From contig NC_083397.1 in NCBI RefSeq assembly GCF_030864355.1, forward strand, positions 310,001 through 374,000: DNA of 64,000 bases, written 5' to 3'. Shown here one piece after another: positions 1 to 64,000 of the stretch (the stretch's first letter is position 1; each line of letters begins with the position of its first letter). Source of the stretch: Cutaneotrichosporon cavernicola (lineage: Eukaryota > Basidiomycota > Tremellomycetes > Trichosporonales > Trichosporonaceae). The position numbers and the translations under genes are program-made. The notes below the pieces were generated by a model. The model ran no database searches. It saw only the letters and a program-made list of their open reading frames with translations, and was not told the DNA's origin.

Positions 1-100
1 TCGGCTGCCAGTCCAAGCTAGCATCGTAACACGCTCTGCAACAGCGTTATACTCGAAGATCCAGCTGTTCCTTCCCCCCACCTCTCCTTCCCCACCATCC

Positions 101-131
101 CTCCCCCCCCCTCCCCCCCCTCCCCCCCCTC
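101..131. repeat. poly-C/CT tract
   Basis: Runs of eight to nine C separated by single T residues, followed by C-rich sequence to about 175. It lies just upstream of the DPM2-like terminal exon and obscures the upstream exon-intron structure. Such tracts are prone to slippage and to assembly error. Confidence 0.9.
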
Positions 132-213
132 CATTCCCTCCCAAACCACCCAACCCCAACCCCAACCCACCTGGCCAGTATCAGCTACCATCTCGGCTTT
201 TAGCTGACACCAG

Positions 214-387
214 CCGTTCGTCGCCCCCGATTCGACGCTTCACGACCTCTTCCCGCCCCGCGAGTGGGCCGTGCGCGGTCCAGCCCTCCTCCTCCTCGTA
301 GGCGTCGCCGGTATCGGCGCCTTCTTCGCAAAGGTCTCGGCAGCCGAGGCAGCCAAGCGGCGCGCACGCGAGGGCAAGGCAGCATAA
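214..387 (+). CDS. DPM2: DPM2-like terminal exon (dolichol-phosphate mannosyltransferase regulatory subunit), partial
   Basis: A 57-codon terminal exon ending at TAA 385-387, preceded by an intron end (CTGAC branch then CAG at 211-213). It encodes PFVAPDSTLHDLFPPREWAV followed by a hydrophobic segment (roughly residues 22-41) and a basic Ala/Lys/Arg tail. This matches the second half of Dpm2, where a PFID element leads to a FLPR-x-YAV motif and the second membrane helix. Dpm2 is a small ER membrane protein that stabilises the Dpm1 catalytic subunit of dolichol-phosphate-mannose synthase. Upstream, bases 50-76 can be read as YSKIQLFLP, which fits the end of the first helix, but no GT donor joins it in frame across the poly-C tract. 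The 5' part is therefore unresolved. The family call is by motif resemblance only. Confidence 0.55.
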   Translation, partial: PFVAPDSTLHDLFPPREWAVRGPALLLLVGVAGIGAFFAKVSAAEAAKRRAREGKAA

Positions 388-463
388 CTCCATTAGAACA
401 CTTATTACCCATGCATGTGATACCACCTACCACCTTCTAGTACAGTCTAACTTGCAATCTACA

Positions 464-2343
464 CTACACCTTGTCATCTATCTGGGCCATGGCCATGGAG
501 CGACGTGACGAGTTGCGGCTCAAGACCCGCTCAATCGCCTCTTCGTTAATATCGCCTTCGGGGTCCTCGACGCCAGCCGTGTCCATGCCCCTCGCCTCTC
601 GTTCGGCCTTTTCGGTAGCCTGGCGGTCGCGCTCCATGGCCATCAATTGACGCGAATAGGGCGAGCGGGCACGAATTGCAGGGCCCCAAACGAACGCAAT
701 GAAGGGTACCAGCGCCAACAGACTTGCGAGACCACCACAGAGGACGAGTGACCATCGGACGGTGAGGCGCGCAAACATCGGTTTGGTGATGAATGAGAAT
801 GCGCCGCCCGCCATATTCCTAGCGAAAGACTGGGCCGCAATAGCAGAACTTGCGTAGATGCCATAACATTCGGCGAGGTAGGTGAATGCCGTGATGTAGA
901 TTCCCATAACGGCTGTGAGGATGAGCACAACCCCGATACAGGGCGCGATCCAATGTACGCTTGGGAGGCAGGTGAAGCCGCAGATGAAGCATCCGATGGC
1001 GAAGAGGACGCCGCCGACCATTGCGCCATACATGCGCGCCTCGACGCCTCGGGTTGGCGAGTGGAGGCGATACATTTTTTCCGTCCACATGTTCATGACC
1101 ATGCCGAGCATTGCACCGAGACAGATTGCCCAGTATACCATTCCCACGCCGACTGGTCCGAAATTGTAGACGTTCTTGTAAATGTAAGGAATACCGGCAA
1201 TTTGGGTGTAGAATACACCCCAGCCGAGAGCGATCCACGCGGAGAAGAACATGACGGTCGGTTCGCGGGCTAGGAAGACGATTGGGCGGGAACACGAGTG
1301 CAGCATCGCGATGAAGAAGGTTTCTTTCTCGGTTTCGGCGCGGGACATGTATGGCGCGCCGTCGGATAGGCCGCGTTCTTTGCGGAGTGCACGAGCGCGG
1401 CGGGTTAGGAGGACTGAAGAGCGCGTCTCTTTCATAAACAAGAACATGAGGGGGAAGATGGACCCGATGACGATCATTTGGATCCACCACACCCAACGCC
1501 AACCCAGGTGAATCTCAGCAAACACCATTGTGTTTGCCCCGAGCCCAGTGCCGAAGACTGCGCAGAAGGAGAACATAGCCATCGGGACGCCACGCTCGCT
1601 CGGGATGAAGATGTCGCTAATGGTTCCGCCGACCAGCGTAGCTCCCATACTCCCCGCGCCGCCGAGGAGGAAGCGGCCGACGAGGACCGTGGCCGTGTTC
1701 TTGGCCCTGGCGTCAGAGAATCTCACGACAGGTAGGCCGCACGCTGTTGCGGACACTCACAATCCTCCCATCAGGTGGAAGAGACAGAAGCAGAAGACGC
1801 TGAAGATGTACGTCCACTTGCGCCCGAATTCCTCGGATATTGGTGCCAGGAGGAGAGGAAACACCCCAAACCCGAACGCGTAGAGCGCGACGCCGGCAGA
1901 CACGTTCTGCTCACTGGTCCCAAGCTCGACCATCATACTGGGAGCCGAGATGGGGAACGCTGAGGACGAGTAGGCTGCGGTCAGCAGAAGCCGTGACGCT
2001 CGCACTCACCGGCCATGAGCGTGAAGAAGATCGCCACAAAGGTGATACCGGCCTTGCGCCCACGGTGAAAGTAGAACGGGTTGTCGGGGCTGTTTGGCGG
2101 GAACTCGACCCAGATCACACGCTCAGGCGGCGCGTCCTCGTCATCCTGCGGGAGCTGCCCAAAGTGACATCCGTCAGGGAGGTTGGACACGAGCGTGCTG
2201 AGCGACGTGTGCGGGCTCGGCTTCTCCTTATCTACTGGCATGGCGTATGGCGTCGCCAAGTCGAAGGTCAGCGTCGTTGGTGTCTCCTCGTCGAGCGTGA
2301 CTTGGGACGGGCTGCGGGCCTGTAATGGGTGTCGGTCGCTCAT
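464..2343 (-). CDS. MFS exporter, DHA1 drug/polyamine type
   Basis: Three exons (2343-2010, 1974-1761, 1706-464) with introns of 35 and 54 bp give a 596-aa protein. The N-terminal ~95 residues are hydrophilic. The segment ISEEFGRKW is the conserved motif A loop between helices 2 and 3 of DHA1 antiporters, and the long third exon carries the remaining hydrophobic helices. The C-terminal segment with SPYSRQL and a charged tail is typical of fungal multidrug/polyamine H+ antiporters (FLR1/TPO-like). It is expected in the plasma membrane, exporting an unknown substrate by proton exchange. The start is the ATG at 2343 (MSDRHP); an upstream in-frame ATG at 2391 is less likely. Family confident, substrate unknown. 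Confidence 0.85.
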
Positions 2344-3252
2344 GGTATACGTTTGGGAAAGAAGCGACGCTAGAGGCGCGGCGTTTAACAAGATGGCGTT
2401 CTTACAAAGCAGATTCTACTGACCACATGATTGCCTACTTAGCGGGCAACCGCCGCCACGGGTGAGTTGTGCGGGAAAACCTCACCCCGGATGTAGGATT
2501 CAATGAGGTGGGTGGCGACATCTGGTTAGTTGGTTAGTCTCAGGGGGGCCCACGGCATCTCGGCATGACAAACTCGGCCGGGTTTCGCTGCCAACCATAT
2601 CTCTCGGTAGTTCGTGGCCCCGCAAGGATATTGAGCCTGTGTGGGGTTGTCGAGGGATGACGAGAAAGATGCCTGCTCAGCCGCGGGGTTGGACGATCCT
2701 GGCAAGCTGCCCATTGCGAGTCGCAAGCTGTGAGTCGCACGGTCAGCCCAGGTCCACGAGGGGTGGTTGACGTTCTGAGACATGGACATGGGCATGAATT
2801 TGCCGACCCTGGACCCGAGATTTGTTTCCTTGACGCCCACATCTTCGCTGATATGGTTCACCAGAGTCCGTCGCGATAGCGCACCGGTGCGCTTTCGCTG
2901 GAGCGTACGGCAGGGCATTGGCCTTGAAGTGCCAGCATGTTGCTAGGCTGGAGCTGGAAACAGGTGAGTCAATGGGGGTTGTCCAGGACATCGGCCGGGC
3001 CTACCGGGACGACGCTTGGGCTTTGGATCATCAATCCAGACACCGACCGAAACGTTGCACCTGCCCTGCTTCCCTGCCAAGAACTCCTGCACGGATCACC
3101 TTGACTCTTGACATCTCCACTCGATGAGATAAACAACCATGCGACTCGTGATCACAGCCGGTCATTCTACACCAGGGTTCTTCTGGTGGCCTTTTCGTCG
3201 TCTACCCACCCCTGCTCCCCCACCCGTCATGCGAGCATGGGGGAACCCGAAC
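2344..3252. other. gene-free stretch upstream of the MFS gene
   Basis: About 0.9 kb between the MFS start and the stop of the GluRS-like gene. Only short overlapping frames without domain resemblance or splice support are visible. It presumably holds the exporter promoter and the 3' UTR of the next gene. Confidence 0.6.
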
Positions 3253-5861
3253 TCATGGGCGAAGCTGAGCTACGCCGGCGGGGTGAACGGCCCCTGTCAT
3301 CAGCAGTGTCCAGGAGACTACATTGCAGACGCACTCAGGTATTGCCGTGAACTCGAGGCCACCCTCCCGGGCATACCCCTGGCAGACGTAGAAGCCCTTT
3401 CGCTCGAACTGGAGAATGTCACCCCTCTTCATCTCGCTGACTTGGGGCGAGGCGAGGGCGGGCGTGCGGACCTCTGAACTCTCGATTTTCTAAACGTCAG
3501 TGCTGCTAGCCACGATACTGACACTCGGGCGCGGGTACTTGACTAACACCACAGGCGTAAGTGATCCTCCCAGGGCCGCCGTGGGTGTGGCCGCGGGCAG
3601 CCAGTGGAACCTCTTGGAGGTGAGCTTGGGGTTGCCCTGGGGGTTGATCGTGAGCGTGAGGCCCTTCACTGTCGCTCCCTGAGACGATTCTGACTTGACG
3701 ACCGAAGTGACCACTGCCGTCGCAAAGTCCATTAAAGTGATCTGTGTGAGGAGAAGACCTGCAACAGAGCTCACCTCCTCTCCTTCCACGAGCGAAGCCA
3801 CATCAACATGTTCGAGGTGGATGTGGGTTGTGTACACCATCAGCTTGGTGCCCACTCCCGCGTTCAGCTTGTTGAGGGGCTTGGAGCCGGTCGAAACACG
3901 GTTGATCCCCTCCACCTTGGCCACCACGCTGATGTGAGCTGTCACTCGCCAGTAGCTAGCTCACCTTGTTCCGGGATCCGAGATCGCCCAGTACCGCGGA
4001 ACGACATGGTCAATTGCGCGCCGGTTAGCGTACCAGAGCTCGTCCCATGACAAGTGAGCGTCCATGATGAGGTCGCTCATGGCCAGGATGTGATTCTTGA
4101 GTGCCACCGGAGTCATTCCACGAGCCAAAAGGCCTGATATCAGCATCCAGTTGGACACCTAGCCGAATGCTCACCCCGTACGCTCGCGACGCGGGGGTCA
4201 TCCCAACCGCGCACCAGTCCCTCGTGAGTGAGATGCTGGACCTCGGCCGGTGAGCTTGGGCCGCACTCGATGTCAAGGCGCCTTTAACGTTAGACTGGGT
4301 CCTGGGCACTGGCTCACGGCAAATGGCAGATGACAAGTTGGGGAAGTCCCAAACGCTCGGCAAACCACCTGTACTGCTCTCGCTGGTCGAGATGCTCCGC
4401 CGAGCGGAGAACATGGGTCACGCCGTCAAGATGATCGACGATGGGGCTTGCAAAGCCGTGAGTGGGGTAAGCCTCCGCTACCGAACTGGCGTTAGCAAAG
4501 ATATCGGTCATGAGGGACTGACCTATTGTCACCGACGTATGACTTGAGGCACTGGAAGATGATGGGATCCCGCAACGCGTTGGACTCAGCGACAGGATCA
4601 ATGCGGGCACGGGCAACCCAGCGCCGCCCCTCCTCCGAGCCAGTGAGCATCATGTGGAAGCGTTCCAGGTTGACGTCGACACCAGTGTTGCGGTGGGGAT
4701 TGGGCGTCAGGGGGAGCTTCACATAACCCGCCTGGAATGAGCCTTCCCTCCGCACACAAACCTCACCTGGCCCCACGTCGTATCGCACATGTACGCGTAG
4801 CCCATTCGGATGAGCTGGCGCGCATAGTTGATAATGGCGTCCAGGTGCTCAGTTGAGCGTACAGCCCTGTAGAAGCTGACGCCGATGGCACCTAGGTCGG
4901 CAATGATGTCGTCAACAAACTCGCCTCCTTCGGGGAGAGGGCGCAGGTCGTCGAAGCGAAGGATCAGGCGCCCGTGGTACTTGTCGGCAAAGTGTCGGTT
5001 GACCAGGAGCTCCTTGAGCTGTCCAACGTGGAGGAAGGTAGTGCTTGAGCACTCTGCGGTGAGTGTCAGTTGCCTGCCTGTGAGGGAAGGTGACATGCTG
5101 GAGGAAGGTAGACGCACCAAAACGCACGACCAACTTGCCCTCGTCCGGGACTGGGAGGATGGCGTCCAGGCTGCCACCGCTTGAGCGCCGGCGTCTCCGT
5201 TCATTCTCGACCTTGTTCTTTGCTAATCTGTACGCTCTCCGCGTGGCTTCCAGGGCGGGATGCGCGTCAACATACTTGAACCAACGGAGAAGGTGAGTGC
5301 GTCTAGGATCATTGAAGATCATGCCGCTCGAAATGTGGTTGGCTTGGTGAGCTGTGACGGTGCGGAAACTCACCCCGAATGACTCCCCATAGGAGGACGT
5401 CGGCAAGGCCAACCTTGCCCTCGCCTTCGTCTGCCCCGAGTAGCACAGTACTGACCGTCAGTTCCTGCGTCGCGTGAAGAGCTCGCGGCAGCCCATGCGA
5501 ACTTCACTCAGGTGCGCCCCACTCACCGGTATGACAAGCGGTGGTCAAGCCGTTCGACTTTGGCCATGATCTCGGGGTAGAGGGCGTCGATGCCCCAGAA
5601 GTCGGCTCTGTAGAGGTGCTCTAGCTCGGGATGCTCGCCGAATAGCTCGTCCCAAGGCGCCGAGCTCTCCATGTATTTGAGAAGATCGGCGTCGTCGGGC
5701 AGCCACGTCACCGAGACGGGTGAGCGACCGTTGTCGCTCTCACGGTGCCAGGCCTTCCAGGCGATCGGGCCAGCCACGTCGAAGCGTGGCGCCCTCGAGA
5801 GAGCAAACACCAGCTTGACGGTTGAAGGTGGTTCTGGTGAGTCTGTGGAGATGACTGTCAT
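3253..5861 (-). CDS. Catalytically degenerate paralogue of cytosolic glutamyl-tRNA synthetase
   Basis: Eleven exons (5861-5527, 5450-5374, 5342-5118, 5053-4767, 4731-4523, 4485-4318, 4281-4175, 4133-3965, 3928-3775, 3741-3523, 3489-3253) join in frame into 728 aa, close to the usual length of eukaryotic cytosolic GluRS. The order is: N-terminal GST-like domain (with the LADVLLWGVI helix), basic linker (NERRRRRSS), Rossmann catalytic domain (RFDD, AYPTHGFASPIVD, EGLVRGWDDPR), then the beta-barrel anticodon-binding domain with the terminal KRGDILQFERKGF segment. Both class I signatures are lost in ungapped alignment. The segment normally PPEPSGYLHIGH reads ECSSTTFLHVGQ, and the KMSKS-equivalent LSKRKL reads SSPAEV. 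Introns and reading frame are intact throughout, so this looks like a maintained pseudoenzyme and not a decayed gene. The true GluRS should be elsewhere in the genome. Function unknown; a tRNA- or Arc1-binding regulatory role is only a guess. Confidence 0.8.
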
Positions 5862-7142
5862 TATGATTGGGGACCAGAAGTGGGTTGAGAAGGATGAGGA
5901 GAGAAGATAGATTACGGAAGGAAGGTTGGTGAGTCGAGTGACGAGAGAAGAAGAGTGAGTGAATGAAGGAAAGATGAAGGAAGGAAAGAAGCAAGATGAC
6001 AAGTTGTATGGCAATCATGGTCAACCCACCCCACCCCACCCCACCCCACATCGCTTGAGAAGGAGGGGGAAGGGGATCATCTTGTCAAGTTGGAGGGAGC
6101 TAATCTCTTTTCGGGGCACATTCACACGCTCATTCCTAACAGGATCCGCTCCGCGATGTGTGAATGCAAGCGGACAGCGGACAACGGACAGTAACCCCGA
6201 CGTGGGGCGTCGGCGTCTGTGAGAGTGGAGGGATTAGTGGGATGGGATGGGATGGGATAGGATGGGATGGATGGCTCAGAGGGGGGCAAAGTGGAACAGG
6301 CATATCGGATACCGCATGCATGTGGTACATGCCAGGTGCAAAGTCCCCGAGGCAACCGAGTAGACCGAGTAGATCATGTCGCCACCCCTTGGCCCTATCA
6401 GTCCATTTGTCACCACCGCCGCCTCTGTCACTCACAGCCACGGCACGTCTGTACGTGCACTCTTCACCACCCCTCACTCACGGACTCACAAGCGGCTTGA
6501 AACACGGGTCGGATCCATCCTTTGGAATCGTCGTGGCCTCGAGTCGTCACTAGATCCGTGCCATGTTTGGCTTCTCATCACGACAAAATGTGCTACGGCG
6601 CACACACCTTGAGGTCCATGCTCACACTGGTACTGGGGTTCGCCACAATAGCCTCAACCTCTTTGCCACCCTCGCACGAGCCTCCTCGGGGAGCTAGAAT
6701 AAGTGGTGACTGCACAGCATCCGGTATACACGAGTATTCCCCAACTCACCTTCCCCTTCTCATCTCACTCATCCCACCCTACCCATGCAGGCAATATGCC
6801 GTCTGTGAAAGTCAAGTGTTGTGTCGTGTTCTTGTTAATGTCCAAACAAAGGGGGGAAAAGGGCAGTTGGGGAGTAGCCACCTCTCAAGTCTCACTGTTC
6901 AACGTTGGCTTAGCCGCCCATCTGAATGGTATATCTACCCTGGCCATGGCTTTCATCCAGTTTCATTCCCCCTCAACTACAAACACTCTCACAACTTGAC
7001 AACTTAACCACTCTACTTCACCCCACTCAATCACTACTCTCTATTGCCATTCCCTTGGCCCTATCGAGAAAGAGCACAGGTCCTTGCCTCTCATCGCCTC
7101 GCAACATCTCGCACCCTTACCTGACCGATCTACCTCGCAACC
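5862..7142. other. gene-free stretch with simple repeats
   Basis: No supported gene. It contains a CCCCA-type repeat at about 6027-6050 and a GGGAT-type repeat at about 6238-6272, both short and imperfect. It probably includes the promoter of the GluRS-like gene and of the first cysteine-rich gene. Confidence 0.6.
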
Positions 7143-7403
7143 ATGCCTAGCGCCACTCTCTCCACGGTCCCCGAGTTCGGATGGGCTCACACGTCCATGT
7201 TCACCAATGCAATCCGCGGCGGTCTCCACATGCCGTCGCCCATCTCCCTCCCTCAGCGCCGCCGCCACTTCCAGGCCCACCTATCGGATTGGCCCGAGCT
7301 TGTGCCGGCCCCTGGCGTCCAGATTCCCGGCTACCCTCCGCACCCTTCGGGTTGCAAGTGCTGCTACATCTGCGCCAACTGCGTCGTAACTTGTGGCCAT
7401 TAG
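7143..7403 (+). CDS. Small cysteine-rich protein 1
   Basis: Single-exon frame of 86 aa. The first ~68 residues lack cysteine and are Pro/His/Arg-rich. The last 18 carry six Cys as C-x-C-C-x2-C-x2-C-x3-C ending GH. The CANCVVTCGH end resembles half of the CxxCxxxCxC unit repeated in neighbours at 12040, 14192 and 15332. It is the left-most member of the plus-strand Cys-rich array. No signal peptide is evident. A metal-binding (metallothionein-like) role is inferred only from cysteine spacing and context. The ATG at 7143 is the first in frame and lies in CAACCATGCC. Confidence 0.5.
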   Translation: MPSATLSTVPEFGWAHTSMFTNAIRGGLHMPSPISLPQRRRHFQAHLSDWPELVPAPGVQIPGYPPHPSGCKCCYICANCVVTCGH

Positions 7404-9085
7404 TCGATCTTGAGGTCGACCGCCCGATGGGAGAGCTCTCTTCGCCACTGATGTCCCGTGTACAATAGCCAATGTTTGAGTTGTACCATATCAATCTCTG
7501 TCTATCCTAAGCAAATGCTATTCGTTCGTCCGTCTTTCCCGGCCCGATGCAAAGCACCTTTACACTGATTCTCTGGCAGTTTGCATTCCTTTGTGTATCG
7601 GTTCAGTGGAGAGATGTAGGAATGTGGATCGGATTGGTGGGATATCGGTGGCAGAGGATGCAAGGAACGTCAACGAGTGTGGGCTAAACCACTCGGCCGC
7701 CGGTGTTAACCAAAGACCTCACATGCTAACAATCGCTGCCCCCTTTGCCATAGCCTCTCTCTTTGCATTCATGGTTTCACCATTCTTCCATCTACTCCTT
7801 CATTCCCTCTATTAGCCTTGACATATCTCGGGAATAACATAGTTGATCACGACGACAAACGCTGTTCGCGTTGGGAGGAGTGCTTCCGTTGCTTCGAGCT
7901 GCGGTAATTTAATTAGCTGAATGCAGCTAGATACGACTCGGGCGACTGAAACCATCCAGAAATAACCGACAAAGCCGAATCTGAGAGAGACGGTGATAAC
8001 GAGGGTAACGACGACGAGGACAAAGGGTAAGGTCAAGGCAATCAAGGTGAAGGGGAGTTGGACAAGTGACCGGTTTGGGTGCGCAAGGCCCAAGCCACGG
8101 TGCCTAGTTTCAAACCCAAACCACGGTGTACCGCCACCAAACCATGCAACCATCAACGCACATTCGGACTTGACACTTCTGCATAAGGGGGGCCCACAGA
8201 AGCACGAAGCGGTTGTTCGTCGTGCGCTACACAATCGTCCACCCCTCGCTCACTTGCTTGCTGCACGGACGGTGATGCAAAGAGGGACGTGAAGGGGTCT
8301 GGAGCGTTCAGCGTCCGTGCGTGTGCCAAGATTAAGTCAGTGGCGAGTCCCGCAGTTTTCTTCTGACTACCCTGCAGCGAACCAAGTGGATAGGCATAAC
8401 ACAACCTATCAACTATTGTCACTTTTGAAAATCCAGCTTTTTCGGCGCCTGTGCGTTCCTTGGCGTCTCCCTGTGGCGGAACCTAGATATCGGTGACAAT
8501 ACCAATACCGGAACCCATGATACGTCCATTACACTTCTACGAGCTCGTACGAGTACCTGACAGGCGCAACTTTGGGAGCACACCTGACCTATCGACCAAC
8601 TGGTCACGACATGACATAACCAAAAAGATCCATGCACGCCATCGTCCCTCAGGAGCGGAACGCGTGGAATGAGCCGAATGGGCCGTGAGCGGAAACTCTG
8701 CGGGCCCGAGCGAGGGTGTGAGCGGGGTAGCGAAACGGCCAGCCTGTTTTCCTGTTCCATTCAAACCCCGGTTATTTACCTTGCCAATGCGACCCGGCCA
8801 ACAGAGTCCACGTCAGTGAGAATCCGTGCTACGGAAGTGTTACGAAGCAGGAGGGTAACGTAAGCGTGATTAGAGAATGCTACATGATCGCCCGCCTTCG
8901 CTCTCAGCCACTTTCCTTGTGATGACCAACGCTTGGCAGTTAAGCCCGCCCACTCGTAGCTGGGCTTGGCAAGTATCCCTTCTGATCATCGATTGGAACG
9001 GAATGTACAGTACATGGCGCCACTGACGCATCATTCCCCGCCATTTCGCCGCCAACATGCCTTGACGCGCCTCTGGGATTCGGCA
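7404..9085. other. gene-free stretch
   Basis: Nothing supported. A 140-aa hydrophobic minus-strand frame at 7812-8234 was considered and rejected. The right end holds the promoter of the 9194 gene. Confidence 0.5.
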
Positions 9086-9091
9086 TATAAA
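9086..9091 (+). promoter_or_regulatory. TATA box of the 9194 gene
   Basis: TATAAA about 103 bp before the ATG at 9194. Comparable AT boxes precede other array members: TATAAG at 10052, TATTTAAA at 14113 and 18862, TTTAAA at 19813, and CATAAAAG at about 21134. Confidence 0.55.
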
Positions 9092-9193
9092 CCCCGACGC
9101 TGCCCTCGAAACCACATCTACTCTCCGCTCTCAATAATCGTCACCACCACACCTCCCGCTACTACCCAACAGCAACACACCAACAACGCCGAC

Positions 9194-9286
9194 ATGGATA
9201 ACTGCGAGTCGTGCTATACCTGCGGCGGGTGCGCGAACCACAGTAACAAGTGCGGCTGGCCGACTTGCGTGTGCGTCAAAAACTAG
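9194..9286 (+). CDS. 30-aa metallothionein-like peptide
   Basis: ATG 9194 to TAG 9284-9286 encodes 30 residues with seven Cys spaced C-x2-C-x2-C-x2-C-x6-C-x4-C-x-C, ending VKN. The size and Cys content (23%) are like ascomycete copper metallothioneins such as the 26-residue Neurospora protein, but the spacing differs. A TATAAA lies 103 bp upstream and a CAACGCCGACATGG context surrounds the start. No intron is needed. Metal chelation in the cytosol is the most economical reading, but it is inferred from composition and from the array of similar genes around it. Confidence 0.65.
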   Translation: MDNCESCYTCGGCANHSNKCGWPTCVCVKN

Positions 9287-10133
9287 AGATAGAAGTGACG
9301 AAGTAGTCTGATCAGAAGTGAAGATGTACGGTAGCAAGGTAGTGACAGTGAGTGGTGGCACTCGCGGTGGTGGATATCGGAGCAGTCTAGTCTAGTTTCG
9401 TGGTGGCGAGGTGGCAGTCAGGTGCAAGTGTGGGACGGCGCGCTTGTGGAACCTAATGCCACCTCTGCTTCCCACCGAGCGGTTGTGAATGACATCTGAC
9501 TAGGACTTCAAACTCGTGCATATTCTATGAACCATCCTGCTGTTAACCACCTAACCTGGCGACTGGGGTATTGCCACTGCCAGAGTGATGACGCATGTTT
9601 AGGATACAGCCAGGCTTCTGTGGAAGCTCCTGCACTTGTGGGAGGGGATGTGAATCACTGCTCCACTTCACAGACCCAGAGAGGAAACTAGCCACCCCAT
9701 CCAGAAATTCACGATATCGGAATCTACTCCCCGCAGCATTCCCCCCTTCACGCAGCTCACATTGTCCTGGAGCACTACTAGAGGTACACGTTATGAGAAA
9801 CGCGTTGGAGTTGATACTGTAGCCCGTGTGCCAATATCTGCTGGTTCCATTGTCTGTAGGGTGGCTTCGACGACGGGAGGCCGACGGAGAACGAGAAGCC
9901 GAACGAAGGTGACGTCCCGAGGCTTCTTGCGGATGCAGTGGAGCGCCTTCGATGGGACGTAGCGTCATGAGAAGGGAGCGCGGACGATTCGGAAGTGCAT
10001 TGTGACGGCGATGGTACCGTTGATGACGAGAGCGTATCCGGTGGCGGCGGGTATAAGTTTCAAGCAACTCACGCTCTACCATCCCGCCACACCCCAGCCC
10101 AACCACAACCACACCAAATCTGTGACCCAAACC
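9287..10133. other. gene-free stretch
   Basis: No supported gene. A 328-aa minus-strand frame (9543-10529) overlaps here and continues across the next gene, and was rejected. TATAAG at 10052 is a likely core promoter for the 10134 gene. Confidence 0.5.
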
Positions 10134-10415
10134 ATGCCGTGCTGTGACGAATGCTGCGACGGAACGGGCCGCTGCCCCTGTCTCTGCCTGTGCTACGAGA
10201 GTGACGGGCGAACGGAGGAGGACCACCAGCGCTTCTCGGAGGAGCAGCAGCGCATGGACCGGTACGTCGACAGCGACGACGAGGGTAGCGAGGATGGCGA
10301 GGATGAAGCTGTTTCGGGCGATGAAAAGGGTGGCGGGGAAAGTGAGGCTGAGAACAAGGACAAGGACATGAGCGGCGAGGAAGGGAAGGAAGATGAGAAG
10401 GAGGAGGAGACGTAG
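10134..10415 (+). CDS. Cysteine-head, acidic-tail small protein
   Basis: ATG 10134 to TAG 10413-10415, 93 aa. Residues 3-21 hold eight Cys in the pattern CC-x2-CC-x5-C-x-C-x-C-x-C. From about residue 22 the protein is hydrophilic and, after residue 45, almost entirely Glu/Asp/Lys/Ser/Gly with long acidic runs. The strong contrast between a metal-thiolate-like head and a disordered acidic tail is shared with the broken gene at 11058, so this is a recurrent architecture and not chance. TATAAG lies 77 bp upstream. No known family is recognised. Both parts could bind metal (thiolate for soft metals, carboxylates for Ca or Zn), but that is speculative. Confidence 0.6.
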   Translation: MPCCDECCDGTGRCPCLCLCYESDGRTEEDHQRFSEEQQRMDRYVDSDDEGSEDGEDEAVSGDEKGGGESEAENKDKDMSGEEGKEDEKEEET

Positions 10416-11057
10416 TGTCATAAGGATGCAACCATGAGTCAAGTGCCATGCATTGTCAGATACAGTTTCGGTTGCTTCTCGAATCTCGAGCTTATATTCA
10501 CTCTTCCTGTTTCGCTCCGCTAAAAACACGCCCTAATATTGCTTCTTCTTATTAGGACGAATTCCACTGTGTGTCCAATGTTCCAACTGTACGTTGAGTG
10601 GTGAATGCGGCAAGGCTCACCTCCATCTGTTCGGCCAGCTGGTAGCGACAGCGAGGGCGACGCCATCGGGTGCGATTGCTAGGGTGGCCACGATAGCGAC
10701 AGGGACAACGAGGCCGCGTAGCGAACAGCAGGGTAGCCCAAGGGTACAATAGAGAAAGGAATGCTTCTGCGCAGACGCTCTGAACGTGTTTCGGCTTCGT
10801 ACTGGGGGGTCTGGGGGTCTGGGCGCTGAGGAATGAGGAACAGGTGGTGGGTTAGAGTCGGGAACGCACGATTATCTTTGCTTGCCAGGGACATCCTGTT
10901 CCAAAGTCGTTGGGAATATGTGGGTCTACTAGAGAACAAAAGTAGGCGCCCGTGAGTACTGCGACACCGAGTGACTTGACAAAGACTGCAACGCCATCTG
11001 GACCCACCATGTCTCCTCTTAAGGGCATGGCCGAACCTGTTCGCCACAACCAAGATA
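10416..11057. other. gene-free stretch
   Basis: About 640 bp between two related acidic-tail loci, with no supported gene. Confidence 0.5.
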
Positions 11058-11358
11058 ATGTCCTTTGACCCCTTCACCCTGGCTACCGGCTACAGCACTC
11101 CACCCCCCACACCGCCGCACGGGCATTCTTGCACGTGTTGCACCACTGAAGGCTGTGTTTCACCACTGAGGGCCGTGCTGGCGGTTGCCGCCTGTGCTAC
11201 TGCAACAACGGTGATATGCACTGCTCTGACTGGGACAGCGAGGACGATAACCAATCTGAAGGCGAGGAGGGCAAGGAGGGAGAGAAGGAGGAAGAGGGTG
11301 ACGATGAGGAGTCAGAGTTCCAGAGCCACGATGAGGAGGGGAAGCTACACAACCAGTA
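11058..11358 (+). pseudogene. Frameshifted paralogue of the Cys-head/acidic-tail gene
   Basis: Reading starts at ATG 11058 (MSFDPFTLATGY..., then HSCTCC). After a near-perfect tandem duplication of 20 bp (11141-11160 and 11161-11180, 16 of 20 identical) the homologous frame shifts. In the shifted frame the sequence continues with GGCRLCYCNNGDMHC and then a 45-residue Glu/Lys/Asp-rich tail to TAG 11356-11358, matching the layout of the 10134 protein. With only one copy of the 20-mer the two halves are in one frame. As written, the first frame runs on to about 11375 through unrelated basic sequence. A splice removing the extra copy would need a 16-bp intron, which is implausible. Most likely a recently disabled gene, though sequencing error in the repeat cannot be excluded. 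Confidence 0.65.
11141..11180 (+). repeat. 20-bp imperfect tandem duplication
   Basis: Two adjacent 20-mers beginning CACCACTGA, differing at four positions. The extra 20 bp shifts the frame of the Cys-rich gene that contains it. Confidence 0.9.
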
Positions 11359-12039
11359 GTATGCAGGTATGCTAGCCAAAGTCACCAGACGAGTGGTAGA
11401 GATTTGCTAACGTCACAATGTCCTGCCACTAGGTATTACGAAACGGCATGGCAAGATGTCCAACACTCTTCCAACCCTTCACCGCCTCACTGTGAAGATT
11501 GTGCCGGCCACTGAGAACAGTGACCCCTTTCCCGAGCCGCAATCACTGTTTTGAATCCCCCCCCCTCCTCCTCGTGTCCACAATCCACAGCTTTGTTTGG
11601 TGCAATTACGAGTGCGACCGTCCGATCTTGATGGCTTCGCTTAAAGGTAGTGTTACCTTGATCCTAGCAAAATGGCGTCCCGGACCAGGAGTTCCGTCTT
11701 TACCCCATGCGGAAGCGGGCTCCATACTGTATTTGCATGTGATAGATGGAGGCAATGGGAACGAGCGCGCGAGGCACGCTGCAGGCTGAATGCAGACTGG
11801 AAGTATGAGGCCAAAGCAGATTGGGAACAGGGACAGAGCTCGAGCCTGCTTTCTCCTTCCTGTCATTCGTTTGCCATCCACCATATAATATCATCCATCC
11901 ATTCCCTCTCCTCTCCTGTTGCATTCTCTGACAACTACAGTAACATATCAAACCGCCTCGTAGAGCCAGTGGAGCCTTATCGCCCTTTCCCACATTCCTT
12001 CCTTCCTCAGGCACCTCGGCTTTCCATCGGCAACTGACA
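11359..12039. other. gene-free stretch
   Basis: No supported gene. A TATAATA at about 11884 lies roughly 155 bp before the 12040 gene. Confidence 0.5.
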
Positions 12040-12435
12040 ATGCCTTGTCCGTCCTGGAGAAAACACGAGGAAGTGTGCAATCCCAAGTGCGTTTTCTGTG
12101 AGAACTGCGTCCAAAGTTGCCTCTGCTCGCACTGTGGCCGCTGCTCGCGGCGCTGTACGTGCCACGACGACCCTCAGAACACAGGGGAGCAGTGCTTCCA
12201 ACAGGAGTGCGCCATCGGGCGCGAGAGCCTCAACTTGCAGCGCTGCAGAGCCTGCGACACCTTCGAGTGCACCCCTTGCGGGTGCGGAGCCAGCTGTAGC
12301 CACACCTGCCTTTGCGTGCACTGCACCACGTGCATCCACTCTTGTGCTTGTCACCTTGAGTCGCTGGACAGCAAGTTATGCAGCTCGCCCATGTGCGTGG
12401 CTGGTCGCGCGAATATCGCTTCATGCGGCCCGTGA
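12040..12435 (+). CDS. Large multi-repeat cysteine-rich (metallothionein-like) protein
   Basis: ATG 12040 to an in-frame TGA at 12433-12435, 131 aa with about 28 Cys (21%). It is built of tandem modules. Module 1 is about residues 13-42 and module 2 about residues 69-104. Each contains the unit C-x2-C-x3-C-x-C repeated with an 11-residue period and closing in C-x-C-H. The linkers are also alike (Cys pair, then GR, then a further Cys). The coding pattern continues after the TGA (next entry), so this may be a truncated form of a longer three-module protein. The same unit occurs once in the 14192 and 15332 genes. Basidiomycete metallothioneins of the Cryptococcus CMT type are also long and modular, but the relation is inferred from composition only. 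Confidence 0.65.
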   Translation: MPCPSWRKHEEVCNPKCVFCENCVQSCLCSHCGRCSRRCTCHDDPQNTGEQCFQQECAIGRESLNLQRCRACDTFECTPCGCGASCSHTCLCVHCTTCIHSCACHLESLDSKLCSSPMCVAGRANIASCGP

Positions 12436-12582
12436 AGCCAGCACCGCGGCGCGTGTCGCAAGCGCCGCTGCCAACAGTGCAGTTTCAAGTGCACCTGCCT
12501 CAAGTGCAATCGGTGCTCGTATTCGGCCTGTAACTGTTTCCGCACCAAGGGTGGCTCACCAGGTTCATCCGAGGATGTCTAG
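12436..12582 (+). other. Third Cys module of the 12040 gene beyond an in-frame TGA
   Basis: In the same frame as the 12040 gene, 48 further codons run to TAG 12580-12582. They encode a third module (CRKRRCQQCSFKCTCLKC, then NRCSYSACNC) with the same Cys spacing and a Ser/Gly-rich tail. Preservation of Cys codons here implies it was coding recently. Options are a new nonsense mutation, stop readthrough, or splicing. A GTGAAG...TGCAG intron at 12432-12482 would keep frame but would remove two Cys of the module and lacks a good branch site. Confidence 0.6.
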
Positions 12583-13832
12583 GCAGTCCCGTTCAAGGAT
12601 GTCTGGCGGTAGAACCCTCCTCGTCGGCCATAACCAGGGCGCAAACCCTCCGACATTGCTATGCATCGAGTAAAAGCGCGAGCGATGGTGGCAGAGTAGA
12701 TAACGCAGCCCACACAAGGGAGCTGGAACTGGCTGCGACATTCGAGAGCCTCCTGCACATCCTCCCCCTTCCTTTCACTTCTGCTCGCACTGGGTCATAT
12801 TGTTACCCGCGACGAGCAGCACTACTCAAGACGATTGATGGCGCACTACTCGCATCCTCCTCATCCTCACCTCTCACGTTCATAGCCATCCATCGTGGTC
12901 TCCCACTTATCACTGCACGCCTCTGTCACCTCATCTCCAACCTCCAACAGGAGCGTCGTTACGCGGGCCCAGGCACTGCCACGAGCCCAAGTAATTTAAC
13001 CACAAGGACGACACGGGCACGAACAGTGACACCGACAGCGACACCGAATCGAACAGCGAGGAGAGGCGCGCGTCTGTCTAGACATAGGCCGGACATAGGC
13101 TGTAGGGGTACTCTCTCGCGCGAACGCAGGAGTGAAGCACTTTTCCTTCAAGAGGAAGAGAGTGCTCCCCCCTCCCGGCCCAGTCCTCATTGTCCTCAAG
13201 ATTTCACTTCAAGATTATCTGGCCTCTTCAGCCTCCAGCCTTTCAGCCATCCCAACTTGTTCCCCCAGGGTAATCTGTCATTCCCACACTATAGGCTTGG
13301 AGGAGTTCTACGGTGCGGGTGACGACTGAATGCCTGGTACCCTACCGATGCACCCAGTGAGACATCTCCTCCTAGCGGTATGATGGAGGAATGCGACTCC
13401 GCTTACGCGAGTGTTAACTAGGTAAAATCGCAGACTCAGTGGGAGGGAACATAGAGTCCGGCGTGGTCGCCGGGGTATGCGAGGCTGTGACGCTGCACGC
13501 AGGAAATCTGGTGGGAAATGGGGACAGGAAAAGGTTCGAAAACTGGATCTGTGTATCGCGCGTGAAGTGGTGGGGACCGAAGGATGACATTCGCCTCTAC
13601 AGTATCCCGTTCTGGATCACTGAACCGGGATATCGGGCTCCAAATAACCAGTAAGAAATAGGCTTTTTTTTACCCCAGTTCAGCGTGGTGTATTGCCGTT
13701 CGAAGATAGAATGAAGCCCCACTGCGGCCACCAGACTGTCGCCACGATTTCGCATACATTCTGTCGCCACGTCTCTGTTTCCCCCACTCACACTCCGTCT
13801 TCATCTGGCCACATCTCACGCCCCAACCGATA
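12583..13832. other. Mostly gene-free stretch with one relic
   Basis: No intact gene. It contains the possible acidic relic listed separately at 12970-13079. Confidence 0.5.
12970..13079 (+). pseudogene. Possible relic of a Cys/acidic-tail gene
   Basis: One frame reads RHCHEPK, a TAA stop, then FNHKDDTGTNSDTDSDTESN with SEERRASV before TAG 13077-13079. The acidic Ser/Asp/Glu tail after a CxC-H-like remnant recalls the 10134 and 11058 proteins, but cysteines are nearly gone. It may be chance; noted because it sits inside the array on the same strand. Confidence 0.25.
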
Positions 13833-13948
13833 ATGTACTGTGAACGGTGCGATGACGACGGCAGCGTCTGTGAGACCTGCGACTGTGGGAGTGTGATTGG
13901 AAGGGTTTCTGTCCCCACTGTGAAGGGTGAATGAACGAGTGTGACTGC
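13833..13948 (+). pseudogene. Decayed copy of the CxxCxxxCxC gene family
   Basis: ATG 13833 begins MYCERC...CETCDCG. After GGG AG near 13890 one base is missing relative to the intact 14192 gene. The shifted frame then reads CDWKGFCPHCEG, TGA at 13928-13930 where the intact copy has a Cys codon, and MNECDC. Position by position this follows the intact CKCGRCEYRCFCPHCNGC pattern. One deletion plus one Cys-to-stop change make it a pseudogene. Confidence 0.65.
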
Positions 13949-14112
13949 GCGACCACTTTGTCGACTGTGAGTAGTGTGGCGTGCGACCATCTAATCCCAC
14001 GCACTCAGTAGGACATGCATTTTACTCGGTCTTCCCAGCTTCGGAGCGCCGCATGCCGGGCGACACGTCAACCACGGCCGTCGTGGCTTACCTCTGCCGG
14101 ACTTGTCCAGGA

Positions 14113-14120
14113 TATTTAAA
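14113..14120 (+). promoter_or_regulatory. TATA-like box of the 14192 gene
   Basis: TATTTAAA 72 bp before the ATG at 14192. The identical octamer occurs at 18862-18869, 48 bp before the 18917 gene. Confidence 0.55.
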
Positions 14121-14191
14121 CTACGGTTTCATCTCTTCCTCGCCCATCACAACAACTACTTCGCAACCAGCTCCACCGCATCACCTCAAAC

Positions 14192-14374
14192 ATGGGCTGC
14201 TACTGGTGCAACAGCGACCTCAAGAAGGACAAACCTTGCGTTCATTGCAAGTGCGGCCGGTGCGAATACCGCTGCTTCTGCCCGCACTGCAACGGGTGCT
14301 TCTACAAGTGCAAGTGCCACGAGCACGAGGTCGGAAGCAAGAAGGTGCGCCGTAAGCGCAGAAACTCGATCTAG
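14192..14374 (+). CDS. 60-aa cysteine-rich protein, intact CxxCxxxCxC type
   Basis: Single exon, 60 aa, stop TAG 14372-14374. Residues 3-43 contain twelve Cys: an N-terminal C-x2-C, then C-x2-C-x-C and two 11-residue units C-x2-C-x3-C-x-C (CGRCEYRCFCPHCNGCFYKC then KCH). The C-terminal 17 residues are strongly basic (KKVRRKRR), unlike the acidic tails at 10134 and 11058, and could bind nucleic acid or act as a nuclear signal. The x2/x3 alternation is compatible with clustered Zn/Cu thiolate sites. A TATTTAAA lies 72 bp upstream. This is the best reference for judging the broken neighbours at 13833 and 14629. Function not established. Confidence 0.65.
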   Translation: MGCYWCNSDLKKDKPCVHCKCGRCEYRCFCPHCNGCFYKCKCHEHEVGSKKVRRKRRNSI

Positions 14375-14628
14375 AATGAGAAGGGATCGTAGTAGCCGTA
14401 GCGATGCATGAACGGCCCTGGGCAATGTTGTCCCCCACCTATCGCAGCTCTGGTCACCTTGATGTGCGAGTCAGATTACCGCCTGTGACTGTTGAAGAAG
14501 CAGACGTTGCCCGAGAAAAAGCTTACCTAGGACAATATTTGTGGAAGGCACGGGCGATAAAGTCCACTGAGAGTCTGCCACACACTCCCTTCCCTCCCAT
14601 TCTCACCTCCCGTTCCCTCACAACGACC

Positions 14629-14730
14629 ATGCCCTTCGGCTGTAAAGCATGCTATCGCGACCGCAGCTGGTGTGAATAGTATATTCTCTGCGATGACAGT
14701 GACTACCGCTGCTTCTGTGAGGCGTGCTGA
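14629..14730 (+). pseudogene. Nonsense-disrupted CxxCxxxCxC family copy
   Basis: ATG 14629 gives MPFGCKACYRDRSWCE, then TAG at 14677-14679. The same frame continues YILCDDSDYRCFCEAC to TGA 14728-14730. The YRCFCEAC segment corresponds to YRCFCPHC of the intact 14192 gene, while the second CxxCxxxCxC unit is absent. Probably a truncated, decaying duplicate. Confidence 0.6.
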
Positions 14731-15331
14731 GTCTATAGTTCATTTCCGCTTGAATCACGGCTAACGCGTAGGATACAGTCGCATCGCTCCATGGAACAGC
14801 TGTATCCCACGTAGGACAATCGGAGCCGAGCCGGAAGGATCAAGCTGATCTCCGCGATTGTGGAAAGCAACGTTGTGTGTCAATCTCCACGCGTCACCTA
14901 GCAAACCCGGCTCATCCATGTCCCCGCGGTCCATCCCACCCTCAAACTCCCACGACCACTGTTCATCTCCTTGAATATTTTAGACAGTCACTGGGTAGAA
15001 GAGCTTGGACTACGCATGATTTTCCTATCTCAGTGAGTAGGTGCAGTTCTCGGCCCCTGCGATGGGTTTTTGTTACCGAGCACGGGGCCGGAGACTCGTG
15101 AGAGCCAGTTGAGATCGGTCGTCTATTCCGATAGCAGACTGGGGAGCACAGCAATGTGCTGAGAAAACACGCACATTTCCCCCTCGACAGTGGTGTGATG
15201 TGTGACGCGACATGTCAACAGGTCGCTTAAGATGCCGTGGCCTCGTGCAACGAGCGCTCGCCCAAACTCAATAATACCGATCCCACCCCTTCCCCCTTCC
15301 TGATCTGCCAAGACCTCGCATTTTCCGCCCC

Positions 15332-15469
15332 ATGCTCCCCGCCATGACCTGCGAATGGTGCAACCACCCGTGGTACGCATGCAAGATGTGTGAGAAATGC
15401 CGCCGTTGCGACCATCTCTGTATCTGCCCGATCTGCCGGGGTTGCCTTACCATCTGCCTTTGCACTTAG
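15332..15469 (+). CDS. 45-aa cysteine-rich protein, CxxCxxxCxC type
   Basis: ATG 15332 (alternative in-frame ATG at 15344) to TAG 15467-15469. Twelve Cys in 45 residues: C-x2-C-x6-C-x2-C-x2-C followed by two units of C-x2-C-x3-C-x-C with the 11-residue period (CRRCDHLCICPI and CRGCLTICLC). No basic tail. It aligns over its whole Cys region with the 14192 gene. It lies about 480 bp left of the transposon end. Coding status is inferred from perfect retention of cysteine spacing. Metal binding is likely but untested. Confidence 0.65.
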   Translation: MLPAMTCEWCNHPWYACKMCEKCRRCDHLCICPICRGCLTICLCT

Positions 15470-15948
15470 TAAGGGAACTGACTGTGAGTGGTACGTCATG
15501 TAAGCTAACCTTATGGATCGGTCGAATTCCCCCACGTGCTGGAAGTGGAATTGAAGAGGTAGATTATGCATGTGTTGCTGTCCGAGACCGTGCACCCCAG
15601 GCTGAGGCTCTGGTCGAAAATATTGATATCAGCACTTGGAACCCGATTCTTGCCCACATCCAAACCTCTCTCAGTCTTTTGAATATTCACGTGGCGTATC
15701 TTGATTCCTTGCCCACTCATCCCCCGCCAACATACGCGTAAACATAGGGCATATCTCCTTGATCCATCGCGATCAGAGATTTATCGAGCGAGTTTCCATC
15801 TCGTCTCTAATCTCTACATCTCTACAAATAATCTCAGCCCAGCTCGTCCGGCATCCGTTCCCACCTTACTCAAAGAATGGCCCACGCCTATCCATGGCAT
15901 GTGGTACACTTCTCCTATAGTCCTCGTCCCCTCCTCCTTGCCTATATA
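15470..15948. other. gene-free stretch before the transposon
   Basis: No supported gene between the 15332 gene and the left end of the Tc1/mariner element. Confidence 0.5.
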
Positions 15949-15979
15949 CAGTACACTCCTACAACTAACTACTGCTGGG
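15949..15979 (+). repeat. Left terminal inverted repeat
   Basis: Starts CAGTACACTCCTACAAC next to TA at 15947-15948; pairs with 17659-17689. Confidence 0.65.
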
Positions 15980-16133
15980 TGTCCGAAATTTCAATGTGGC
16001 ACCTCAGTCTTGACCACAATGTGATCTTGATTCTTCAATAACTCAGTCAATATAATGGCTATGCATCCCATCTTTTAACAAGCTACTTGTGTGCATGTTG
16101 GCTATGTGTATGGAAAGGAATGGGGGGATGGGG

Positions 16134-17177
16134 CTATTTGGAAGACGACTTGCCTTTGGCCTTGATCACCTCCTTCATTCTGAGACTCATGTGGCAGATG
16201 TCACTGTCTATACTCTCTTGAGGATATTCAGCAAACAACTTAATAGCAGCCTCCAAGAATGCTTCATTGGTGCTTGGACGTGGCTCTAGCATGCTCAGCT
16301 TGTGCTTCATCCACCCCCAAATATGCTCAATGGGGTTAAGGTCTGGTGAAGAGGGGGGGTGGTCCATGAACTTCATCCCCTTCTTCACAGCCTCAGAGCG
16401 GTGTTTCCTATGCACTGGAGCGCCATCTTCAACAATGTAGACGTCACCATAGCCCCTCCATCGACTCTGGAAGCGCTTGAACAGTGGTAGGAGGTGTGGG
16501 AGGGTGATCTGATGGTAGTAAATGTCACCAGTAACACCCCCCCTCTTTCCATCACTTTTACTGGTGTCAAAGGCAACCAGAAGCGACCTCCCTCCATGCC
16601 AGACAGCCCCCCAGACCATGATAGATGGAAGCCCTGATCGAAAGGCAGGCTTGCAGTACTTGAGGTTGTGCTCTTGGCCCTTGGGTCTGGTGACATTGAT
16701 GTGTCCTTGGTGGTCTATGTTGATTGAGGCCTCATCACAGAAGATGACCCTTGTCCAGTCAAAGTCCTCATGAACAGTGCAGTAATTGAGGCATTCGGCG
16801 ATGGCAGAGGGTGATAGGAAAGGCTTGCGATGTGCCCTGTAGCGCTTGAGACTGAACTTGAGGCGCAGAGAGCGAAAGAGGTTGATGCCCATCTTGTATC
16901 CTTGAGTTGAAAGAAGAGAGAGCATCTCCCTCTCTTTTGGCCAAGGGTGGGCACTCATGAAGTCCTTGATATGCTGTAGATCATGCTTGTTGAACTTCGG
17001 AAAACGTCCTGGTGACCTGGGTGGGCTGGCAGACAGATGGGATGCTTCCCTCCTGAGATGTTGGCAGATGTTGGAGATGGTGCAGTTGAACTCAGCAGCT
17101 ACCACAGAGGGTGGTGCTACACGACAGGCGGCAATGATATCGGCATGCTTCTTGCGGGGGGTTCGAATGGGCGACAT
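16134..17177 (-). CDS. Tc1/mariner transposase (DDE)
   Basis: Intronless 347-aa frame. The N-terminal ~110 residues form the helix-turn-helix DNA-binding region with basic motifs. The catalytic triad is visible: D148 in VIFCDEASI, D241 in VEDGAPVHR and E274 in SPDLNPIEHIWGWMK, with 32 residues between the second D and the E (DD32E by count, near the DD34E of Tc1). No stop or frameshift interrupts it, so it may be active or recently active. It catalyses cut-and-paste transposition into TA. Codon use is less GC-rich than neighbours, consistent with recent arrival. Confidence 0.92.
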   Translation of the reverse strand: MSPIRTPRKKHADIIAACRVAPPSVVAAEFNCTISNICQHLRREASHLSASPPRSPGRFPKFNKHDLQHIKDFMSAHPWPKEREMLSLLSTQGYKMGINLFRSLRLKFSLKRYRAHRKPFLSPSAIAECLNYCTVHEDFDWTRVIFCDEASINIDHQGHINVTRPKGQEHNLKYCKPAFRSGLPSIMVWGAVWHGGRSLLVAFDTSKSDGKRGGVTGDIYYHQITLPHLLPLFKRFQSRWRGYGDVYIVEDGAPVHRKHRSEAVKKGMKFMDHPPSSPDLNPIEHIWGWMKHKLSMLEPRPSTNEAFLEAAIKLFAEYPQESIDSDICHMSLRMKEVIKAKGKSSSK

Positions 17178-17658
17178 CTTGAGGTCGTGTGCAAGATTTG
17201 AAGCAGATCCATGCAGTACTTATGGAGAAAACATAAAAAAGGGAGTCAGGACCAGCCCAAGGTACCACTTGAGATTATGGCCCCTACAACTGACACTACA
17301 GCGCGTCCCATGCATCAATTTTCATTGTTCTTTCTGCACAGACCTCTCGTCCGATGTCTTGCAGTCTTATATACCAAATCTCAGAGCTATTGCATATTTT
17401 TAGAGTGCAGAAAGGCCGTCTCAAGAGTGGCAGGTTCAATCCTCACTTGGAGGAGGACAGCCACAAATGCCCCAGAAATGCACAGTAATGGAATCATGAT
17501 GCATGCAATCTAGGCATGGAATACGAAGCACTGTATGGGTAAGAACTTCTGTGCAAGATTATGAAGCTCTAGATAAAGAATTGCATGCATGAGAGAGATA
17601 TCTCTACTGAAGATGGGTCACTTGTCAGAGGCAAAACTGACGGAAAGTGGAGGTTTGT

Positions 17659-17689
17659 GGCGGCAGTATTCTTTTGAAGGACCTTACTG
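17659..17689 (-). repeat. Right terminal inverted repeat
   Basis: Reads (complement) CAGTAAGGTCCTTCAAAAG next to TA at 17690-17691; partner of 15949-15979. Confidence 0.65.
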
Positions 17690-18861
17690 TAAGTAGAATA
17701 CTCGTATATAGATTTGTCCCCATCGACACACTATCATATGTTAGTCACCACAGTCGTTCACTCCAGATCACACCTCAACGCTTCATTTCTTAGTCACTGC
17801 CTTCGTCGTCACTTTGTCCAACTCTAACAGAATCACAGTGCAACGACTTGGAGTGAGACTGTGAGATGAGCTGGTAGGAGATGGCGGAGGCTGTGTCCGA
17901 GATCCGCCCCGACGACAGTGCTGGCAACGCCTAGTAAGGTAGCCGGTGCACTCACCCCGATATGCCCACATGTCAGGCACTGCGTGCGCAAGGTAATAGC
18001 TGGGATACCTTCTGCTCACGCCGCCCGACGGAAGGAAGTAGACGTCAGTTCGGTTCGGCTGCCGGGTATCGATGTGTGATTCTGCCGCTCGTGCCAGATT
18101 TGGTCTGGAGCTGAATCGGCCATAGCTACCTCCGTAATAGCTGATCACCTTCCGGGGAAAAGGGTTTTGGTGGCGTCGTGAGAGCATGTAACAATAGTGA
18201 TCGCAGGACTTATGAGGGATCTGGGATCCGGCGTGAACTTGTGGGCCACGCTGACGACTATTCTTTAGGTTATGGGACTATTGCCTCGCAGAGTGAAGCC
18301 GCTGCATTGCCATGTGGGCGCTGTTGGAGTTCCGAGCACTGTACTCAGAGCCGTTCGGAAATCTCGGTTGATGAATGTTATCAGAAGCATACAACAGCAG
18401 ATCTCGATGCTCGATGCATTACGCTTCCTGTTCCTGTTTGTTCGTACTTAACGGCACGTCTCGCACTGTGGCGCGCTTCTTCTGTAAGAGGCTGCATTGT
18501 TCAAGTAGGGTCGGCTCCGGGATTGTGCCAACCACAGCGGGAACGACGGAGTGTGACAGGGCGTAATTCCCTTTGCGTGGAGCAGTGCCATGTGACATTG
18601 TAAGTTCGGTTCGGATGTCATCCCCGTCGCAGCCACTCCGTGCGTGCTTCTCTTCTCGGAAGATGGAAGGAAAAATGTGCGCCTGTCGCCGAGCCATTTC
18701 TGGGTGAACGGGCAAACCAAGAGGGCCTGCCTCCCACCAACGTCGGGCAACCTCGCATGCCCACCCCACGGACCCTCGGAGCTACCAATCGGCCGCCGAC
18801 CTGACGACCCGTGCGTCGGTGGAACTCTGTGGTTCGATCCTGGACCACTGCCGACTGTCGA
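17690..18861. other. gene-free stretch right of the transposon
   Basis: No supported gene. Short frames on both strands lack motifs. A TATTTAAA at 18862-18869 marks the promoter of the next Cys-rich gene. Confidence 0.5.
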
Positions 18862-18916
18862 TATTTAAACCCGCACCGGAAAACACTGATCCCTCACTCC
18901 ACCAAGATAACATAAC

Positions 18917-19078
18917 ATGATCGCCACCGTGCGCCATGGTTTTGTTTTCACTGACCACAGACCACCATCGTCAACTACCAGGACTGCGGCTCGTGCTCGT
19001 GCGGCTCGGGATGCGGCTGCAAGTGAGTCTATGGCAAGTCGATAAGTTGACACCAGGCCTGGAGAGTGCAAGTGCTAG
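18917..19078 (+). CDS. 31-aa metallothionein-like peptide, three exons
   Basis: Exons 18917-18928, 18961-19022 and 19057-19078 with introns of 32 and 34 bp. Both introns end with a near-consensus branch (CTGACCACAG, TTGACACCAG). The product has 31 aa and seven Cys: C-x2-C-x-C-x3-C-x-C-K-P-x2-C-x-C at the C-terminus. It closely resembles small fungal copper metallothioneins in size and density. If intron 2 is kept, the TGA inside its GTGAGT donor ends the protein right after CGCK, giving a shorter but still Cys-rich peptide. The same organisation recurs at 19862 and 21195. TATTTAAA lies 48 bp upstream. Confidence 0.65.
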
Positions 19079-19283
19079 GCGTCTTCGGGAAGAGAGAAGG
19101 AAGAAGGAGGAGAAGGATAAACAAGATGAAGAGATGAATGAATGAGCTGCTTCTTAATCCGACCTCTCACGATCTCACTTTGTTAGCACCTAATAATGCC
19201 TTGGAGCGTTCTACTGCATCCTCCACTTCCCAACGTCATCAACTGACACCAACACTTTATCTACCAACTGCCAGACATACGCA

Positions 19284-19400
19284 ATGACCTCCAACGTAAG
19301 TGAAATTTGATTGTTGAGGGACTAACGCCTGGCCACCCTATTCAACAGCAACTGCGGCCACGCAAGCTGTAATTGCGGCTAGAACTGCAACTGGGAGTGA
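19284..19400 (+). pseudogene. Disrupted three-exon metallothionein copy
   Basis: ATG ACC TCC AAC then GTAAGT at 19296 mirrors exon 1 and intron 1 of the 18917 gene. Downstream NCGHASCNCG, TAG 19380-19382, NCNWE and a GTGAGT-type donor mirror exon 2. The acceptor phase (CAACAG then CAACTGC) does not join in the Cys frame and a TAG interrupts it. A splice straight to the AG of that TAG would bypass both faults but would drop most cysteines. Probably a pseudogene. Confidence 0.5.
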
Positions 19401-19861
19401 GTGAACTACGATTCATCCTGACACTAGGCCCCCTGCAACTTGCAAGTCCTACTCGGACGATTGGCACTGTACCCACGATGTCCAGCCCGTGAGACAGGTG
19501 GATGAGAATGGGGATGCAGGATTACTGTGGAGACTGATATGGGTACCGCAAGCTGCTTCGACCGTCCATGTCACTCTGGGTCAAGGAATCCTCTCCGCCC
19601 GAACGCCGAGTCCGAGTCCAGTATTCCAAGACTCAACATTTCCGAGGCGGACGTATGCTGAGGGACGCTGATCAGAATTGAACCAGCGACGTCCACATCA
19701 GCCGAACAGGAGACGGACACCACGTCATCGAAGAAGAGGTGATATATTGAGTCAAGAGGGATCGACGTCCCGCTCCACAGCAGGGAGTGGCGATTTTTCA
19801 CCCCGCAGCCGATTTAAACGACGCAATTCTGTCGAGGCAAAGTATGCCACGCAGAACTAGA

Positions 19862-20079
19862 ATGGATGAGGTAAGTTCACGCCGTAACGCAGCTTACAAC
19901 AGAATACGCCCTCCCAACCTCTTTCCGACCTAAAGCCCAATTCCGTGAGCGTGGGTGACCCCGGCCGATCGCAGTGCCAGTGCACCGGCTGCACATGCGA
20001 GTGAGTCCGATAGTAAGCTGTCACTCAACGTAGCCCTTGCCGTTGTGGTTCGCGTACAATCGGGCCATCCATGACCTGA
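19862..20079 (+). CDS. 50-aa metallothionein-like protein, three exons
   Basis: Exons 19862-19870, 19903-20000 and 20034-20079 with introns of 32 and 33 bp (acceptors CTTACAACAG and CTCAACGTAG). The protein has a 27-residue Ser/Pro-rich lead and a cluster C-x-C-x2-C-x-C-D-P-C-x-C (six Cys), then a 10-residue tail GSRTIGPSMT. The relatives at 18917 and 21195 stop directly after the last Cys pair, so the tail may reflect loss of an ancestral stop. Intron-2 retention again gives an immediate TGA. TTTAAA lies about 44 bp upstream. Function inferred from Cys pattern and family. Confidence 0.55.
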
Positions 20080-21194
20080 ACCAGTCCCCTCTTGTTGTAC
20101 AGTACCAGAAGGATGGATCCGAAGCGCTGTTTTGGAAATTGCGACACTGTGGAGCCTGAGATCTCTGTAAGCCCTCAAGATACGCTATCTGTTTCGACCG
20201 GGACAGAATGATGACTCGAGATTCTCTACCATAGCCCCAAGCTGGACACGACAGCACAAGGGTGGCGAGGATTCAACTCACTGAAACTCAACCGCGTCCC
20301 GAAACTACTTCTTCCAACTACGACGCTCACAGATTACACGGTGTATGCAGCCAACACCTGGTCCATCTGAGTACCATCTGCCGACCGTGTTGATCTTAGT
20401 TCCTACTTTCGTGGGTGACAGTGTCGCCGGATACGTTGGGCTTTGTTCTTCTAACACAGGCGTTTTGGGAGTAATCCTAGAGAAGCAGCTGAGATACACC
20501 ACATGAAGTTGGAGTAACGTCGTATGCCACTATCTGGATGCCAGATATCAGCTCCACCGGAGATGTCTCTACGAAGAGCTCCCGGCAATCCTAATTAGCG
20601 AGCTAGTACTCAACGAGCCTCAACGTCATATTCCCTACTCCTCTTGATTTCCAACCATCGTAACCTCAACGTCATGGCATGAGATGCTGAACGGCCAGCT
20701 AGGCCGTGACTTTCCCACTCACTTACCACATGGACGAGACTGCGAGACCGCCCACGCCCACTCCAGTGCCCCGCTCTGTCACAAATCTCCGCATACCGGG
20801 TAAACCTCATTCCTAAGCCCCTAAGCCGCCACTTGTCCGCCACGCATGTGCTTCGGATGCCTGAGAACGACAACACAACACACGCGCCACCATCCCCACT
20901 CCCCAGGACCGCTGACTAAACTCATGGTATCGTGGTTCTTTAGTCTTTTAGCTAATCGTCTGTGAGATGAAACCATACACCAGCGGTCGCTCTACCCCGG
21001 TTCTTGTGGTTTCTCACAAAGTCTGACTCGAGTGGCAGTGCTGTGCTTGTGAAGTCGGTTGTCATCATACAGAATACAGATCTCTCCTGTTCTTTCGCAC
21101 GTCGGACTGTCAGTGGCGGCACTCAATCTCTCACCATAAAAGAGCCTCTACTGCCCACTCTTCCCGCCAACCACTCTTAACATCCCCTTCCATA
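20080..21194. other. gene-free stretch
   Basis: No supported gene. CATAAAAG near 21134 is a likely core promoter for the 21195 gene. Confidence 0.5.
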
Positions 21195-21349
21195 ATGATC
21201 TACCAGACTACCACGGACATGCCGATCGAGGTAAAGTCACTTGTTTGCGGTGCTGATATCAGGAGCCGCCCGCTGGCTGTGACTGCGAGGACTGCGACTG
21301 CAAGTGAGTTCCTCCCTGGTGTCGCTAATGCAGGCCGTGCGGCTGCTAG
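21195..21349 (+). CDS. 30-aa metallothionein-like peptide, three exons
   Basis: Exons 21195-21230, 21263-21303 and 21334-21349 with introns of 32 bp (ending GCTGATATCAG) and 30 bp (ending GCTAATGCAG). The product has 30 aa: a 17-residue lead without Cys, then CDCEDCDCKPCGC with six Cys. It shares the CxCxxCxC-(K/D)-P-CxC ending and the exon layout with 18917 and 19862, so the three are one family despite unrelated leads. The acidic residues between Cys suggest a hard or soft divalent-metal site. Unspliced intron 2 would end the protein at CDCK. Right-most member of the array. Confidence 0.65.
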
Positions 21350-21627
21350 ATGCTCCTCTTTCGTGTGCAGCAAGACCCACGATCGTGCCTGTGTCGAATC
21401 TGAGGGTCTGTAGTGTCTCGACATGGCTTACAGGCCAGCTATGCAGTGTCAAGTTGAGGTGCCAAAGTGTGCTTTCATTTCCCTCACTGACGGTCTGGCA
21501 ATGCCTCCTCCCCAACCCTTCGCGACGTTAAACGGATGACTTCCTTGCTGCATCAGAGCAGCATAGTGGCGGAACTCGGCCCCGTGGATATGTAGGAGCA
21601 CCGGAATTGAGATACCATCGCATTCAC

Positions 21628-21710
21628 ATCGCTATAGCTTAGTGGAAGAGCGCGAGGCTCATACTGGTATGATCACCTCGAGGTCCCAAGATCGAGACTT
21701 GGTGGCGATA
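21628..21710 (+). tRNA. tRNA-Met (CAT), with 11-nt intron
   Basis: The full cloverleaf can be drawn. Acceptor ATCGCTA/TGGCGAT (seven pairs with one G-T), D stem GCTT/GAGC, anticodon stem CGAGG/CCTCG, loop CT-CAT-A plus A, and T stem CCAAG/CTTGG with loop ATCGAGA. Eleven extra bases (21664-21674) follow position 37, the canonical intron site. Discriminator A at 21710. CAT is the Met anticodon. The T-loop begins with A instead of T, which is slightly unusual. A T-rich tract (CTTTTTCTAG) downstream can serve as the Pol III terminator. Confidence 0.88.
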
Positions 21711-21835
21711 ACTGGCCCATGGCCTTTGCTTTTGTCGGCTCTTTTTCTAGACTCCATTTCTCCACTTCCCACTGATACCGTACATTACATTACTGTACAT
21801 TGTACATAACTGTCTTACACTCTCTATGTACACCC

Positions 21836-23139
21836 TTACGCACCGTCATGCTCGATCCGCGCAATACGCCCCTCCAAACCCTCAATAGTGAGGTCGGCTC
21901 GTTCTGCCAACTCCAAGAGCGCTTCGCCCGCCTCATCGTGTGGCCGGGAGGCGAAGTCCAGCTGGTCAACGATATGCTTCAACTCCTTCACCAGCCGCTG
22001 GCCGACCCGCACATCGCAAGTGTACCACAAGTCCTCGAGGCCCATGACGTTACCCACAAACTGGCGAACTTCAGGCACTGCGTATCGTCGGAGGATATCC
22101 TTTCGCCAAGACATGAGGGAAGACGGGCGCTCAGTTTGGGGATTGAAGGATTGACGGAGGAGGTATACACTCTCGACGGTGATTGGGGGGCAGTCGTACA
22201 CGTCGTGGAGGCGGTGATACTTCCTTGAGCGAATCAGGCCAGCTGCAAGACGGCGAGCGCCTTTCTCATTGAAGATGGTCTCGAGGGTTCGTTCAGCTGC
22301 TGTGATTTTATTCGAAGATGCGTAGGAAGAGTCCAGGAGGGAGCGGGGGAGAGCGAAGGCTTCAAGCCATGGAGCTGTACATGCGCTTCCGTTAGCCTGC
22401 CCAAATGGCCAAACGGAACTTACTATTCCCAATTAGACACGCTCAGTCCATTCTCGGTTAGGATGAGGTTTTTTTCCAAGTTGTGGTGGCGTAAGAACGT
22501 CTGGCCGACATGTTTCATCTCCTCGCACTCGCGGACAAGTTCCCGCGCCTCCAATGCCAAACAAAAGCGGTTCAAGCGATCTCTAACAACCTGCGTATTT
22601 CCCAGATCATCGATCATGTCGTCGAGGCGAGCGATATGCGCCTCGGACGTGGAGGGGAATACGCCATGTGTTCTGCTGGGAGTGATGAGCTGGCTGACAA
22701 TGACCTTGTCGTTGAGGGTTGTAAGGCTCCCCACGCCAGTGTAAGGGCGTTTACTGAGGGCTATGTAGAAGTCTGCGAGGGCCAGTAGCATGTTCTGGGG
22801 TGTGGTCGAGATGGCTAGGGGCCGATCGACGAAGAGAACCGAGACGTAGTCAAACTCGGACACCCAGAATTGCGGGATGGGGAAGAGGTCTCGCGCAACC
22901 CGCATACTAGAGATTTCAGACTCTCGCACCTCCTCCATGAGAGGGAGGGATACGCGGGCCACCCACTTTGCTCCGTCATCAAATTCGATATTTAGGTCGA
23001 GGCTCGTTTCTGAGAGTTCTTCGGCGGTGTATCCGTGCTCGTATTTGATGGTGGGGATGATTACGCGTGCGGGACTGCGTAGAGCACCCGCCGTCTGTCC
23101 GATGGGTGAGGAGAGGATGCTTTCGACGAGGCCGAACAA
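21836..23139 (-). CDS. APH-fold protein, probable pseudokinase
   Basis: Exons 23139-22424 and 22385-21836 join (branch GCTAACGGAAG) to 421 aa. The body resembles fungal aminoglycoside-phosphotransferase-family proteins: FDDGAKWVARV (N-lobe strand), a middle ADFYIALSKRP helix, and the region equivalent to HGDLHxxNIL-x-DWE. Here that region reads RHHNLEKNLIL...NWEYACTAPWLEAF, so the catalytic Asp of HGD and the Mg-binding Asp of DWE are both replaced. This suggests loss of kinase activity while the fold is kept. A further 5' exon from ATG 23416, joined by a longer intron, is possible but not required. Fungal members of this family are mostly of unknown function. Confidence 0.6.
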
Positions 23140-24172
23140 CTGCTGTTAGGGCGGGGGGAGGATGCGGAGGTGGTTGGGTGCAAGCACGAGGTAGATGTAG
23201 AGAAAGCGTACGTACGGGGTGGTTCTTTGTGCACGTGGAGGCACAATTCCCCGTGCGGTTATAGTGTGCCACACAAGGATGGTAAGGGGGCAGAGAGTGG
23301 GTGGCGCACAAATCACGTGCACATGGTGAGGTGGGCCACGCTGGGTCGGTACAAGCGTAGACCTGACACGTGGTGGTGAGGGCGGACGCGGTGTCGGACT
23401 TGGAGTTGTCTGTCATGGAGGAGATCTGGGGTCAGGAGGGGTGGGTGGGCAGAGTAAGAGTGGTCTGAGAGTGGGCGGGATGAGAATGCACGCCGCAGAG
23501 GGTGGGGATTAAGAGGCCGTTATATGCCATTTTGATGATGGCGGTGTATCACTGGGGCGGAGTACCCTCGTGTCTGAACAATAGATTGTGCATGATGGGT
23601 TTAGGGTGTGATGGTGATGGTTTGGTTTGGGTCTAAATCATCGAGTGGATTTATCACTGTTAGACTTTTGCACGGACAATGAATATTATTCTGATGGTGA
23701 GCTCAGTTGTTCGGAACCGTATCACCTCCCCTTCTCACCATTATTCGCCCTTTCTCTGACTCTCAGCTCGCTCTCCTCCGTTTACGAAATACGAGCCACG
23801 TTCAACATCAACCCCAGCCACACCAAAAACCCACCAAATTCCCACTGCCAAAATGACCGCGGGTAGCGATAATACCAAACAACTTTTAAAAAACGATTCT
23901 CCGCTATCAGGAAACTACGTATCCCGGTAGAAAGTCTAGAAACCACCGTCGTCTTCATTTCCAGACAAGTTGAATGCATCGTTGAAGAGATGGCGCCACA
24001 GGCTTGGCTCTTTATACTATGCTAAATGCTCCCCCCATCTATGATAGGTCGACCTCCACATTCCCCGAGAGGCCGGTTGAAGCGGTACCGACCACGCTAC
24101 CGCTACAACTCACCTCATCCCCATCCTCATCCTCATTGCCTCTCTCATCCTCCTCCCCATCACCAAATACTC
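23140..24172. other. Intergenic region between divergent genes
   Basis: About 1 kb between the start of the APH-like gene (minus) and the alpha/beta hydrolase (plus). It may contain an alternative first exon of the APH-like gene near 23365-23416. Otherwise no supported gene. Confidence 0.5.
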
Positions 24173-25482
24173 ATGGTATCCCTCCCGTGGGCATCTGCGC
24201 GCGAGCCGCCAGGCCTCATCCGGCGGCTCGTACAGCTCGTCACCCTGCCGCCGATTCTGCTCGGCGTCCTCATCTCCTTCCCTGTCAACGCGGTCGACTA
24301 CCTCTTCCACCGCCCACCCTACGCCTTCAAGCGGCACATCATCCTCGGCGCCCTCCGCTTCTTCCAGAATGCGAGCAGCGCGCTCCGCTTCGTGATGCCC
24401 TACGATGGCGAAGCGGATGTGATCCCCAAAGCGGCCGCCAAGCGCAACAAGACCGAGTACGGGGTGCGTCAAGTCCCTCCCATTCCCGACGAGCTGCGTC
24501 TCCCATCCACCCGCCTCACACCGGGAATGGAGGCCGTCAAGACTGAACAAGTACCCCTCTTCGTCGTCGCCCCAAAGGATACCGAGAGTTGGAAGCAGGC
24601 CGCCCCGGGCGAGATGTGTCTCTTCTACGTCGTGGGAGGCGGGTATCAGGTCGGCCATCCTCTCAGATTCCCTTTGACTACTGAGTATGTCGCGCATACT
24701 GGATTACGCCTCTTCTCGCCCAATTACCGCAAATGTCTTGATGATGCGAGTGGATTCCCCGCCCCACTGCTTGACATGCTCGCCGGCCTGCAGTATGTTA
24801 TTGACGAACTGGGATTCGAACCCAAGGTGAGTTTTGGCGGAACGAGCTAGGGCTAATGGAAGAACATTATTCTCGTGGGCGAGAGCGCGGGTGCACATGG
24901 CGTCCTCATGCTCGCCCGCTACATGGACGATCTGATCCAGATGGGCTTGACGCGCTGGGGCCTTCCGGGTGCTGTCTTCGCTAGTGCGGTGAGCTCGCAT
25001 CATTTCTACGAGCTGACGCAAGCCATGGACCAACATGCTCTGTAACTTTGACACGATTGACTCCAACTACTCCAAGGTAGTCACATAACTGGTGTAGCTG
25101 ATTCCAGGACTGGCTAGCTCCTATACGGCGGGTCATTGCGCCGGCCTTTAACCGCCACTGTGCGGGCCATCTGACACATCCGCTCATTTCGCCGGCCCTG
25201 GCCCCAGCAGACGACAAACATTTCACCCGTCTCCAGGACGCTGGAGTGCGCATGCACATCGACTGCGGTACCGACGAGGTGCTGTACGATGACGGCGTTA
25301 GGCTCGTCAAGACTATGCGCGCGCAGGGCCTCGAGGTGCAGTTCCGCATTGTGCCACATGGCGTGCACTGCGAGTTTGCGTTCGCGACCTTGATGCCGGG
25401 CGTGTACAAGGGCGCCGGGTTCTCGTGGCCGCTCCTCCTCGGCGACCTCGACGAGATGATTACCCAGCTGCGCGCGCGCTAA
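24173..25482 (+). CDS. Alpha/beta hydrolase (esterase/lipase-like)
   Basis: Four exons (24173-24826, 24863-24988, 25023-25076, 25108-25482), 402 aa. A hydrophobic N-terminal helix (LVTLPPILLGVLISF, residues ~21-35) predicts membrane anchoring. The HGG oxyanion region is altered to YVVGGGYQVG. The nucleophile elbow is GESAG (exon 2). The acid is in DCGTDEVLYDDG and the His in PHGVHCEF, completing the Ser-Asp-His triad of the hormone-sensitive-lipase/acetyl-esterase type. The start at 24173 was chosen because upstream in-frame sequence is low-complexity His/Pro. It acts on an unknown ester, probably at the ER or plasma membrane. Confidence 0.8.
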
Positions 25483-25737
25483 TGTTGGCGATTGTATCAG
25501 ACCATCTGCTGTGGAGAGTGTGAAACCAGCGCCCTCCCCGCCCCCAATTCACGTCGTCTCTAACCCCAATACCTGTGCACGTACGGAGTCTCGACTACTC
25601 GACTACCAACCCCGTGGTATACATTGTGAATGACGGATCTATTGATCTATTGTACAACTGGCTACGTCACTATGTTCAATGTCGGATCGTATCTCGTGGC
25701 GCGTCGTGCAATGTGTCTCTATAAACATACTCAAGTC

Positions 25738-26433
25738 TTAAGCAGCGGCCAGCCGCCGCGCAATCCGCTTACACCCGCCACACCAGTGGGCGATGCAGTA
25801 CCGCGCTGCGCAGATATCGCTTTTCTTCGTGTGTCGCAGAGTGTCAGCTTCACAGCTTCGACATAGGACGACGGGCGCAACCGCGGGCCGTGGGCAGGGT
25901 GCTAGCGCAAAAGGGTCGGTGCTGGCCGGGGCGAGGATGAAGCCGACACACGCAGCTGCTGGCGTCCCGGATTCAGGGACGGGCCCAGCAGGGGTTGGAG
26001 TTGGGGTTGGGGTGCGGGCGTTGGCGACCGCCACGGAGATGGGGGAGGGGCGGCCGCGACGAGCCATAACCGGCTGGGGCCGGATGACTGGTGGCGCGTC
26101 TGTGAACGGGTCATTTGGGATGGGTTCCGTGAGGGGCTGAGAGGGGGCTGGCGGCGTCTCTGAGCGTGGTTGGGTCTCAGCGGGCTCTTGGGTGTCCGCC
26201 TCCGAGTTAAGGTAATCTTCAGCGACATTGCTGCCTTCCGCAACGGTGTCTTGTCCGATGGGTTTGGCCTTACGCGGTGGGGGCGGTGGGGGCGGCTTGC
26301 GAACGGGCTTGTCCTTCGGGGGCGGGGGAGGAGCGCGCGCCGTCGGTGGGAAACGCGGCGTACGTTCCATCGGTACGTATGCGATGTAAGAAGGGGCGGC
26401 GCCTGGCAGCGCTGGAGAGGGAGCAGAGGCCAT
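25738..26433 (-). CDS. Proline-rich protein with C-terminal Cys cluster
   Basis: Intronless 231-aa frame. Residues ~25-60 are poly-proline with basic spacers (PPPPPKDKP, KPPPPPPPRK). The middle is Pro/Ser/Thr/Glu-rich and likely disordered. The C-terminal ~45 residues hold seven Cys and three His (LCRSCEADTLRHTK... CAARYCIAHWCGGCKR), compatible with a small zinc-binding module. No family recognised. The concentrated Cys/His ending and poly-Pro phase make a real gene likely, but without splice support it remains hypothetical. Confidence 0.5.
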   Translation of the reverse strand: MASAPSPALPGAAPSYIAYVPMERTPRFPPTARAPPPPPKDKPVRKPPPPPPPRKAKPIGQDTVAEGSNVAEDYLNSEADTQEPAETQPRSETPPAPSQPLTEPIPNDPFTDAPPVIRPQPVMARRGRPSPISVAVANARTPTPTPTPAGPVPESGTPAAACVGFILAPASTDPFALAPCPRPAVAPVVLCRSCEADTLRHTKKSDICAARYCIAHWCGGCKRIARRLAAA

Positions 26434-27009
26434 TATGAGACTGATGTGGAGAGAGAAAGAGGGGAAGAAAAACTATTTGGAGTAACAGTGGCCAGCACGG
26501 TAGCGAGACGATGTGAAGATGTGGCAGAAGTTGAAGCGATGGCACAGATCAGACCATGGGTGGCGTGCGAAGCCGTGCACTAGATGGAGTGAGAGGAGGA
26601 ATGTGCTGATGGCTGAGGGCGTATAGCTTCTAAGGTTCGAGAGGGACGCTCGGACACGGTTGAGAGGTAGACGCGGACGCACAGGTATCTGGGATACTGT
26701 GCCTATCCCGAGAGGGCATTGGAGAACGCTTGAGCTGTCCGGCCGTATACCATGCGACAACTGTGCGCAATGGGACGCCAAGGAAATGAAGCTTGGGTTG
26801 GGCAACCTTTACCATGTCGGTGCTTTATTCCCAGATGAGTAGCGCCAGTGGTTCTGGGTTCCAATGTAATCAATGTTGACGCTGACATTGGCGCTGATAA
26901 CGTGTGTTGCTCATTGTTTATGTCCACCGCGGAATGCGATGAATACAACAACACAATCGCCAACAAAGGCTACATTCCAGATCTATTGTACCAACTCTAA
27001 AACCGTGCT
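26434..27009. other. gene-free stretch
   Basis: No supported gene between the proline-rich frame and the site-2 protease stop. Confidence 0.5.
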
Positions 27010-28921
27010 TCAGCTCGACCGCAGCAGCGCCAGCATCGCCCAGCCCAACACCCAGCCAGCTACGACTGCGGCCGTCGCTCCCTCGACGGCGCGGCGGACG
27101 CGGCGCTGCCATACTTCCTCACGCCGGTGGCCCGTATATTCGTATCCCGGGCCGTAGTCGTCGTCGTCGTCGCTCCCACTGTCGTATCGGTACGGATTGA
27201 TGGTTGGATGCCGGCTCGGCGTGGCGGTGAGTTGGCGCGCGGGTCGGTCGCGGGTCGGCGCAAGTAGGGCGGTCAGGAGCTGGATGCCGTCCGTGCTGGG
27301 GAGCGGGAGGAGGTTGAAGAGGTACAGCGAGAGGGAGGCCATCTTGAGGTATCTGCTGTCAGCTGGCCATGCGCGCAAAGCTGCTCAGCTCAGAACATCG
27401 GATGGTCCGCGGACAACGCTGGTCCCGTCACGTCGCGACGATGCCCTCGCACTCGACATCCAAGTGTGACAGGGGACTGTTCACGAAGTGACGGTGAACC
27501 ACTGCCGCAAAATCTACAGACATGGCTTTAGCCTAGCCTAGTCTCGCCTCTCGCGCCGTCGCATACTCACGCCATAAACAGCGCTCCCCACCGGGTCAGG
27601 CTCCCGAACAACCGCGGCGCACTCGTGTCGACCTGTACCGCGTGTAAGACGGCCGATCGGTCGCCGGACCACAACACCGTATCGGCGCGCTTGCCCTTAC
27701 GCACGCGAATGCGGAGGATGTTCTCCTCCACTCCAGGACGGACGCACACCTCAGCGACGCCGCATCCACACTCATATGCGTGTGGCTCAGTAAACACGCC
27801 ATGTGGGGCGAGACAGCGTTCCTCCTCCTCTCCAACGCGGGTGAACGCGACGAGATGTCGTTCCCCACAGGGCGCGAACGGCGCGCCCCCAAACTCGGCG
27901 GCTGGGACACACCATCCGCCCTCCAACACGACCGGCTCCGAGGATGAGAGGTACTCTTCCCACATATCGCGCTTGCCACCAACGAACACATCGTCGACGT
28001 GTGTGATCAGGTCGCCTGGTCGCAGGGAAGTACGTAGGCCGGATGTCTTGGTCAGCTCTGACGGCTTGTGTGCTCACTGGTGCGATGGAGGTGACAACCC
28101 GCCCGTAAGAGCTGTAGTCGGCCCAGAGGAATGGCGAGAGCCAGCCAAGACCCAGAAGACAACCCCAGAGGATGAGGTTGTGCCATGGCCCGCTGGTTGC
28201 TATGCGCGCACGCGCCCGGGTTGGGAGGTAGTCGACCGAGGAGGGGAAGACTACGCTTGCGCTGGGCACAACGGCGTGGATCGCGAACTGGAGCTTGGAT
28301 GGGTTAACGTCGTCGAGTGCTGCTGCGAGCGCGTGCCCCGCTTCGTGAATGAGTTGGGCCAGCACGAGAGCAAGTACAAGCGTAGGAAGGTGGGAGAGGG
28401 GCGTGGTGACTCCAGGTATCTTGTGTCAGCTGAGCAAAACAATGCCTTACAAGTGGTACCAGCCCGGGATTGGCGGTATGTATTTCTCTTGCCTCAGGCA
28501 GAGCGCGACGGAGTATCCTTGCTGCCGGAGGATGTGCGGCGTGCGCCTCAGCTTCTTCCCAGACTGCGTGCCAAGCACGCATGAGTGCCCACAACGCACC
28601 GACCAGCGCGCCGGCGCAACCCAAACATCCCGCCGCGACGCCAGTATCGTAGAACTTTCTGGCCCCCACTCTTCCCTTTATCGAGAGACGGCCAATAACC
28701 CTCTTCGGAAGGCCGTTGAGTGCGCCCGTTGACGTCGAGACGGTCAGGCCTTGCCGAGACACGATCCACTCCGACCGCCGCGAGAGAGAACGATATGCGG
28801 CGGGCGTGAGTTTGCGTGCCTTTGCCAGTGAGGGAGCTGTGCGGAGTGCGAGAGTTGGTGCGGCGCGGAGCGCGAGGCCTAGCGCCAGTAAAAGGGCTAG
28901 GGGGAGGAGGACGTCGAGCAT
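27010..28921 (-). CDS. Site-2 protease (M50 intramembrane metalloprotease)
   Basis: Four exons (28921-28451, 28419-28078, 28046-27571, 27352-27010), 543 aa. The zinc motif HEAGH lies in a membrane helix (VLAQLIHEAGHALAAA), followed by SGPWHNLILWG and the second zinc/active-site motif NLLPLPSTDG of S2P proteins. A Cys-rich luminal loop lies between. The N-terminal and C-terminal helices complete the polytopic ER/Golgi protein. S2P releases membrane-bound transcription factors. In Cryptococcus and other basidiomycetes it activates the sterol-sensing Sre1, so a role in hypoxia and ergosterol control is likely. The last intron, 218 bp, is long for this genome. Confidence 0.9.
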
Positions 28922-29467
28922 CGCCGAGTGCCGGCGGATGGAGTGATGGGGAGGTGTGTTGGGTGGAGACAATTGCTGTGTTGGGTGGAGGTTGAAGGTG
29001 TTTGCAGGACGCCGAGGTGGTTGGTGCGCCGCCACCAAGCCATACCCCGGTGGCGTAGAGATTACAGTACCGGCCGCCGAGAGCAGGTTGGAACAACTCC
29101 GTCGTCCGTCGTCGTTGCTGTGCTGTTGCGGTGTCGTTGCAGTGTCGTTGCATGGGTGGCGACTCGGGCCAGGGCCAGCGCGACGCGTTGACACGTTAAC
29201 CTTATCCGCTGGAATCCCGCAATGATCACAACATACTGAATCTTCAATGCCAGGCTCACCGCCAAACCTTCCACCGTCGCCACTAGTGCATGCATACTGC
29301 GTCGACAAAGCAGCTAAGGCTGTCCTCGGCATCGCTCGCCTGACTGGACGAACACATCGGTGCATGGCGAGACTGTCCACTCCCCTCTTGTCGTCTACGC
29401 CTGCAGCATTCTGCAGCATCCACCCTCAATACCACCCACCTACACCTCCCACACTCTCCTCCAACCC
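28922..29467. other. gene-free stretch upstream of the protease
   Basis: No supported gene; promoter region of the site-2 protease. Confidence 0.5.
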
Positions 29468-29557
29468 TTCTACCTCCCAACCTTCTACCTCCCAACCTTC
29501 TACCTCCCAACCTTCTACCTCCCAACCTTCTACCTCCCAACCTTCTACCTCCCAACC
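29468..29557 (+). repeat. 15-bp minisatellite, six copies
   Basis: Six perfect tandem copies of TTCTACCTCCCAACC, about 100 bp before a tRNA-Arg. The 15-bp unit keeps frames open, but no gene is supported there. Confidence 0.95.
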
Positions 29558-29654
29558 TCCCCCGCGTCTCTATCCACGCTCAAAGCGTCAAATTGGACCA
29601 TCTCACACGGACCATGCCCAGAACATGTCCGCGCAACAGACAAACATTTCCATC

Positions 29655-29733
29655 GGTCGCGTGGCGAAATGGCATCGCGTCTGACTACGATTAGTTGATC
29701 AGGAGATCGCGGGTTCGACCCCCGTCGTGACCT
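29655..29733 (+). tRNA. tRNA-Arg (ACG), with 7-nt intron
   Basis: Acceptor GGTCGCG/CGTGACC, D stem GCGA/TCGC, anticodon stem TCTGA/TCAGG and T stem GCGGG/CCCGT with loop TTCGACC. The loop CT-ACG-A is followed by seven extra bases (29691-29697) at the canonical intron position. The ACG anticodon and the GCGTCTGxCTACGA context agree with fungal tRNA-Arg. The discriminator would be T at 29733, which is uncommon. Confidence 0.85.
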
Positions 29734-30353
29734 GGAGCGTGAGAGCGCGCCTACCTTTTGGCCGATGCTCAGGTTCAAGGGTAGAACCTCCTCTCAAGAC
29801 TCTTTGCTCTTTGCTCTTTGCTCTCGGGGAAACACCAATGGCCCAGGTTGTTCAACGGACTGGCACATGGTCACCAGTGGGCGTTGACGGCCTGGACAAG
29901 TTTGGTTGCATACATCTACGGTTGGATCTCTCTCGGAATGGGAATCGTTTTTCCTCACTACGCCATGGGCGCTTGGAGAGAAAATTAGGACATTGAGCTC
30001 GTCATTGAGAGATGCGTGAGAAGGTGTCAGTTGTCAGCTCGTCTTATATGTTCTGGTGGACGCTGGGGTCGCCAGAGCAGCGATCGTGCAAGCCAACATC
30101 ATTGGCGAGACACTCAGGCCTCTGAGCACGGGGTTGTGCTTTGTTGTTGCTCACTGGACCACGGGGACACGGAGCATGTGTGTCCAAGCATTACTGGCGA
30201 CTGGGAGGTATCAAGCTTTGATCGTGTGCTGCTCAAATCTCAGATGCATCCATTCTACCACGACGCTCGATCCCCTGACTCTCGCGACCGCTCTTTTGTG
30301 ACGCACAGGCCATGCATAGCGTACGCCTCGTCGTAATTTTCCACCTCTCTTGC
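29734..30353. other. gene-free stretch
   Basis: No supported gene between tRNA-Arg and the ESS1 stop. Confidence 0.5.
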
Positions 30354-31014
30354 TTACGCAGTGCGCAGAATGATGTGCACGCCAGAGTCACTCTCAATGA
30401 GGGGGCTCATCTCGCCGACCTCAAGCGCGTAAGTCCCGTCCTGGCGTCAGCTCGTTCACACTAGCAGCACGCCATCTGATGGCGCACAGCATCATGGACG
30501 CCGGCCTCACCTCAAACGCCTTCTGCATCTGGCCGCGGCCGAAGAAACCGAGGTCGCCGCCGGAACGCGCGCTCGAACAGTCACTCTCGGTGCTCGCAAT
30601 CTTGGCGAACTCGGCAGCACGCTTGTCGGCCGGCAGGGCCTGGATCGTGGTGAGGTATCCCTGGATCTGGGCGCGCGCCTCGGGGAGGGTACGGGTGATG
30701 TTTTGCTGGTGTCAGCTGACCGTTGACGGAGCAAGGTGAGCCCGTCAGAACAGACATAGGAGTAGTCCAAAAGCCCAACCTACCTGCTTCCAGCTGCTGG
30801 GACGCCGGCTCCCAGCGTGCTTGGCAAGAATGTGGCTTGCGCGGACCTTGCCCTCCGGCACAGCGTTGGCCGAGAGGTACTTGGCTCCGGGAAGGTTCTT
30901 GGCTGCGTCCTCGCTGATGTCGGCGGGTCTCTCCCAGGTGCTCTGGCCTGTGGAGCCGTTGTAGTAGTAGGGCAGCGAGCGCGAGTTGGACCAGCGGACC
31001 TCCCAGCCAGACAT
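30354..31014 (-). CDS. ESS1: Peptidyl-prolyl cis/trans isomerase Pin1/Ess1
   Basis: Three exons (31014-30784, 30705-30511, 30440-30354), 170 aa. N-terminal WW domain (WEVRWSNSRSLPYYYNGSTG ending TWERP), then a parvulin domain: VRASHILAKHAGSRRPSSWK (phosphate-binding basic loop), SDCSSARSGGDLGFFGRGQM (active-site Cys) and SDSGVHIILRTA at the end. It isomerises phospho-Ser/Thr-Pro bonds, classically in the RNA polymerase II tail, and acts in the nucleus. The coding-strand 5' region (31056-31093) is a CTCCGT/CTCCAT-type pyrimidine tract. Divergent with the DUF4536-like gene 401 bp away. Confidence 0.95.
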
Positions 31015-31415
31015 TGTGAGTGAGTTTATGTGGTGTGGGAGTGGGAGGGGAGCAAGACGGAGACGGAGATGGAGACGGAGACGGAGACGGAGTTGAGTGA
31101 GAGTGATTGTAATCCAGTCGCGGTTGGCTTTGGCGGGATGCGAGTAATCGACTATGACGCGTTCCGGCACGTGGCACGGAGATTGGATCTTGTCCGCTTA
31201 CACCTATCATTTTTCCTCCTTTACTCGGCATCTGCATCAAAGTGTGCATGACCGGGATGACGGAGTATGCATTCTAGTAGTTGCAAGTGGAGTGTTCATG
31301 TAGTCTGATTTGTCTAGGGCCTTGGAGCATTGGAGCATTGCGGCCGAGTGGTCGAGTTGCTTGGCTTGAAGTGGGATGATAACAAAAGTTGGACCATCTC
31401 AACCACCCATTCAAC

Positions 31416-31870
31416 ATGTCGTCAACACAACCAGCACCCACCTCAGCGTCAACGCAGCCCACACAGTCCACTCCCGAGGAGAACAAGTGGCAGGACTGCA
31501 CGTATGTAGCCGCCTGACAATGCGGCCCCGCGAGCCCCATCAACCCGGACCCCACGTTTGCTGACCCCAGTGCTTGCCGCCTAACTGGGGCCGCGACCTT
31601 CTCCGGCCTGGGGCTGTATGCGCTCTATGAGGCCAACCAACAGGGTGCATTCGCCAAAGTTCGCCCAAAGGGGAGCCCACGGGGTGCGCCGATCACGGCG
31701 GCGGTTGGTGTTGGTGAGTCTACACTGAGCGAGATGGGCCAGCTAGTAAGGCTGTGTGGGCTATTGATGTAGCAGACATTCAATTAGTTGAATGTAGCGC
31801 CGAGGGACAAGCACCGTCAATGCTGACTCAAGTGTTCATCGGGCTTGGCATCGGCCGGCTGTTCGTGTAG
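31416..31870 (+). CDS. DMAC1/Dmo2-like (DUF4536) small mitochondrial membrane protein
   Basis: Three exons (31416-31501, 31571-31713, 31833-31870), 88 aa. A Ser/Thr/Pro/Gln-rich N-terminus precedes DCTACRLTGAATFSGLGLYA, a CxxC immediately followed by a glycine-rich first membrane segment, then a short loop (PKGSPRG) and a second segment AAVGVVFIGLGIGRLFV. This CxxCR-helix-loop-helix layout is that of DUF4536 proteins (human DMAC1, an assembly factor of complex I; yeast Dmo2). Mitochondrial inner-membrane location is inferred from the family. The C-terminal exon is only 38 nt. Confidence 0.55.
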
Positions 31871-32992
31871 AAGGTGTAGATGACCTCACAAATCAGGGTG
31901 GGGGACGGGGGCGCCGACGGGGTGGCGGTCGGCCCTCGTCGGGCGACAAGACAAGGGCCGCTGTCGGCGGGGACGGATCAGACGGCCGTATCATGCACAC
32001 ATTTAGATGAAGATCGCGGGGCTCGTCGTGCCCCGCTGTCATGGGTCGCTCGGGGTGGTTATTTACGTGCAGATGGCAGTGGAGACACAATGGGGCCACG
32101 ACAGGCAGGTTCCAGACGACGACAAGGTCCGGTATCGGCGAGCTGGCATGTGCATGTAAAAGGAGAGGCCCTCCCTGTTCCATGCCCGTTTCCGACTGGT
32201 TGCCAGAGCGCGAGAGTGAGAGCGACGGTGAATGGTGCCGTACGCGCGTCGGCATGTTCCAGTTTGGCCGCACGGATCTGATCTGATCTATCAGAGTTCC
32301 GGAAGCGTGCCTGTTCCCCAAGCTGGGCTGAGGTTTAATGGGACTCTGTACCACACATCTGCCTCAATAGTAGTGCAACCGCTTATCTGCACCGAGACCT
32401 GTTGACGAAGCCACTACATCGTGAGCGGCGTGAGGTGAGCGGCGTGCGGCGTGACCGGCGCAGCGAGCAGCTGCTATATTCAGGACACTTGAATCGCCGC
32501 TACACCTCGCCGTCATCACATGTCCCGCGGAATTGCAGTCTCGGACAGGGCGTCTGGCGCTTCCTGAAGAAATCCCTGTTCAAGCGAGCTGCAAGAGCCG
32601 GCGGTGAGAATTTCCATGCTCCGTTATCGCCCTGGCAAAGTTTGTTCGTTTGTTCACGTGTCCTTCTGAACCCTGCCGCATCTTTGAATCTTTGACAACA
32701 GAGGTCCGGCCGAGCTGACGACAGGCACAATCTCCCAGCCTGATGGCGTGGAATTCCAAGCCATACCAGCCATCAGCTTACCAGGCGGACAATCTCGCCC
32801 TGGCGCGTGATTGCTTACTGTACGACAGGTGGAATGCTGCGGGGCGCTACTCGTCGCTGTCTGGCGAACTTTTTTACACCGCGGGGCCCTTGAACAATAG
32901 GAACAATAGGGCAGGAAACCGAACGTGGACACTTCATAAAAGAGAGCGTCTTCTCTTCGTTCCGCCCGTTTCCGCTCTCTTGTCTAATCAAA
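31871..32992. other. gene-free stretch upstream of the transporter
   Basis: About 1.1 kb with only short, unsupported frames; probably a long regulatory region of the amino-acid transporter. Confidence 0.5.
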
Positions 32993-34835
32993 ATGAACGT
33001 CGACACTCCCAGACGCTCGTTCGAGGATATGCCGTCGATCAACGCGACCGCGGTCAACACGCCCGCGGGCCCGTCGCGCGCAGGCTCCCTAAGCGTCAAA
33101 GACATCGAGAAGGGCGACACTTCCCCGGCGCCCACAGCCAAGGCCGACAAGGTCGATGGCGAGGTCCACGTCCGTCCCGCTAAGACCAAGCACATGACCG
33201 AGGCAGACAAGGTCGAGTACCTCAACCACCAGGTCGAGCATGGCGAGCAAAAGTTCCACAAGCTGGGATGGGTCCAGCTCGTCGTCATCCTCATCGTCGA
33301 GGCCATTGCGCTCGGCTCTCTCTCCCTCCCTGCGTGAGTACAGGTTGGTGGCGTGGTCGCCGGAACTAGCAATCTTATCTGGAATCCGGAAAGGCCCCGG
33401 CGCCACCGCCACCGTTTAAGTGAACACTGCTGACCTCAGCGCTTTCGCCACTCTCGGTATGGTTCCGGGTGTGCTCATCACTGTGGGCATCGGCATGTTG
33501 GCCATCTACACGTCCTACGTGAGTTCTGTTTCTTTTACTCCGGTTTGTCGGTGATAGTGTGGTGGGGGATTGTTTGGAAGCAAGAGAGGCTTGGATTGTT
33601 TGGAAGCAAGAGAGGCTTCCGACATGCTACTCTCTACGCGGCCGTGCACCAATCGGCAAATCATTCAACCCCTTGCTAACGCCCAGGTTATCGGCCAAGT
33701 CAAGATCAAGTTCCCCCAGGTCAAGCACTACGACGACGTCGGCCCGCTCCTCGGCGGCCCGGGCCTTCTCGGCAAGGTCTTCCGCGGCCTGCTGGCTTTC
33801 GGTTTCGTGGCGTACCTCATTTGCCTGGTCGGCTCACACTGCCTGACCGGCACAATCGCCTTCCAGACCATCACCAAGGTCGACGTGTGCGCCATTATCT
33901 GGAGCGTAGTCTCCATGGTCCTCCTCTTCCTCTGTGCGCTTCCCCCCTCATTCGCCGAGATGGCCGTTCTCGGCTACATCGACTTTGTGTCGATCATCGC
34001 CGCAATCCTCATCACCCTCATTGCGACTGGCATCAAGGCCAACAACCAGGTCGGCTCGTTCGCGGCTGTAGACTGGTCCGCATGGCCCAAGGAGGGCACG
34101 ACCTTTTCGCACGCCATGGTGGCTGTCTCCAACGTTGTCTTTGCCTACTCGTGAGATCTCATTGTTTTCAAAACTAATCCCAGCTTTGCCATCTGCCAGT
34201 TCTCCTTCATGGAGGAGATGCACACGCCCAAGGATTTCAAAAAGTCGGTGTGGGTTCTCGGCATCACCGAGATTGTCATCTACACCTGCACCGGGGCTCT
34301 CGGATATGCCTTCATCGGAAAGGGCGTCAAGGCGCCCGCTCTCCTCTCTGCCGGCGACACGGTCTCGCGCATTGCCTTTGGTGTTGCGATTCCAGTCATC
34401 ATCATCTCGGGCTCAATCAACACGGTCACAGCCGGTCGCTTTACCCTCGACAAGTTCTTCAGCAACTCGACAATTCGCTACGTCTCAGACGCGCGCGGCT
34501 GGGCCGTCTGGGTTGGATGGGCCGTCATCGCCAGCATTGTCGCTTGGATCATTGCCGAGGCCATCCCCTTCTTCTCTGACCTCCTGGCCATCATCTCCGC
34601 CCTCTTCATCTCGGGCTTCTCGTTCTATGTGCCCGGCTTCATGTGGTTCAAGCTTGTCAAGGAGGGCAAGTGGCACCAGGGGTGGCGCAACATTGTGCTT
34701 TCGGTCCTCAACACCGTTTGTATTGTCATCGGCGTCATCTGCCTCGTGTGCGGAACTTATGGCGCCGTCGAGGACATCAAGCTCTCGTACGAGCTTGGTA
34801 CCGTCGGAACCCCCTTCTCCTGCAACAAGTCCTAG
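32993..34835 (+). CDS. Amino-acid transporter, AAAP family (neutral amino-acid permease type)
   Basis: Four exons (32993-33333, 33440-33518, 33687-34150, 34184-34835), 511 aa. A ~95-residue hydrophilic N-terminus leads into HKLGWVQLVVILIVEAIALG and about eleven hydrophobic helices. EEMHTPKDFKKSVWVLG is the conserved intracellular loop of the Neurospora MTR/N-system group, and FSFYVPGFMWFKLVKEGKWH ends the core. It imports neutral amino acids with H+ across the plasma or vacuolar membrane; exact substrate unknown. Intron 2 (168 bp) contains a 26-bp tandem duplication at about 33568-33619. The long upstream region suggests nutrient regulation. Confidence 0.9.
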
Positions 34836-35130
34836 GTGAAGGTCTGGGCGAATTTAGAATGTAGAGTATTTAGAATGGCTAGGCCTTGTATGCATTGAGC
34901 ATTGGTTAACGTTTGGAGCAGGGGAATGAGACAGCGGAAAAGAGTGACCGGCCAGCATCTTGCTCGCGTACGGTATAAAGGGGTTGCGGCGTCAAGCTTG
35001 ACGTCTTGTTCGTTCTCTTCACCTCATGACCGACCGCAAGCAGTCAGCACCGGCCCGCATCAGTAAGCACCGGCCCGCATCAGTAAGCAACCTTCCTTCC
35101 GAATCTATCATACATGCAACTAACGCCCAA

Positions 35131-36007
35131 CTACCGGCCCATCCACCCGCCGTCGACGACGACACACTCGCCTGAGACGTAGTCGGACGCGGCCGAGGCG
35201 AGGTAGACGATCGCGCCCTCAAAGTCCTTGGGTGTGCCCCAGCGCCCGGCCGGGATACGCTCGAGGATCTGGCGCGAGCGGTCCTTGTCCGCAATGAGGG
35301 CCTCGTTCATGTCCGTCGCAATGTACCCGGGGGCGATAGCGTTGACGTTGACGCCCTTGGCCGCCCAGCCATTCGAGAACGACTTGACCTGGGGTTAGCC
35401 TGTGTGCGATTCTCCAGCTTGTCACTCACAATACCCTGGACACCGTGTTTGGCCGCAGCGTACGCAACGACATTAAGACCGCCCTGGAACGCAACCAACG
35501 ACGAGATGTTGATAATCTTGCCATTGCTCTTCCACTCCTTACCCTCGGCTCCTGCAACCCCACCCCTAGACTCGAGCATGTGCCGGCCCGCATCGCGCGT
35601 GATCTGGAACACAGTGTTCAGGTTAACCTGCAGCACCTCGTTCCAGTCGTTGTCGGGGAACACCTCGACCGGGTGGCGGCGCTGGATACCGCCGCAGTTG
35701 ACCACAATGTCAAGCACGCGAGTCTGGGTGACAGACGGAATAAGCTCGCCAACAGCCTTTGCGTCGGCGAGATCACACACGACAATGTCGGCCTTGCGGC
35801 CGACCGCCTCAATCCGCCCCTTGGTATCCGTGTTGGTGGTGTTGCGCTGCACGAGGATGATGTCTGCGCCTGCCTTGGCGAGGGCGACAGCCATGTCGGC
35901 GCCGATGCCGCGGGTGGCGCCCGTGATGCTGCGGTTAGCGAGGTTGGTGCGTGGGCTTACAGTGCAGTCTTGCCGGTGAGGCCGAAGAGCTCGTCGAGGT
36001 AGGACAT
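35131..36007 (-). CDS. SDR oxidoreductase, 2-deoxy-D-gluconate 3-dehydrogenase (KduD)-like
   Basis: Three exons (36007-35961, 35928-35430, 35388-35131), 267 aa. TGATRGIG is the NAD(P) glycine motif, followed by CDLADAKAV and [16 protein letters not shown] (usual NNAG altered to NCGG), NISSLVAF (Ser), YAAAKHGV (Tyr-x3-Lys), [10 protein letters not shown] and the C-terminal [15 protein letters not shown]. Of SDRs this pattern fits KduD-type enzymes, which oxidise or reduce keto-deoxy-gluconates in pectin or uronate breakdown. Probably cytosolic. The 5' side has a GAGAT repeat (36010-36035), pyrimidine-rich on the coding strand. Divergent with UTP15. Confidence 0.85.
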
Positions 36008-36335
36008 TGTGAGATGAGATGAGATGAGATGAGATGAAGAGGAGAAGAATGGATGGTTGGGGAGCTTGTATAGGAGAAGGAAGGGGGAGGGTGGACCGGA
36101 AACCGGACCGGACTCCGGGGCGGCGGTATCACGCGGTTCGTTGACGGAAAGCGGAGTTAGAACACTGTCCATTAAGTGGCCTAATGTCTGATAACCAATC
36201 CTAATGCATATTACAAAGAGACAAAAAATGACGTGTGGCACCTCCACTTGAGTCCCAAGATTTCCGTGTGGAGGTTGCGGTAGTTTGATCTCGCAACTGT
36301 TCAAACGCAACAACATCGCATCACATCGACGCGAC
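36008..36335. promoter_or_regulatory. Shared divergent promoter, SDR / UTP15
   Basis: 328 bp between two divergent starts. It contains five GAGAT repeats next to the SDR start. No TATA box is evident on the UTP15 side. Confidence 0.5.
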
Positions 36336-37926
36336 ATGGACTTCCAACCGCTCCAAGCGCTGCCTAGCGCGCCGCGGGCTTCGTCGTCGTCCAACCCCCA
36401 CTCGCGGCACTTCCACTCGTTCCGCCACCCCCTGTTCATCAAGCACGCGGCCCCCGTCACCCACATCCACTTCTCGCCGGCCAAGCCACACCGGTACGCC
36501 GTCACTGCGTCAACACGCGTGATCGTGTATGCGCCAAAGACCGGCAAGGTGGTCAAGACGGTGACGCGGTTCAAGGATGTTGCGCGGTGTGGCGAGTTCA
36601 GGAAGGACGGCAAGTTGATGGTGGCGGGATCCGACGATGGTCTGGTGCAGATCTTTGATATTGGTTCCCGCGCCGTTTTGCGTACAATGAAAGAACACAA
36701 CCAGTGGGTATTATTTTACATCTAAACTAATATATAGACCAGTACACGTCACTCACTTCTCGCCACACCTGCCACAGGTCTTGTCGGGCTCGGACGACCG
36801 GACAGTCAAGTTGTGGGATGTGACCACGCAGGAATGCTTGAATACATTCGAGGGACACACGGATTATGTGCGTGCGGCAGTGTTTGCCTCGCCACACACC
36901 ATTCTTAGCAGCTCTTACGACTCGACTGTACGGCTGTGGGATGCGCGCCTGCCTCCAGACCAAGCCAACACTTTGACGATGCGGCACGGCGGGGCGCCCG
37001 TCGAGGACGTGGCCGTGTTCCCGTCGGGAGGAGTAGCTTTGTCTGTCGGAGGGCCGATCCTGCGTGTTTGGGACTTGGCAATGGGCAAGTGCCTCCGCGC
37101 CCTGTCCAACCACCAAAAGACAATCACGTCGCTTGCGTTTGACGGCTCGCGCGGACGTGTACTCACTGGCGGCCTGGACGCTATGGTCAAGGCATACGAT
37201 GTCGCCGAGTGGAAGGTTGTGCATACTATGCGGTATCCTGCTCCCATCTTATCTCTGGCCATCTCGCCAGACGACACGCACATCGCAGCCGGCATGACGG
37301 ACGGAACCCTCGCCGTCCGCCGGCGCGACCCCAAGGCATCCGAGGCCGCCGCCTCTGATGCCAAACAGGCCATCATATCCTCCGGTGCTTACGACTACTT
37401 TGCCGATATGGAGGCCGTCTTTGGCCGCGGACACATCAAGGCCAAGAAACGTGACGTTCCAATCCTCGGTCCTGCCGACGAAGTTCGAGTCGAGACGCGC
37501 CGTCGCGAACGTCTCCGCGAATTCGACAGATACCTCAAGGCCTTCAAATACTCTGCCGCCCTCGATGCTGGTCTGAAAAAGACAGTACGGCCCACAACGA
37601 CCTTTGCCCTCCTCCAGGAACTGGTGCAGCGCGACGCTCTCCGCACCGCCCTGAATGGCCGCGACGACGTCTCGCTCGAACCTGTCCTCGCCTTCCTTGC
37701 GCGACACGTCACCGATCCCCGTTTCGGCGAGGCTGCCGCGGACGTTGCGGCCGTCTTACTTGACGTGTATGCTGCGCAGTTGGGCCATTCGCCATTGGTC
37801 GACGATCTGGTCGCCAAGCTCGCTACGCGCGTCGAGCGGGAGCTTGCGTTCCAGCGCGAGCTGGTCAAGTTGCGTGGTGCGCTTGACATGACGCTCGCGC
37901 AGGCCGCGCTCTCGCAGATGGACTAG
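36336..37926 (+). CDS. UTP15: U3 snoRNP protein UTP15 (WD40)
   Basis: Two exons (36336-36703, 36738-37926), 518 aa. N-terminal FKHAAPVTHIHFSP-type blade (FIKHAAPVTHIHFSPAKPHR), WD blades with GSDDRTVKLWD and SSYDSTVRLWD, then after residue ~350 a helical C-terminal domain (VRPTTTFALLQELVQRDALR, then RTALNGRD) typical of UTP15_C. It is part of the t-UTP/UtpA complex that starts 18S rRNA processing and rDNA transcription in the nucleolus. Length and order agree with the family (~510 aa). Confidence 0.93.
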
Positions 37927-38146
37927 AGGTGTCTAGATGGATGCATGTATGATTAGGCGGTGATTGAGAGATGCAGGATTGAATAGAGACTGATGTCAGT
38001 GGCGCGATCGAATGCTGCGCCGGATACAGGCACGGATTCTTGGCACGAGCCAGTTGGCCAACTCGTACACTCCACAACACTTTCCTCCCTCTCCATCTCC
38101 ATCTCCATCTCCATCGCCATCTCCACACTCGTTACCCCCTTCAAAC

Positions 38147-39163
38147 ATGCAAGGCCAGCCGTTCCGTATCCCAGGCTACCGCGGGCCCATCAACCCCAAC
38201 CCCAACCCCCCAGACGGAGAAGCCCGTATCTCCATCTACCTGTACCGGCCGTGGCTGGCGGCGGGCATCATTGGCGCAGTCGTCTTTGGCGTCTTCATGG
38301 TCGCTCAGATATGGTACATGTTGAGGCGGAGGGGCACGCGCTGGTTCCATGGCTTGTTGGCATTTGGTGCAGTATGTACAACTCCCTCTCCCTTGCTAAC
38401 CCCAAGCTCATGGAAGTCGGAGGCTATGCCGCCCGCATCAAAGGGCACGAAAACATGTTCCGCGTCTACGTCTTTGTCGCGTCCTACTTTCTCATCGTGG
38501 TGGTGCGTCCGCAACAAAATAGAGCTCACACAAGGCTCCAATCCCCATCGCAGCCGCAATCTACCTCATGCTCACTTACGCTGCTGCGAGGTGGCCAAAT
38601 GCGCGCAGGCTCCTGGTCATGCCCCCCAAGGTTATGGTTACGCGTTAGTCCCGTCCCGTCGTCTGACACCCCTAACCCCAGTCTTCGTGGGCGTAGACAT
38701 AGTCACGATCGCAGTGCAGGTCGTCGGCGCAGCCATGGTCGGCGTCGTGCAAACCAAGACGAACCGAGGCGAAAAACCTCCCATGACCGTAACTACCGCA
38801 GGACATATTCTCCTGGCTGGTCTGGCCGTCCAAACCGCCTTCTTCTCCACTTTCATGGTCCTCCTCATCCTGGCCATCTCCCGCGTCCGCCACCTTGACC
38901 TCCACGGACAACAACTGCGTAACCTCCGTGCCTTGCTATATACCAATTTGGCCGCGGGGTTCTTCGTGTTACTCCGCACGGTATATCGGTTGGCCGTCGA
39001 GTGCCAGGGATACTTTGGCGAAGCCAATTCCAACCAGACCCTCTTTACAGTGTTTGAGATGGTGCCGGTTATTATCGCGCTAGGAATCCTCACTGTCGTT
39101 CCTATCGGGCGGTGGTTCCCAAAGCTCGGTGACGCGCACCAGCAGCACGAGGTCAAAGACTAG
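38147..39163 (+). CDS. RTA1-like seven-helix membrane protein
   Basis: Four exons (38147-38371, 38407-38502, 38535-38643, 38682-39163), 303 aa. Seven hydrophobic segments. The family positions are recognisable: MEVGGYAAR after helix 2, ASYFLIVVAPIPIAAAIYLM across helices 3-4, GVDIVTIAVQVVGAAM at helix 4-5, and an NLRALLY...RTVYRL helix near the end. RTA1-like proteins (RTA1, RSB1, PUG1) are plasma-membrane lipid or porphyrin translocators or stress proteins in fungi. The coding-strand leader at 38091-38125 is a CTCCAT repeat. Convergent with MDM10, 132 bp apart. Confidence 0.8.
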   Translation: MQGQPFRIPGYRGPINPNPNPPDGEARISIYLYRPWLAAGIIGAVVFGVFMVAQIWYMLRRRGTRWFHGLLAFGAVCTTPSPLLTPSSWKSEAMPPASKGTKTCSASTSLSRPTFSSWWCVRNKIELTQGSNPHRSRNLPHAHLRCCEVAKCAQAPGHAPQGYGYALVPSRRLTPLTPVFVGVDIVTIAVQVVGAAMVGVVQTKTNRGEKPPMTVTTAGHILLAGLAVQTAFFSTFMVLLILAISRVRHLDLHGQQLRNLRALLYTNLAAGFFVLLRTVYRLAVECQGYFGEANSNQTLFTVFEMVPVIIALGILTVVPIGRWFPKLGDAHQQHEVKD

Positions 39164-39295
39164 TTGACCGTAATCTTAATCATACCCATCTTATCTATAG
39201 GCTTGGCATCCATGTAGTAATGACATAGATTACATTACGGGGGTGACGTGGGCTATCGGCCAGACCTGAGCGGCAACTCGCGCCACTCTCCTTCG

Positions 39296-40846
39296 CTACG
39301 AGCAGTACTGCACCTCGAGCCCGACACCGCGAATAGCCCGCCCCGTACCCCCAAACACATCCGACACGAGCCCGACCGACACGAGGCTCTTCCGTATCCT
39401 CGCCTCGTACAGCAGGGCGAGGCTCCAATTCCCACTAAGCCGGGCCTTGAGCACGCCGTCCCTCTCGTCCGGATCGTCGAGGACGCGCGCGTCGCGACGC
39501 GCCTGCGCCTCGAGCTGCGCCTCGTCCCCATCCACGACCACAGCCGCAGTCGAGACGGCCTCGGGACCCGGCTCACCCGGCTCACCCGGCTCGTCGCGCA
39601 ACCGTCCCCCAATCGATGCGTGCTTTGCAATCTGCAGCCTTGCCTCGGGAGATAGCTCGACCTGTCGCTGTCGTCCCCTGCGGCCGACCCACCACTCGCC
39701 ACCAATCGCAAAATCACTCTCGTACGAATAGACGTTGACACCGAATCGTGTCGCCATGCTAACGTGAGGAGATACCTGGGCCGCGTAAGAGGCAGATAAG
39801 GCCCCAATGAGCGGGTTGTAGAGCAGCGTAATCGTTGTGGGCGGTGAGGGCGGCCCGCCTTGAGATTGAGATGGGAGCGAGGTATATCGCACCCCCGTAG
39901 AGACTGGACTGGTCAACTCAATCTGGATTCAACTCACTGCCTGCACTCCGCTGCTTGACCGAGAGATATACCTCTCCTCCAGCCGAGAAACGGCCTCTCA
40001 TTCCCTCTCCGACTGTCTCCTTACCCCAACCGAAATTATACAGTCCACGCACACCACACATCCCATCAGCAGCTGAGTACGTATACTCGCCAGAGTACAT
40101 GCCTGTGTCGTGCTGTAGCGCGACCAACAAATTTGGCGGCGGCTGGGGCGGCGATGTGGGTGCGACCGAGGCCGCCGTTTTGGTCGGCGGAGTAAACCGA
40201 ACCCGCTGCGGCTGGTGCACGAACGCAATGTGGGCCTGTACCGTCGGGGCCAGGCGGGTCACGGCGAGCCCGGAGAGATGCATGGTGGGGAGGTGCATGC
40301 GCGAGTAGAAGAGAAAGTCACGGCCTTCGATCCTGCGCCCGCCAAGCCAGAGTTCGGGTTTACCGACTGGCTTTGTTGGAGGGGGGTAGTGTCTGAACCG
40401 CTCGACTACGTCGCGGAAGGGCATTGTGCGCGAGGGCCCGATCTGGGTTAGCGCGTTTGGGGAGGACACACGGTTAATGGCTCGCTGGTCGTTATGTACG
40501 ATAGCGAGCCGTTGAGCTGGGGGAGGGCGTCGAGGGCATAGCTCGTGAAGAAGATTGGCGTGGGGGCGTTGGCTAGTTGGAGGATGAGCGAGTTTGGGAC
40601 GGCAAAGTCGCTGGGGTTAGCGGGGGTTAGGGAGCCAGCGAGCGGCGAGGAGCGAGCAGCGAGGAGGGCGAGATGCTGAGGTGGCTGGTGGCCAGGAGTT
40701 GGTGACTCACAGCAACGCTGTCATCAGCCTCCACTGCAACGTCACGTACCAGCACTACTGCGCGTAATGTTCGAGTAGAGGTTATCCTCATTCCACCCAA
40801 TAGCCTCATAGTAACTCCTAAGTAGGAGTGTAGAGAATGGGAGCAT
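39296..40846 (-). CDS. MDM10: Mdm10, ERMES/SAM beta-barrel subunit, with a 7-nt microexon
   Basis: Five exons: 40846-40750, 40717-40711, 40610-40472, 40442-39938 and 39903-39296; 451 aa. It starts [20 protein letters not shown], then [76 protein letters not shown] and [17 protein letters not shown], all Mdm10 landmarks. Exon 2 (CGTTGCT) is only 7 nt and is needed to restore the SSALLDF segment; both flanking introns have good signals. It acts in the mitochondrial outer membrane, in ERMES ER-mitochondria contacts and in assembly of TOM beta-barrels. Confidence 0.9.
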
Positions 40847-40999
40847 GGGTGACGACGTGCAAAGGTGAAGACGTGGAGATGGTCGTGGAAGGTTGGGTGT
40901 TGTTTAAAAGGAAGAAGAGTGGGAGGAAAAGCAAGAGGGGTGACGTCGATTTGTTGACGATCCAACGATTTCGTAACGCCACCCATCATCCGCCATCTC

Positions 41000-41024
41000 C
41001 ATCTCCATCTCTCTCTCCCCCGCC

Positions 41025-41063
<39 letters not shown>

Positions 41064-41087
41064 CCTCTCTCTCTCCCTCTCTCTTAT
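41000..41087 (+). repeat. CT-rich microsatellite in the NAA40 leader
   Basis: Dense CT dinucleotide repeats interrupted by C runs, ending 11 bp before the NAA40 start codon. Likely 5' UTR/initiator region of NAA40. Confidence 0.9.
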
Positions 41088-41098
41088 CTCGAATCGCA

Positions 41099-41875
41099 AT
41101 GGCAACACCAGCGGTCCGCGCCGCCAACGCCGCCACCACTCGCGCCCTCGCCCCGCACCTCCCGCAAACCGTACCCTCACCTCTGGGCGACCTCTCCCTC
41201 TCCCTCTCCCCCTCCTCTTCTCTCTCTCCACGTACCAGGGCGGCGCTTTACAGTCTCTTTGATACGAACATGTCCCCCCTGTCAGTGGGGACGAGTATGG
41301 CGCACGACCGAGCGTCCAAGATGGCCGAGATGTTTGATCCCGACGCGCGATACCTCGTCCTCACGCGTTCCAGTTCTACTCGGATGCCAGGGGCCATGCC
41401 GCCTGGGAAAGGGGATGGCGACGGCGTTGTGGGGTTGGATGGTGACATTGTGGGGTTCGCGAGCTTTCGATTCGATACGGAGGATACGATGGGGTCGCAA
41501 GATGTCGAGGTCGTGTATTGGTGCGTGAGGAACCGAACCGTGTCTGAGACTAGTTACGAGCTGCAGTTGTCGGAACAGGCGCGCGGGATGGGTCTCGCCG
41601 CAATCCTCATGGCGGAACTGGAGGCAATCGGCGCTAGGAGGGGCATGACAAAGTCGATGCTCACATGTTTGACAAGTGAGTGCTCGGCGTACGATCAGTT
41701 GCCGAGTCCGCTGACACAAGACAACACGGCCGCGCTGGCATTCTACGCCAAAGCAGGGTACACGCCCGATGAGATTGATCCCACCCGCATAGCAGAAGAG
41801 GGGGGGTGGGAGGACGTCGACTCTGACGGCGAAGACCGGCGGCCCGACTACCGTATCATCTCCAAACTACTTTAA
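41099..41875 (+). CDS. NAA40: N-alpha-acetyltransferase NAA40/NatD (GNAT)
   Basis: Exons 41099-41520, 41554-41675 and 41721-41875, 232 aa. The introns (33 and 45 bp) are multiples of three without in-frame stops, so the unspliced frame is also open. Splicing is favoured because it restores VVYCYELQLSEQARGMGLA, the acetyl-CoA loop preceded by the YCYE(I/L)QL strand, and LTCLTNNTAALAFYAKAGY, the GNAT motif B. NatD acetylates the N-terminal Ser of histones H4 and H2A. N-terminal ~45 residues are Ala/Ser/Leu-rich. Convergent with the next gene, only 18 bp between stops. Confidence 0.82.
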   Translation: MATPAVRAANAATTRALAPHLPQTVPSPLGDLSLSLSPSSSLSPRTRAALYSLFDTNMSPLSVGTSMAHDRASKMAEMFDPDARYLVLTRSSSTRMPGAMPPGKGDGDGVVGLDGDIVGFASFRFDTEDTMGSQDVEVVYWCVRNRTVSETSYELQLSEQARGMGLAAILMAELEAIGARRGMTKSMLTCLTSECSAYDQLPSPLTQDNTAALAFYAKAGYTPDEIDPTRIAEEGGWEDVDSDGEDRRPDYRIISKLL

Positions 41876-41893
41876 TCTTGAACATCATAATGT

Positions 41894-43020
41894 CTATGTT
41901 ACAACCATGTCCGATATTTGTCTGGCAAAGTCGCCCGCTTTCGCCTTGCCCTTATCCTTGACCTGGACCGATGCGAGCATCTGTTCCATCTCCTCCCTGT
42001 TGGGGGACCACACCGCTTCGCGAAAGGTCCAATCGCGCCTTGGTCTGAGACGACGACGCACTCGCCGGCCAAGCACATCATCAATCTCGGCTTCGAGGTC
42101 GCGCCTTGCGAGACGTGCTCCTTCTTGCTGCTCCTGCTCCGCCTCCTCCTCCTCCTCAACCACTTGAAGCGATTGACCAGGCCGCATTGCAAGGAACGCC
42201 GCCACGCCCTCCCGTTCCCGCATCTTGGCTGCCGCCCGCGCGCTCCGCCGGCTTGGGGTCTGCGGGTCGCCAATAATGTGTTCGTCTTCTGCCATCCTCA
42301 CGTGTTTGGGCGTCACCGCGTCCTCGTCCACCCTCGCGCGTTTGGGCGTCGCTCCATCCTCCTCGACCTGCCTCTTCCTGGGGGTGGTCGTTGGACGCAA
42401 AGGGGAACTGGCCACCGGAGAATGTTTGTGCGGCGAAAGCAGTCCAGAGAGATCATGCGAGCTCGTCGCGACGAACTTTTTGCGTGGCGTCATAAACGGC
42501 GACAGGGGGTCCATCTTGATGCTGGGCGGGGTTGGAGCTGGCATCGTGGATATCCGCTGGGCCGAGGGGGTTGAGGGGAGGGAGGGGAGGGAGGGGAGGG
42601 AGGGGTGGGAGGAGTGGGAAGAGTTGGAGTGGGAGCGTGGGCGCGAGCCGGGGCTGGGCTGGGAGCGCGAGTGCGAGGATGAGCGTAGGGGAGACTCATT
42701 GGCGCTCGCCGCGAGCAGTTTCCGCGCATGGTTGAGTGCCGACTTGAAGTGTACTGGAGCGACAGACGATGCGCGTTGTACTGCCGCCTGAGCGAGGTCG
42801 TTTGATTGTACCCTACCATCAGCTACATACCAGTGAGGACTCACCGCTCACACGCCAACAAAGCGCTTACGCCGACCAATGCCGCGCGTTCCTCGGCGCG
42901 CAGGTCGTTACCTTTTCCCGGGGCGGTTAGGGCGCGGAGGGTGGATAGGATCGAGGACGCGACGGGGAGGGCGGGGTGCGTCGCGCTCGGGAAGAGGTGG
43001 ATTAGTTCTGCGGATGACAT
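41894..43020 (-). CDS. ORC6-like nuclear protein with many CDK sites
   Basis: Exons 43020-42845 and 42812-41894, 364 aa. Residues 1-90 form a helical domain (LIHLFPSATH..., ALVGVSALLACERVQSND, then HFKSALNHARKLL) compatible with the TFIIB-like fold of ORC6. The middle is a Ser/Pro-rich linker with a PSLPSLPSLPS repeat. At least seven SP/TP sites next to basic residues follow (TPRKK, SPHKH, TPRKR, TPKRA, TPKHV, TPSRR, SPNRE), as in yeast Orc6, a CDK target. The C-terminus is basic with DWTFREAVW. ORC6 would be part of the origin recognition complex. Identification is tentative because no strictly diagnostic motif is visible. Confidence 0.45.
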
Positions 43021-43261
43021 GGGACTGAGTGAGAGAGAGAGAGAGTGGAAGGAAGAGAGAAGAGGGATTGTTGTTTGGTTGGGTGGCAATTGGATGGGTG
43101 CGGATGCAAATTGATCTACAGTACAAATCATGGCGTGAGTAGCGAGCACAAGGATATGGGCAGCATCGAGCATGGGCCAAGGCATACCGCCCATGGGATC
43201 ACAGAGTACAACATGTGTACAACTCTACGTTACGTCTACACCACACCACACCACACCACAC

Positions 43262-44869
43262 CTACACACCCTCAACCCACTCGTCGCCCTTCCACACCCC
43301 CATCCTGGCCAGACTCTTCATCATCTCCGTCTCCTCGTTTATCCGCAGTGCCTCGCGCTCCAGTTCAATCTTGTTCCGCTTGATGCCCTTGCGTCGAATC
43401 GGGGCGTGTTCCGCCCTCGCAGCAACCTCGTCAGCCTCCGGCACGAGATGCGCAAGTTGGGCGGGAACGACACTGGCGCGCGTCGCGCTGCGTGGAGGAC
43501 GGCCACGCTTTTTAGGTAGAGAAGACGGTGGCGCCATGGTGGCCAGCATAAGGGGCGGGAGGGACGGGAGCGGCTGTGCAGGCAGCTTGCCATTCTGTCG
43601 TCAGCCCAGCGAACAGTATTGAGCAGGATCAAAGCCAACTCAACTCACCTCCTTGTAGTTTTTGAGCACATCCTCGAGATACGACCTGATGTCGCGGAGG
43701 ACTCGGGCGCTCGCTGCCGCCCGCCCACCGTCGCCCATGACCGCCAACTCGGCCTCCATGCCCAACACGTCGAAATGTACCGCGTCCCTCTCCCTTTTGA
43801 GGCGCAATACCGCATCACGGAGGACCGCGGCGCGAGTGCGCGCACCGTCAAGCGCAGAAGTGACTTTGACAACTTGGGCATCGAGGCCAGCCTTGTCGTC
43901 CTTCTCCAAAGCCGTTTGACTCTTCCCCTCCTTGTTGGCCGCAATCTCCGCCTCCTTTTCAGCAATAGCCACCCTTGTTGTCTCGATTTCCGCCTCGATG
44001 CCCCGCCGCGCAATCTCAAACGGGTCGACTGTTTTGGGCCTCGCCTCTCTGGTTCGAGGGACGGTGACCTGCGCCACGAGACCATGGAGAAAGTCGGCCA
44101 TGCTGGCCGAATTCTCCTCCTCTACATGGATGTTATGCAGACCCTCAAGGGCGGGGAAGAATGCCTCTCCAGCTGCGGCCGAGGCCAACTCCCGCAAAGT
44201 GTGCTGGCTTATATCAAAGTCGTTGACGTCCATCTCGAGGGGGAGGGCGGGGAGGGGCCCTTCAACTTCGAGACCTAATCCCTGTGCTTCGAGGTACGAG
44301 ACGGCGCGGCGGAGGCGGTCGTTCTCAGTCCGCAGAGACAAAGCGACGACTTCGAGTGCGCTCTGCTTCTCTGGCAGTGGGAGGTCGATCTCGTGCGAGA
44401 GGAGCTCTGGTTCCAGGTGCTGGTCGAGATCGTGTTCGTGTTCGTGTTGGTGTTGGTGTTGGTGTTCGTGTTGGTGTTGGTGTTGGTGTTGGTGTTGGTG
44501 TTCGTGTTGGTGTTGGTGTTCGTGTTCGTGTTCTTCTAGCTGCTGGTGTGGCTGGTGTGGCTCTAGTTGCTGGTGTGGCTCTAGTTGCTGGTGTGGCTCT
44601 AGCTGCTGGTGCGGTTCTAGCTGCTGGTGGTGCTCCATGTCATGGGCTTCGAGTTGCGTCTCCCCGTGCTCACCCTGCTCCGCCGCGTGTTCGGCCGCCT
44701 GTGCCTGCTCCGCCGCGGCCGCTGCAATTGCCGCCACGGTCTGCGAGTCCTCGAGCCCCGGGTCGATAAGCATGTCCGCGGAGGGTCTGAGAAAGTGCTC
44801 TCCCTCAGCGAAGAGCTGAGTGAGGGCCGATGGGAGGCTGGCGTCTGGCGTTTGTGGTAGGTGCGACAT
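43262..44869 (-). CDS. His/Gln/Glu-repeat coiled-coil protein with AT-hook
   Basis: Exons 44869-43649 and 43594-43262, 517 aa. Residues ~75-145 are low complexity: four HQQLEP-type repeats, then about 35 residues of alternating HQ/HE. Residues ~175-400 are heptad-like coiled coil (ENDRLRRAVSYLEAQ, IARRGIEAEIETTRVAIAEK). Exon 2 adds KKRGRPPRS, an AT-hook, and a Lys/Arg-rich coiled C-terminus. The two-exon join and conserved composition support a gene; it may be a chromatin or kinetochore-type structural protein, but no family is recognised. The His-rich stretch might bind metal. Confidence 0.6.
44420..44640 (-). repeat. Hexanucleotide and 18-bp coding repeats
   Basis: On the coding strand, CACCAA/CACGAA hexamers (HQ and HE dipeptides) and 18-bp units encoding EPHQQL or similar. 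They lie inside the gene at 43262-44869 and are prone to length change. Confidence 0.9.
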
Positions 44870-45244
44870 TGTGGATGTGGTGATGGATGATGTTAATCTG
44901 TGCAGCTGCTCAAGATGGCCGAATTGTTGTTGTCAACTGAAATTTATTAAGCCCTCCCTTTTATATTTGTGGTGAGGCATCGCTACTCCCGAGTGACTCA
45001 GTACTGCTGGAGTCACCCAGTACTGCTGCATGCATTCAAAGTCGGTGTAGCCGCATTCAGACCAAGCCAACCAACGATGACGACTGAAAGAACAGCTCTC
45101 ACTCTCTCCAAGCAGTTGTAGGTCTATCGAGACAGTGTCAGAGTGTCATCATCTCCAGCCTCCCACCCTGGCGGTGACAAACCACCCACTCCTTCCCCCG
45201 GTCTACTCCGTCATTACAGTGGTGAATGCATACTCGAGCAACGT
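44870..45244. other. Intergenic region
   Basis: 375 bp with no supported gene. It includes the 5' region of the His-rich gene and the 3' end of YAH1. Confidence 0.5.
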
Positions 45245-46121
45245 CTAGTGTGTCCGTGCCTTTGCGCCTGCTGTCAGCTCATGGAAAGGGAGTGAGCTCA
45301 CCGTCCACATACATGTTGCGCGTCGCGGCGGGCAACTGCGCAACCATGCCATCCAGCTCGGGCGTGAGCAACACCTGGCACCCAAGGCGCGAACTGGGGT
45401 CAGCTTTCCTCCTGAGGGTTCAAAGCTGGTTGTGGGAGGCATATTGGAGGACGACCGAGTCGAGTCGGAGACAGCTGGGGTCCCAGTCATCCCCTGTCGG
45501 GCACTTTGGGATTTCTGGCGCAATCGACGCTTCTTGAAACTCACGTGTCCTCGAGCCCGAAAGCCAGGTCGAGCATGTCGTTCTCCTCATCATCGGCCTC
45601 GGGAAGCTTGTCAAACGACTTGGGGTCAATGATGACATGGCACGTCGAGCACGCCACGGAACGCTCGCATGCGCCTGGGGTCAGCTGGGACGTGCGAAAT
45701 GGAGCACAGCGATGCCTAACACGCACCTTCGAGGTCGATGTCATGCTCGTGCGCCAGCGACAGCAGGTCGTCCCCCTCGTTGCCCTCGATCGTCTTGATC
45801 ACATTCCCCTTCGAGTCGGTATACGTGACCTTGATACTGCTGTCAGCTCATCAAACCAAGTTAGCCAAGTTAGCTCACCCTGTCCCCGGCTTTGGCCGCA
45901 CGAGGTCGCCATGGCGCGCGACTGGGGTCAGCTGAATGGGTACATGGCAGCTGCAGGGTGGACGACGCGGGGAGGAAGGTGGAGGAAGAAGAGTCGACGG
46001 TGGACGTACCAGCAGAAGCGGAAAAAGGGCGAAGCAGTGGCCGCGCAGGCAACATGGACAAAGCAGGCAATGGGACCTGTACGGTTGCCGCGACGCGGCG
46101 GAGGAGGGTGGGCCTGAACAT
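45245..46121 (-). CDS. YAH1: Mitochondrial [2Fe-2S] ferredoxin Yah1 (adrenodoxin type)
   Basis: Six exons (46121-46010, 45921-45879, 45836-45727, 45674-45545, 45393-45302, 45267-45245), 169 aa. Arg-rich amphipathic presequence ending RPFSASA, then the ferredoxin fold: [20 protein letters not shown] supplies three cluster Cys (C-x5-C-x2-C), [13 protein letters not shown] is the acidic partner-binding helix, and SRLGCQ carries the fourth Cys. The last exon is 23 nt. Reading through its intron would end ELTPFP instead of GAKARTH; the spliced end is preferred because the intron has perfect signals (GTGAGC...GCTGACAGCAG). Yah1 supplies electrons for Fe-S assembly and heme A synthesis in the matrix. 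Confidence 0.93.
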
Positions 46122-47097
46122 GGGTGGCGATGAGAGGAAAGAGTAGTAGAGACGTATGTCTTCCCTTCAACTTGAATATTAGAGGGCGGCGTCGGCACGG
46201 TGTAAACCGAGCACGGAGATTGGTTCATCTCCGTCGCCGAAAGCATGTGGGCATTTGCGAGGTACGCATTGTCTTTGAGCCATGCGCAACAACTAGTCGA
46301 ATAGCAGCAACAACTAGTCGAATAGCAGCAACAACTAGTCGAATATAGCAGCTCCGCGTCTCGTAGCTTAACGGGCTCATAGTCACGGATACGCAAGAAT
46401 GACCTAGTCCGGATCAACGTCGTCCGTCATGTGAGATACCACAGATGGGCAGTAGGATGCCTGGCAGCTCGCAGCTGGCGCCGGAGCTACCATGTGGATC
46501 ACAAGCCAACACAGCAAGACACGACCGAGCGGCGTCCTAGAACTAGACACAGCATGTGCGAGCATCATGTCGGTGCACAGCATCCACGCCCACCCCGGGC
46601 TGCGCACAACGGAACTGGCGCCCAATGTAACGAGATCACCGCACAGCGCGGTGCAGGCATTTGGGGCCAGGCGATCTCGCCGATGCATCAGTGGTGTTTC
46701 AAGACAAGCAAACAAGTAGACACCTGCCCAGACGGATCGGTGGTGCCCACCTCCTACAAAGGTGCTGTACGCAGATGGTGCCTCTCGTCAGCATGCACGG
46801 GTTGATCGTTGGTCGGCGTCCGAGTTGACCTGGAACGGCCCTGGAACAGCCCATGGGGCCACGGCGATGACGACTGCCATCATTTAGCGAGCCCAAGTCG
46901 AGCCCAAGCCGAGTCCGAGTCCGAGTCCGAGTAGCGACGATGATTAGATGAGATGAGGTGAGATGTGGGGTTGTGCCCCACTGTGGGGACGATGACGCAC
47001 GTGACTTTCGGTATGTGCGGGCCGAACGCACGCCCACATTCAACGTCCTTGCGACTCTCCATCAACCCTGTCCATCACCATCACTCACTCTCTCATC
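46122..47097. other. Intergenic region between YAH1 and the CreC-like gene
   Basis: Nearly 1 kb between divergent genes. No supported gene; holds the 21-bp tandem repeat at 46286-46345. Confidence 0.5.
46286..46345. repeat. 21-bp tandem repeat, about 2.9 copies
   Basis: Unit GCAACAACTAGTCGAATAGC plus A. Two full copies and one partial, identical to each other. It lies about 165 bp upstream of the YAH1 start. Confidence 0.92.
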
Positions 47098-49411
47098 ATG
47101 GAGCTCTACATCCCCCCTCCAAGCGCCTACCTCCCTCGCCTGCCTCCACCTCGGCCCATCCTCCCAACCGTTCCAGTCGTTCCGGCACCCGACCTCCCCG
47201 ATGTCCTGAACGCCCCCGAGGGACCATACACTCTGGCGAAAGGGACCTTTCCAGAGGTCGAATTGCCTGGCCCACTCCCAAACGACCTCCCTCGACCGGG
47301 TGCGCCAGGTGGTGCGACGCTCTACGGTGCCGGGGGGTTCGGGATGGCCGGGCCCAGCTTTGTGCCCATGCCGCAGCTGAGCTCACCCAACATCTTCGCC
47401 GTCAGCTCGGGAAGCACCCTCGTCAACGGCCAGTGGCAGCCTGGACATCCTTGCCGCCTCGTCTTTGCGGATGTGTGGTATCCCGGCCGTGTGGCTGGTA
47501 AGGAGAGCAGTTTTGGCGCGCTCGTCCGCCTCGGACTGGGGAAGAAGGCTGCACCGGATGCCAATGCTGCCCAGCAGACTGGCCAGGCGCCGCCTCTGTA
47601 TGATGAGGAGTTCTCGGACACGGAGAGCGAGGAGGATAGCGATTACCGTCCCCCAACTACACCGGCTGCACGTGAAGGACCAGAGCTACACGCGCAGGCG
47701 CCGCGCAAGTTTGGCAAGGACAGGAAGATCCGGAAAGAGGGAAAGACGCTCAGCGCGTCGCGCGGCGGGATTATCACGCGCGTCTCGCCAAACATGAACC
47801 TCGGGAGCATTATGGACGACAAGGGCAAGAATGGGGGCGAGCGGGTTCGCTGGGCCTTTTGGAACATGGGCCGCCTGTTTGCCTGGGCCGAAGAAGGCGG
47901 GGCCACTGTGGGTTTTGTGTTTTGTGTTTTGATATGGATGAGCTGACGAATAGGAAAACCTCGCTACCGTCGTGTTCCAGCAGCCGCCTACTGCCCATGC
48001 CATTTCTCAGCTCACGATCGGGCCAGACAGGCAGGACATTGTCGTCGGTCTCGAGACGGGCGACCTGATCTATCTTGACTTTATCAACGACCGCACTGAA
48101 CGGTTCAATGCTGCGGTGAGTCAGGCTGAGGTTGTGTGCGGCGTCCTATGGCCGCGAGTGCCTGGGAGTCACCTCTTTTCCGAGAGTCATGCCGCACAAG
48201 GATGCACAGACATCGAAGCTGACGACAGGGCAAGGTGATCAAGAGTCCCGTCGCGTCAGTCCATTTCGACCCGCGCGGTGGTGACCGCTTCACCGTTCTG
48301 TTTGCAGACAACACGATCGCGCAGTACCACCTCTTCGCGGAGGATCCGAGCGAGGCTGCTCTGGGCGTGATTACGTTGTCGCCACGCCCGTGGACGACAA
48401 TGTGGGAGACAGCTGAGGCCGAGGAGGACGTGAATGCCGTGCAGGACCGTGAGCGGGAAGCCCGCGAAGCCCGTGAGAGGGAGACGAACGGCATCAGTAC
48501 GATGATGGAGCGGCGGGCGAGTGGGATTGAGCGCCGCGGCTCGGTCGGGCTCGAGAAACCCCTCGTCGACCGCAGAGCATACCTTGACCGCCTGGTCGAG
48601 TGGAAGAACGACGAGTGGAACGCGCCTCCCGAAGTCGAGCGGCGTCTCGAACCCCCCCGCCAGCCCTGGGCCGGCCGTAACCCCATAAGCGTCGGCAGAA
48701 TCGGTGCAAGCAGCCCTATAACTGGTTAGTTAGGTACATATATCCCAGCTAATCCCAGCAATGGCATACTCGCCGGACGGGCGGTGGCTGGCCATAACGA
48801 CCAAGGACGGTCTTTTGCGCCTGCTCGAAACGGAAGAAGGCCGCGTCACAGACGTGTTTGAGAGTTACTTTGCGGCGCTGACTTGTGTCGCTTGGAGTTC
48901 TGACTCTCGATTTGTGGCGGTTGGGGGACAGGACGACCTCGTGACCATCTATTCTGCGCGTGAGTCGCGTCTCGTCGCAAGGTGCCAGGGACACACGGGA
49001 TACGTGACGTGTATAGCGTTTGACCCGACCATGCGTTCGTCGGGCCGTGGGTACCGGTTCGGGAGTGTTGGCGAGGACGGCAAGCTGTTGCTGTGGGACT
49101 TTTCCGCCGCAGCTCTCCGAAAGCCCCGACACCACCACTCAATCAGTGGCCGATACGGGGCTGGACCAGGTAGCAGTGCGAGCTTGACACTGTTCAACTT
49201 TGCCGGAGCGCATTACCACGCTGCACCGCCCAAGACTGAGGTCGCGCTCCTCCAGCCCGTGCTGGCTAGGATTGTCGAGGGTAACCTTATGACGTCGCTG
49301 CATATGGGGCCCAAGAGTATCGCTACGGTCAGCAGGGCTGGCAGCATCAAGTTCTGGACCCGCCCGCCGCGGGTGCCACGCAAGCGCTCGGACAAGAAGC
49401 GCGACCACTAG
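47098..49411 (+). CDS. creC: WD40 protein CreC/WDR20-like (deubiquitinase partner)
   Basis: Four exons (47098-47907, 47954-48115, 48229-48724, 48759-49411), 706 aa. A Pro-rich N-terminus (PPPSAYLPRLPPPRP) precedes WD blades spread around a ~100-residue charged insertion (AVQDREREAREARERET). The second half has AMAYSPDGRWLAITTKDGLL, VFESYFAALTCVAWSSDSRF, VAVGGQDDLVTIYS and FGSVGEDGKLLLWDF, diagnostic for CreC/WDR20. CreC binds and stabilises the CreB/USP12-type deubiquitinase, which acts in carbon catabolite repression. C-terminus is basic (RVPRKRSDKKRDH). Confidence 0.85.
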
Positions 49412-49503
49412 ACTAGACTGTATTGCTATCTGCTATGCATCTTATTGGCAGATCAAGGGGGAAAGCAGCTGTTATCCATCCATCTATACAGTTCTACTAC
49501 CTC

Positions 49504-50691
49504 CTAAACGAGCAGCTCGCGCAGACGCGCAAGCAAAGTCTTGTTCTCGTCCTCGGTACCAACCGTGATGCGGAGACATCCCTCGCACCCAATCTCGGAA
49601 CCGCGGAAACGGACGACGACGCCGCGGTTCTCGGCCATCTCGGTATACACGGCCTTTGCGCGAGGCGTGTCGGGCTTGCCGTCCTTGAGGATCTCGACAA
49701 CGATAAAGTTGGCGTGATTACCGCCGAGCACGCGCCCAATGTTGGGAATCTGGGTAATCTCGGCAATAAGAGCGTCGCGGTTGGCATTGAGAACGCGCAC
49801 GTTGGCAGCCATAATAGCCAGTCCCTCTTCGCTAAAGGCCTGCAAACCGATCGCGGCGGTAGGCAGAGAAACGTTGTAGGGTGCCTTTGCGTTTGTGAGG
49901 ATCTGGACCAGTTCTGGCGATCCGACGAGGAAACCGAGGCGGATAGAGGCCAGTCCAAAAGACTTGGAGAGGGTCTGCATCACACAGACGTTGGCGTACT
50001 GCGTGACGAGGGAACACGCCGACGTGCCCTCGGGCGCAAAGTCGACATACGCCTCATCGACAACGACGAGGCCCTTGAACTTTGTGTTCTCGGCCACGCG
50101 ACGAATCACATCGAGCGGAATAAGCGTTCCGGTAGGGTTACCGGGACTGCAGATAAACACCATCTTGAGGTCGGGGTTGGCGACAAATGCAGCGTCCATG
50201 GCGGCCTCGTCGAGCTGGTACGCGCCGTTCTTGGTGACCAGAGGGACCTTTACGATGCCCACGTCGTTGATCTGCGCACACACGCCGTACATTCCATACG
50301 TTGGGGGCGTGGTGAGGATATTGTCCTTGGCGGGAACACAGAGACAGCGGTAGAGCATGTCGATGACCTCGTCTGACCCGACACCGAGGAAGACCCACTT
50401 CTCGTCGGGCACGTTCCTGAGTTTGGCGATACGGCGCTTGAGCTCATCGTGAGTTGGCGAGGGGTAGCGGTTGAGCGCCGAAACGTCTTCGGCCTCTAGG
50501 CCGGGCACGAAGTTTGCGGGAAGGGCGGCGCCGATGGCGTTCTCGTTGGCATCGAGAAGCATGCCCGACGAGTAGTCGTCGCGGGCGCAGCGGTAGGGCT
50601 GGAGAGCGAGGATGTTGGGCCGGATCAGAGATTCGAGGTTGAAGTGAGCTGGGGCCGAAGGCCCCTTGGTAGAGAGTCCGAGGATAGGCAT
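49504..50691 (-). CDS. HIS5: Histidinol-phosphate aminotransferase
   Basis: Intronless, 395 aa, an exception among the housekeeping genes here. Class II PLP aminotransferase features: LLDANENAIG at the N-terminus, RYPSPTHDELKRRIA, GVGSDEVIDML, PPTYGMY, SPGNPTG (PLP phosphate/substrate loop), VVVDEAYVDF and TLSKSFGLASIRLGF with the PLP lysine. It converts imidazole-acetol-phosphate and glutamate to histidinol-phosphate in histidine biosynthesis, in the cytosol. Start at ATG 50691; an upstream in-frame ATG at 50757 would add a non-conserved extension. Confidence 0.95.
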   Translation of the reverse strand: MPILGLSTKGPSAPAHFNLESLIRPNILALQPYRCARDDYSSGMLLDANENAIGAALPANFVPGLEAEDVSALNRYPSPTHDELKRRIAKLRNVPDEKWVFLGVGSDEVIDMLYRCLCVPAKDNILTTPPTYGMYGVCAQINDVGIVKVPLVTKNGAYQLDEAAMDAAFVANPDLKMVFICSPGNPTGTLIPLDVIRRVAENTKFKGLVVVDEAYVDFAPEGTSACSLVTQYANVCVMQTLSKSFGLASIRLGFLVGSPELVQILTNAKAPYNVSLPTAAIGLQAFSEEGLAIMAANVRVLNANRDALIAEITQIPNIGRVLGGNHANFIVVEILKDGKPDTPRAKAVYTEMAENRGVVVRFRGSEIGCEGCLRITVGTEDENKTLLARLRELLV

Positions 50692-51057
50692 GGTTGTTTT
50701 GTGGTGGACCAAAGTTGTGTTGAAGAAAATAAGTTGCTTGGTGATGGTGAATATCAATGGAATGGAATGAGTAAGGAGTGGAGTTAAAGAGTGGAGGTTC
50801 TAACTCCAACGGTTGAGTCGAAATGTCATTAGTATTACCCGAATGGAGCAGACTCTCAATTCAACCTCGCTAACTAAACTATACTCGCTTCTCATCGTGA
50901 TCAATGAGTAACTGGTCAATGCTCTTACTCGGCGGCGAGTAACAAGTAGAGGGCGAGACAAAGATGCAGCGATCAAACCCAAAGGTGGCCAAGCCGCTAG
51001 GATGACTAATGGGAATGGGAGAGTATTTCGGCGTCACCCATTCCCCATCCCCATCCA
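50692..51057. promoter_or_regulatory. Divergent promoter, HIS5 / release-factor-like gene
   Basis: 366 bp between the two starts. It holds several TGACT/AGTCA-like short motifs that could suit a Gcn4-type factor (for example near 50813), but none is a clear palindrome. Confidence 0.3.
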
Positions 51058-51945
51058 ATGTTGGTCCTTCGCGCCGCTATCCACGCACGGCCACTCACTC
51101 GCCATGCACGCCCGATCCCCCGTCCAGCTCTAGTATGCAGCCACTGGCGCGAAATGTCACGCAAAGCAGATCGCGAGGCGCGGATACAAGCGGACGCCCA
51201 CGTCGAAATTGATGCGGGCGCCTTCGCTGCCGAGTTCGAGTTTGAAGAGGAGGGGGAGTGGGGAGATGAGGTGGAGGAAGGCGTGTTTGTCGATGTACCA
51301 GTGAGTATCTAGCTTTGACTGCACCAATGTCTGATGCTAGGATTTTACACACTCGCGCCATGCAAAGGCTGCCGCTGCCGCAGCAGCCGCACAACCAACA
51401 CCGGCCCCCCCGACCCGCCGCGTACCCACCAGCATCAAGCAGATGAACCGGTTGCTGGGCCGGCACCAGGTGCCTGACTTGCCTGAGGACGAGCTGGATG
51501 AGAAGTTTGTGCGAGGTGAGTTGGTTTGGGGGGCCACGCTGACGCAGGCCGCGGACCGGGAGGACAAGCAATCAACAAGACAAACTCGTCTGTTTGCCTC
51601 ACCCACATGCCGACTGGTATTCGCGTACAATCCCAACCAACTCGAAGTCGGGAACAGAACCGTTACATTGCGCGACAAATCCTAAAGGACCGACTAGACC
51701 TCATGCGTGCTCGAGGCGAGCTCCCAAACCCAGATGGAAGCTACTCTGTTCCCGAGGCGAAACCGACAGAGGGCCTGAGTAGGAAGGAGCGGCTGGCTGC
51801 TGAGGCGCGCACGTGGAGTAAGCAGGAACTGAGGTGGGAGAAGGAGAGGCGGCGCAAGTTGAACCGTAAGAAGAAGGTCAATAAGCGCAACAAGACCGCA
51901 GAGGAACAACCAGATGCACAAGGAGAAGAGGGCGAGGTCAAGTAA
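51058..51945 (+). CDS. Mitochondrial release-factor-like protein with GGQ (Rso55/MTRFR type)
   Basis: Three exons (51058-51300, 51341-51515, 51548-51945), 271 aa. The Arg-rich N-terminus ([19 protein letters not shown]) looks like a mitochondrial presequence. After an acidic stretch, exon junction 2/3 creates [19 protein letters not shown], continuing [16 protein letters not shown], the RF-1 domain with the catalytic GGQ that hydrolyses peptidyl-tRNA. The long basic C-terminal tail ([18 protein letters not shown]) is typical of C12orf65/MTRFR and Rso55, which rescue stalled mitoribosomes. It lacks codon-recognition domains, unlike true RF1. Confidence 0.85.
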
Positions 51946-51997
51946 CGGCATGAAGATATGAAGACATGATATGTATACAGGTGTATGTGGACAACAT

Positions 51998-54892
51998 TTA
52001 GCGTGAGCCGCGCGGGCGAGGCTGCGTAAGGTCGATGTGCTCGACCCCGTCGTCGTCCTCAGAGACGACAAAGTAGGGGAGCCTCGGCGACCGAGGCTCG
52101 GAAACGCTGGTGGCCTTCTTGGCCGGCTGGCTTTTCCGTGCCCGCGCGACAGTCATCAAGTCAAGACGGGTTTGGGTAGGTGTGTGCGTAATGGCTGTCG
52201 TGGGGATGGAAGGGGTGCAGTGGGGTGATACACGGCGTACCGACGTCGTGAGGGTGCGTACTGGTACAGTGACAGTGGGCTGACGCGCATCAGTGCGTGT
52301 GTGTCTGGCTGGCGGTGATATATTTGCCGCGCATGCCCCTGCCTCCGTCGTCGCTACTCGTCCTCGCCCAGCCTTAGTCCCGCGCTTCACGGGGCTGTCT
52401 GGCGCCGCGGTTGGAACCCTGTTGGCCGCTCTGGAAGTGCGCATTGGTTGCGGCGTTTGCTCGTCCTCGTCAGAAGACACGCAGATTGGGTCAGCTGCGG
52501 AGCCCAGCATGTTGCAGACTGAGCGCGGGGCGCGAGGCGCAGTGACGCGCTTCTTCCGGGGCGAGCGCCGAGTTGGTAGTGGTGTGGCCACTGGGGATCC
52601 TGGACACGGGCTTGTATCCCGCGACAATGAGCTCCTGGAGGAAGCGATCTGTGAACGCATGGAGCGGCCGCGCTTGCTCGGCGACACAGGCGGTGACGGA
52701 AGGGACAGTTCAGCCGGAACCGGAATAGGCGAAGAGGGAGGGAGGCTAAGCGGCGAGGACTGCGCTGCGGTCAAGTCACTCGATGAGCGCATGCTGCGCG
52801 GCGAGCAAGACGGAGCCGGCGTGAGATGTGAGCTACTGGCAGTGGCACTGGCACGGCGGCGACGAGAGAAAGTCCCGCCTGCCGTAACTTGCTCCACCTG
52901 GCGCACAGTCAATTGCGTCGCGGGAGCGCTGGCGAAGAAGTCCTCGAACGCGCCGGCATCGACAGCCTTTGTAGCCGCCTTCTTCCTCCCCTTACCGGCT
53001 GAGCTGACTGCAGCTTTCTTCTTCGGCGCAGCCTTCTTTACAGTCTTGGCGGCCTCCTGCTCATCATACTTGGTGATGAGGTGTGGCCACGCCGCGCGAA
53101 CTAGGTAGTCTGCAATCCAGATGCGCACCTCGTCCTTGATAGCAGTGTCTGCTGGTGCCGCAGCCTCCCCAACAAGCCCCAGCGTAACACGTTCCTCTGG
53201 CGAAAGGGTCGATGGGTCCGCGCGGTGGCCGTCCATCGCCTCGCGGCAGCGGTCCATGTAACATTTTGGCTGGTATTCGAGGCGGTACTCGGTGAGGCCA
53301 GAGCACATGGGCGACGGGCGTGTGGAGTGGATTTTCACCAGGTGCCGAGTGCCCGTCGTCGAGATGCTCTTTCGCCCCTGGGAAGTAGTTATCGAGCTCT
53401 GAGTAAAATAGGACGTGATGCGTTCTGGCGACTCCCCTGGCCGGCAGGTTGGTCGTCTGCGTGTCTCCGTTGATGCGCGTGACATACTCCGCGCCTCAGA
53501 CACAATCTCCGCACCGAAAAGGTTAACCGTGTCACCTGCAAACTTCTTGCACACGATCTCGCGCGTGCCCCACTCAAAGTACCGCTCACAGGCGCGAGCC
53601 ATTCCCTCCAGGTCCCCACGGCCAATGTTCCTAGCCTTACCTCGAGATGACGACACCTCGCCCTTCCCAAAGCCTGGCCAGCCCAGTCCTGGATCGTCAG
53701 AGGGACTGATAGCAGGGTTAAGGTAGCAGTCGAGAGGGAAGGTTTGGAAGAGGTCGGCGTCGGTGAGGTCCTCGGCCAGCTTCTTCATACGCCGTCCAAT
53801 GTGACCAGAGCTGTTGGTCGACAGCTCGTTAAGAATGTCGTCGTGCACCTGCGCGATTTTGCGATCAAATCTGGATCGCTCCTTGGTGTAGAGCTTCAAG
53901 AAATCGGCGTGGCCGGCCTTGGCGAGGCCGAATGAGATCTTGGGACCTAGTGTCAGCTGCTTCGAGAAGACGCCTTTAGCTCACCCATACGCCCAACGCC
54001 CTCGGGGACGTAGTCTCCTCCTCCAAGAAGAGCAACAAGCACCATCGCCCGCTGGCAGTCGTCCGCGTTCTTGAGTGCAGACTCGTCCCGCGTCCACTCC
54101 GCGACAATGTCGCTGATGCGGTACATCTCGTAATGTCGCTGGTCGGACCTGGACGACGTGTTCTGCGTCGAGGAAGCCTGGGCTCCGGACAACGTAGGCG
54201 AGTTGCTGCGGTTAGTTGGAGTATGTATGATACAGCTCACTTGCGCAGAAGGCATGTCGCGCCAAACAGCAACGCGTCGACGTCATCAGACAACACAGCA
54301 TCGATCTTGCCTTGGCGGTTCATGAGTGCGAGCTCGGCCTCAGCTTCCCCAGGTGCCTGCTGTCAGTTGATGCCAGGATTGACGCAACTGGCACACACAT
54401 TCCACCACTCGAGGCCACACACGTCGAGCAGGTCTTTGAACTGCCGCGAGTAGCCGTCGTTGACGCCAAAGCTGCGCATAACGCGATGCCCACGCTTCAT
54501 CGACGGCTTCTTCGGTCCATCTGCGTGTGTTAGTACACGATTACGAGCTGTCACAGGTGTCTCGAAACTCACCAAACACAAACACCGGCAGGACGGGGTG
54601 CTGCAGCAACGCAGCGATCTTGTAGAAGATGGTGCGGAGGAAGGCGTTGGCACCATTGCGGTTCGTCTGCGCATGGAAGATCCAGATACTGGTATCAGCT
54701 CGCACAGCAGTATACTCAACTCACGAAGCATCGACCCCGATGGTGAGAGCGCGCAGGCCGTTCTTGTTGGCGAGGAAGGCGTCGCGGCTCAGGGCGTGCA
54801 GACTGGTACGGACCGCTGCGGGGCGAACGAGCTGTGCGTGTTAGCACCTCAGTAATCATCAAACCCACATCCCACAATCCCGGGACGCCCAT
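51998..54892 (-). CDS. YEN1: Holliday-junction resolvase GEN1/Yen1 (XPG/FEN family)
   Basis: Seven exons (54892-54869, 54831-54725, 54688-54573, 54520-54399, 54356-54241, 54205-53985, 53946-51998), 884 aa. It begins MGVPGLWDLVRP with GVDASIWIFHA (XPG-N), then APGEAEAELALMN and DAVLSDDVDALLFGA (XPG-I with the metal-binding acids), followed by VALLGGGDYVPEGVGRMG, the H2TH entry. A very long basic, Ser/Pro-rich C-terminal region (>450 aa) with repeated RRSPRKK-type motifs follows, suited to CDK control of nuclear entry. It cuts four-way junctions symmetrically late in the cell cycle. Convergent with the previous gene, 52 bp apart. Confidence 0.88.
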
Positions 54893-55124
54893 CTCTGTTG
54901 ATGCCGCTGATGCTGATGATGGTGTCTTTGATGCCGTCACAAGACTCCAAGATGAGATGAGATGACAGTTATTTGTTTGTTTGTCCCTGCCCAGTTAACT
55001 GGACTTTCCGCCGATCATCCACGTGGACGTCACGTGATACCTCCACTTGAAGTCTGAGATTTTGGCTTGTGCGCTACTTGTCCCATCTGTGGATAGATTC
55101 ATAACATCCCCAACAACCAGGACC

Positions 55125-56489
55125 ATGTCGTCGCAGGACACCAAGAAGTCGAAGAAGAGGAAATCGATGGCGGCCGAGGGCAAAGTCGGCGACGTGGCCA
55201 TCGAGATCGCCGACTCGCTGGGTGCGGGACCAGCCTTTGGTGAGTCGCCCCAACCCTGTAGACTGATTGACTGACACGCAGTCAACTTCCCCACAATCAA
55301 GCCGAACAAGAAGGTGCCGTTCACAATCTACTCTCGCGACTCGGCACCAACTACTTCGGACATTACGAAGCAGCGCAGCCTGATAGCGGGCGAGACCGAG
55401 GACGTCGAGTTCTTCTCGACCAACCGTGACCGGCAGGTCAGCGGGGAGGGCAGCGACTGCCAGTACCTCGCGGCGGTGTATGATCCCGAGACGAACAAGC
55501 TCCACGTCACCAACACTCCTCTGTATCTTCTCGCGCATAGGGTTAAGCGGTTACGCGACCTCGGACCGAGCGGCACCGCCAGCTTGGACACTCAGTGGAA
55601 GGCGAAGCGTAACGACCTCGGCGAGGTGTTTGGTACACGCAAGGCCAAGACCCAAATCAAGGCTGAGGAGCGTAACAAGGTCGATGTTAAGGCCATGTCG
55701 GGTGTGCGCGCCGACCTCATCTCGAGTATTGCGGCCAAGGAGGCCACCGACGAGACTCCCGCCCCACCAGAGGTCATCCCCGTGCCCAACCTCACCACGT
55801 CCGTCGTGGCTGACGTGTACCCCCGAGAGGCGATCGTGCCGGACGGAGAGTGGAGCGCTCTCAACGTCACGGACATTGTCAAGGCCAAGGACGACAAGGA
55901 GCGCGTCGCCTGCCTGCCGTACCGCCGCTCCCGGTGGATCGAGAACAAGCTGCGCGTGGCCATCGAGGGACCACCCAGCGTGCGCAAGCAGAACCTGTGA
56001 GCTGACAAAGACCAAGGACAAGGAGCTGACACCAGGCGCTACCTTTTCTATCTTTCATGTCTCATGTCATTTTTCAACTTTGCGCACTCTCTGCACCGGA
56101 CATCGAACGCCGACTTGCCGTCCAAGCTCCAAGGCATTCCCCCACAAGTGCTGCAGGGGCTGCTGACGCGCTTTTCCGAGCCCGATGGAAAGAAGTACAA
56201 GGTGACGGAGAGGAGCCGGCAGAAGCTCCTCATGTGGATCTGCGTGTGTTACCTCGCCGCGGACGGGTGGACGGTCGATGTCGGCCGCGTCGCCAAGGAC
56301 CTCAACATGCCGCCAACCAAGGTCGGCGAGTTCTACAAGTCGCTCGGGTGCACTGTCGAGCTGCCTAGCCCGGCCGAGCGCGAGAAGATGGGGATCACTC
56401 TCAGCCAGGCGCAGGAGCGCCGCAGAGCTACCCTCAAGGCGCCGGTCAAGTACCCCAAGACGAAGCGCCGCGGCCCAGCCAAGCACTAG
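55125..56489 (+). CDS. RPA49: RNA polymerase I subunit A49
   Basis: Three exons (55125-55239, 55282-55996, 56036-56489), 427 aa. A Lys-rich start (KKSKKRKS), an N-terminal dimerisation beta-barrel (FPTIKPNKKVPFTIYSRD, then LIAGETEDVEFFSTN) that pairs with A34.5, the central linker, and a C-terminal tandem winged-helix domain (SKLQGIPPQVLQGLLTRFSE, MWICVCYLAADGWTVDVGRV, DLNMPPTKVGEFYKSLGC). The splice at 55996/56036 restores KQNLRYLFYLSCLMSFFNFA; without it the frame ends at once. It promotes Pol I elongation on rDNA. Divergent with YEN1, 232 bp. Confidence 0.9.
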
Positions 56490-56611
56490 ATTATGCTATG
56501 CATGACTACTACTAATGCTGGACAGTGATTTACAGACACAAACGACAAGGTATATTGTGAGGGTGGGGGTACGCTAATACTGGTGGCTTATGCCTTATGA
56601 TATGCTGAAGC

Positions 56612-57429
56612 TTATGCCTCGATGAAGCGGTCGTATGGCTTGCTCTTGCTCATGCTGCGGGTGACGCGGGTTGCGCAGATCACGCCGGGTGGTGGTGACC
56701 CCGTCGTCGGCGAGGGGAGGGTACGTGGTACTGAGGGCGGTGTGTCGAGCTGCACCGCCTGCAATCCTCTCTCGGCGGCCTGTATCCGGTCCTCATCCTG
56801 AGGTCGTCGCAACCGCGTCAACCGCGTCCTTGCGATCAGCCGGAGACAGTCGGCATTGCTGAGATCCCACGACCCGCGCCTGTCTTTTCTAACGACACGC
56901 ATCCCAAACCCGCGCTCAATGAACTTGAGCACGTGTGGCGGCAGCTCGACGCTCTCGATCGTGTGTGGACTATGCGGCTTCCCAGGCGTATGCGAGGCGG
57001 TGCCCACCATCCACCCAGTAACCTGTGGCATTCGTGCCGACTGGGAGTTGGAATGGGAGTGCGTAAAGCTCGCAGTGGGTGGTCCCGGGGGCTCACTAGC
57101 CCGACGTGGAGGAAACGCTGGAGGGGCGGAGCGCTTGATGCCCCCCATCGTGCGGGGAAACTGCGGGTCGGGAGTCGGGGACGGTGACGGGGACGGCATC
57201 CAGGCGTTGGCTGGGGTCAGCTATATCAGATATCAACTCAGCATACCTATTGGGGGGAAGTAGGCTGGGAATGGAGGCTCTGGATAGCTGGCGTCAGCTT
57301 TATACTCTTGCAGATGGCGATGAGGGACATTGTCTGGGCGAAGAAGCATGTGACAATGGTGGCTATCTCGGTGTCGTCGAGAAACGCGTGTTGTCTGTCT
57401 TTCCGCCTCTGCCGGTGGCATGGATGCAT
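56612..57429 (-). CDS. Hypothetical proline-rich protein
   Basis: Best hand model: exons 57429-57306, 57279-57247 and 57210-56612, 251 aa. The first intron would be only 26 bp but has donor GTATAA, branch GCTGAC and a CAG end. Exon 1 contains FLDDTEIATIVTCFFAQTMS with a hydrophobic IAICK end; exon 3 has a PSPSPSPTP linker and a C-terminal domain LPPHVLKFIERGFGMRVVRK with many Arg residues (ARTRLTRLRRPQDEDR). No family recognised. The start and first intron are uncertain; the last exon is the best supported. Convergent with RPA49, 122 bp. Confidence 0.45.
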
Positions 57430-58752
57430 TGAGGGCAGCAGAAAGGGATAGGTGGAAGAGGGATGAGGTGAGGCGGATCGCGCGAGCTCTTAGGGCTAAC
57501 GAGAGCCCGTGCCCAAGTGACATCCTTTGTGCTATTGTGCGAGACGCTAGAGAGCGACGCAGCGAGCAACCGTCTCGCGCGCCAGAACCCTCCACGCTCC
57601 CCAGCTCTCCAGCTCCCCAGCTTCCCAGCTCCCAAACGTCCTTCTTCGAACCCCGCGCGGAAGCGCCACGTACGTCCACATATACTCACAATGGGATCGT
57701 GTGTGCGTGTGCGTGTGCGTGTGCGTGCGTGTGTGAGTGTGTCTGAGCCTTGACCTTGGCCTTGGGTGAGCAAAGGTTGCGGACCTGCTTACCTGCATGA
57801 TACAGTGTGTACGAGGTCGATCGCTCCACTTGCTTGTGTGCTTGTGTGTGGCGCGAGGAGGAGCTGGGGTTGCTCCATCACGTCTGCCAATTGTATCCTT
57901 GTTCTTATATCATCACACACAACATCGACTAACCACACAAGATACAAGATACAATACGCGCCACTGCACGGCCACGATCCAATTACCAAGGTTCAGCTCA
58001 TCTGCAACACAGGTGACCTGAATGACAGCTGGGAGGGCGTTTTGAGGGGGAGAGACAAAAGGCGGCAAAATGGGACAGCGTCACAGGTGCCCACCAGCTG
58101 TGCCTGCGGGGTGTGCTCGGTGCTCCACCACAGTGTTGGCTGTGTTTGTTTCGAGCAACAGTGCATGGGAGGAAGAGAAAGAGGAAAGGGGAGCGGGGGA
58201 GGCTGATTTCCTGAACGGCATGGCGGACAATGGTGGCAGGAGAGGACAAAAGCGCTACAAATCTACCCCGCCAAATCAGTCAAAACTTGGATGCCTGTCC
58301 GTGCCCCCGTTTTCCTCATTTGCCCTGTTGACCTTTTGGGCTCTCACCTGACCCAGGACAATGACAATGTAACCTCTGAAGCCGATGAACAAGTACAATG
58401 TATAAGTCGCGTACTCGACAGCTCGAGATTTGGGCTAGTAGCCACCATTTCATTGTGGTCAGTCACCGCCCTGATCGTCGTCCCTCTGCCTTTCCCTTTC
58501 CCCACGTCTTCAACTTGTCAACACCAAATGACCATTCTCTGTTTTTATCGTCATCACGTTTGTATTTGTTCGCTATACAAGGCCACAGCTCCATGGGCCA
58601 GGGTGTCTCTGTCTCTCGGCTCTTTCGTGTCCATCACTACGACTGCCTTGATCTCGTCTCATTCGCATTCGACCAACTAGTCCGCGGCCCAGCCACACTC
58701 TGCGGTGTCAAACACAGCCACTGATATGCGGTTGTGCTCGCTCAGCCTACTC
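57430..58752. other. gene-free stretch
   Basis: About 1.3 kb. A GT/GC microsatellite lies at 57699-57743; otherwise no supported gene. It may hold extra 5' exons of the hypothetical gene at 56612. Confidence 0.5.
57699..57743. repeat. GT(G)C microsatellite
   Basis: Imperfect GTGTGC/GTGCGT repeat of about 45 bp in an intergenic region. Confidence 0.9.
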
Positions 58753-59975
58753 CTACTCCGGCTTGCGATAGTTGACAGTCGCGCTAGCCTGTGCGCTTGG
58801 GAACATGAGGATTTGGGCGATTTGGACATGCTCGGGCCGGCTCGCAACCCACACAATCTCCTCGGCCACGTCCTCACCCGTCAGCGGCGTTAGGCCCTTG
58901 TACTCGTCATGAGCGCGTTCCTTGTCGCCCCGGTAGCGTACGACGCTGAACTCGGTCTCCACCATGCCGGGCATGATTTCGGCAACCCGGATGTTGGTGT
59001 TGACGAGCTCGCGCATAAGTGTGGCGCTGAAGGCGTGGACAGCGTGCTTGGTTGCACAATAGATACTGCCGCCGACATACGATTCAATGCCGGCCACGGA
59101 GCCGAGGTTGACGATGAACTGGGCTGGGTCAGCGTGCACACCAGGGAGCTAGCTAGACAACTACTTACTCCAGTGTTGCGCTTCTTAAAGTCGCGCACCA
59201 TGACCTGAGTGAGGTGGAATAGGCCGATCACGTTAGTCTGGAACATGACGTCGATGTCCTCGGCCGAAATGTCTGCTGTTAGCACCATCATCTCTCTGCT
59301 CGTCGAGACTCACCGCCAATTTGCTCGCGACCGCGCACAAGGCCGGCATTGTTGACGAGGCTGGCGTCAGAGGTGTCAGATGGTGCGGCGGCCTCTATCA
59401 GGGCTCTGAGACTCTGGCCCTCCGTCAACTTCTTCACCTTGGAGGCTCGGTGTCTCCTCGGTGTACCGGCGTGCCCTCAACTCAACACTCACACATCCAC
59501 CGGCAGCCCGTCCGTCTTGTCCAGGATCCCGTCAATCGCCTTGCTATCCGTCATGTCCATCTCGAACGCGACGACCTTGGCATTCCTGAACCCGAAAGCC
59601 TCATGCGCGTCCTTGCACTTCTTTTTGACCTCGTCCAGGAGCGCCTGCCGACGCGCGAGGATGACAACGTTGGCGCCGGCGCGCGCGAACAGCTCGGCGG
59701 TCGCCGCGCCGATACCAGAGGACGCGCCGGTGATGAGAGCTGGGTTAGCTTCTGCTCTGCATCACAGCTGAAGGTGCGAGGCCAGAGAGCCAGAGGAACG
59801 CGGATAGGCCTGCCTGCCCAGCAAGAGCGCCTATACCCACCCTCCTCCACTTCCCGCGGCAGCACTCGTACTCACCAGTCTTGCCGATCAGGCGTGAGGA
59901 TGAGAATACACTCAGGTCATGGGTGTACCTCACTGCCTTTGAGAGGATTCGGTTGGTGCGTCGTGCAAAGAACAT
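58753..59975 (-). CDS. SDR dehydrogenase, YMR226C/serine-3-dehydrogenase type, possible mitochondrial form
   Basis: Five exons (59975-59876, 59739-59493, 59360-59314, 59272-59169, 59118-58753), 287 aa. TGASSGIG cofactor motif, VLVNNAGLVRGREQIGDIS, MFQTNVIGLFHLTQVMV, NLGSVAGIESYVGGSIYCAT (Ser and the Tyr of YxxxK), IMPGMVETEFSVVRYRGD and FPSAQASATV, all hallmarks of the YMR226C clade, NADP-dependent enzymes acting on 3-hydroxy acids and small aldehydes/ketones. The first 30 residues (MFFARRTNRILSKAVRY...) are Arg-rich without acidic residues until D20, unlike typical cytosolic members, and may target mitochondria. Only 171 bp from the divergent coronin fusion gene. Confidence 0.88.
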
Positions 59976-60146
59976 TGTGACAAGTTGAAAGAGCTCAAGA
60001 GAAAGATCCCACCTACAGTTCTCTGTCGTCATACAACTTCTCACTCGGACCAACTATACCCCGCAACCAGAGCTCGGCCCACCCATCCTCGTCATCAACA
60101 AAACGCCTTCATCCTAACATCTTTGCAACTCTTCCTCCAACTCGAC

Positions 60147-63100
60147 ATGGCCCCACGCACCTTTGGGGCGACAAAGTTCCGCAATGCGGTGCCTGCCATT
60201 CCGACCCGCGACGAGTGGTACCGCACCCACCTTCCCCCCGCCTCATCTGCACCTCCCAACACTTCCACCTACTCGGGCCTCGTCAAGACCACGCGCAATG
60301 TCGTAATCACCCTCGCGCCGAACGGCGATGCCAGCGTGCGGCCTTACTCTGCTATTGGAGAGCACGAGGGCGAGGTATGGACAGGCAAGATTGGGCCAGT
60401 TGCGGACTGGGACGTCTCGCGCCTCGAGGACGCGGGGATGCTCGTCGCGGGCAACGATGGGACTGTGAGTTGACTAGGAACTAGGGGGTACGACTGATGA
60501 CAGGCGACGTATTACTCTATCACTGATAAACTCGAGGCACGACACAGCTTCGGCCTTGATGGAAAGGCCAGCTGCGTCCGCCTGCATCCCACCACACCCG
60601 GCCTCGCGCTCGCATCTACCAACGTCGTCGCGATCTACGATGTCGCCGCCTCAACCGCAGCCATTACGCTCAACGCCCCGGCGCCCCTCTGGAGCGCATC
60701 CTGGTCTCCTGATGGCCGCCTTGTCGGCGGCGTGAGCAAGAAAGGACTCGCGTACGTCTGGGACGTACGCTCTGGCTCAGCCCCCACCCAAACCCGCGAC
60801 CTCAGCTCTCTCCTGCAGGCGCTCAAACCCGTCCACACGGCGTATGTCGGCAACGAACTATTCGTTACCTCATTCTCCCGCTCCCGTACCCGCCAGTACT
60901 CGCTCCTCAACGCTGACCTCTCGACGGCTTTCACCGCCGCCGTCGATACGTCGCAGGGACCCCTGGTTCCCGTCGTCGACGAGGAGCGGCGTATTGTCTA
61001 CGTCTCGGGCCGTGGAGATATGACGCTGCGTCAGATCGAGCTCTCCGGTCCACAGGGGTATCAGGAGATGCCGCATCATCTTCCGGCCCCGCTTACGGCC
61101 GGCGGCGCGGCGGCCGCGCACTGGTCCACCTTGCCCGTGATGGAGGCACAGATCGCCACGCTACTCCTCTCCACCACGGATAAGGACGGAGACACTATCT
61201 TGCCTCTCGGAATCAAGGTACCTCGCCGCCAGCTCATCGACTACCATGCCGACCTGTTCCCTGATGTCGCTGGGAGCGTACCGGAGCAGGATGCAGCCCA
61301 GTGGCTGGCGGGCGGCGACAAGGCGCCAATTCACGCTAGCGTCGACCCCGAGCGGCGCGCGGCTTGGGAGAAGACCGTGGAGGAGGGCAAGGCTAAATGG
61401 GCGGCGGCGGCGGCGGCGGCGGCTGTAGCTGTGGCACCAGCTGCGACACCTACCCAGACATCTGCGCCGGCTCCAGAGCCCGCTGCGGCGCCTCGCGCCC
61501 CGTCTCCAGCCAAGCCCCCCGTCCTCGCTGTCGCCGCCCCCGCTCCTACTGCGCGCCCTGTTTCCCCACCCAAATCCACCCAAGCCGCGAAACACACCAG
61601 CCCCCAGCCCGGCCTGCCACCCCTCAAAGGCGACGAGGACTATACTTCGACGTCGTACAAGGTGCGCCTCATTGGCGACAAGCTCGCCGCGCTCCACAAG
61701 AGCCACACCGGCACTGGACCGCTCATGGTCGGCCTACAGGGTCCGCAGGGATGCGGTAAGACGACACTGTGCGACGCCCTCGTGGTGGCGCTGGAGGGCA
61801 AGGGCTTGAGCGTGGCAGTGCTCTCGCTCGATGGTGAGCTCAACTTTGGAGGTAGCTGACGCAGACCTGTACCGTACCCATGAGGGGCTGAAGAAGCTGG
61901 CGGCCGAACACCCTAACAACGCGCTGCTCGCGGGCCGCGGGCCACCGGGAACCCATGATGTCGAGTTGGCAACCCGCGTACTGAAGGAGGTACAGGACAT
62001 CAATCCACGTGGCCACATCGAGATGCCTGTCTTCGACAAGTCGCTTTGTGGCGGACAAGGTGACCGCTCAGCCCAGATGGTCGGCGTCGACGGGCCGCTG
62101 GACATCTTTGTCCTCGAAGGCTGGAGCTTCGGCTTCGGTGCCCTCTCCTCTTCTGCTCTAGATGCCCGCCTGGCCGCCAAGGACGGCAAGTACTTCCCGA
62201 AGTACGGGGCCTCTGAGCTCAGGGAGCTCAACGACTATCTCCGCGCATTCGGAGAGGCCGTGTATCCCTTCTTCGAGGCGGTCGTGCAGATCGAGCCGGA
62301 CAGCTACGAGCACGTCTTCCGGTGGCGCCTTCAGCAGGAACACGAGATGAAGGCTAAGAAGGGGGAGGGGATGAGCGATGAGGCGGTGCATGCGTTCGTG
62401 GAGCGGTATATGCCTAGCTATGAGCTGTGGGCTGGCGGCGTGCTGGATTCGAACTCGCCGTGGGCTGGTAAAGTGCTGCGCCTTCGGTACGGGAAGGATA
62501 GGGAGGTGACTGGAGTGGAGGAGCCAAAGCCCGTGCAGAAGGACAAGCCCACGCCCACCGCCAGTGCTCCGATGCCCGCGCCCGTCGCGAGGACGGCCGC
62601 GTCCCTTGCCGTAGCCGCCTCTTCACCGACCGCGTCGGCGTACGCGACGGCCCAGTCGAGCCCGAAACCGCCCTCCCCCGCACCCCAGAAGGCTCCCTCT
62701 GCTGCTCCCAAGACGGCCTCCTCTCCTCCCAAGGCGCCGTCTCCCAAGCCTGTACCAGCCGCCAAGTCCGCCTCTCCCCCTGCCCCTGCCATCCAAGCAG
62801 CCGCGCACAAGCCATACAACCCCGGTTGGTCGCGCAAGTACCTGGCCGGCAAAACCCCCCTCATCCCGACCTACGACCAGATCCCCACCCTCGCCACACT
62901 GCACCAGGACAGTCAGATCCTGCGCATCTCCCAAAACCTCGCCTTCTTCCCGGTCCAGGGTCCCGGTGGACGCCTCCTCGTCCACCCGCTGTCCAAGAAG
63001 GGCCGCCTTCCCGTTGGTGGTGTGGGCTTCGTCACAGGCGGTGTGGCGCTGGCAGACTTCGCCGCGGACCCATTCAGTGACCGCGTAGTCTGTGCTGGCG

Positions 63101-64000
63101 AAGACGGCGTCCTGCGGACGTGGGACCTCCCCTCTGATGGGGTTGAGGGTGCGGGGCCCGAGCCAACCCTTGTTAGGGGGGTTGGGGTGGAGAGAATCGC
63201 CCACGTCGCGTTCCATCCGACTGCACGCGACCTCTTAATTGTCGCAAGTAACGAGCATGGATCTTCGCACCTGCGTTTCTTCGATCTCTCCTCGGGTAAG
63301 GAGGACAAGGTCGTTTCCCTCCCAGCGCCGGTGACGGGCTTCGCCGTCTCGGATTGCGGACAGCGCGTCGCCCTGCCCACCAAGGACGGGCGGATTCTGG
63401 TATGGGACCGCGACGGCAAGTTTGTCGAAGGCAAGGCGCACGATTCTCCACGGGCAGCCCAGGTCGCCTGGGCTGGTGATCACCTCGTATCTCTCGGTTT
63501 TGGGCGCGGATCCATTCGCCAACTACATGTCTACTCTGTCGGTGGGAAAGTGGAGCGCATCGCCGCGCTCTCGCTTGACGTCTCGCCCTCCGTACTATTC
63601 CCCGTGTATGATGCCGACACGAACATTCTCTTCGCATGGGGCAAGGGACAGCAGAACATCCTCGCTTTCCTCATCAACCCTCTTGGCGAGGTGATCGACA
63701 AACTCCCCTCCTTTACGGCCGGCTCTCCTCAACTGGGAGTGGCCTTCTTCCCCAAATCGTCGCTAGACATAACCAAAGTCGAAGTGGCAAAATGTCTGCG
63801 CCTGACCTCTCGTTCAGTCGAGCAAGTGACATTCTCTGTGCCCCGCAACAGGCCCCAATTCTTCCAGGACGACATTTACGTTCCCACCCGCGATACCAAG
63901 CCCACCATTTCTGCGGCTGAGTGGCTGGCAGGTACTCCGGGTCTGCCAAAGTACATTAGCCTGCGTCCGGGGGGAATGGAGCTGCTGTCTGAAGCGCCGG
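60147..64000 (+). CDS. Coronin-7/POD1-like two-propeller protein with internal D-glycerate-3-kinase-like domain (3' end outside window)
   Basis: Exons 60147-60464, 60504-61833 and 61865 to the window edge, at least 1,261 aa in one frame. Residues 1-40 (TFGATKFRNAVPAIPTRDEW) and ~40-400 form a coronin-type WD propeller (LWSASWSPDGRLVGGVSKKG, then YVWDVRSG). After an Ala/Pro linker, residues ~500-760 are a P-loop kinase: GLQGPQGCGKTTLC, LSLDDLYRTHEGL, LLAGRGPPGTHDVEL, FDKSLCGGQGDRS, FVLEGWSFGF, WRLQQEHEMKAKKGEGMSDE and ERYMPSYELW, all matching yeast Tda10 and glycerate kinases. A second Pro/Ala linker is followed by propeller 2 (WSRKYLAGKTPLIPTYDQ) and the coronin ending (VTFSVPRNRPQFFQDDIYVP, EWLAG). 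The frame is open through every domain boundary. Probably actin/Golgi-related, with an added metabolic kinase. Confidence 0.85.

Follow-up and report, generated by a model that had tools for sequence, protein, structure and literature searches.

An island of very small cysteine-rich loci in Cutaneotrichosporon cavernicola, spread over about 14 kb (7143-21349) and lying entirely on the plus strand, is probably, on sequence evidence, a birth-and-death cluster of metallothionein-type genes. The analysis covered a window of 64,000 nt (GCF_030864355.1, NC_083397.1, 310,001-374,000, forward strand), and all coordinates given here are positions in this window. The reading was based on the single orientation of the loci, their short Cys-rich or Cys-clustered products, a base composition resembling coding sequence in eight of the nine (one of them borderline), homologous modules in the type-1 loci, predicted exons common to the type-3 loci, and broken copies beside intact ones. 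Such a cluster would have arisen as genes were duplicated locally time and again and then diverged fast except at their Cys residues, and its products would be cytosolic peptides holding soft metals by their thiolates. If the genes are active, they would form an unusually varied local set, with metallothionein-like designs of several kinds.

Census and composition of the island

Nine open models were found (7143, 9194, 10134, 12040, 14192 and 15332, and the spliced 18917, 19844 and 21195), together with four broken copies (11058, 13833, 14629 and 19284), one remnant (12992-13081) and possibly one further weak remnant (9595-9819), in agreement with the preliminary description, which had listed at least eight intact and four to six broken loci. 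The product size (30-131 aa) and Cys content (7-27%, maximum 26.7%) also matched the 30-131 aa and up to 27% reported there, and the placement of all small Cys-rich loci on one strand held. The three structural types proposed were recognised, namely type 1 (8-Cys module), type 2 (Cys head with acidic tail) and type 3 (three exons), but two singletons, 7143 and 9194, fitted none of them well. The longest direct repeat reported in the island was 36 nt.

The statement that no ordinary gene lies between these loci was wrong. A Tc1/mariner (IS630-like) element of about 1.7 kb was located on the minus strand at 15947-17691, between 15469 and 18917, with imperfect terminal inverted repeats (21/30), TA at both edges and an intact 347-aa transposase (16134-17177, minus strand); a DNA copy of it on contig C2 was 97.2% identical. 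In a Pfam search of ten other island ORFs (75-134 aa) and a 292-aa antisense ORF (9543-10421), nothing scored above the cut-off and two matches lay below it.

Six of the nine models (9194, 12040, 14192, 15332, 18917 and 21195) contained 20.0-26.7% Cys, inside the 13-35 mol% quoted for metallothioneins (PMC12508003). The other three fell below 13% (7143, 7.0%; 10134, 8.6%; 19844, 10.7%) and were not filed as metallothionein superfamily members on Cys content. Aromatic residues are few or absent in metallothioneins, and His together with aromatic residues is unusual. The number of aromatic residues was 0-1 in type 3, two in 9194, 3-6 in type 1, three in type 2 and seven in 7143, and types 1 and 2 also contained His.

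Small size and high Cys content would also suit secreted proteins, effectors or antimicrobial peptides held by disulphide bonds, but this was considered very unlikely, as no hydrophobic signal peptide was seen by eye in any of the nine models, and CxC and CxxC spacing is generally a hallmark of thiolate clusters rather than of disulphide folds.

Controls against chance

The idea that these are chance or low-complexity ORFs of no biological meaning was hardly credible. Short ORFs are indeed common (136 of at least 30 aa overlap 6000-22500), simple repeats also yield poly-Cys runs (44433-44633, and many pattern matches in bacteria), and a 200-kb control from elsewhere in the same genome contained 13 runs of at least five Cys and six of at least six, so that 7143 (six Cys) and 18917 (five in exon 2) are unremarkable by run length alone. 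Against this, runs of at least ten closely spaced Cys occurred four times on the plus strand and never on the minus strand of 6001-22000, and 100 dinucleotide shuffles of the same interval gave no run with at least seven. The sole strong minus-strand run (13002-13055, eight Cys) lay opposite a repeat that encodes acidic SDTD on the plus strand. The 7-Cys core of the type-1 module, C3C1C2C2C3C1C, was present four times in the window and absent from 60 shuffles and from 200 kb of the same genome; Cys runs and modules both exceeded shuffled sequence and the 200 kb, and an equal rate in shuffled sequence would have counted against the island in the preliminary description.

With Cys codons removed, an excess of GC3 (0.18-0.42) was obtained in eight of the nine models, the background being 64 other ORFs of the region with a maximum of 0.19. 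Since the background reaches this value, 7143 (0.18) was borderline, inside its top; 19844 (0.01) had no coding-like GC3. By the shuffles, the 200-kb control, GC3, module homology and the introns, a chance origin of types 1 and 3 was refuted in the main; 7143, 19844 and 9595-9819 may yet be chance ORFs.

None of the nine open models exceeded a Pfam cut-off, and NCBIfam likewise gave none over cut-off for the six models outside type 3. No protein sharing three 5-residue words with 12040 or 14192 was found in a collection of 5.8 billion proteins, in which a conserved gene from the same window was recovered at 100%. The suggestion that such loci are missed by gene callers fits these two, the only ones of the nine models searched in this way, and, if expressed, they would illustrate how annotation can overlook genes this small.

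Type-3 loci

Four type-3 loci were identified on the plus strand. The first, 18917-19078 (exons 18917-18928, 18961-19022 and 19057-19078), encodes 31 aa with seven Cys, in the pattern C-x2-C-x-C-x3-C-x-C-x4-C-x-C under the predicted splicing. The second, 19284-19460 (end approximate), is broken: a TAG in frame at 19380 interrupts its Cys stretch, its exon 1 has lost the reading frame, and exon 3 has CKS in place of CxC. The third, 19844-20079 (exons 19844-19870, 19903-20000 and 20034-20079), encodes 56 aa with six Cys and, lacking raised GC3, is perhaps decaying. The fourth, 21195-21349 (exons 21195-21230, 21263-21303 and 21334-21349), encodes 30 aa with six Cys spaced C1C2C1C2C1C, and weakly resembled Pfam Metallothio_11 (E 0.023, 15.3 bits, cut-off 27). 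The predicted introns of 30-34 nt are normal here, because most often intron-like intervals of this genome measure 30-39 nt. Removal of a phase-2 GTGAGT intron led to a CxC exon in all three open loci, whereas among 43 comparable donor-acceptor pairs from 200 kb a single one did so; a strict donor and branch-site rule held for four of the eight type-3 introns, the broken locus counted.

Basidiomycete heptaCys metallothioneins share a C-terminal motif, C-x4-C-x-C-x2,3-C-x-C-x4-C-x-C, and a three-exon layout with small introns (PMC12508003). Compared with those of the AcMT2 type from Agaricomycetes, 18917 is alike in its seven Cys, 31 aa, C-x-C-x3-C-x-C-x4-C-x-C stretch, three exons and short introns; its last six Cys are in register with the motif, whereas the first gap is x2 instead of x4, its introns are 32 and 34 nt (splicing predicted) instead of about 50 bp, and it is part of an array (PMC12508003). 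The Tremellomycete long Cu-thioneins CnMT1/2 and TmMT are also comparable, since 18917, which likewise has several small exons, fits six of the seven block Cys of TmMT (block spacing CXCX3CSCPPGXCXC, full block CXCX3CSCPPGXCXCAXC), with KPGE for PPGX, but in those proteins several 7-Cys blocks are joined in one long modular protein and type 3 has a single short block per gene (PMC4755600, in excerpt). The last six Cys of 18917 have the same spacing as in yeast Crs5. The C1C2C1C2C1C terminal motif of 19844 and 21195 recurs in C. glabrata MT2 and in Y. lipolytica MT3, two of the six published examples compared, from fungal families 10 and 11; nothing beyond this motif is shared, and 19844 and 21195 are spliced and lack the CCC motif.

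The near-match to the heptaCys motif and the three-exon, small-intron layout make the metallothionein identity proposed earlier well supported for type 3, which very probably binds metal. Given its CxC-type spacing, it would bind Cu(I) in the manner of basidiomycete and Yarrowia-type metallothioneins. We also considered the type-3 units as exons of one long modular gene, since the Cys blocks of Tremella mesenterica TmMT are repeated and its gene is split into 10 exons (PMC4755600, in excerpt) and all type-3 units lie in one direction within 2.4 kb. This is highly improbable: each unit has its own ATG, each of the three open ones also ends at a stop in its exon 3 and has a TATA-like box of its own, and the gaps of about 205-1115 bp far exceed typical introns of 30-40 nt.

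Type-1 loci

The type-1 module consists of eight Cys in two CxxCxxxCxC half-units and was found at 12040, 14192 and 15332. The locus 12040-12435 (plus strand, 131 aa, 28 Cys) contains two modules (12082-12162 and 12268-12351) and a spacer, whose repeat was not significant (P 0.14). A third module, in the same frame, follows at 12436-12582 beyond a single in-frame TGA (12433-12435), with TAG at 12580, and any product of it is hypothetical. One complete 8-Cys module each was present at 14192-14374 (60 aa, 12 Cys) and 15332-15469 (45 aa, 12 Cys, 26.7%), both on the plus strand. Two plus-strand copies are broken: 13833-13950 has a 33-aa ORF with the remainder of the module in another frame, and the module at 14629-14730 is cut by an in-frame TAG at 14677. 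The non-Cys residues of four modules were more similar than permuted ones (P 0.0008, 20,000 permutations), so the modules are homologous; no Cys was lost in the three complete 8-Cys modules.

Neither the full module nor its 5-Cys core was found in the six published examples of Binz and Kagi fungal families 8-13, of which two contain the half-unit CxxCxxxCxC and three the four-Cys part CxxxCxCxxC. The half-unit, the building block of type 1, occurs once in C. glabrata MT1 (family 9) and once in Crs5 of S. cerevisiae (family 13), neither of which has the doubled module, and a match of this kind is close to what chance gives (about 5% each in shuffled order).

It is unlikely that type 3 alone represents metallothioneins, with type 1 consisting of small proteins that have a structural zinc module or a regulatory role, and with 7143 and type 2 being unrelated and sharing no more than a patch of Cys. 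Type 1 does contain His (2-7 per protein) and 3-6 aromatic residues, the sole PDB hint for 14192 was a zinc-finger HIT domain (E 1.3), and 7143 and 10134 have just 7.0% and 8.6% Cys; however, type 1 has 20-27% Cys in a repeated thiolate pattern, shares a one-strand cluster with type 3, and has its half-unit in C. glabrata MT1 and Crs5, even at the chance level given above. Homologous repeated Cys modules and high Cys content make a metallothionein identity plausible for type 1 despite its His and aromatics, and it likely binds metal; CxxC pairs with His and aromatics would form clusters of two parts that bind Zn or Cd, or else Cu.

Type-2 loci and singletons

The type-2 model 10134-10415 (plus strand, 93 aa) has a Cys-rich head, CCDECCDGTGRCPCLCLC, and a long acidic tail. 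In the broken copy 11058-11359 (plus strand) head and tail are in different frames, with a 20-bp tandem repeat (11134-11177) between them, and the plus-strand remnant 12992-13081 resembles the acidic tail. The singleton 7143-7403 (plus strand, 86 aa) has six Cys clustered C-terminally, CKCCYICANCVVTCGH, and a search of its own genome returned itself and weak similarity at two further places (E 0.02 and E 0.05). The metallothionein identity is weak for these two, given their Cys content; metal binding by type 2, in which a small thiolate cluster would be joined to an acidic tail, has slightly less than even prospects, and for the 7143 product it is rather less likely than not. The other singleton, 9194-9286 (plus strand), encodes 30 aa with seven Cys, and a possible intron (9269/9271-9315) would alter its C-terminus. 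The weak candidate remnant 9595-9819 (plus strand) is a 75-aa ORF with CGSSCTCGRGC, matching Pfam Metallothio_2 below the cut-off of 23 (E 0.0014, 20 bits).

Comparison with other fungal gene sets

An array of this size and variety, it had been said, would be unusual, and in size it exceeds the fungal examples compared: one to three metallothionein genes are listed per species of Agaricomycetes (PMC12508003), and in Yarrowia four genes lie in two pairs of neighbours, with another, putative gene at a separate place (PMC13107397, in excerpt), though these are studied genes and not exhaustive counts. Metallothionein genes are also locally amplified in the CUP1 arrays of S. cerevisiae, but CUP1 copies are tandem duplicates (PMC4232551, in excerpt) and the island genes are divergent and unlike in architecture. 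In the literature searched, no paper joined metallothionein with Trichosporonales or with Cutaneotrichosporon, and among the matches listed for metallothionein and Trichosporon none had both terms in title or abstract. If expressed, the island would be the most diverse local fungal metallothionein-type gene set known to us, in Trichosporonales.

Upstream regions and possible functions

Six of the nine open models have a TATA-like box no further than about 110 bp from the ATG (9194, -108; 10134, -82; 14192, -79; 18917, -55; 19844, -31; 21195, -59), in view of which every gene would be transcribed separately. None of the four broken loci has such a box. That the cluster is mostly a relic, with old metallothionein copies decaying without function and few active at most, is quite unlikely. 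Four broken copies and at least one remnant among about 14 loci, the third module of 12040 cut off by one TGA, the GC3 of 19844, the transposon landed inside the island and the box-less broken loci all favour decay, but coding-like GC3 in eight of nine open models (one borderline), the six retained TATA-like boxes and the intact Cys of the complete modules argue against it. With intact, diverging and broken metallothionein-like genes side by side, the locus, if expressed, would allow a direct test of how Cys spacing and metal preference evolve.

It is unlikely, though conceivable, that this is a dedicated metal-handling locus whose unlike neighbours divide the work, with CxC mini-thioneins for Cu(I), the new doubled CxxCxxxCxC module for Zn/Cd and acidic-tailed carriers, and with spliced and unspliced type-3 mRNA giving two peptides. 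In type 3 an in-frame stop sits inside the splice donor of intron 2, and the last CxC would be present in the peptide from spliced mRNA and missing from that of unspliced mRNA, two products of one gene that differ in metal capacity; this may be mere structure, because any phase-2 GTGAGT donor automatically reads TGA.

The preliminary description had suggested that the array might provide dosage, or specificity for different metals or redox stress. Six consensus motifs for copper and zinc response (ACE1-, Cuf1-, MRE- and Zap1-like) showed no enrichment in the 600 bp upstream of 13 loci, with counts at or below background, and no shared upstream k-mers rose above random windows. A single match to a copper-fist regulator was detected in the genome.

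Cysteine Patterns of the Island Exceed Chance Expectation

Runs of at least 10 closely spaced cysteines were found four times on the plus strand of positions 6001-22000 (at 12076, 12268, 14237 and 15380) and not once on the minus strand, and across 100 shuffles of the same segment no run of even 7 cysteines appeared. The core C3C1C2C2C3C1C was present four times in the window, always inside the island at 7143-21349, and was absent both from 60 shuffles and from a 200-kb control drawn from this genome's contigs C1 and C2 (1% of the 20,208,035 bases, which lie in 8 contigs; GC of the window, 57.9%). For the long runs and the core, the concern raised in the preliminary description, that such patterns might arise at the same rate in shuffled sequence of this composition, was not borne out. 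The only run of at least 7 cysteines in the control was a poly-Cys repeat; the control also held 13 runs of at least 5 and six of at least 6, so that run length on its own does not speak for 7143 or for exon 2 of 18917, whose runs are short. Elsewhere in the window, a 28-Cys run at 44433-44633 (+) is an artefact that comes from the opposite strand of an H/Q/E-rich repeat belonging to a 409-aa ORF (43640-44869, minus strand), and is a warning for scans of Cys density.

When prokaryote genomes were scanned for the 8-Cys DNA pattern, at least 118 loci matched, and 117 were examined by script, one MAG labelled Bordetella parapertussis being left out. They gave 145 rows, 53 of them with a stop inside the module; by eye the other 92 mostly resembled simple repeats, and the 8-Cys spacing alone is therefore not a specific probe in prokaryotes. 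At one locus (L077, 6301-6582 of the uncultured-bacterium contig RUG11040), a 264-aa frame with 52 Cys was clearly metallothionein-like and matched the 8-Cys pattern twice.

Type 1 and Type 2 Loci

Type 1 modules lie on the plus strand at 12082-12162, 12268-12351, 14237-14317 and 15380-15463, with nine cysteines invariant in their alignment, and a complete module consists of two CxxCxxxCxC half-units separated by two residues. Their non-Cys positions resembled each other more closely than did those of 20,000 permutations (P = 0.0008, and P = 0.003 for the half-units), and hence the modules are relatives. The frame of 12040 is interrupted by a single TGA at 12433, after which a third module follows in the same frame; an intron removing this TGA was rejected, both because the donor and branch rule is satisfied by no interval there and because such an intron would reach into the third module. 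Two plus-strand loci, 13833 and 14629, are broken type 1 relatives and hold FCPHC and YRCFCEAC pieces.

Type 2 is represented by 10134 (plus strand), which has a Cys head, an acidic tail and raised GC3 (0.23). The same plan is found in 11058 (plus strand), where the frame is lost near a 20-bp tandem repeat, and a remnant type 2 tail remains at 12992-13081 (+). A minus-strand ORF of 292 aa (9543-10421), antisense to 10134, was rejected as the real gene at this place because it had no Pfam match, its GC3 was not raised (0.55) and no comparable antisense ORF occurred at the twin locus 11058.

Type 3 Genes Are Predicted to Be Spliced

A common plan was predicted for the three open type 3 loci (18917, 19844 and 21195) and the broken 19284: exon 1 of 12-36 nt; intron 1 of 32 nt in the open loci and 53 nt in the broken one; an exon 2 that contains CxC pairs; intron 2 of 30-34 nt in phase 2 with the donor GTGAGT; and an exon 3 that contains the last CxC. 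On this prediction, what looks like a stop codon following exon 2 is the splice donor itself. In the broken locus exon 1 is out of frame and CKS stands in place of the exon 3 CxC. The end coordinate in the preliminary description, 21349, is where exon 3 of 21195 ends, and the splicing had probably been recognized there too.

In the 200-kb sample, 30-39 nt was the commonest intron-like size of the genome (120 intervals, versus 12-24 in each 5-nt class between 40 and 64 nt), and the window held 18 such intervals of 32-35 nt versus 3.4 in shuffles. When comparable GTGAGT donor-acceptor pairs were followed to a CxC within nine codons, by a looser branch rule than that of the window intron survey, 1 of 43 qualified in the 200 kb versus 3 of 14 in the window, these three being the open type 3 loci. 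The strict donor and branch rule was satisfied by four of the eight type 3 introns; the remaining four were one or two bases off in donor or branch, or had a distant branch site.

Coding Signal and Searches for Known Families

With Cys codons excluded, eight of the nine open models had a GC3 that lay 0.18-0.42 above the mean of GC1 and GC2; for 64 other ATG ORFs (30-135 aa) of the region, this excess averaged 0.01 and was at most 0.19. Since the background reaches 0.19, the value of 7143 (0.18) is borderline; that of 19844 was 0.01.

No match to 12040 or 14192, the two models searched, was obtained in a collection of 5.8 billion proteins. As a control, the histidinol-phosphate aminotransferase of the window (49504-50691, minus strand) was found there from this genome and from other Tremellomycetes, with 87% identity to the Cutaneotrichosporon spelunceum protein and, among the best 120 of 7,982 matches, 65-69% to most Vanrija, Kwoniella and Cryptococcus proteins (60% for one shorter Kwoniella protein). 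No family was assigned by Pfam to any of the nine open models, by NCBIfam to the six searched, or by PDB sequence searches with 12040, 18917 and 14192. In own-genome protein searches, 12040, 14192, 10134 and 18917 each found only itself, and 7143 found itself and two weak places; these searches miss known same-type neighbours (14192 recovered neither 12040 nor 15332) and so give no evidence that the genome lacks relatives at other places. Recent duplication of the island genes was rejected because no DNA repeat between them exceeded 36 nt.

Comparison With Known Metallothioneins

In metallothioneins, Cu(I), Zn and Cd are held by Cys thiolates. The island genes, which are divergent and were presumably duplicated locally, probably serve in metal buffering, which we regard as their most likely function. 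The predicted spliced product of 18917 reads C-x2-C-x-C-x3-C-x-C-x4-C-x-C, as against C-x4-C-x-C-x2,3-C-x-C-x4-C-x-C in the published Agaricomycete motif; of the two genes in A. crocodilinus, one has three exons and the other four, and their introns measure about 50 bp (PMC12508003). TmMT carries the block CXCX3CSCPPGXCXCAXCP in a gene of ten exons (PMC4755600). The six family examples in Table 1 of PMC4755600 served as the reference set. None of these six contained the full 18917 pattern; Crs5 has the spacing of its last six cysteines, and the C1C2C1C2C1C of 19844 and 21195 is shared with MT2 of C. glabrata and MT3 of Y. lipolytica. The type 1 five-Cys core and full module were likewise in none of the six; two of them contain the half-unit, which is near chance, and three contain CxxxCxCxxC. 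Table 1 of PMC12508003 gives one to three studied metallothionein genes per Agaricomycete species, and in Yarrowia the neighbouring pairs MT1/MT2 and MT3/MT4 occupy two chromosomes, and a third chromosome carries one putative gene (PMC13107397).

Upstream Regions

TATA-like boxes, from a motif set picked after the sequence had been seen, lay at -31 to -108 of six of the nine open models and of none of the four broken loci; between -150 and -40 they were present at 5 of the 13 loci versus 6.7% of random island places. No motif common to the upstream regions was detected. In C. neoformans, both metallothionein genes are induced by high Cu, a condition in which Cuf1 binds the promoter of CMT1 (PMC13343922); TmMT appeared constitutive (PMC4755600). 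Here, one copper-fist domain (PF00649, 82 bits) was matched in the genome, at contig C3, 2834683-2834796. Despite this match, copper control of the island is unsupported, because by consensus motifs neither ACE1-like (0.31 sites per 600 bp versus 0.38 in random windows) nor Cuf1-like sites (0.38 versus 0.70) were enriched upstream.

Sequences Between and Around the Genes

Between types 1 and 2 on one side and type 3 on the other stands a Tc1/mariner-like (IS630-like) element (15947-17691, minus strand) with an intact 347-aa transposase frame (Pfam DDE_3, E = 6.7e-11), terminal repeats matching at 21 of 30 bases and TA at both edges. A second open copy on contig C2 shares 97.2% DNA identity (1,746 positions aligned) and 95% protein identity; at least ten further matches in the genome are remote (34-48%).

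Eleven other island ORFs gave no Pfam match over the cut-off. Below it, a 75-aa ORF with CGSSCTCGRGC (9595-9819, plus strand) matched Metallothio_2 (E = 0.0014) and is perhaps one more remnant, and the ORF at 17783-18187 had a weak DUF7921 match. Just downstream of the island, Rfam placed a tRNA gene at 21628-21710 (+; 49.7 bits), which ARAGORN missed, perhaps owing to an intron in the gene. ARAGORN reported a tRNA with undetermined anticodon at 29655-29733, and a minisatellite with periods of 15 and 30 bp was observed at 29430-29558.
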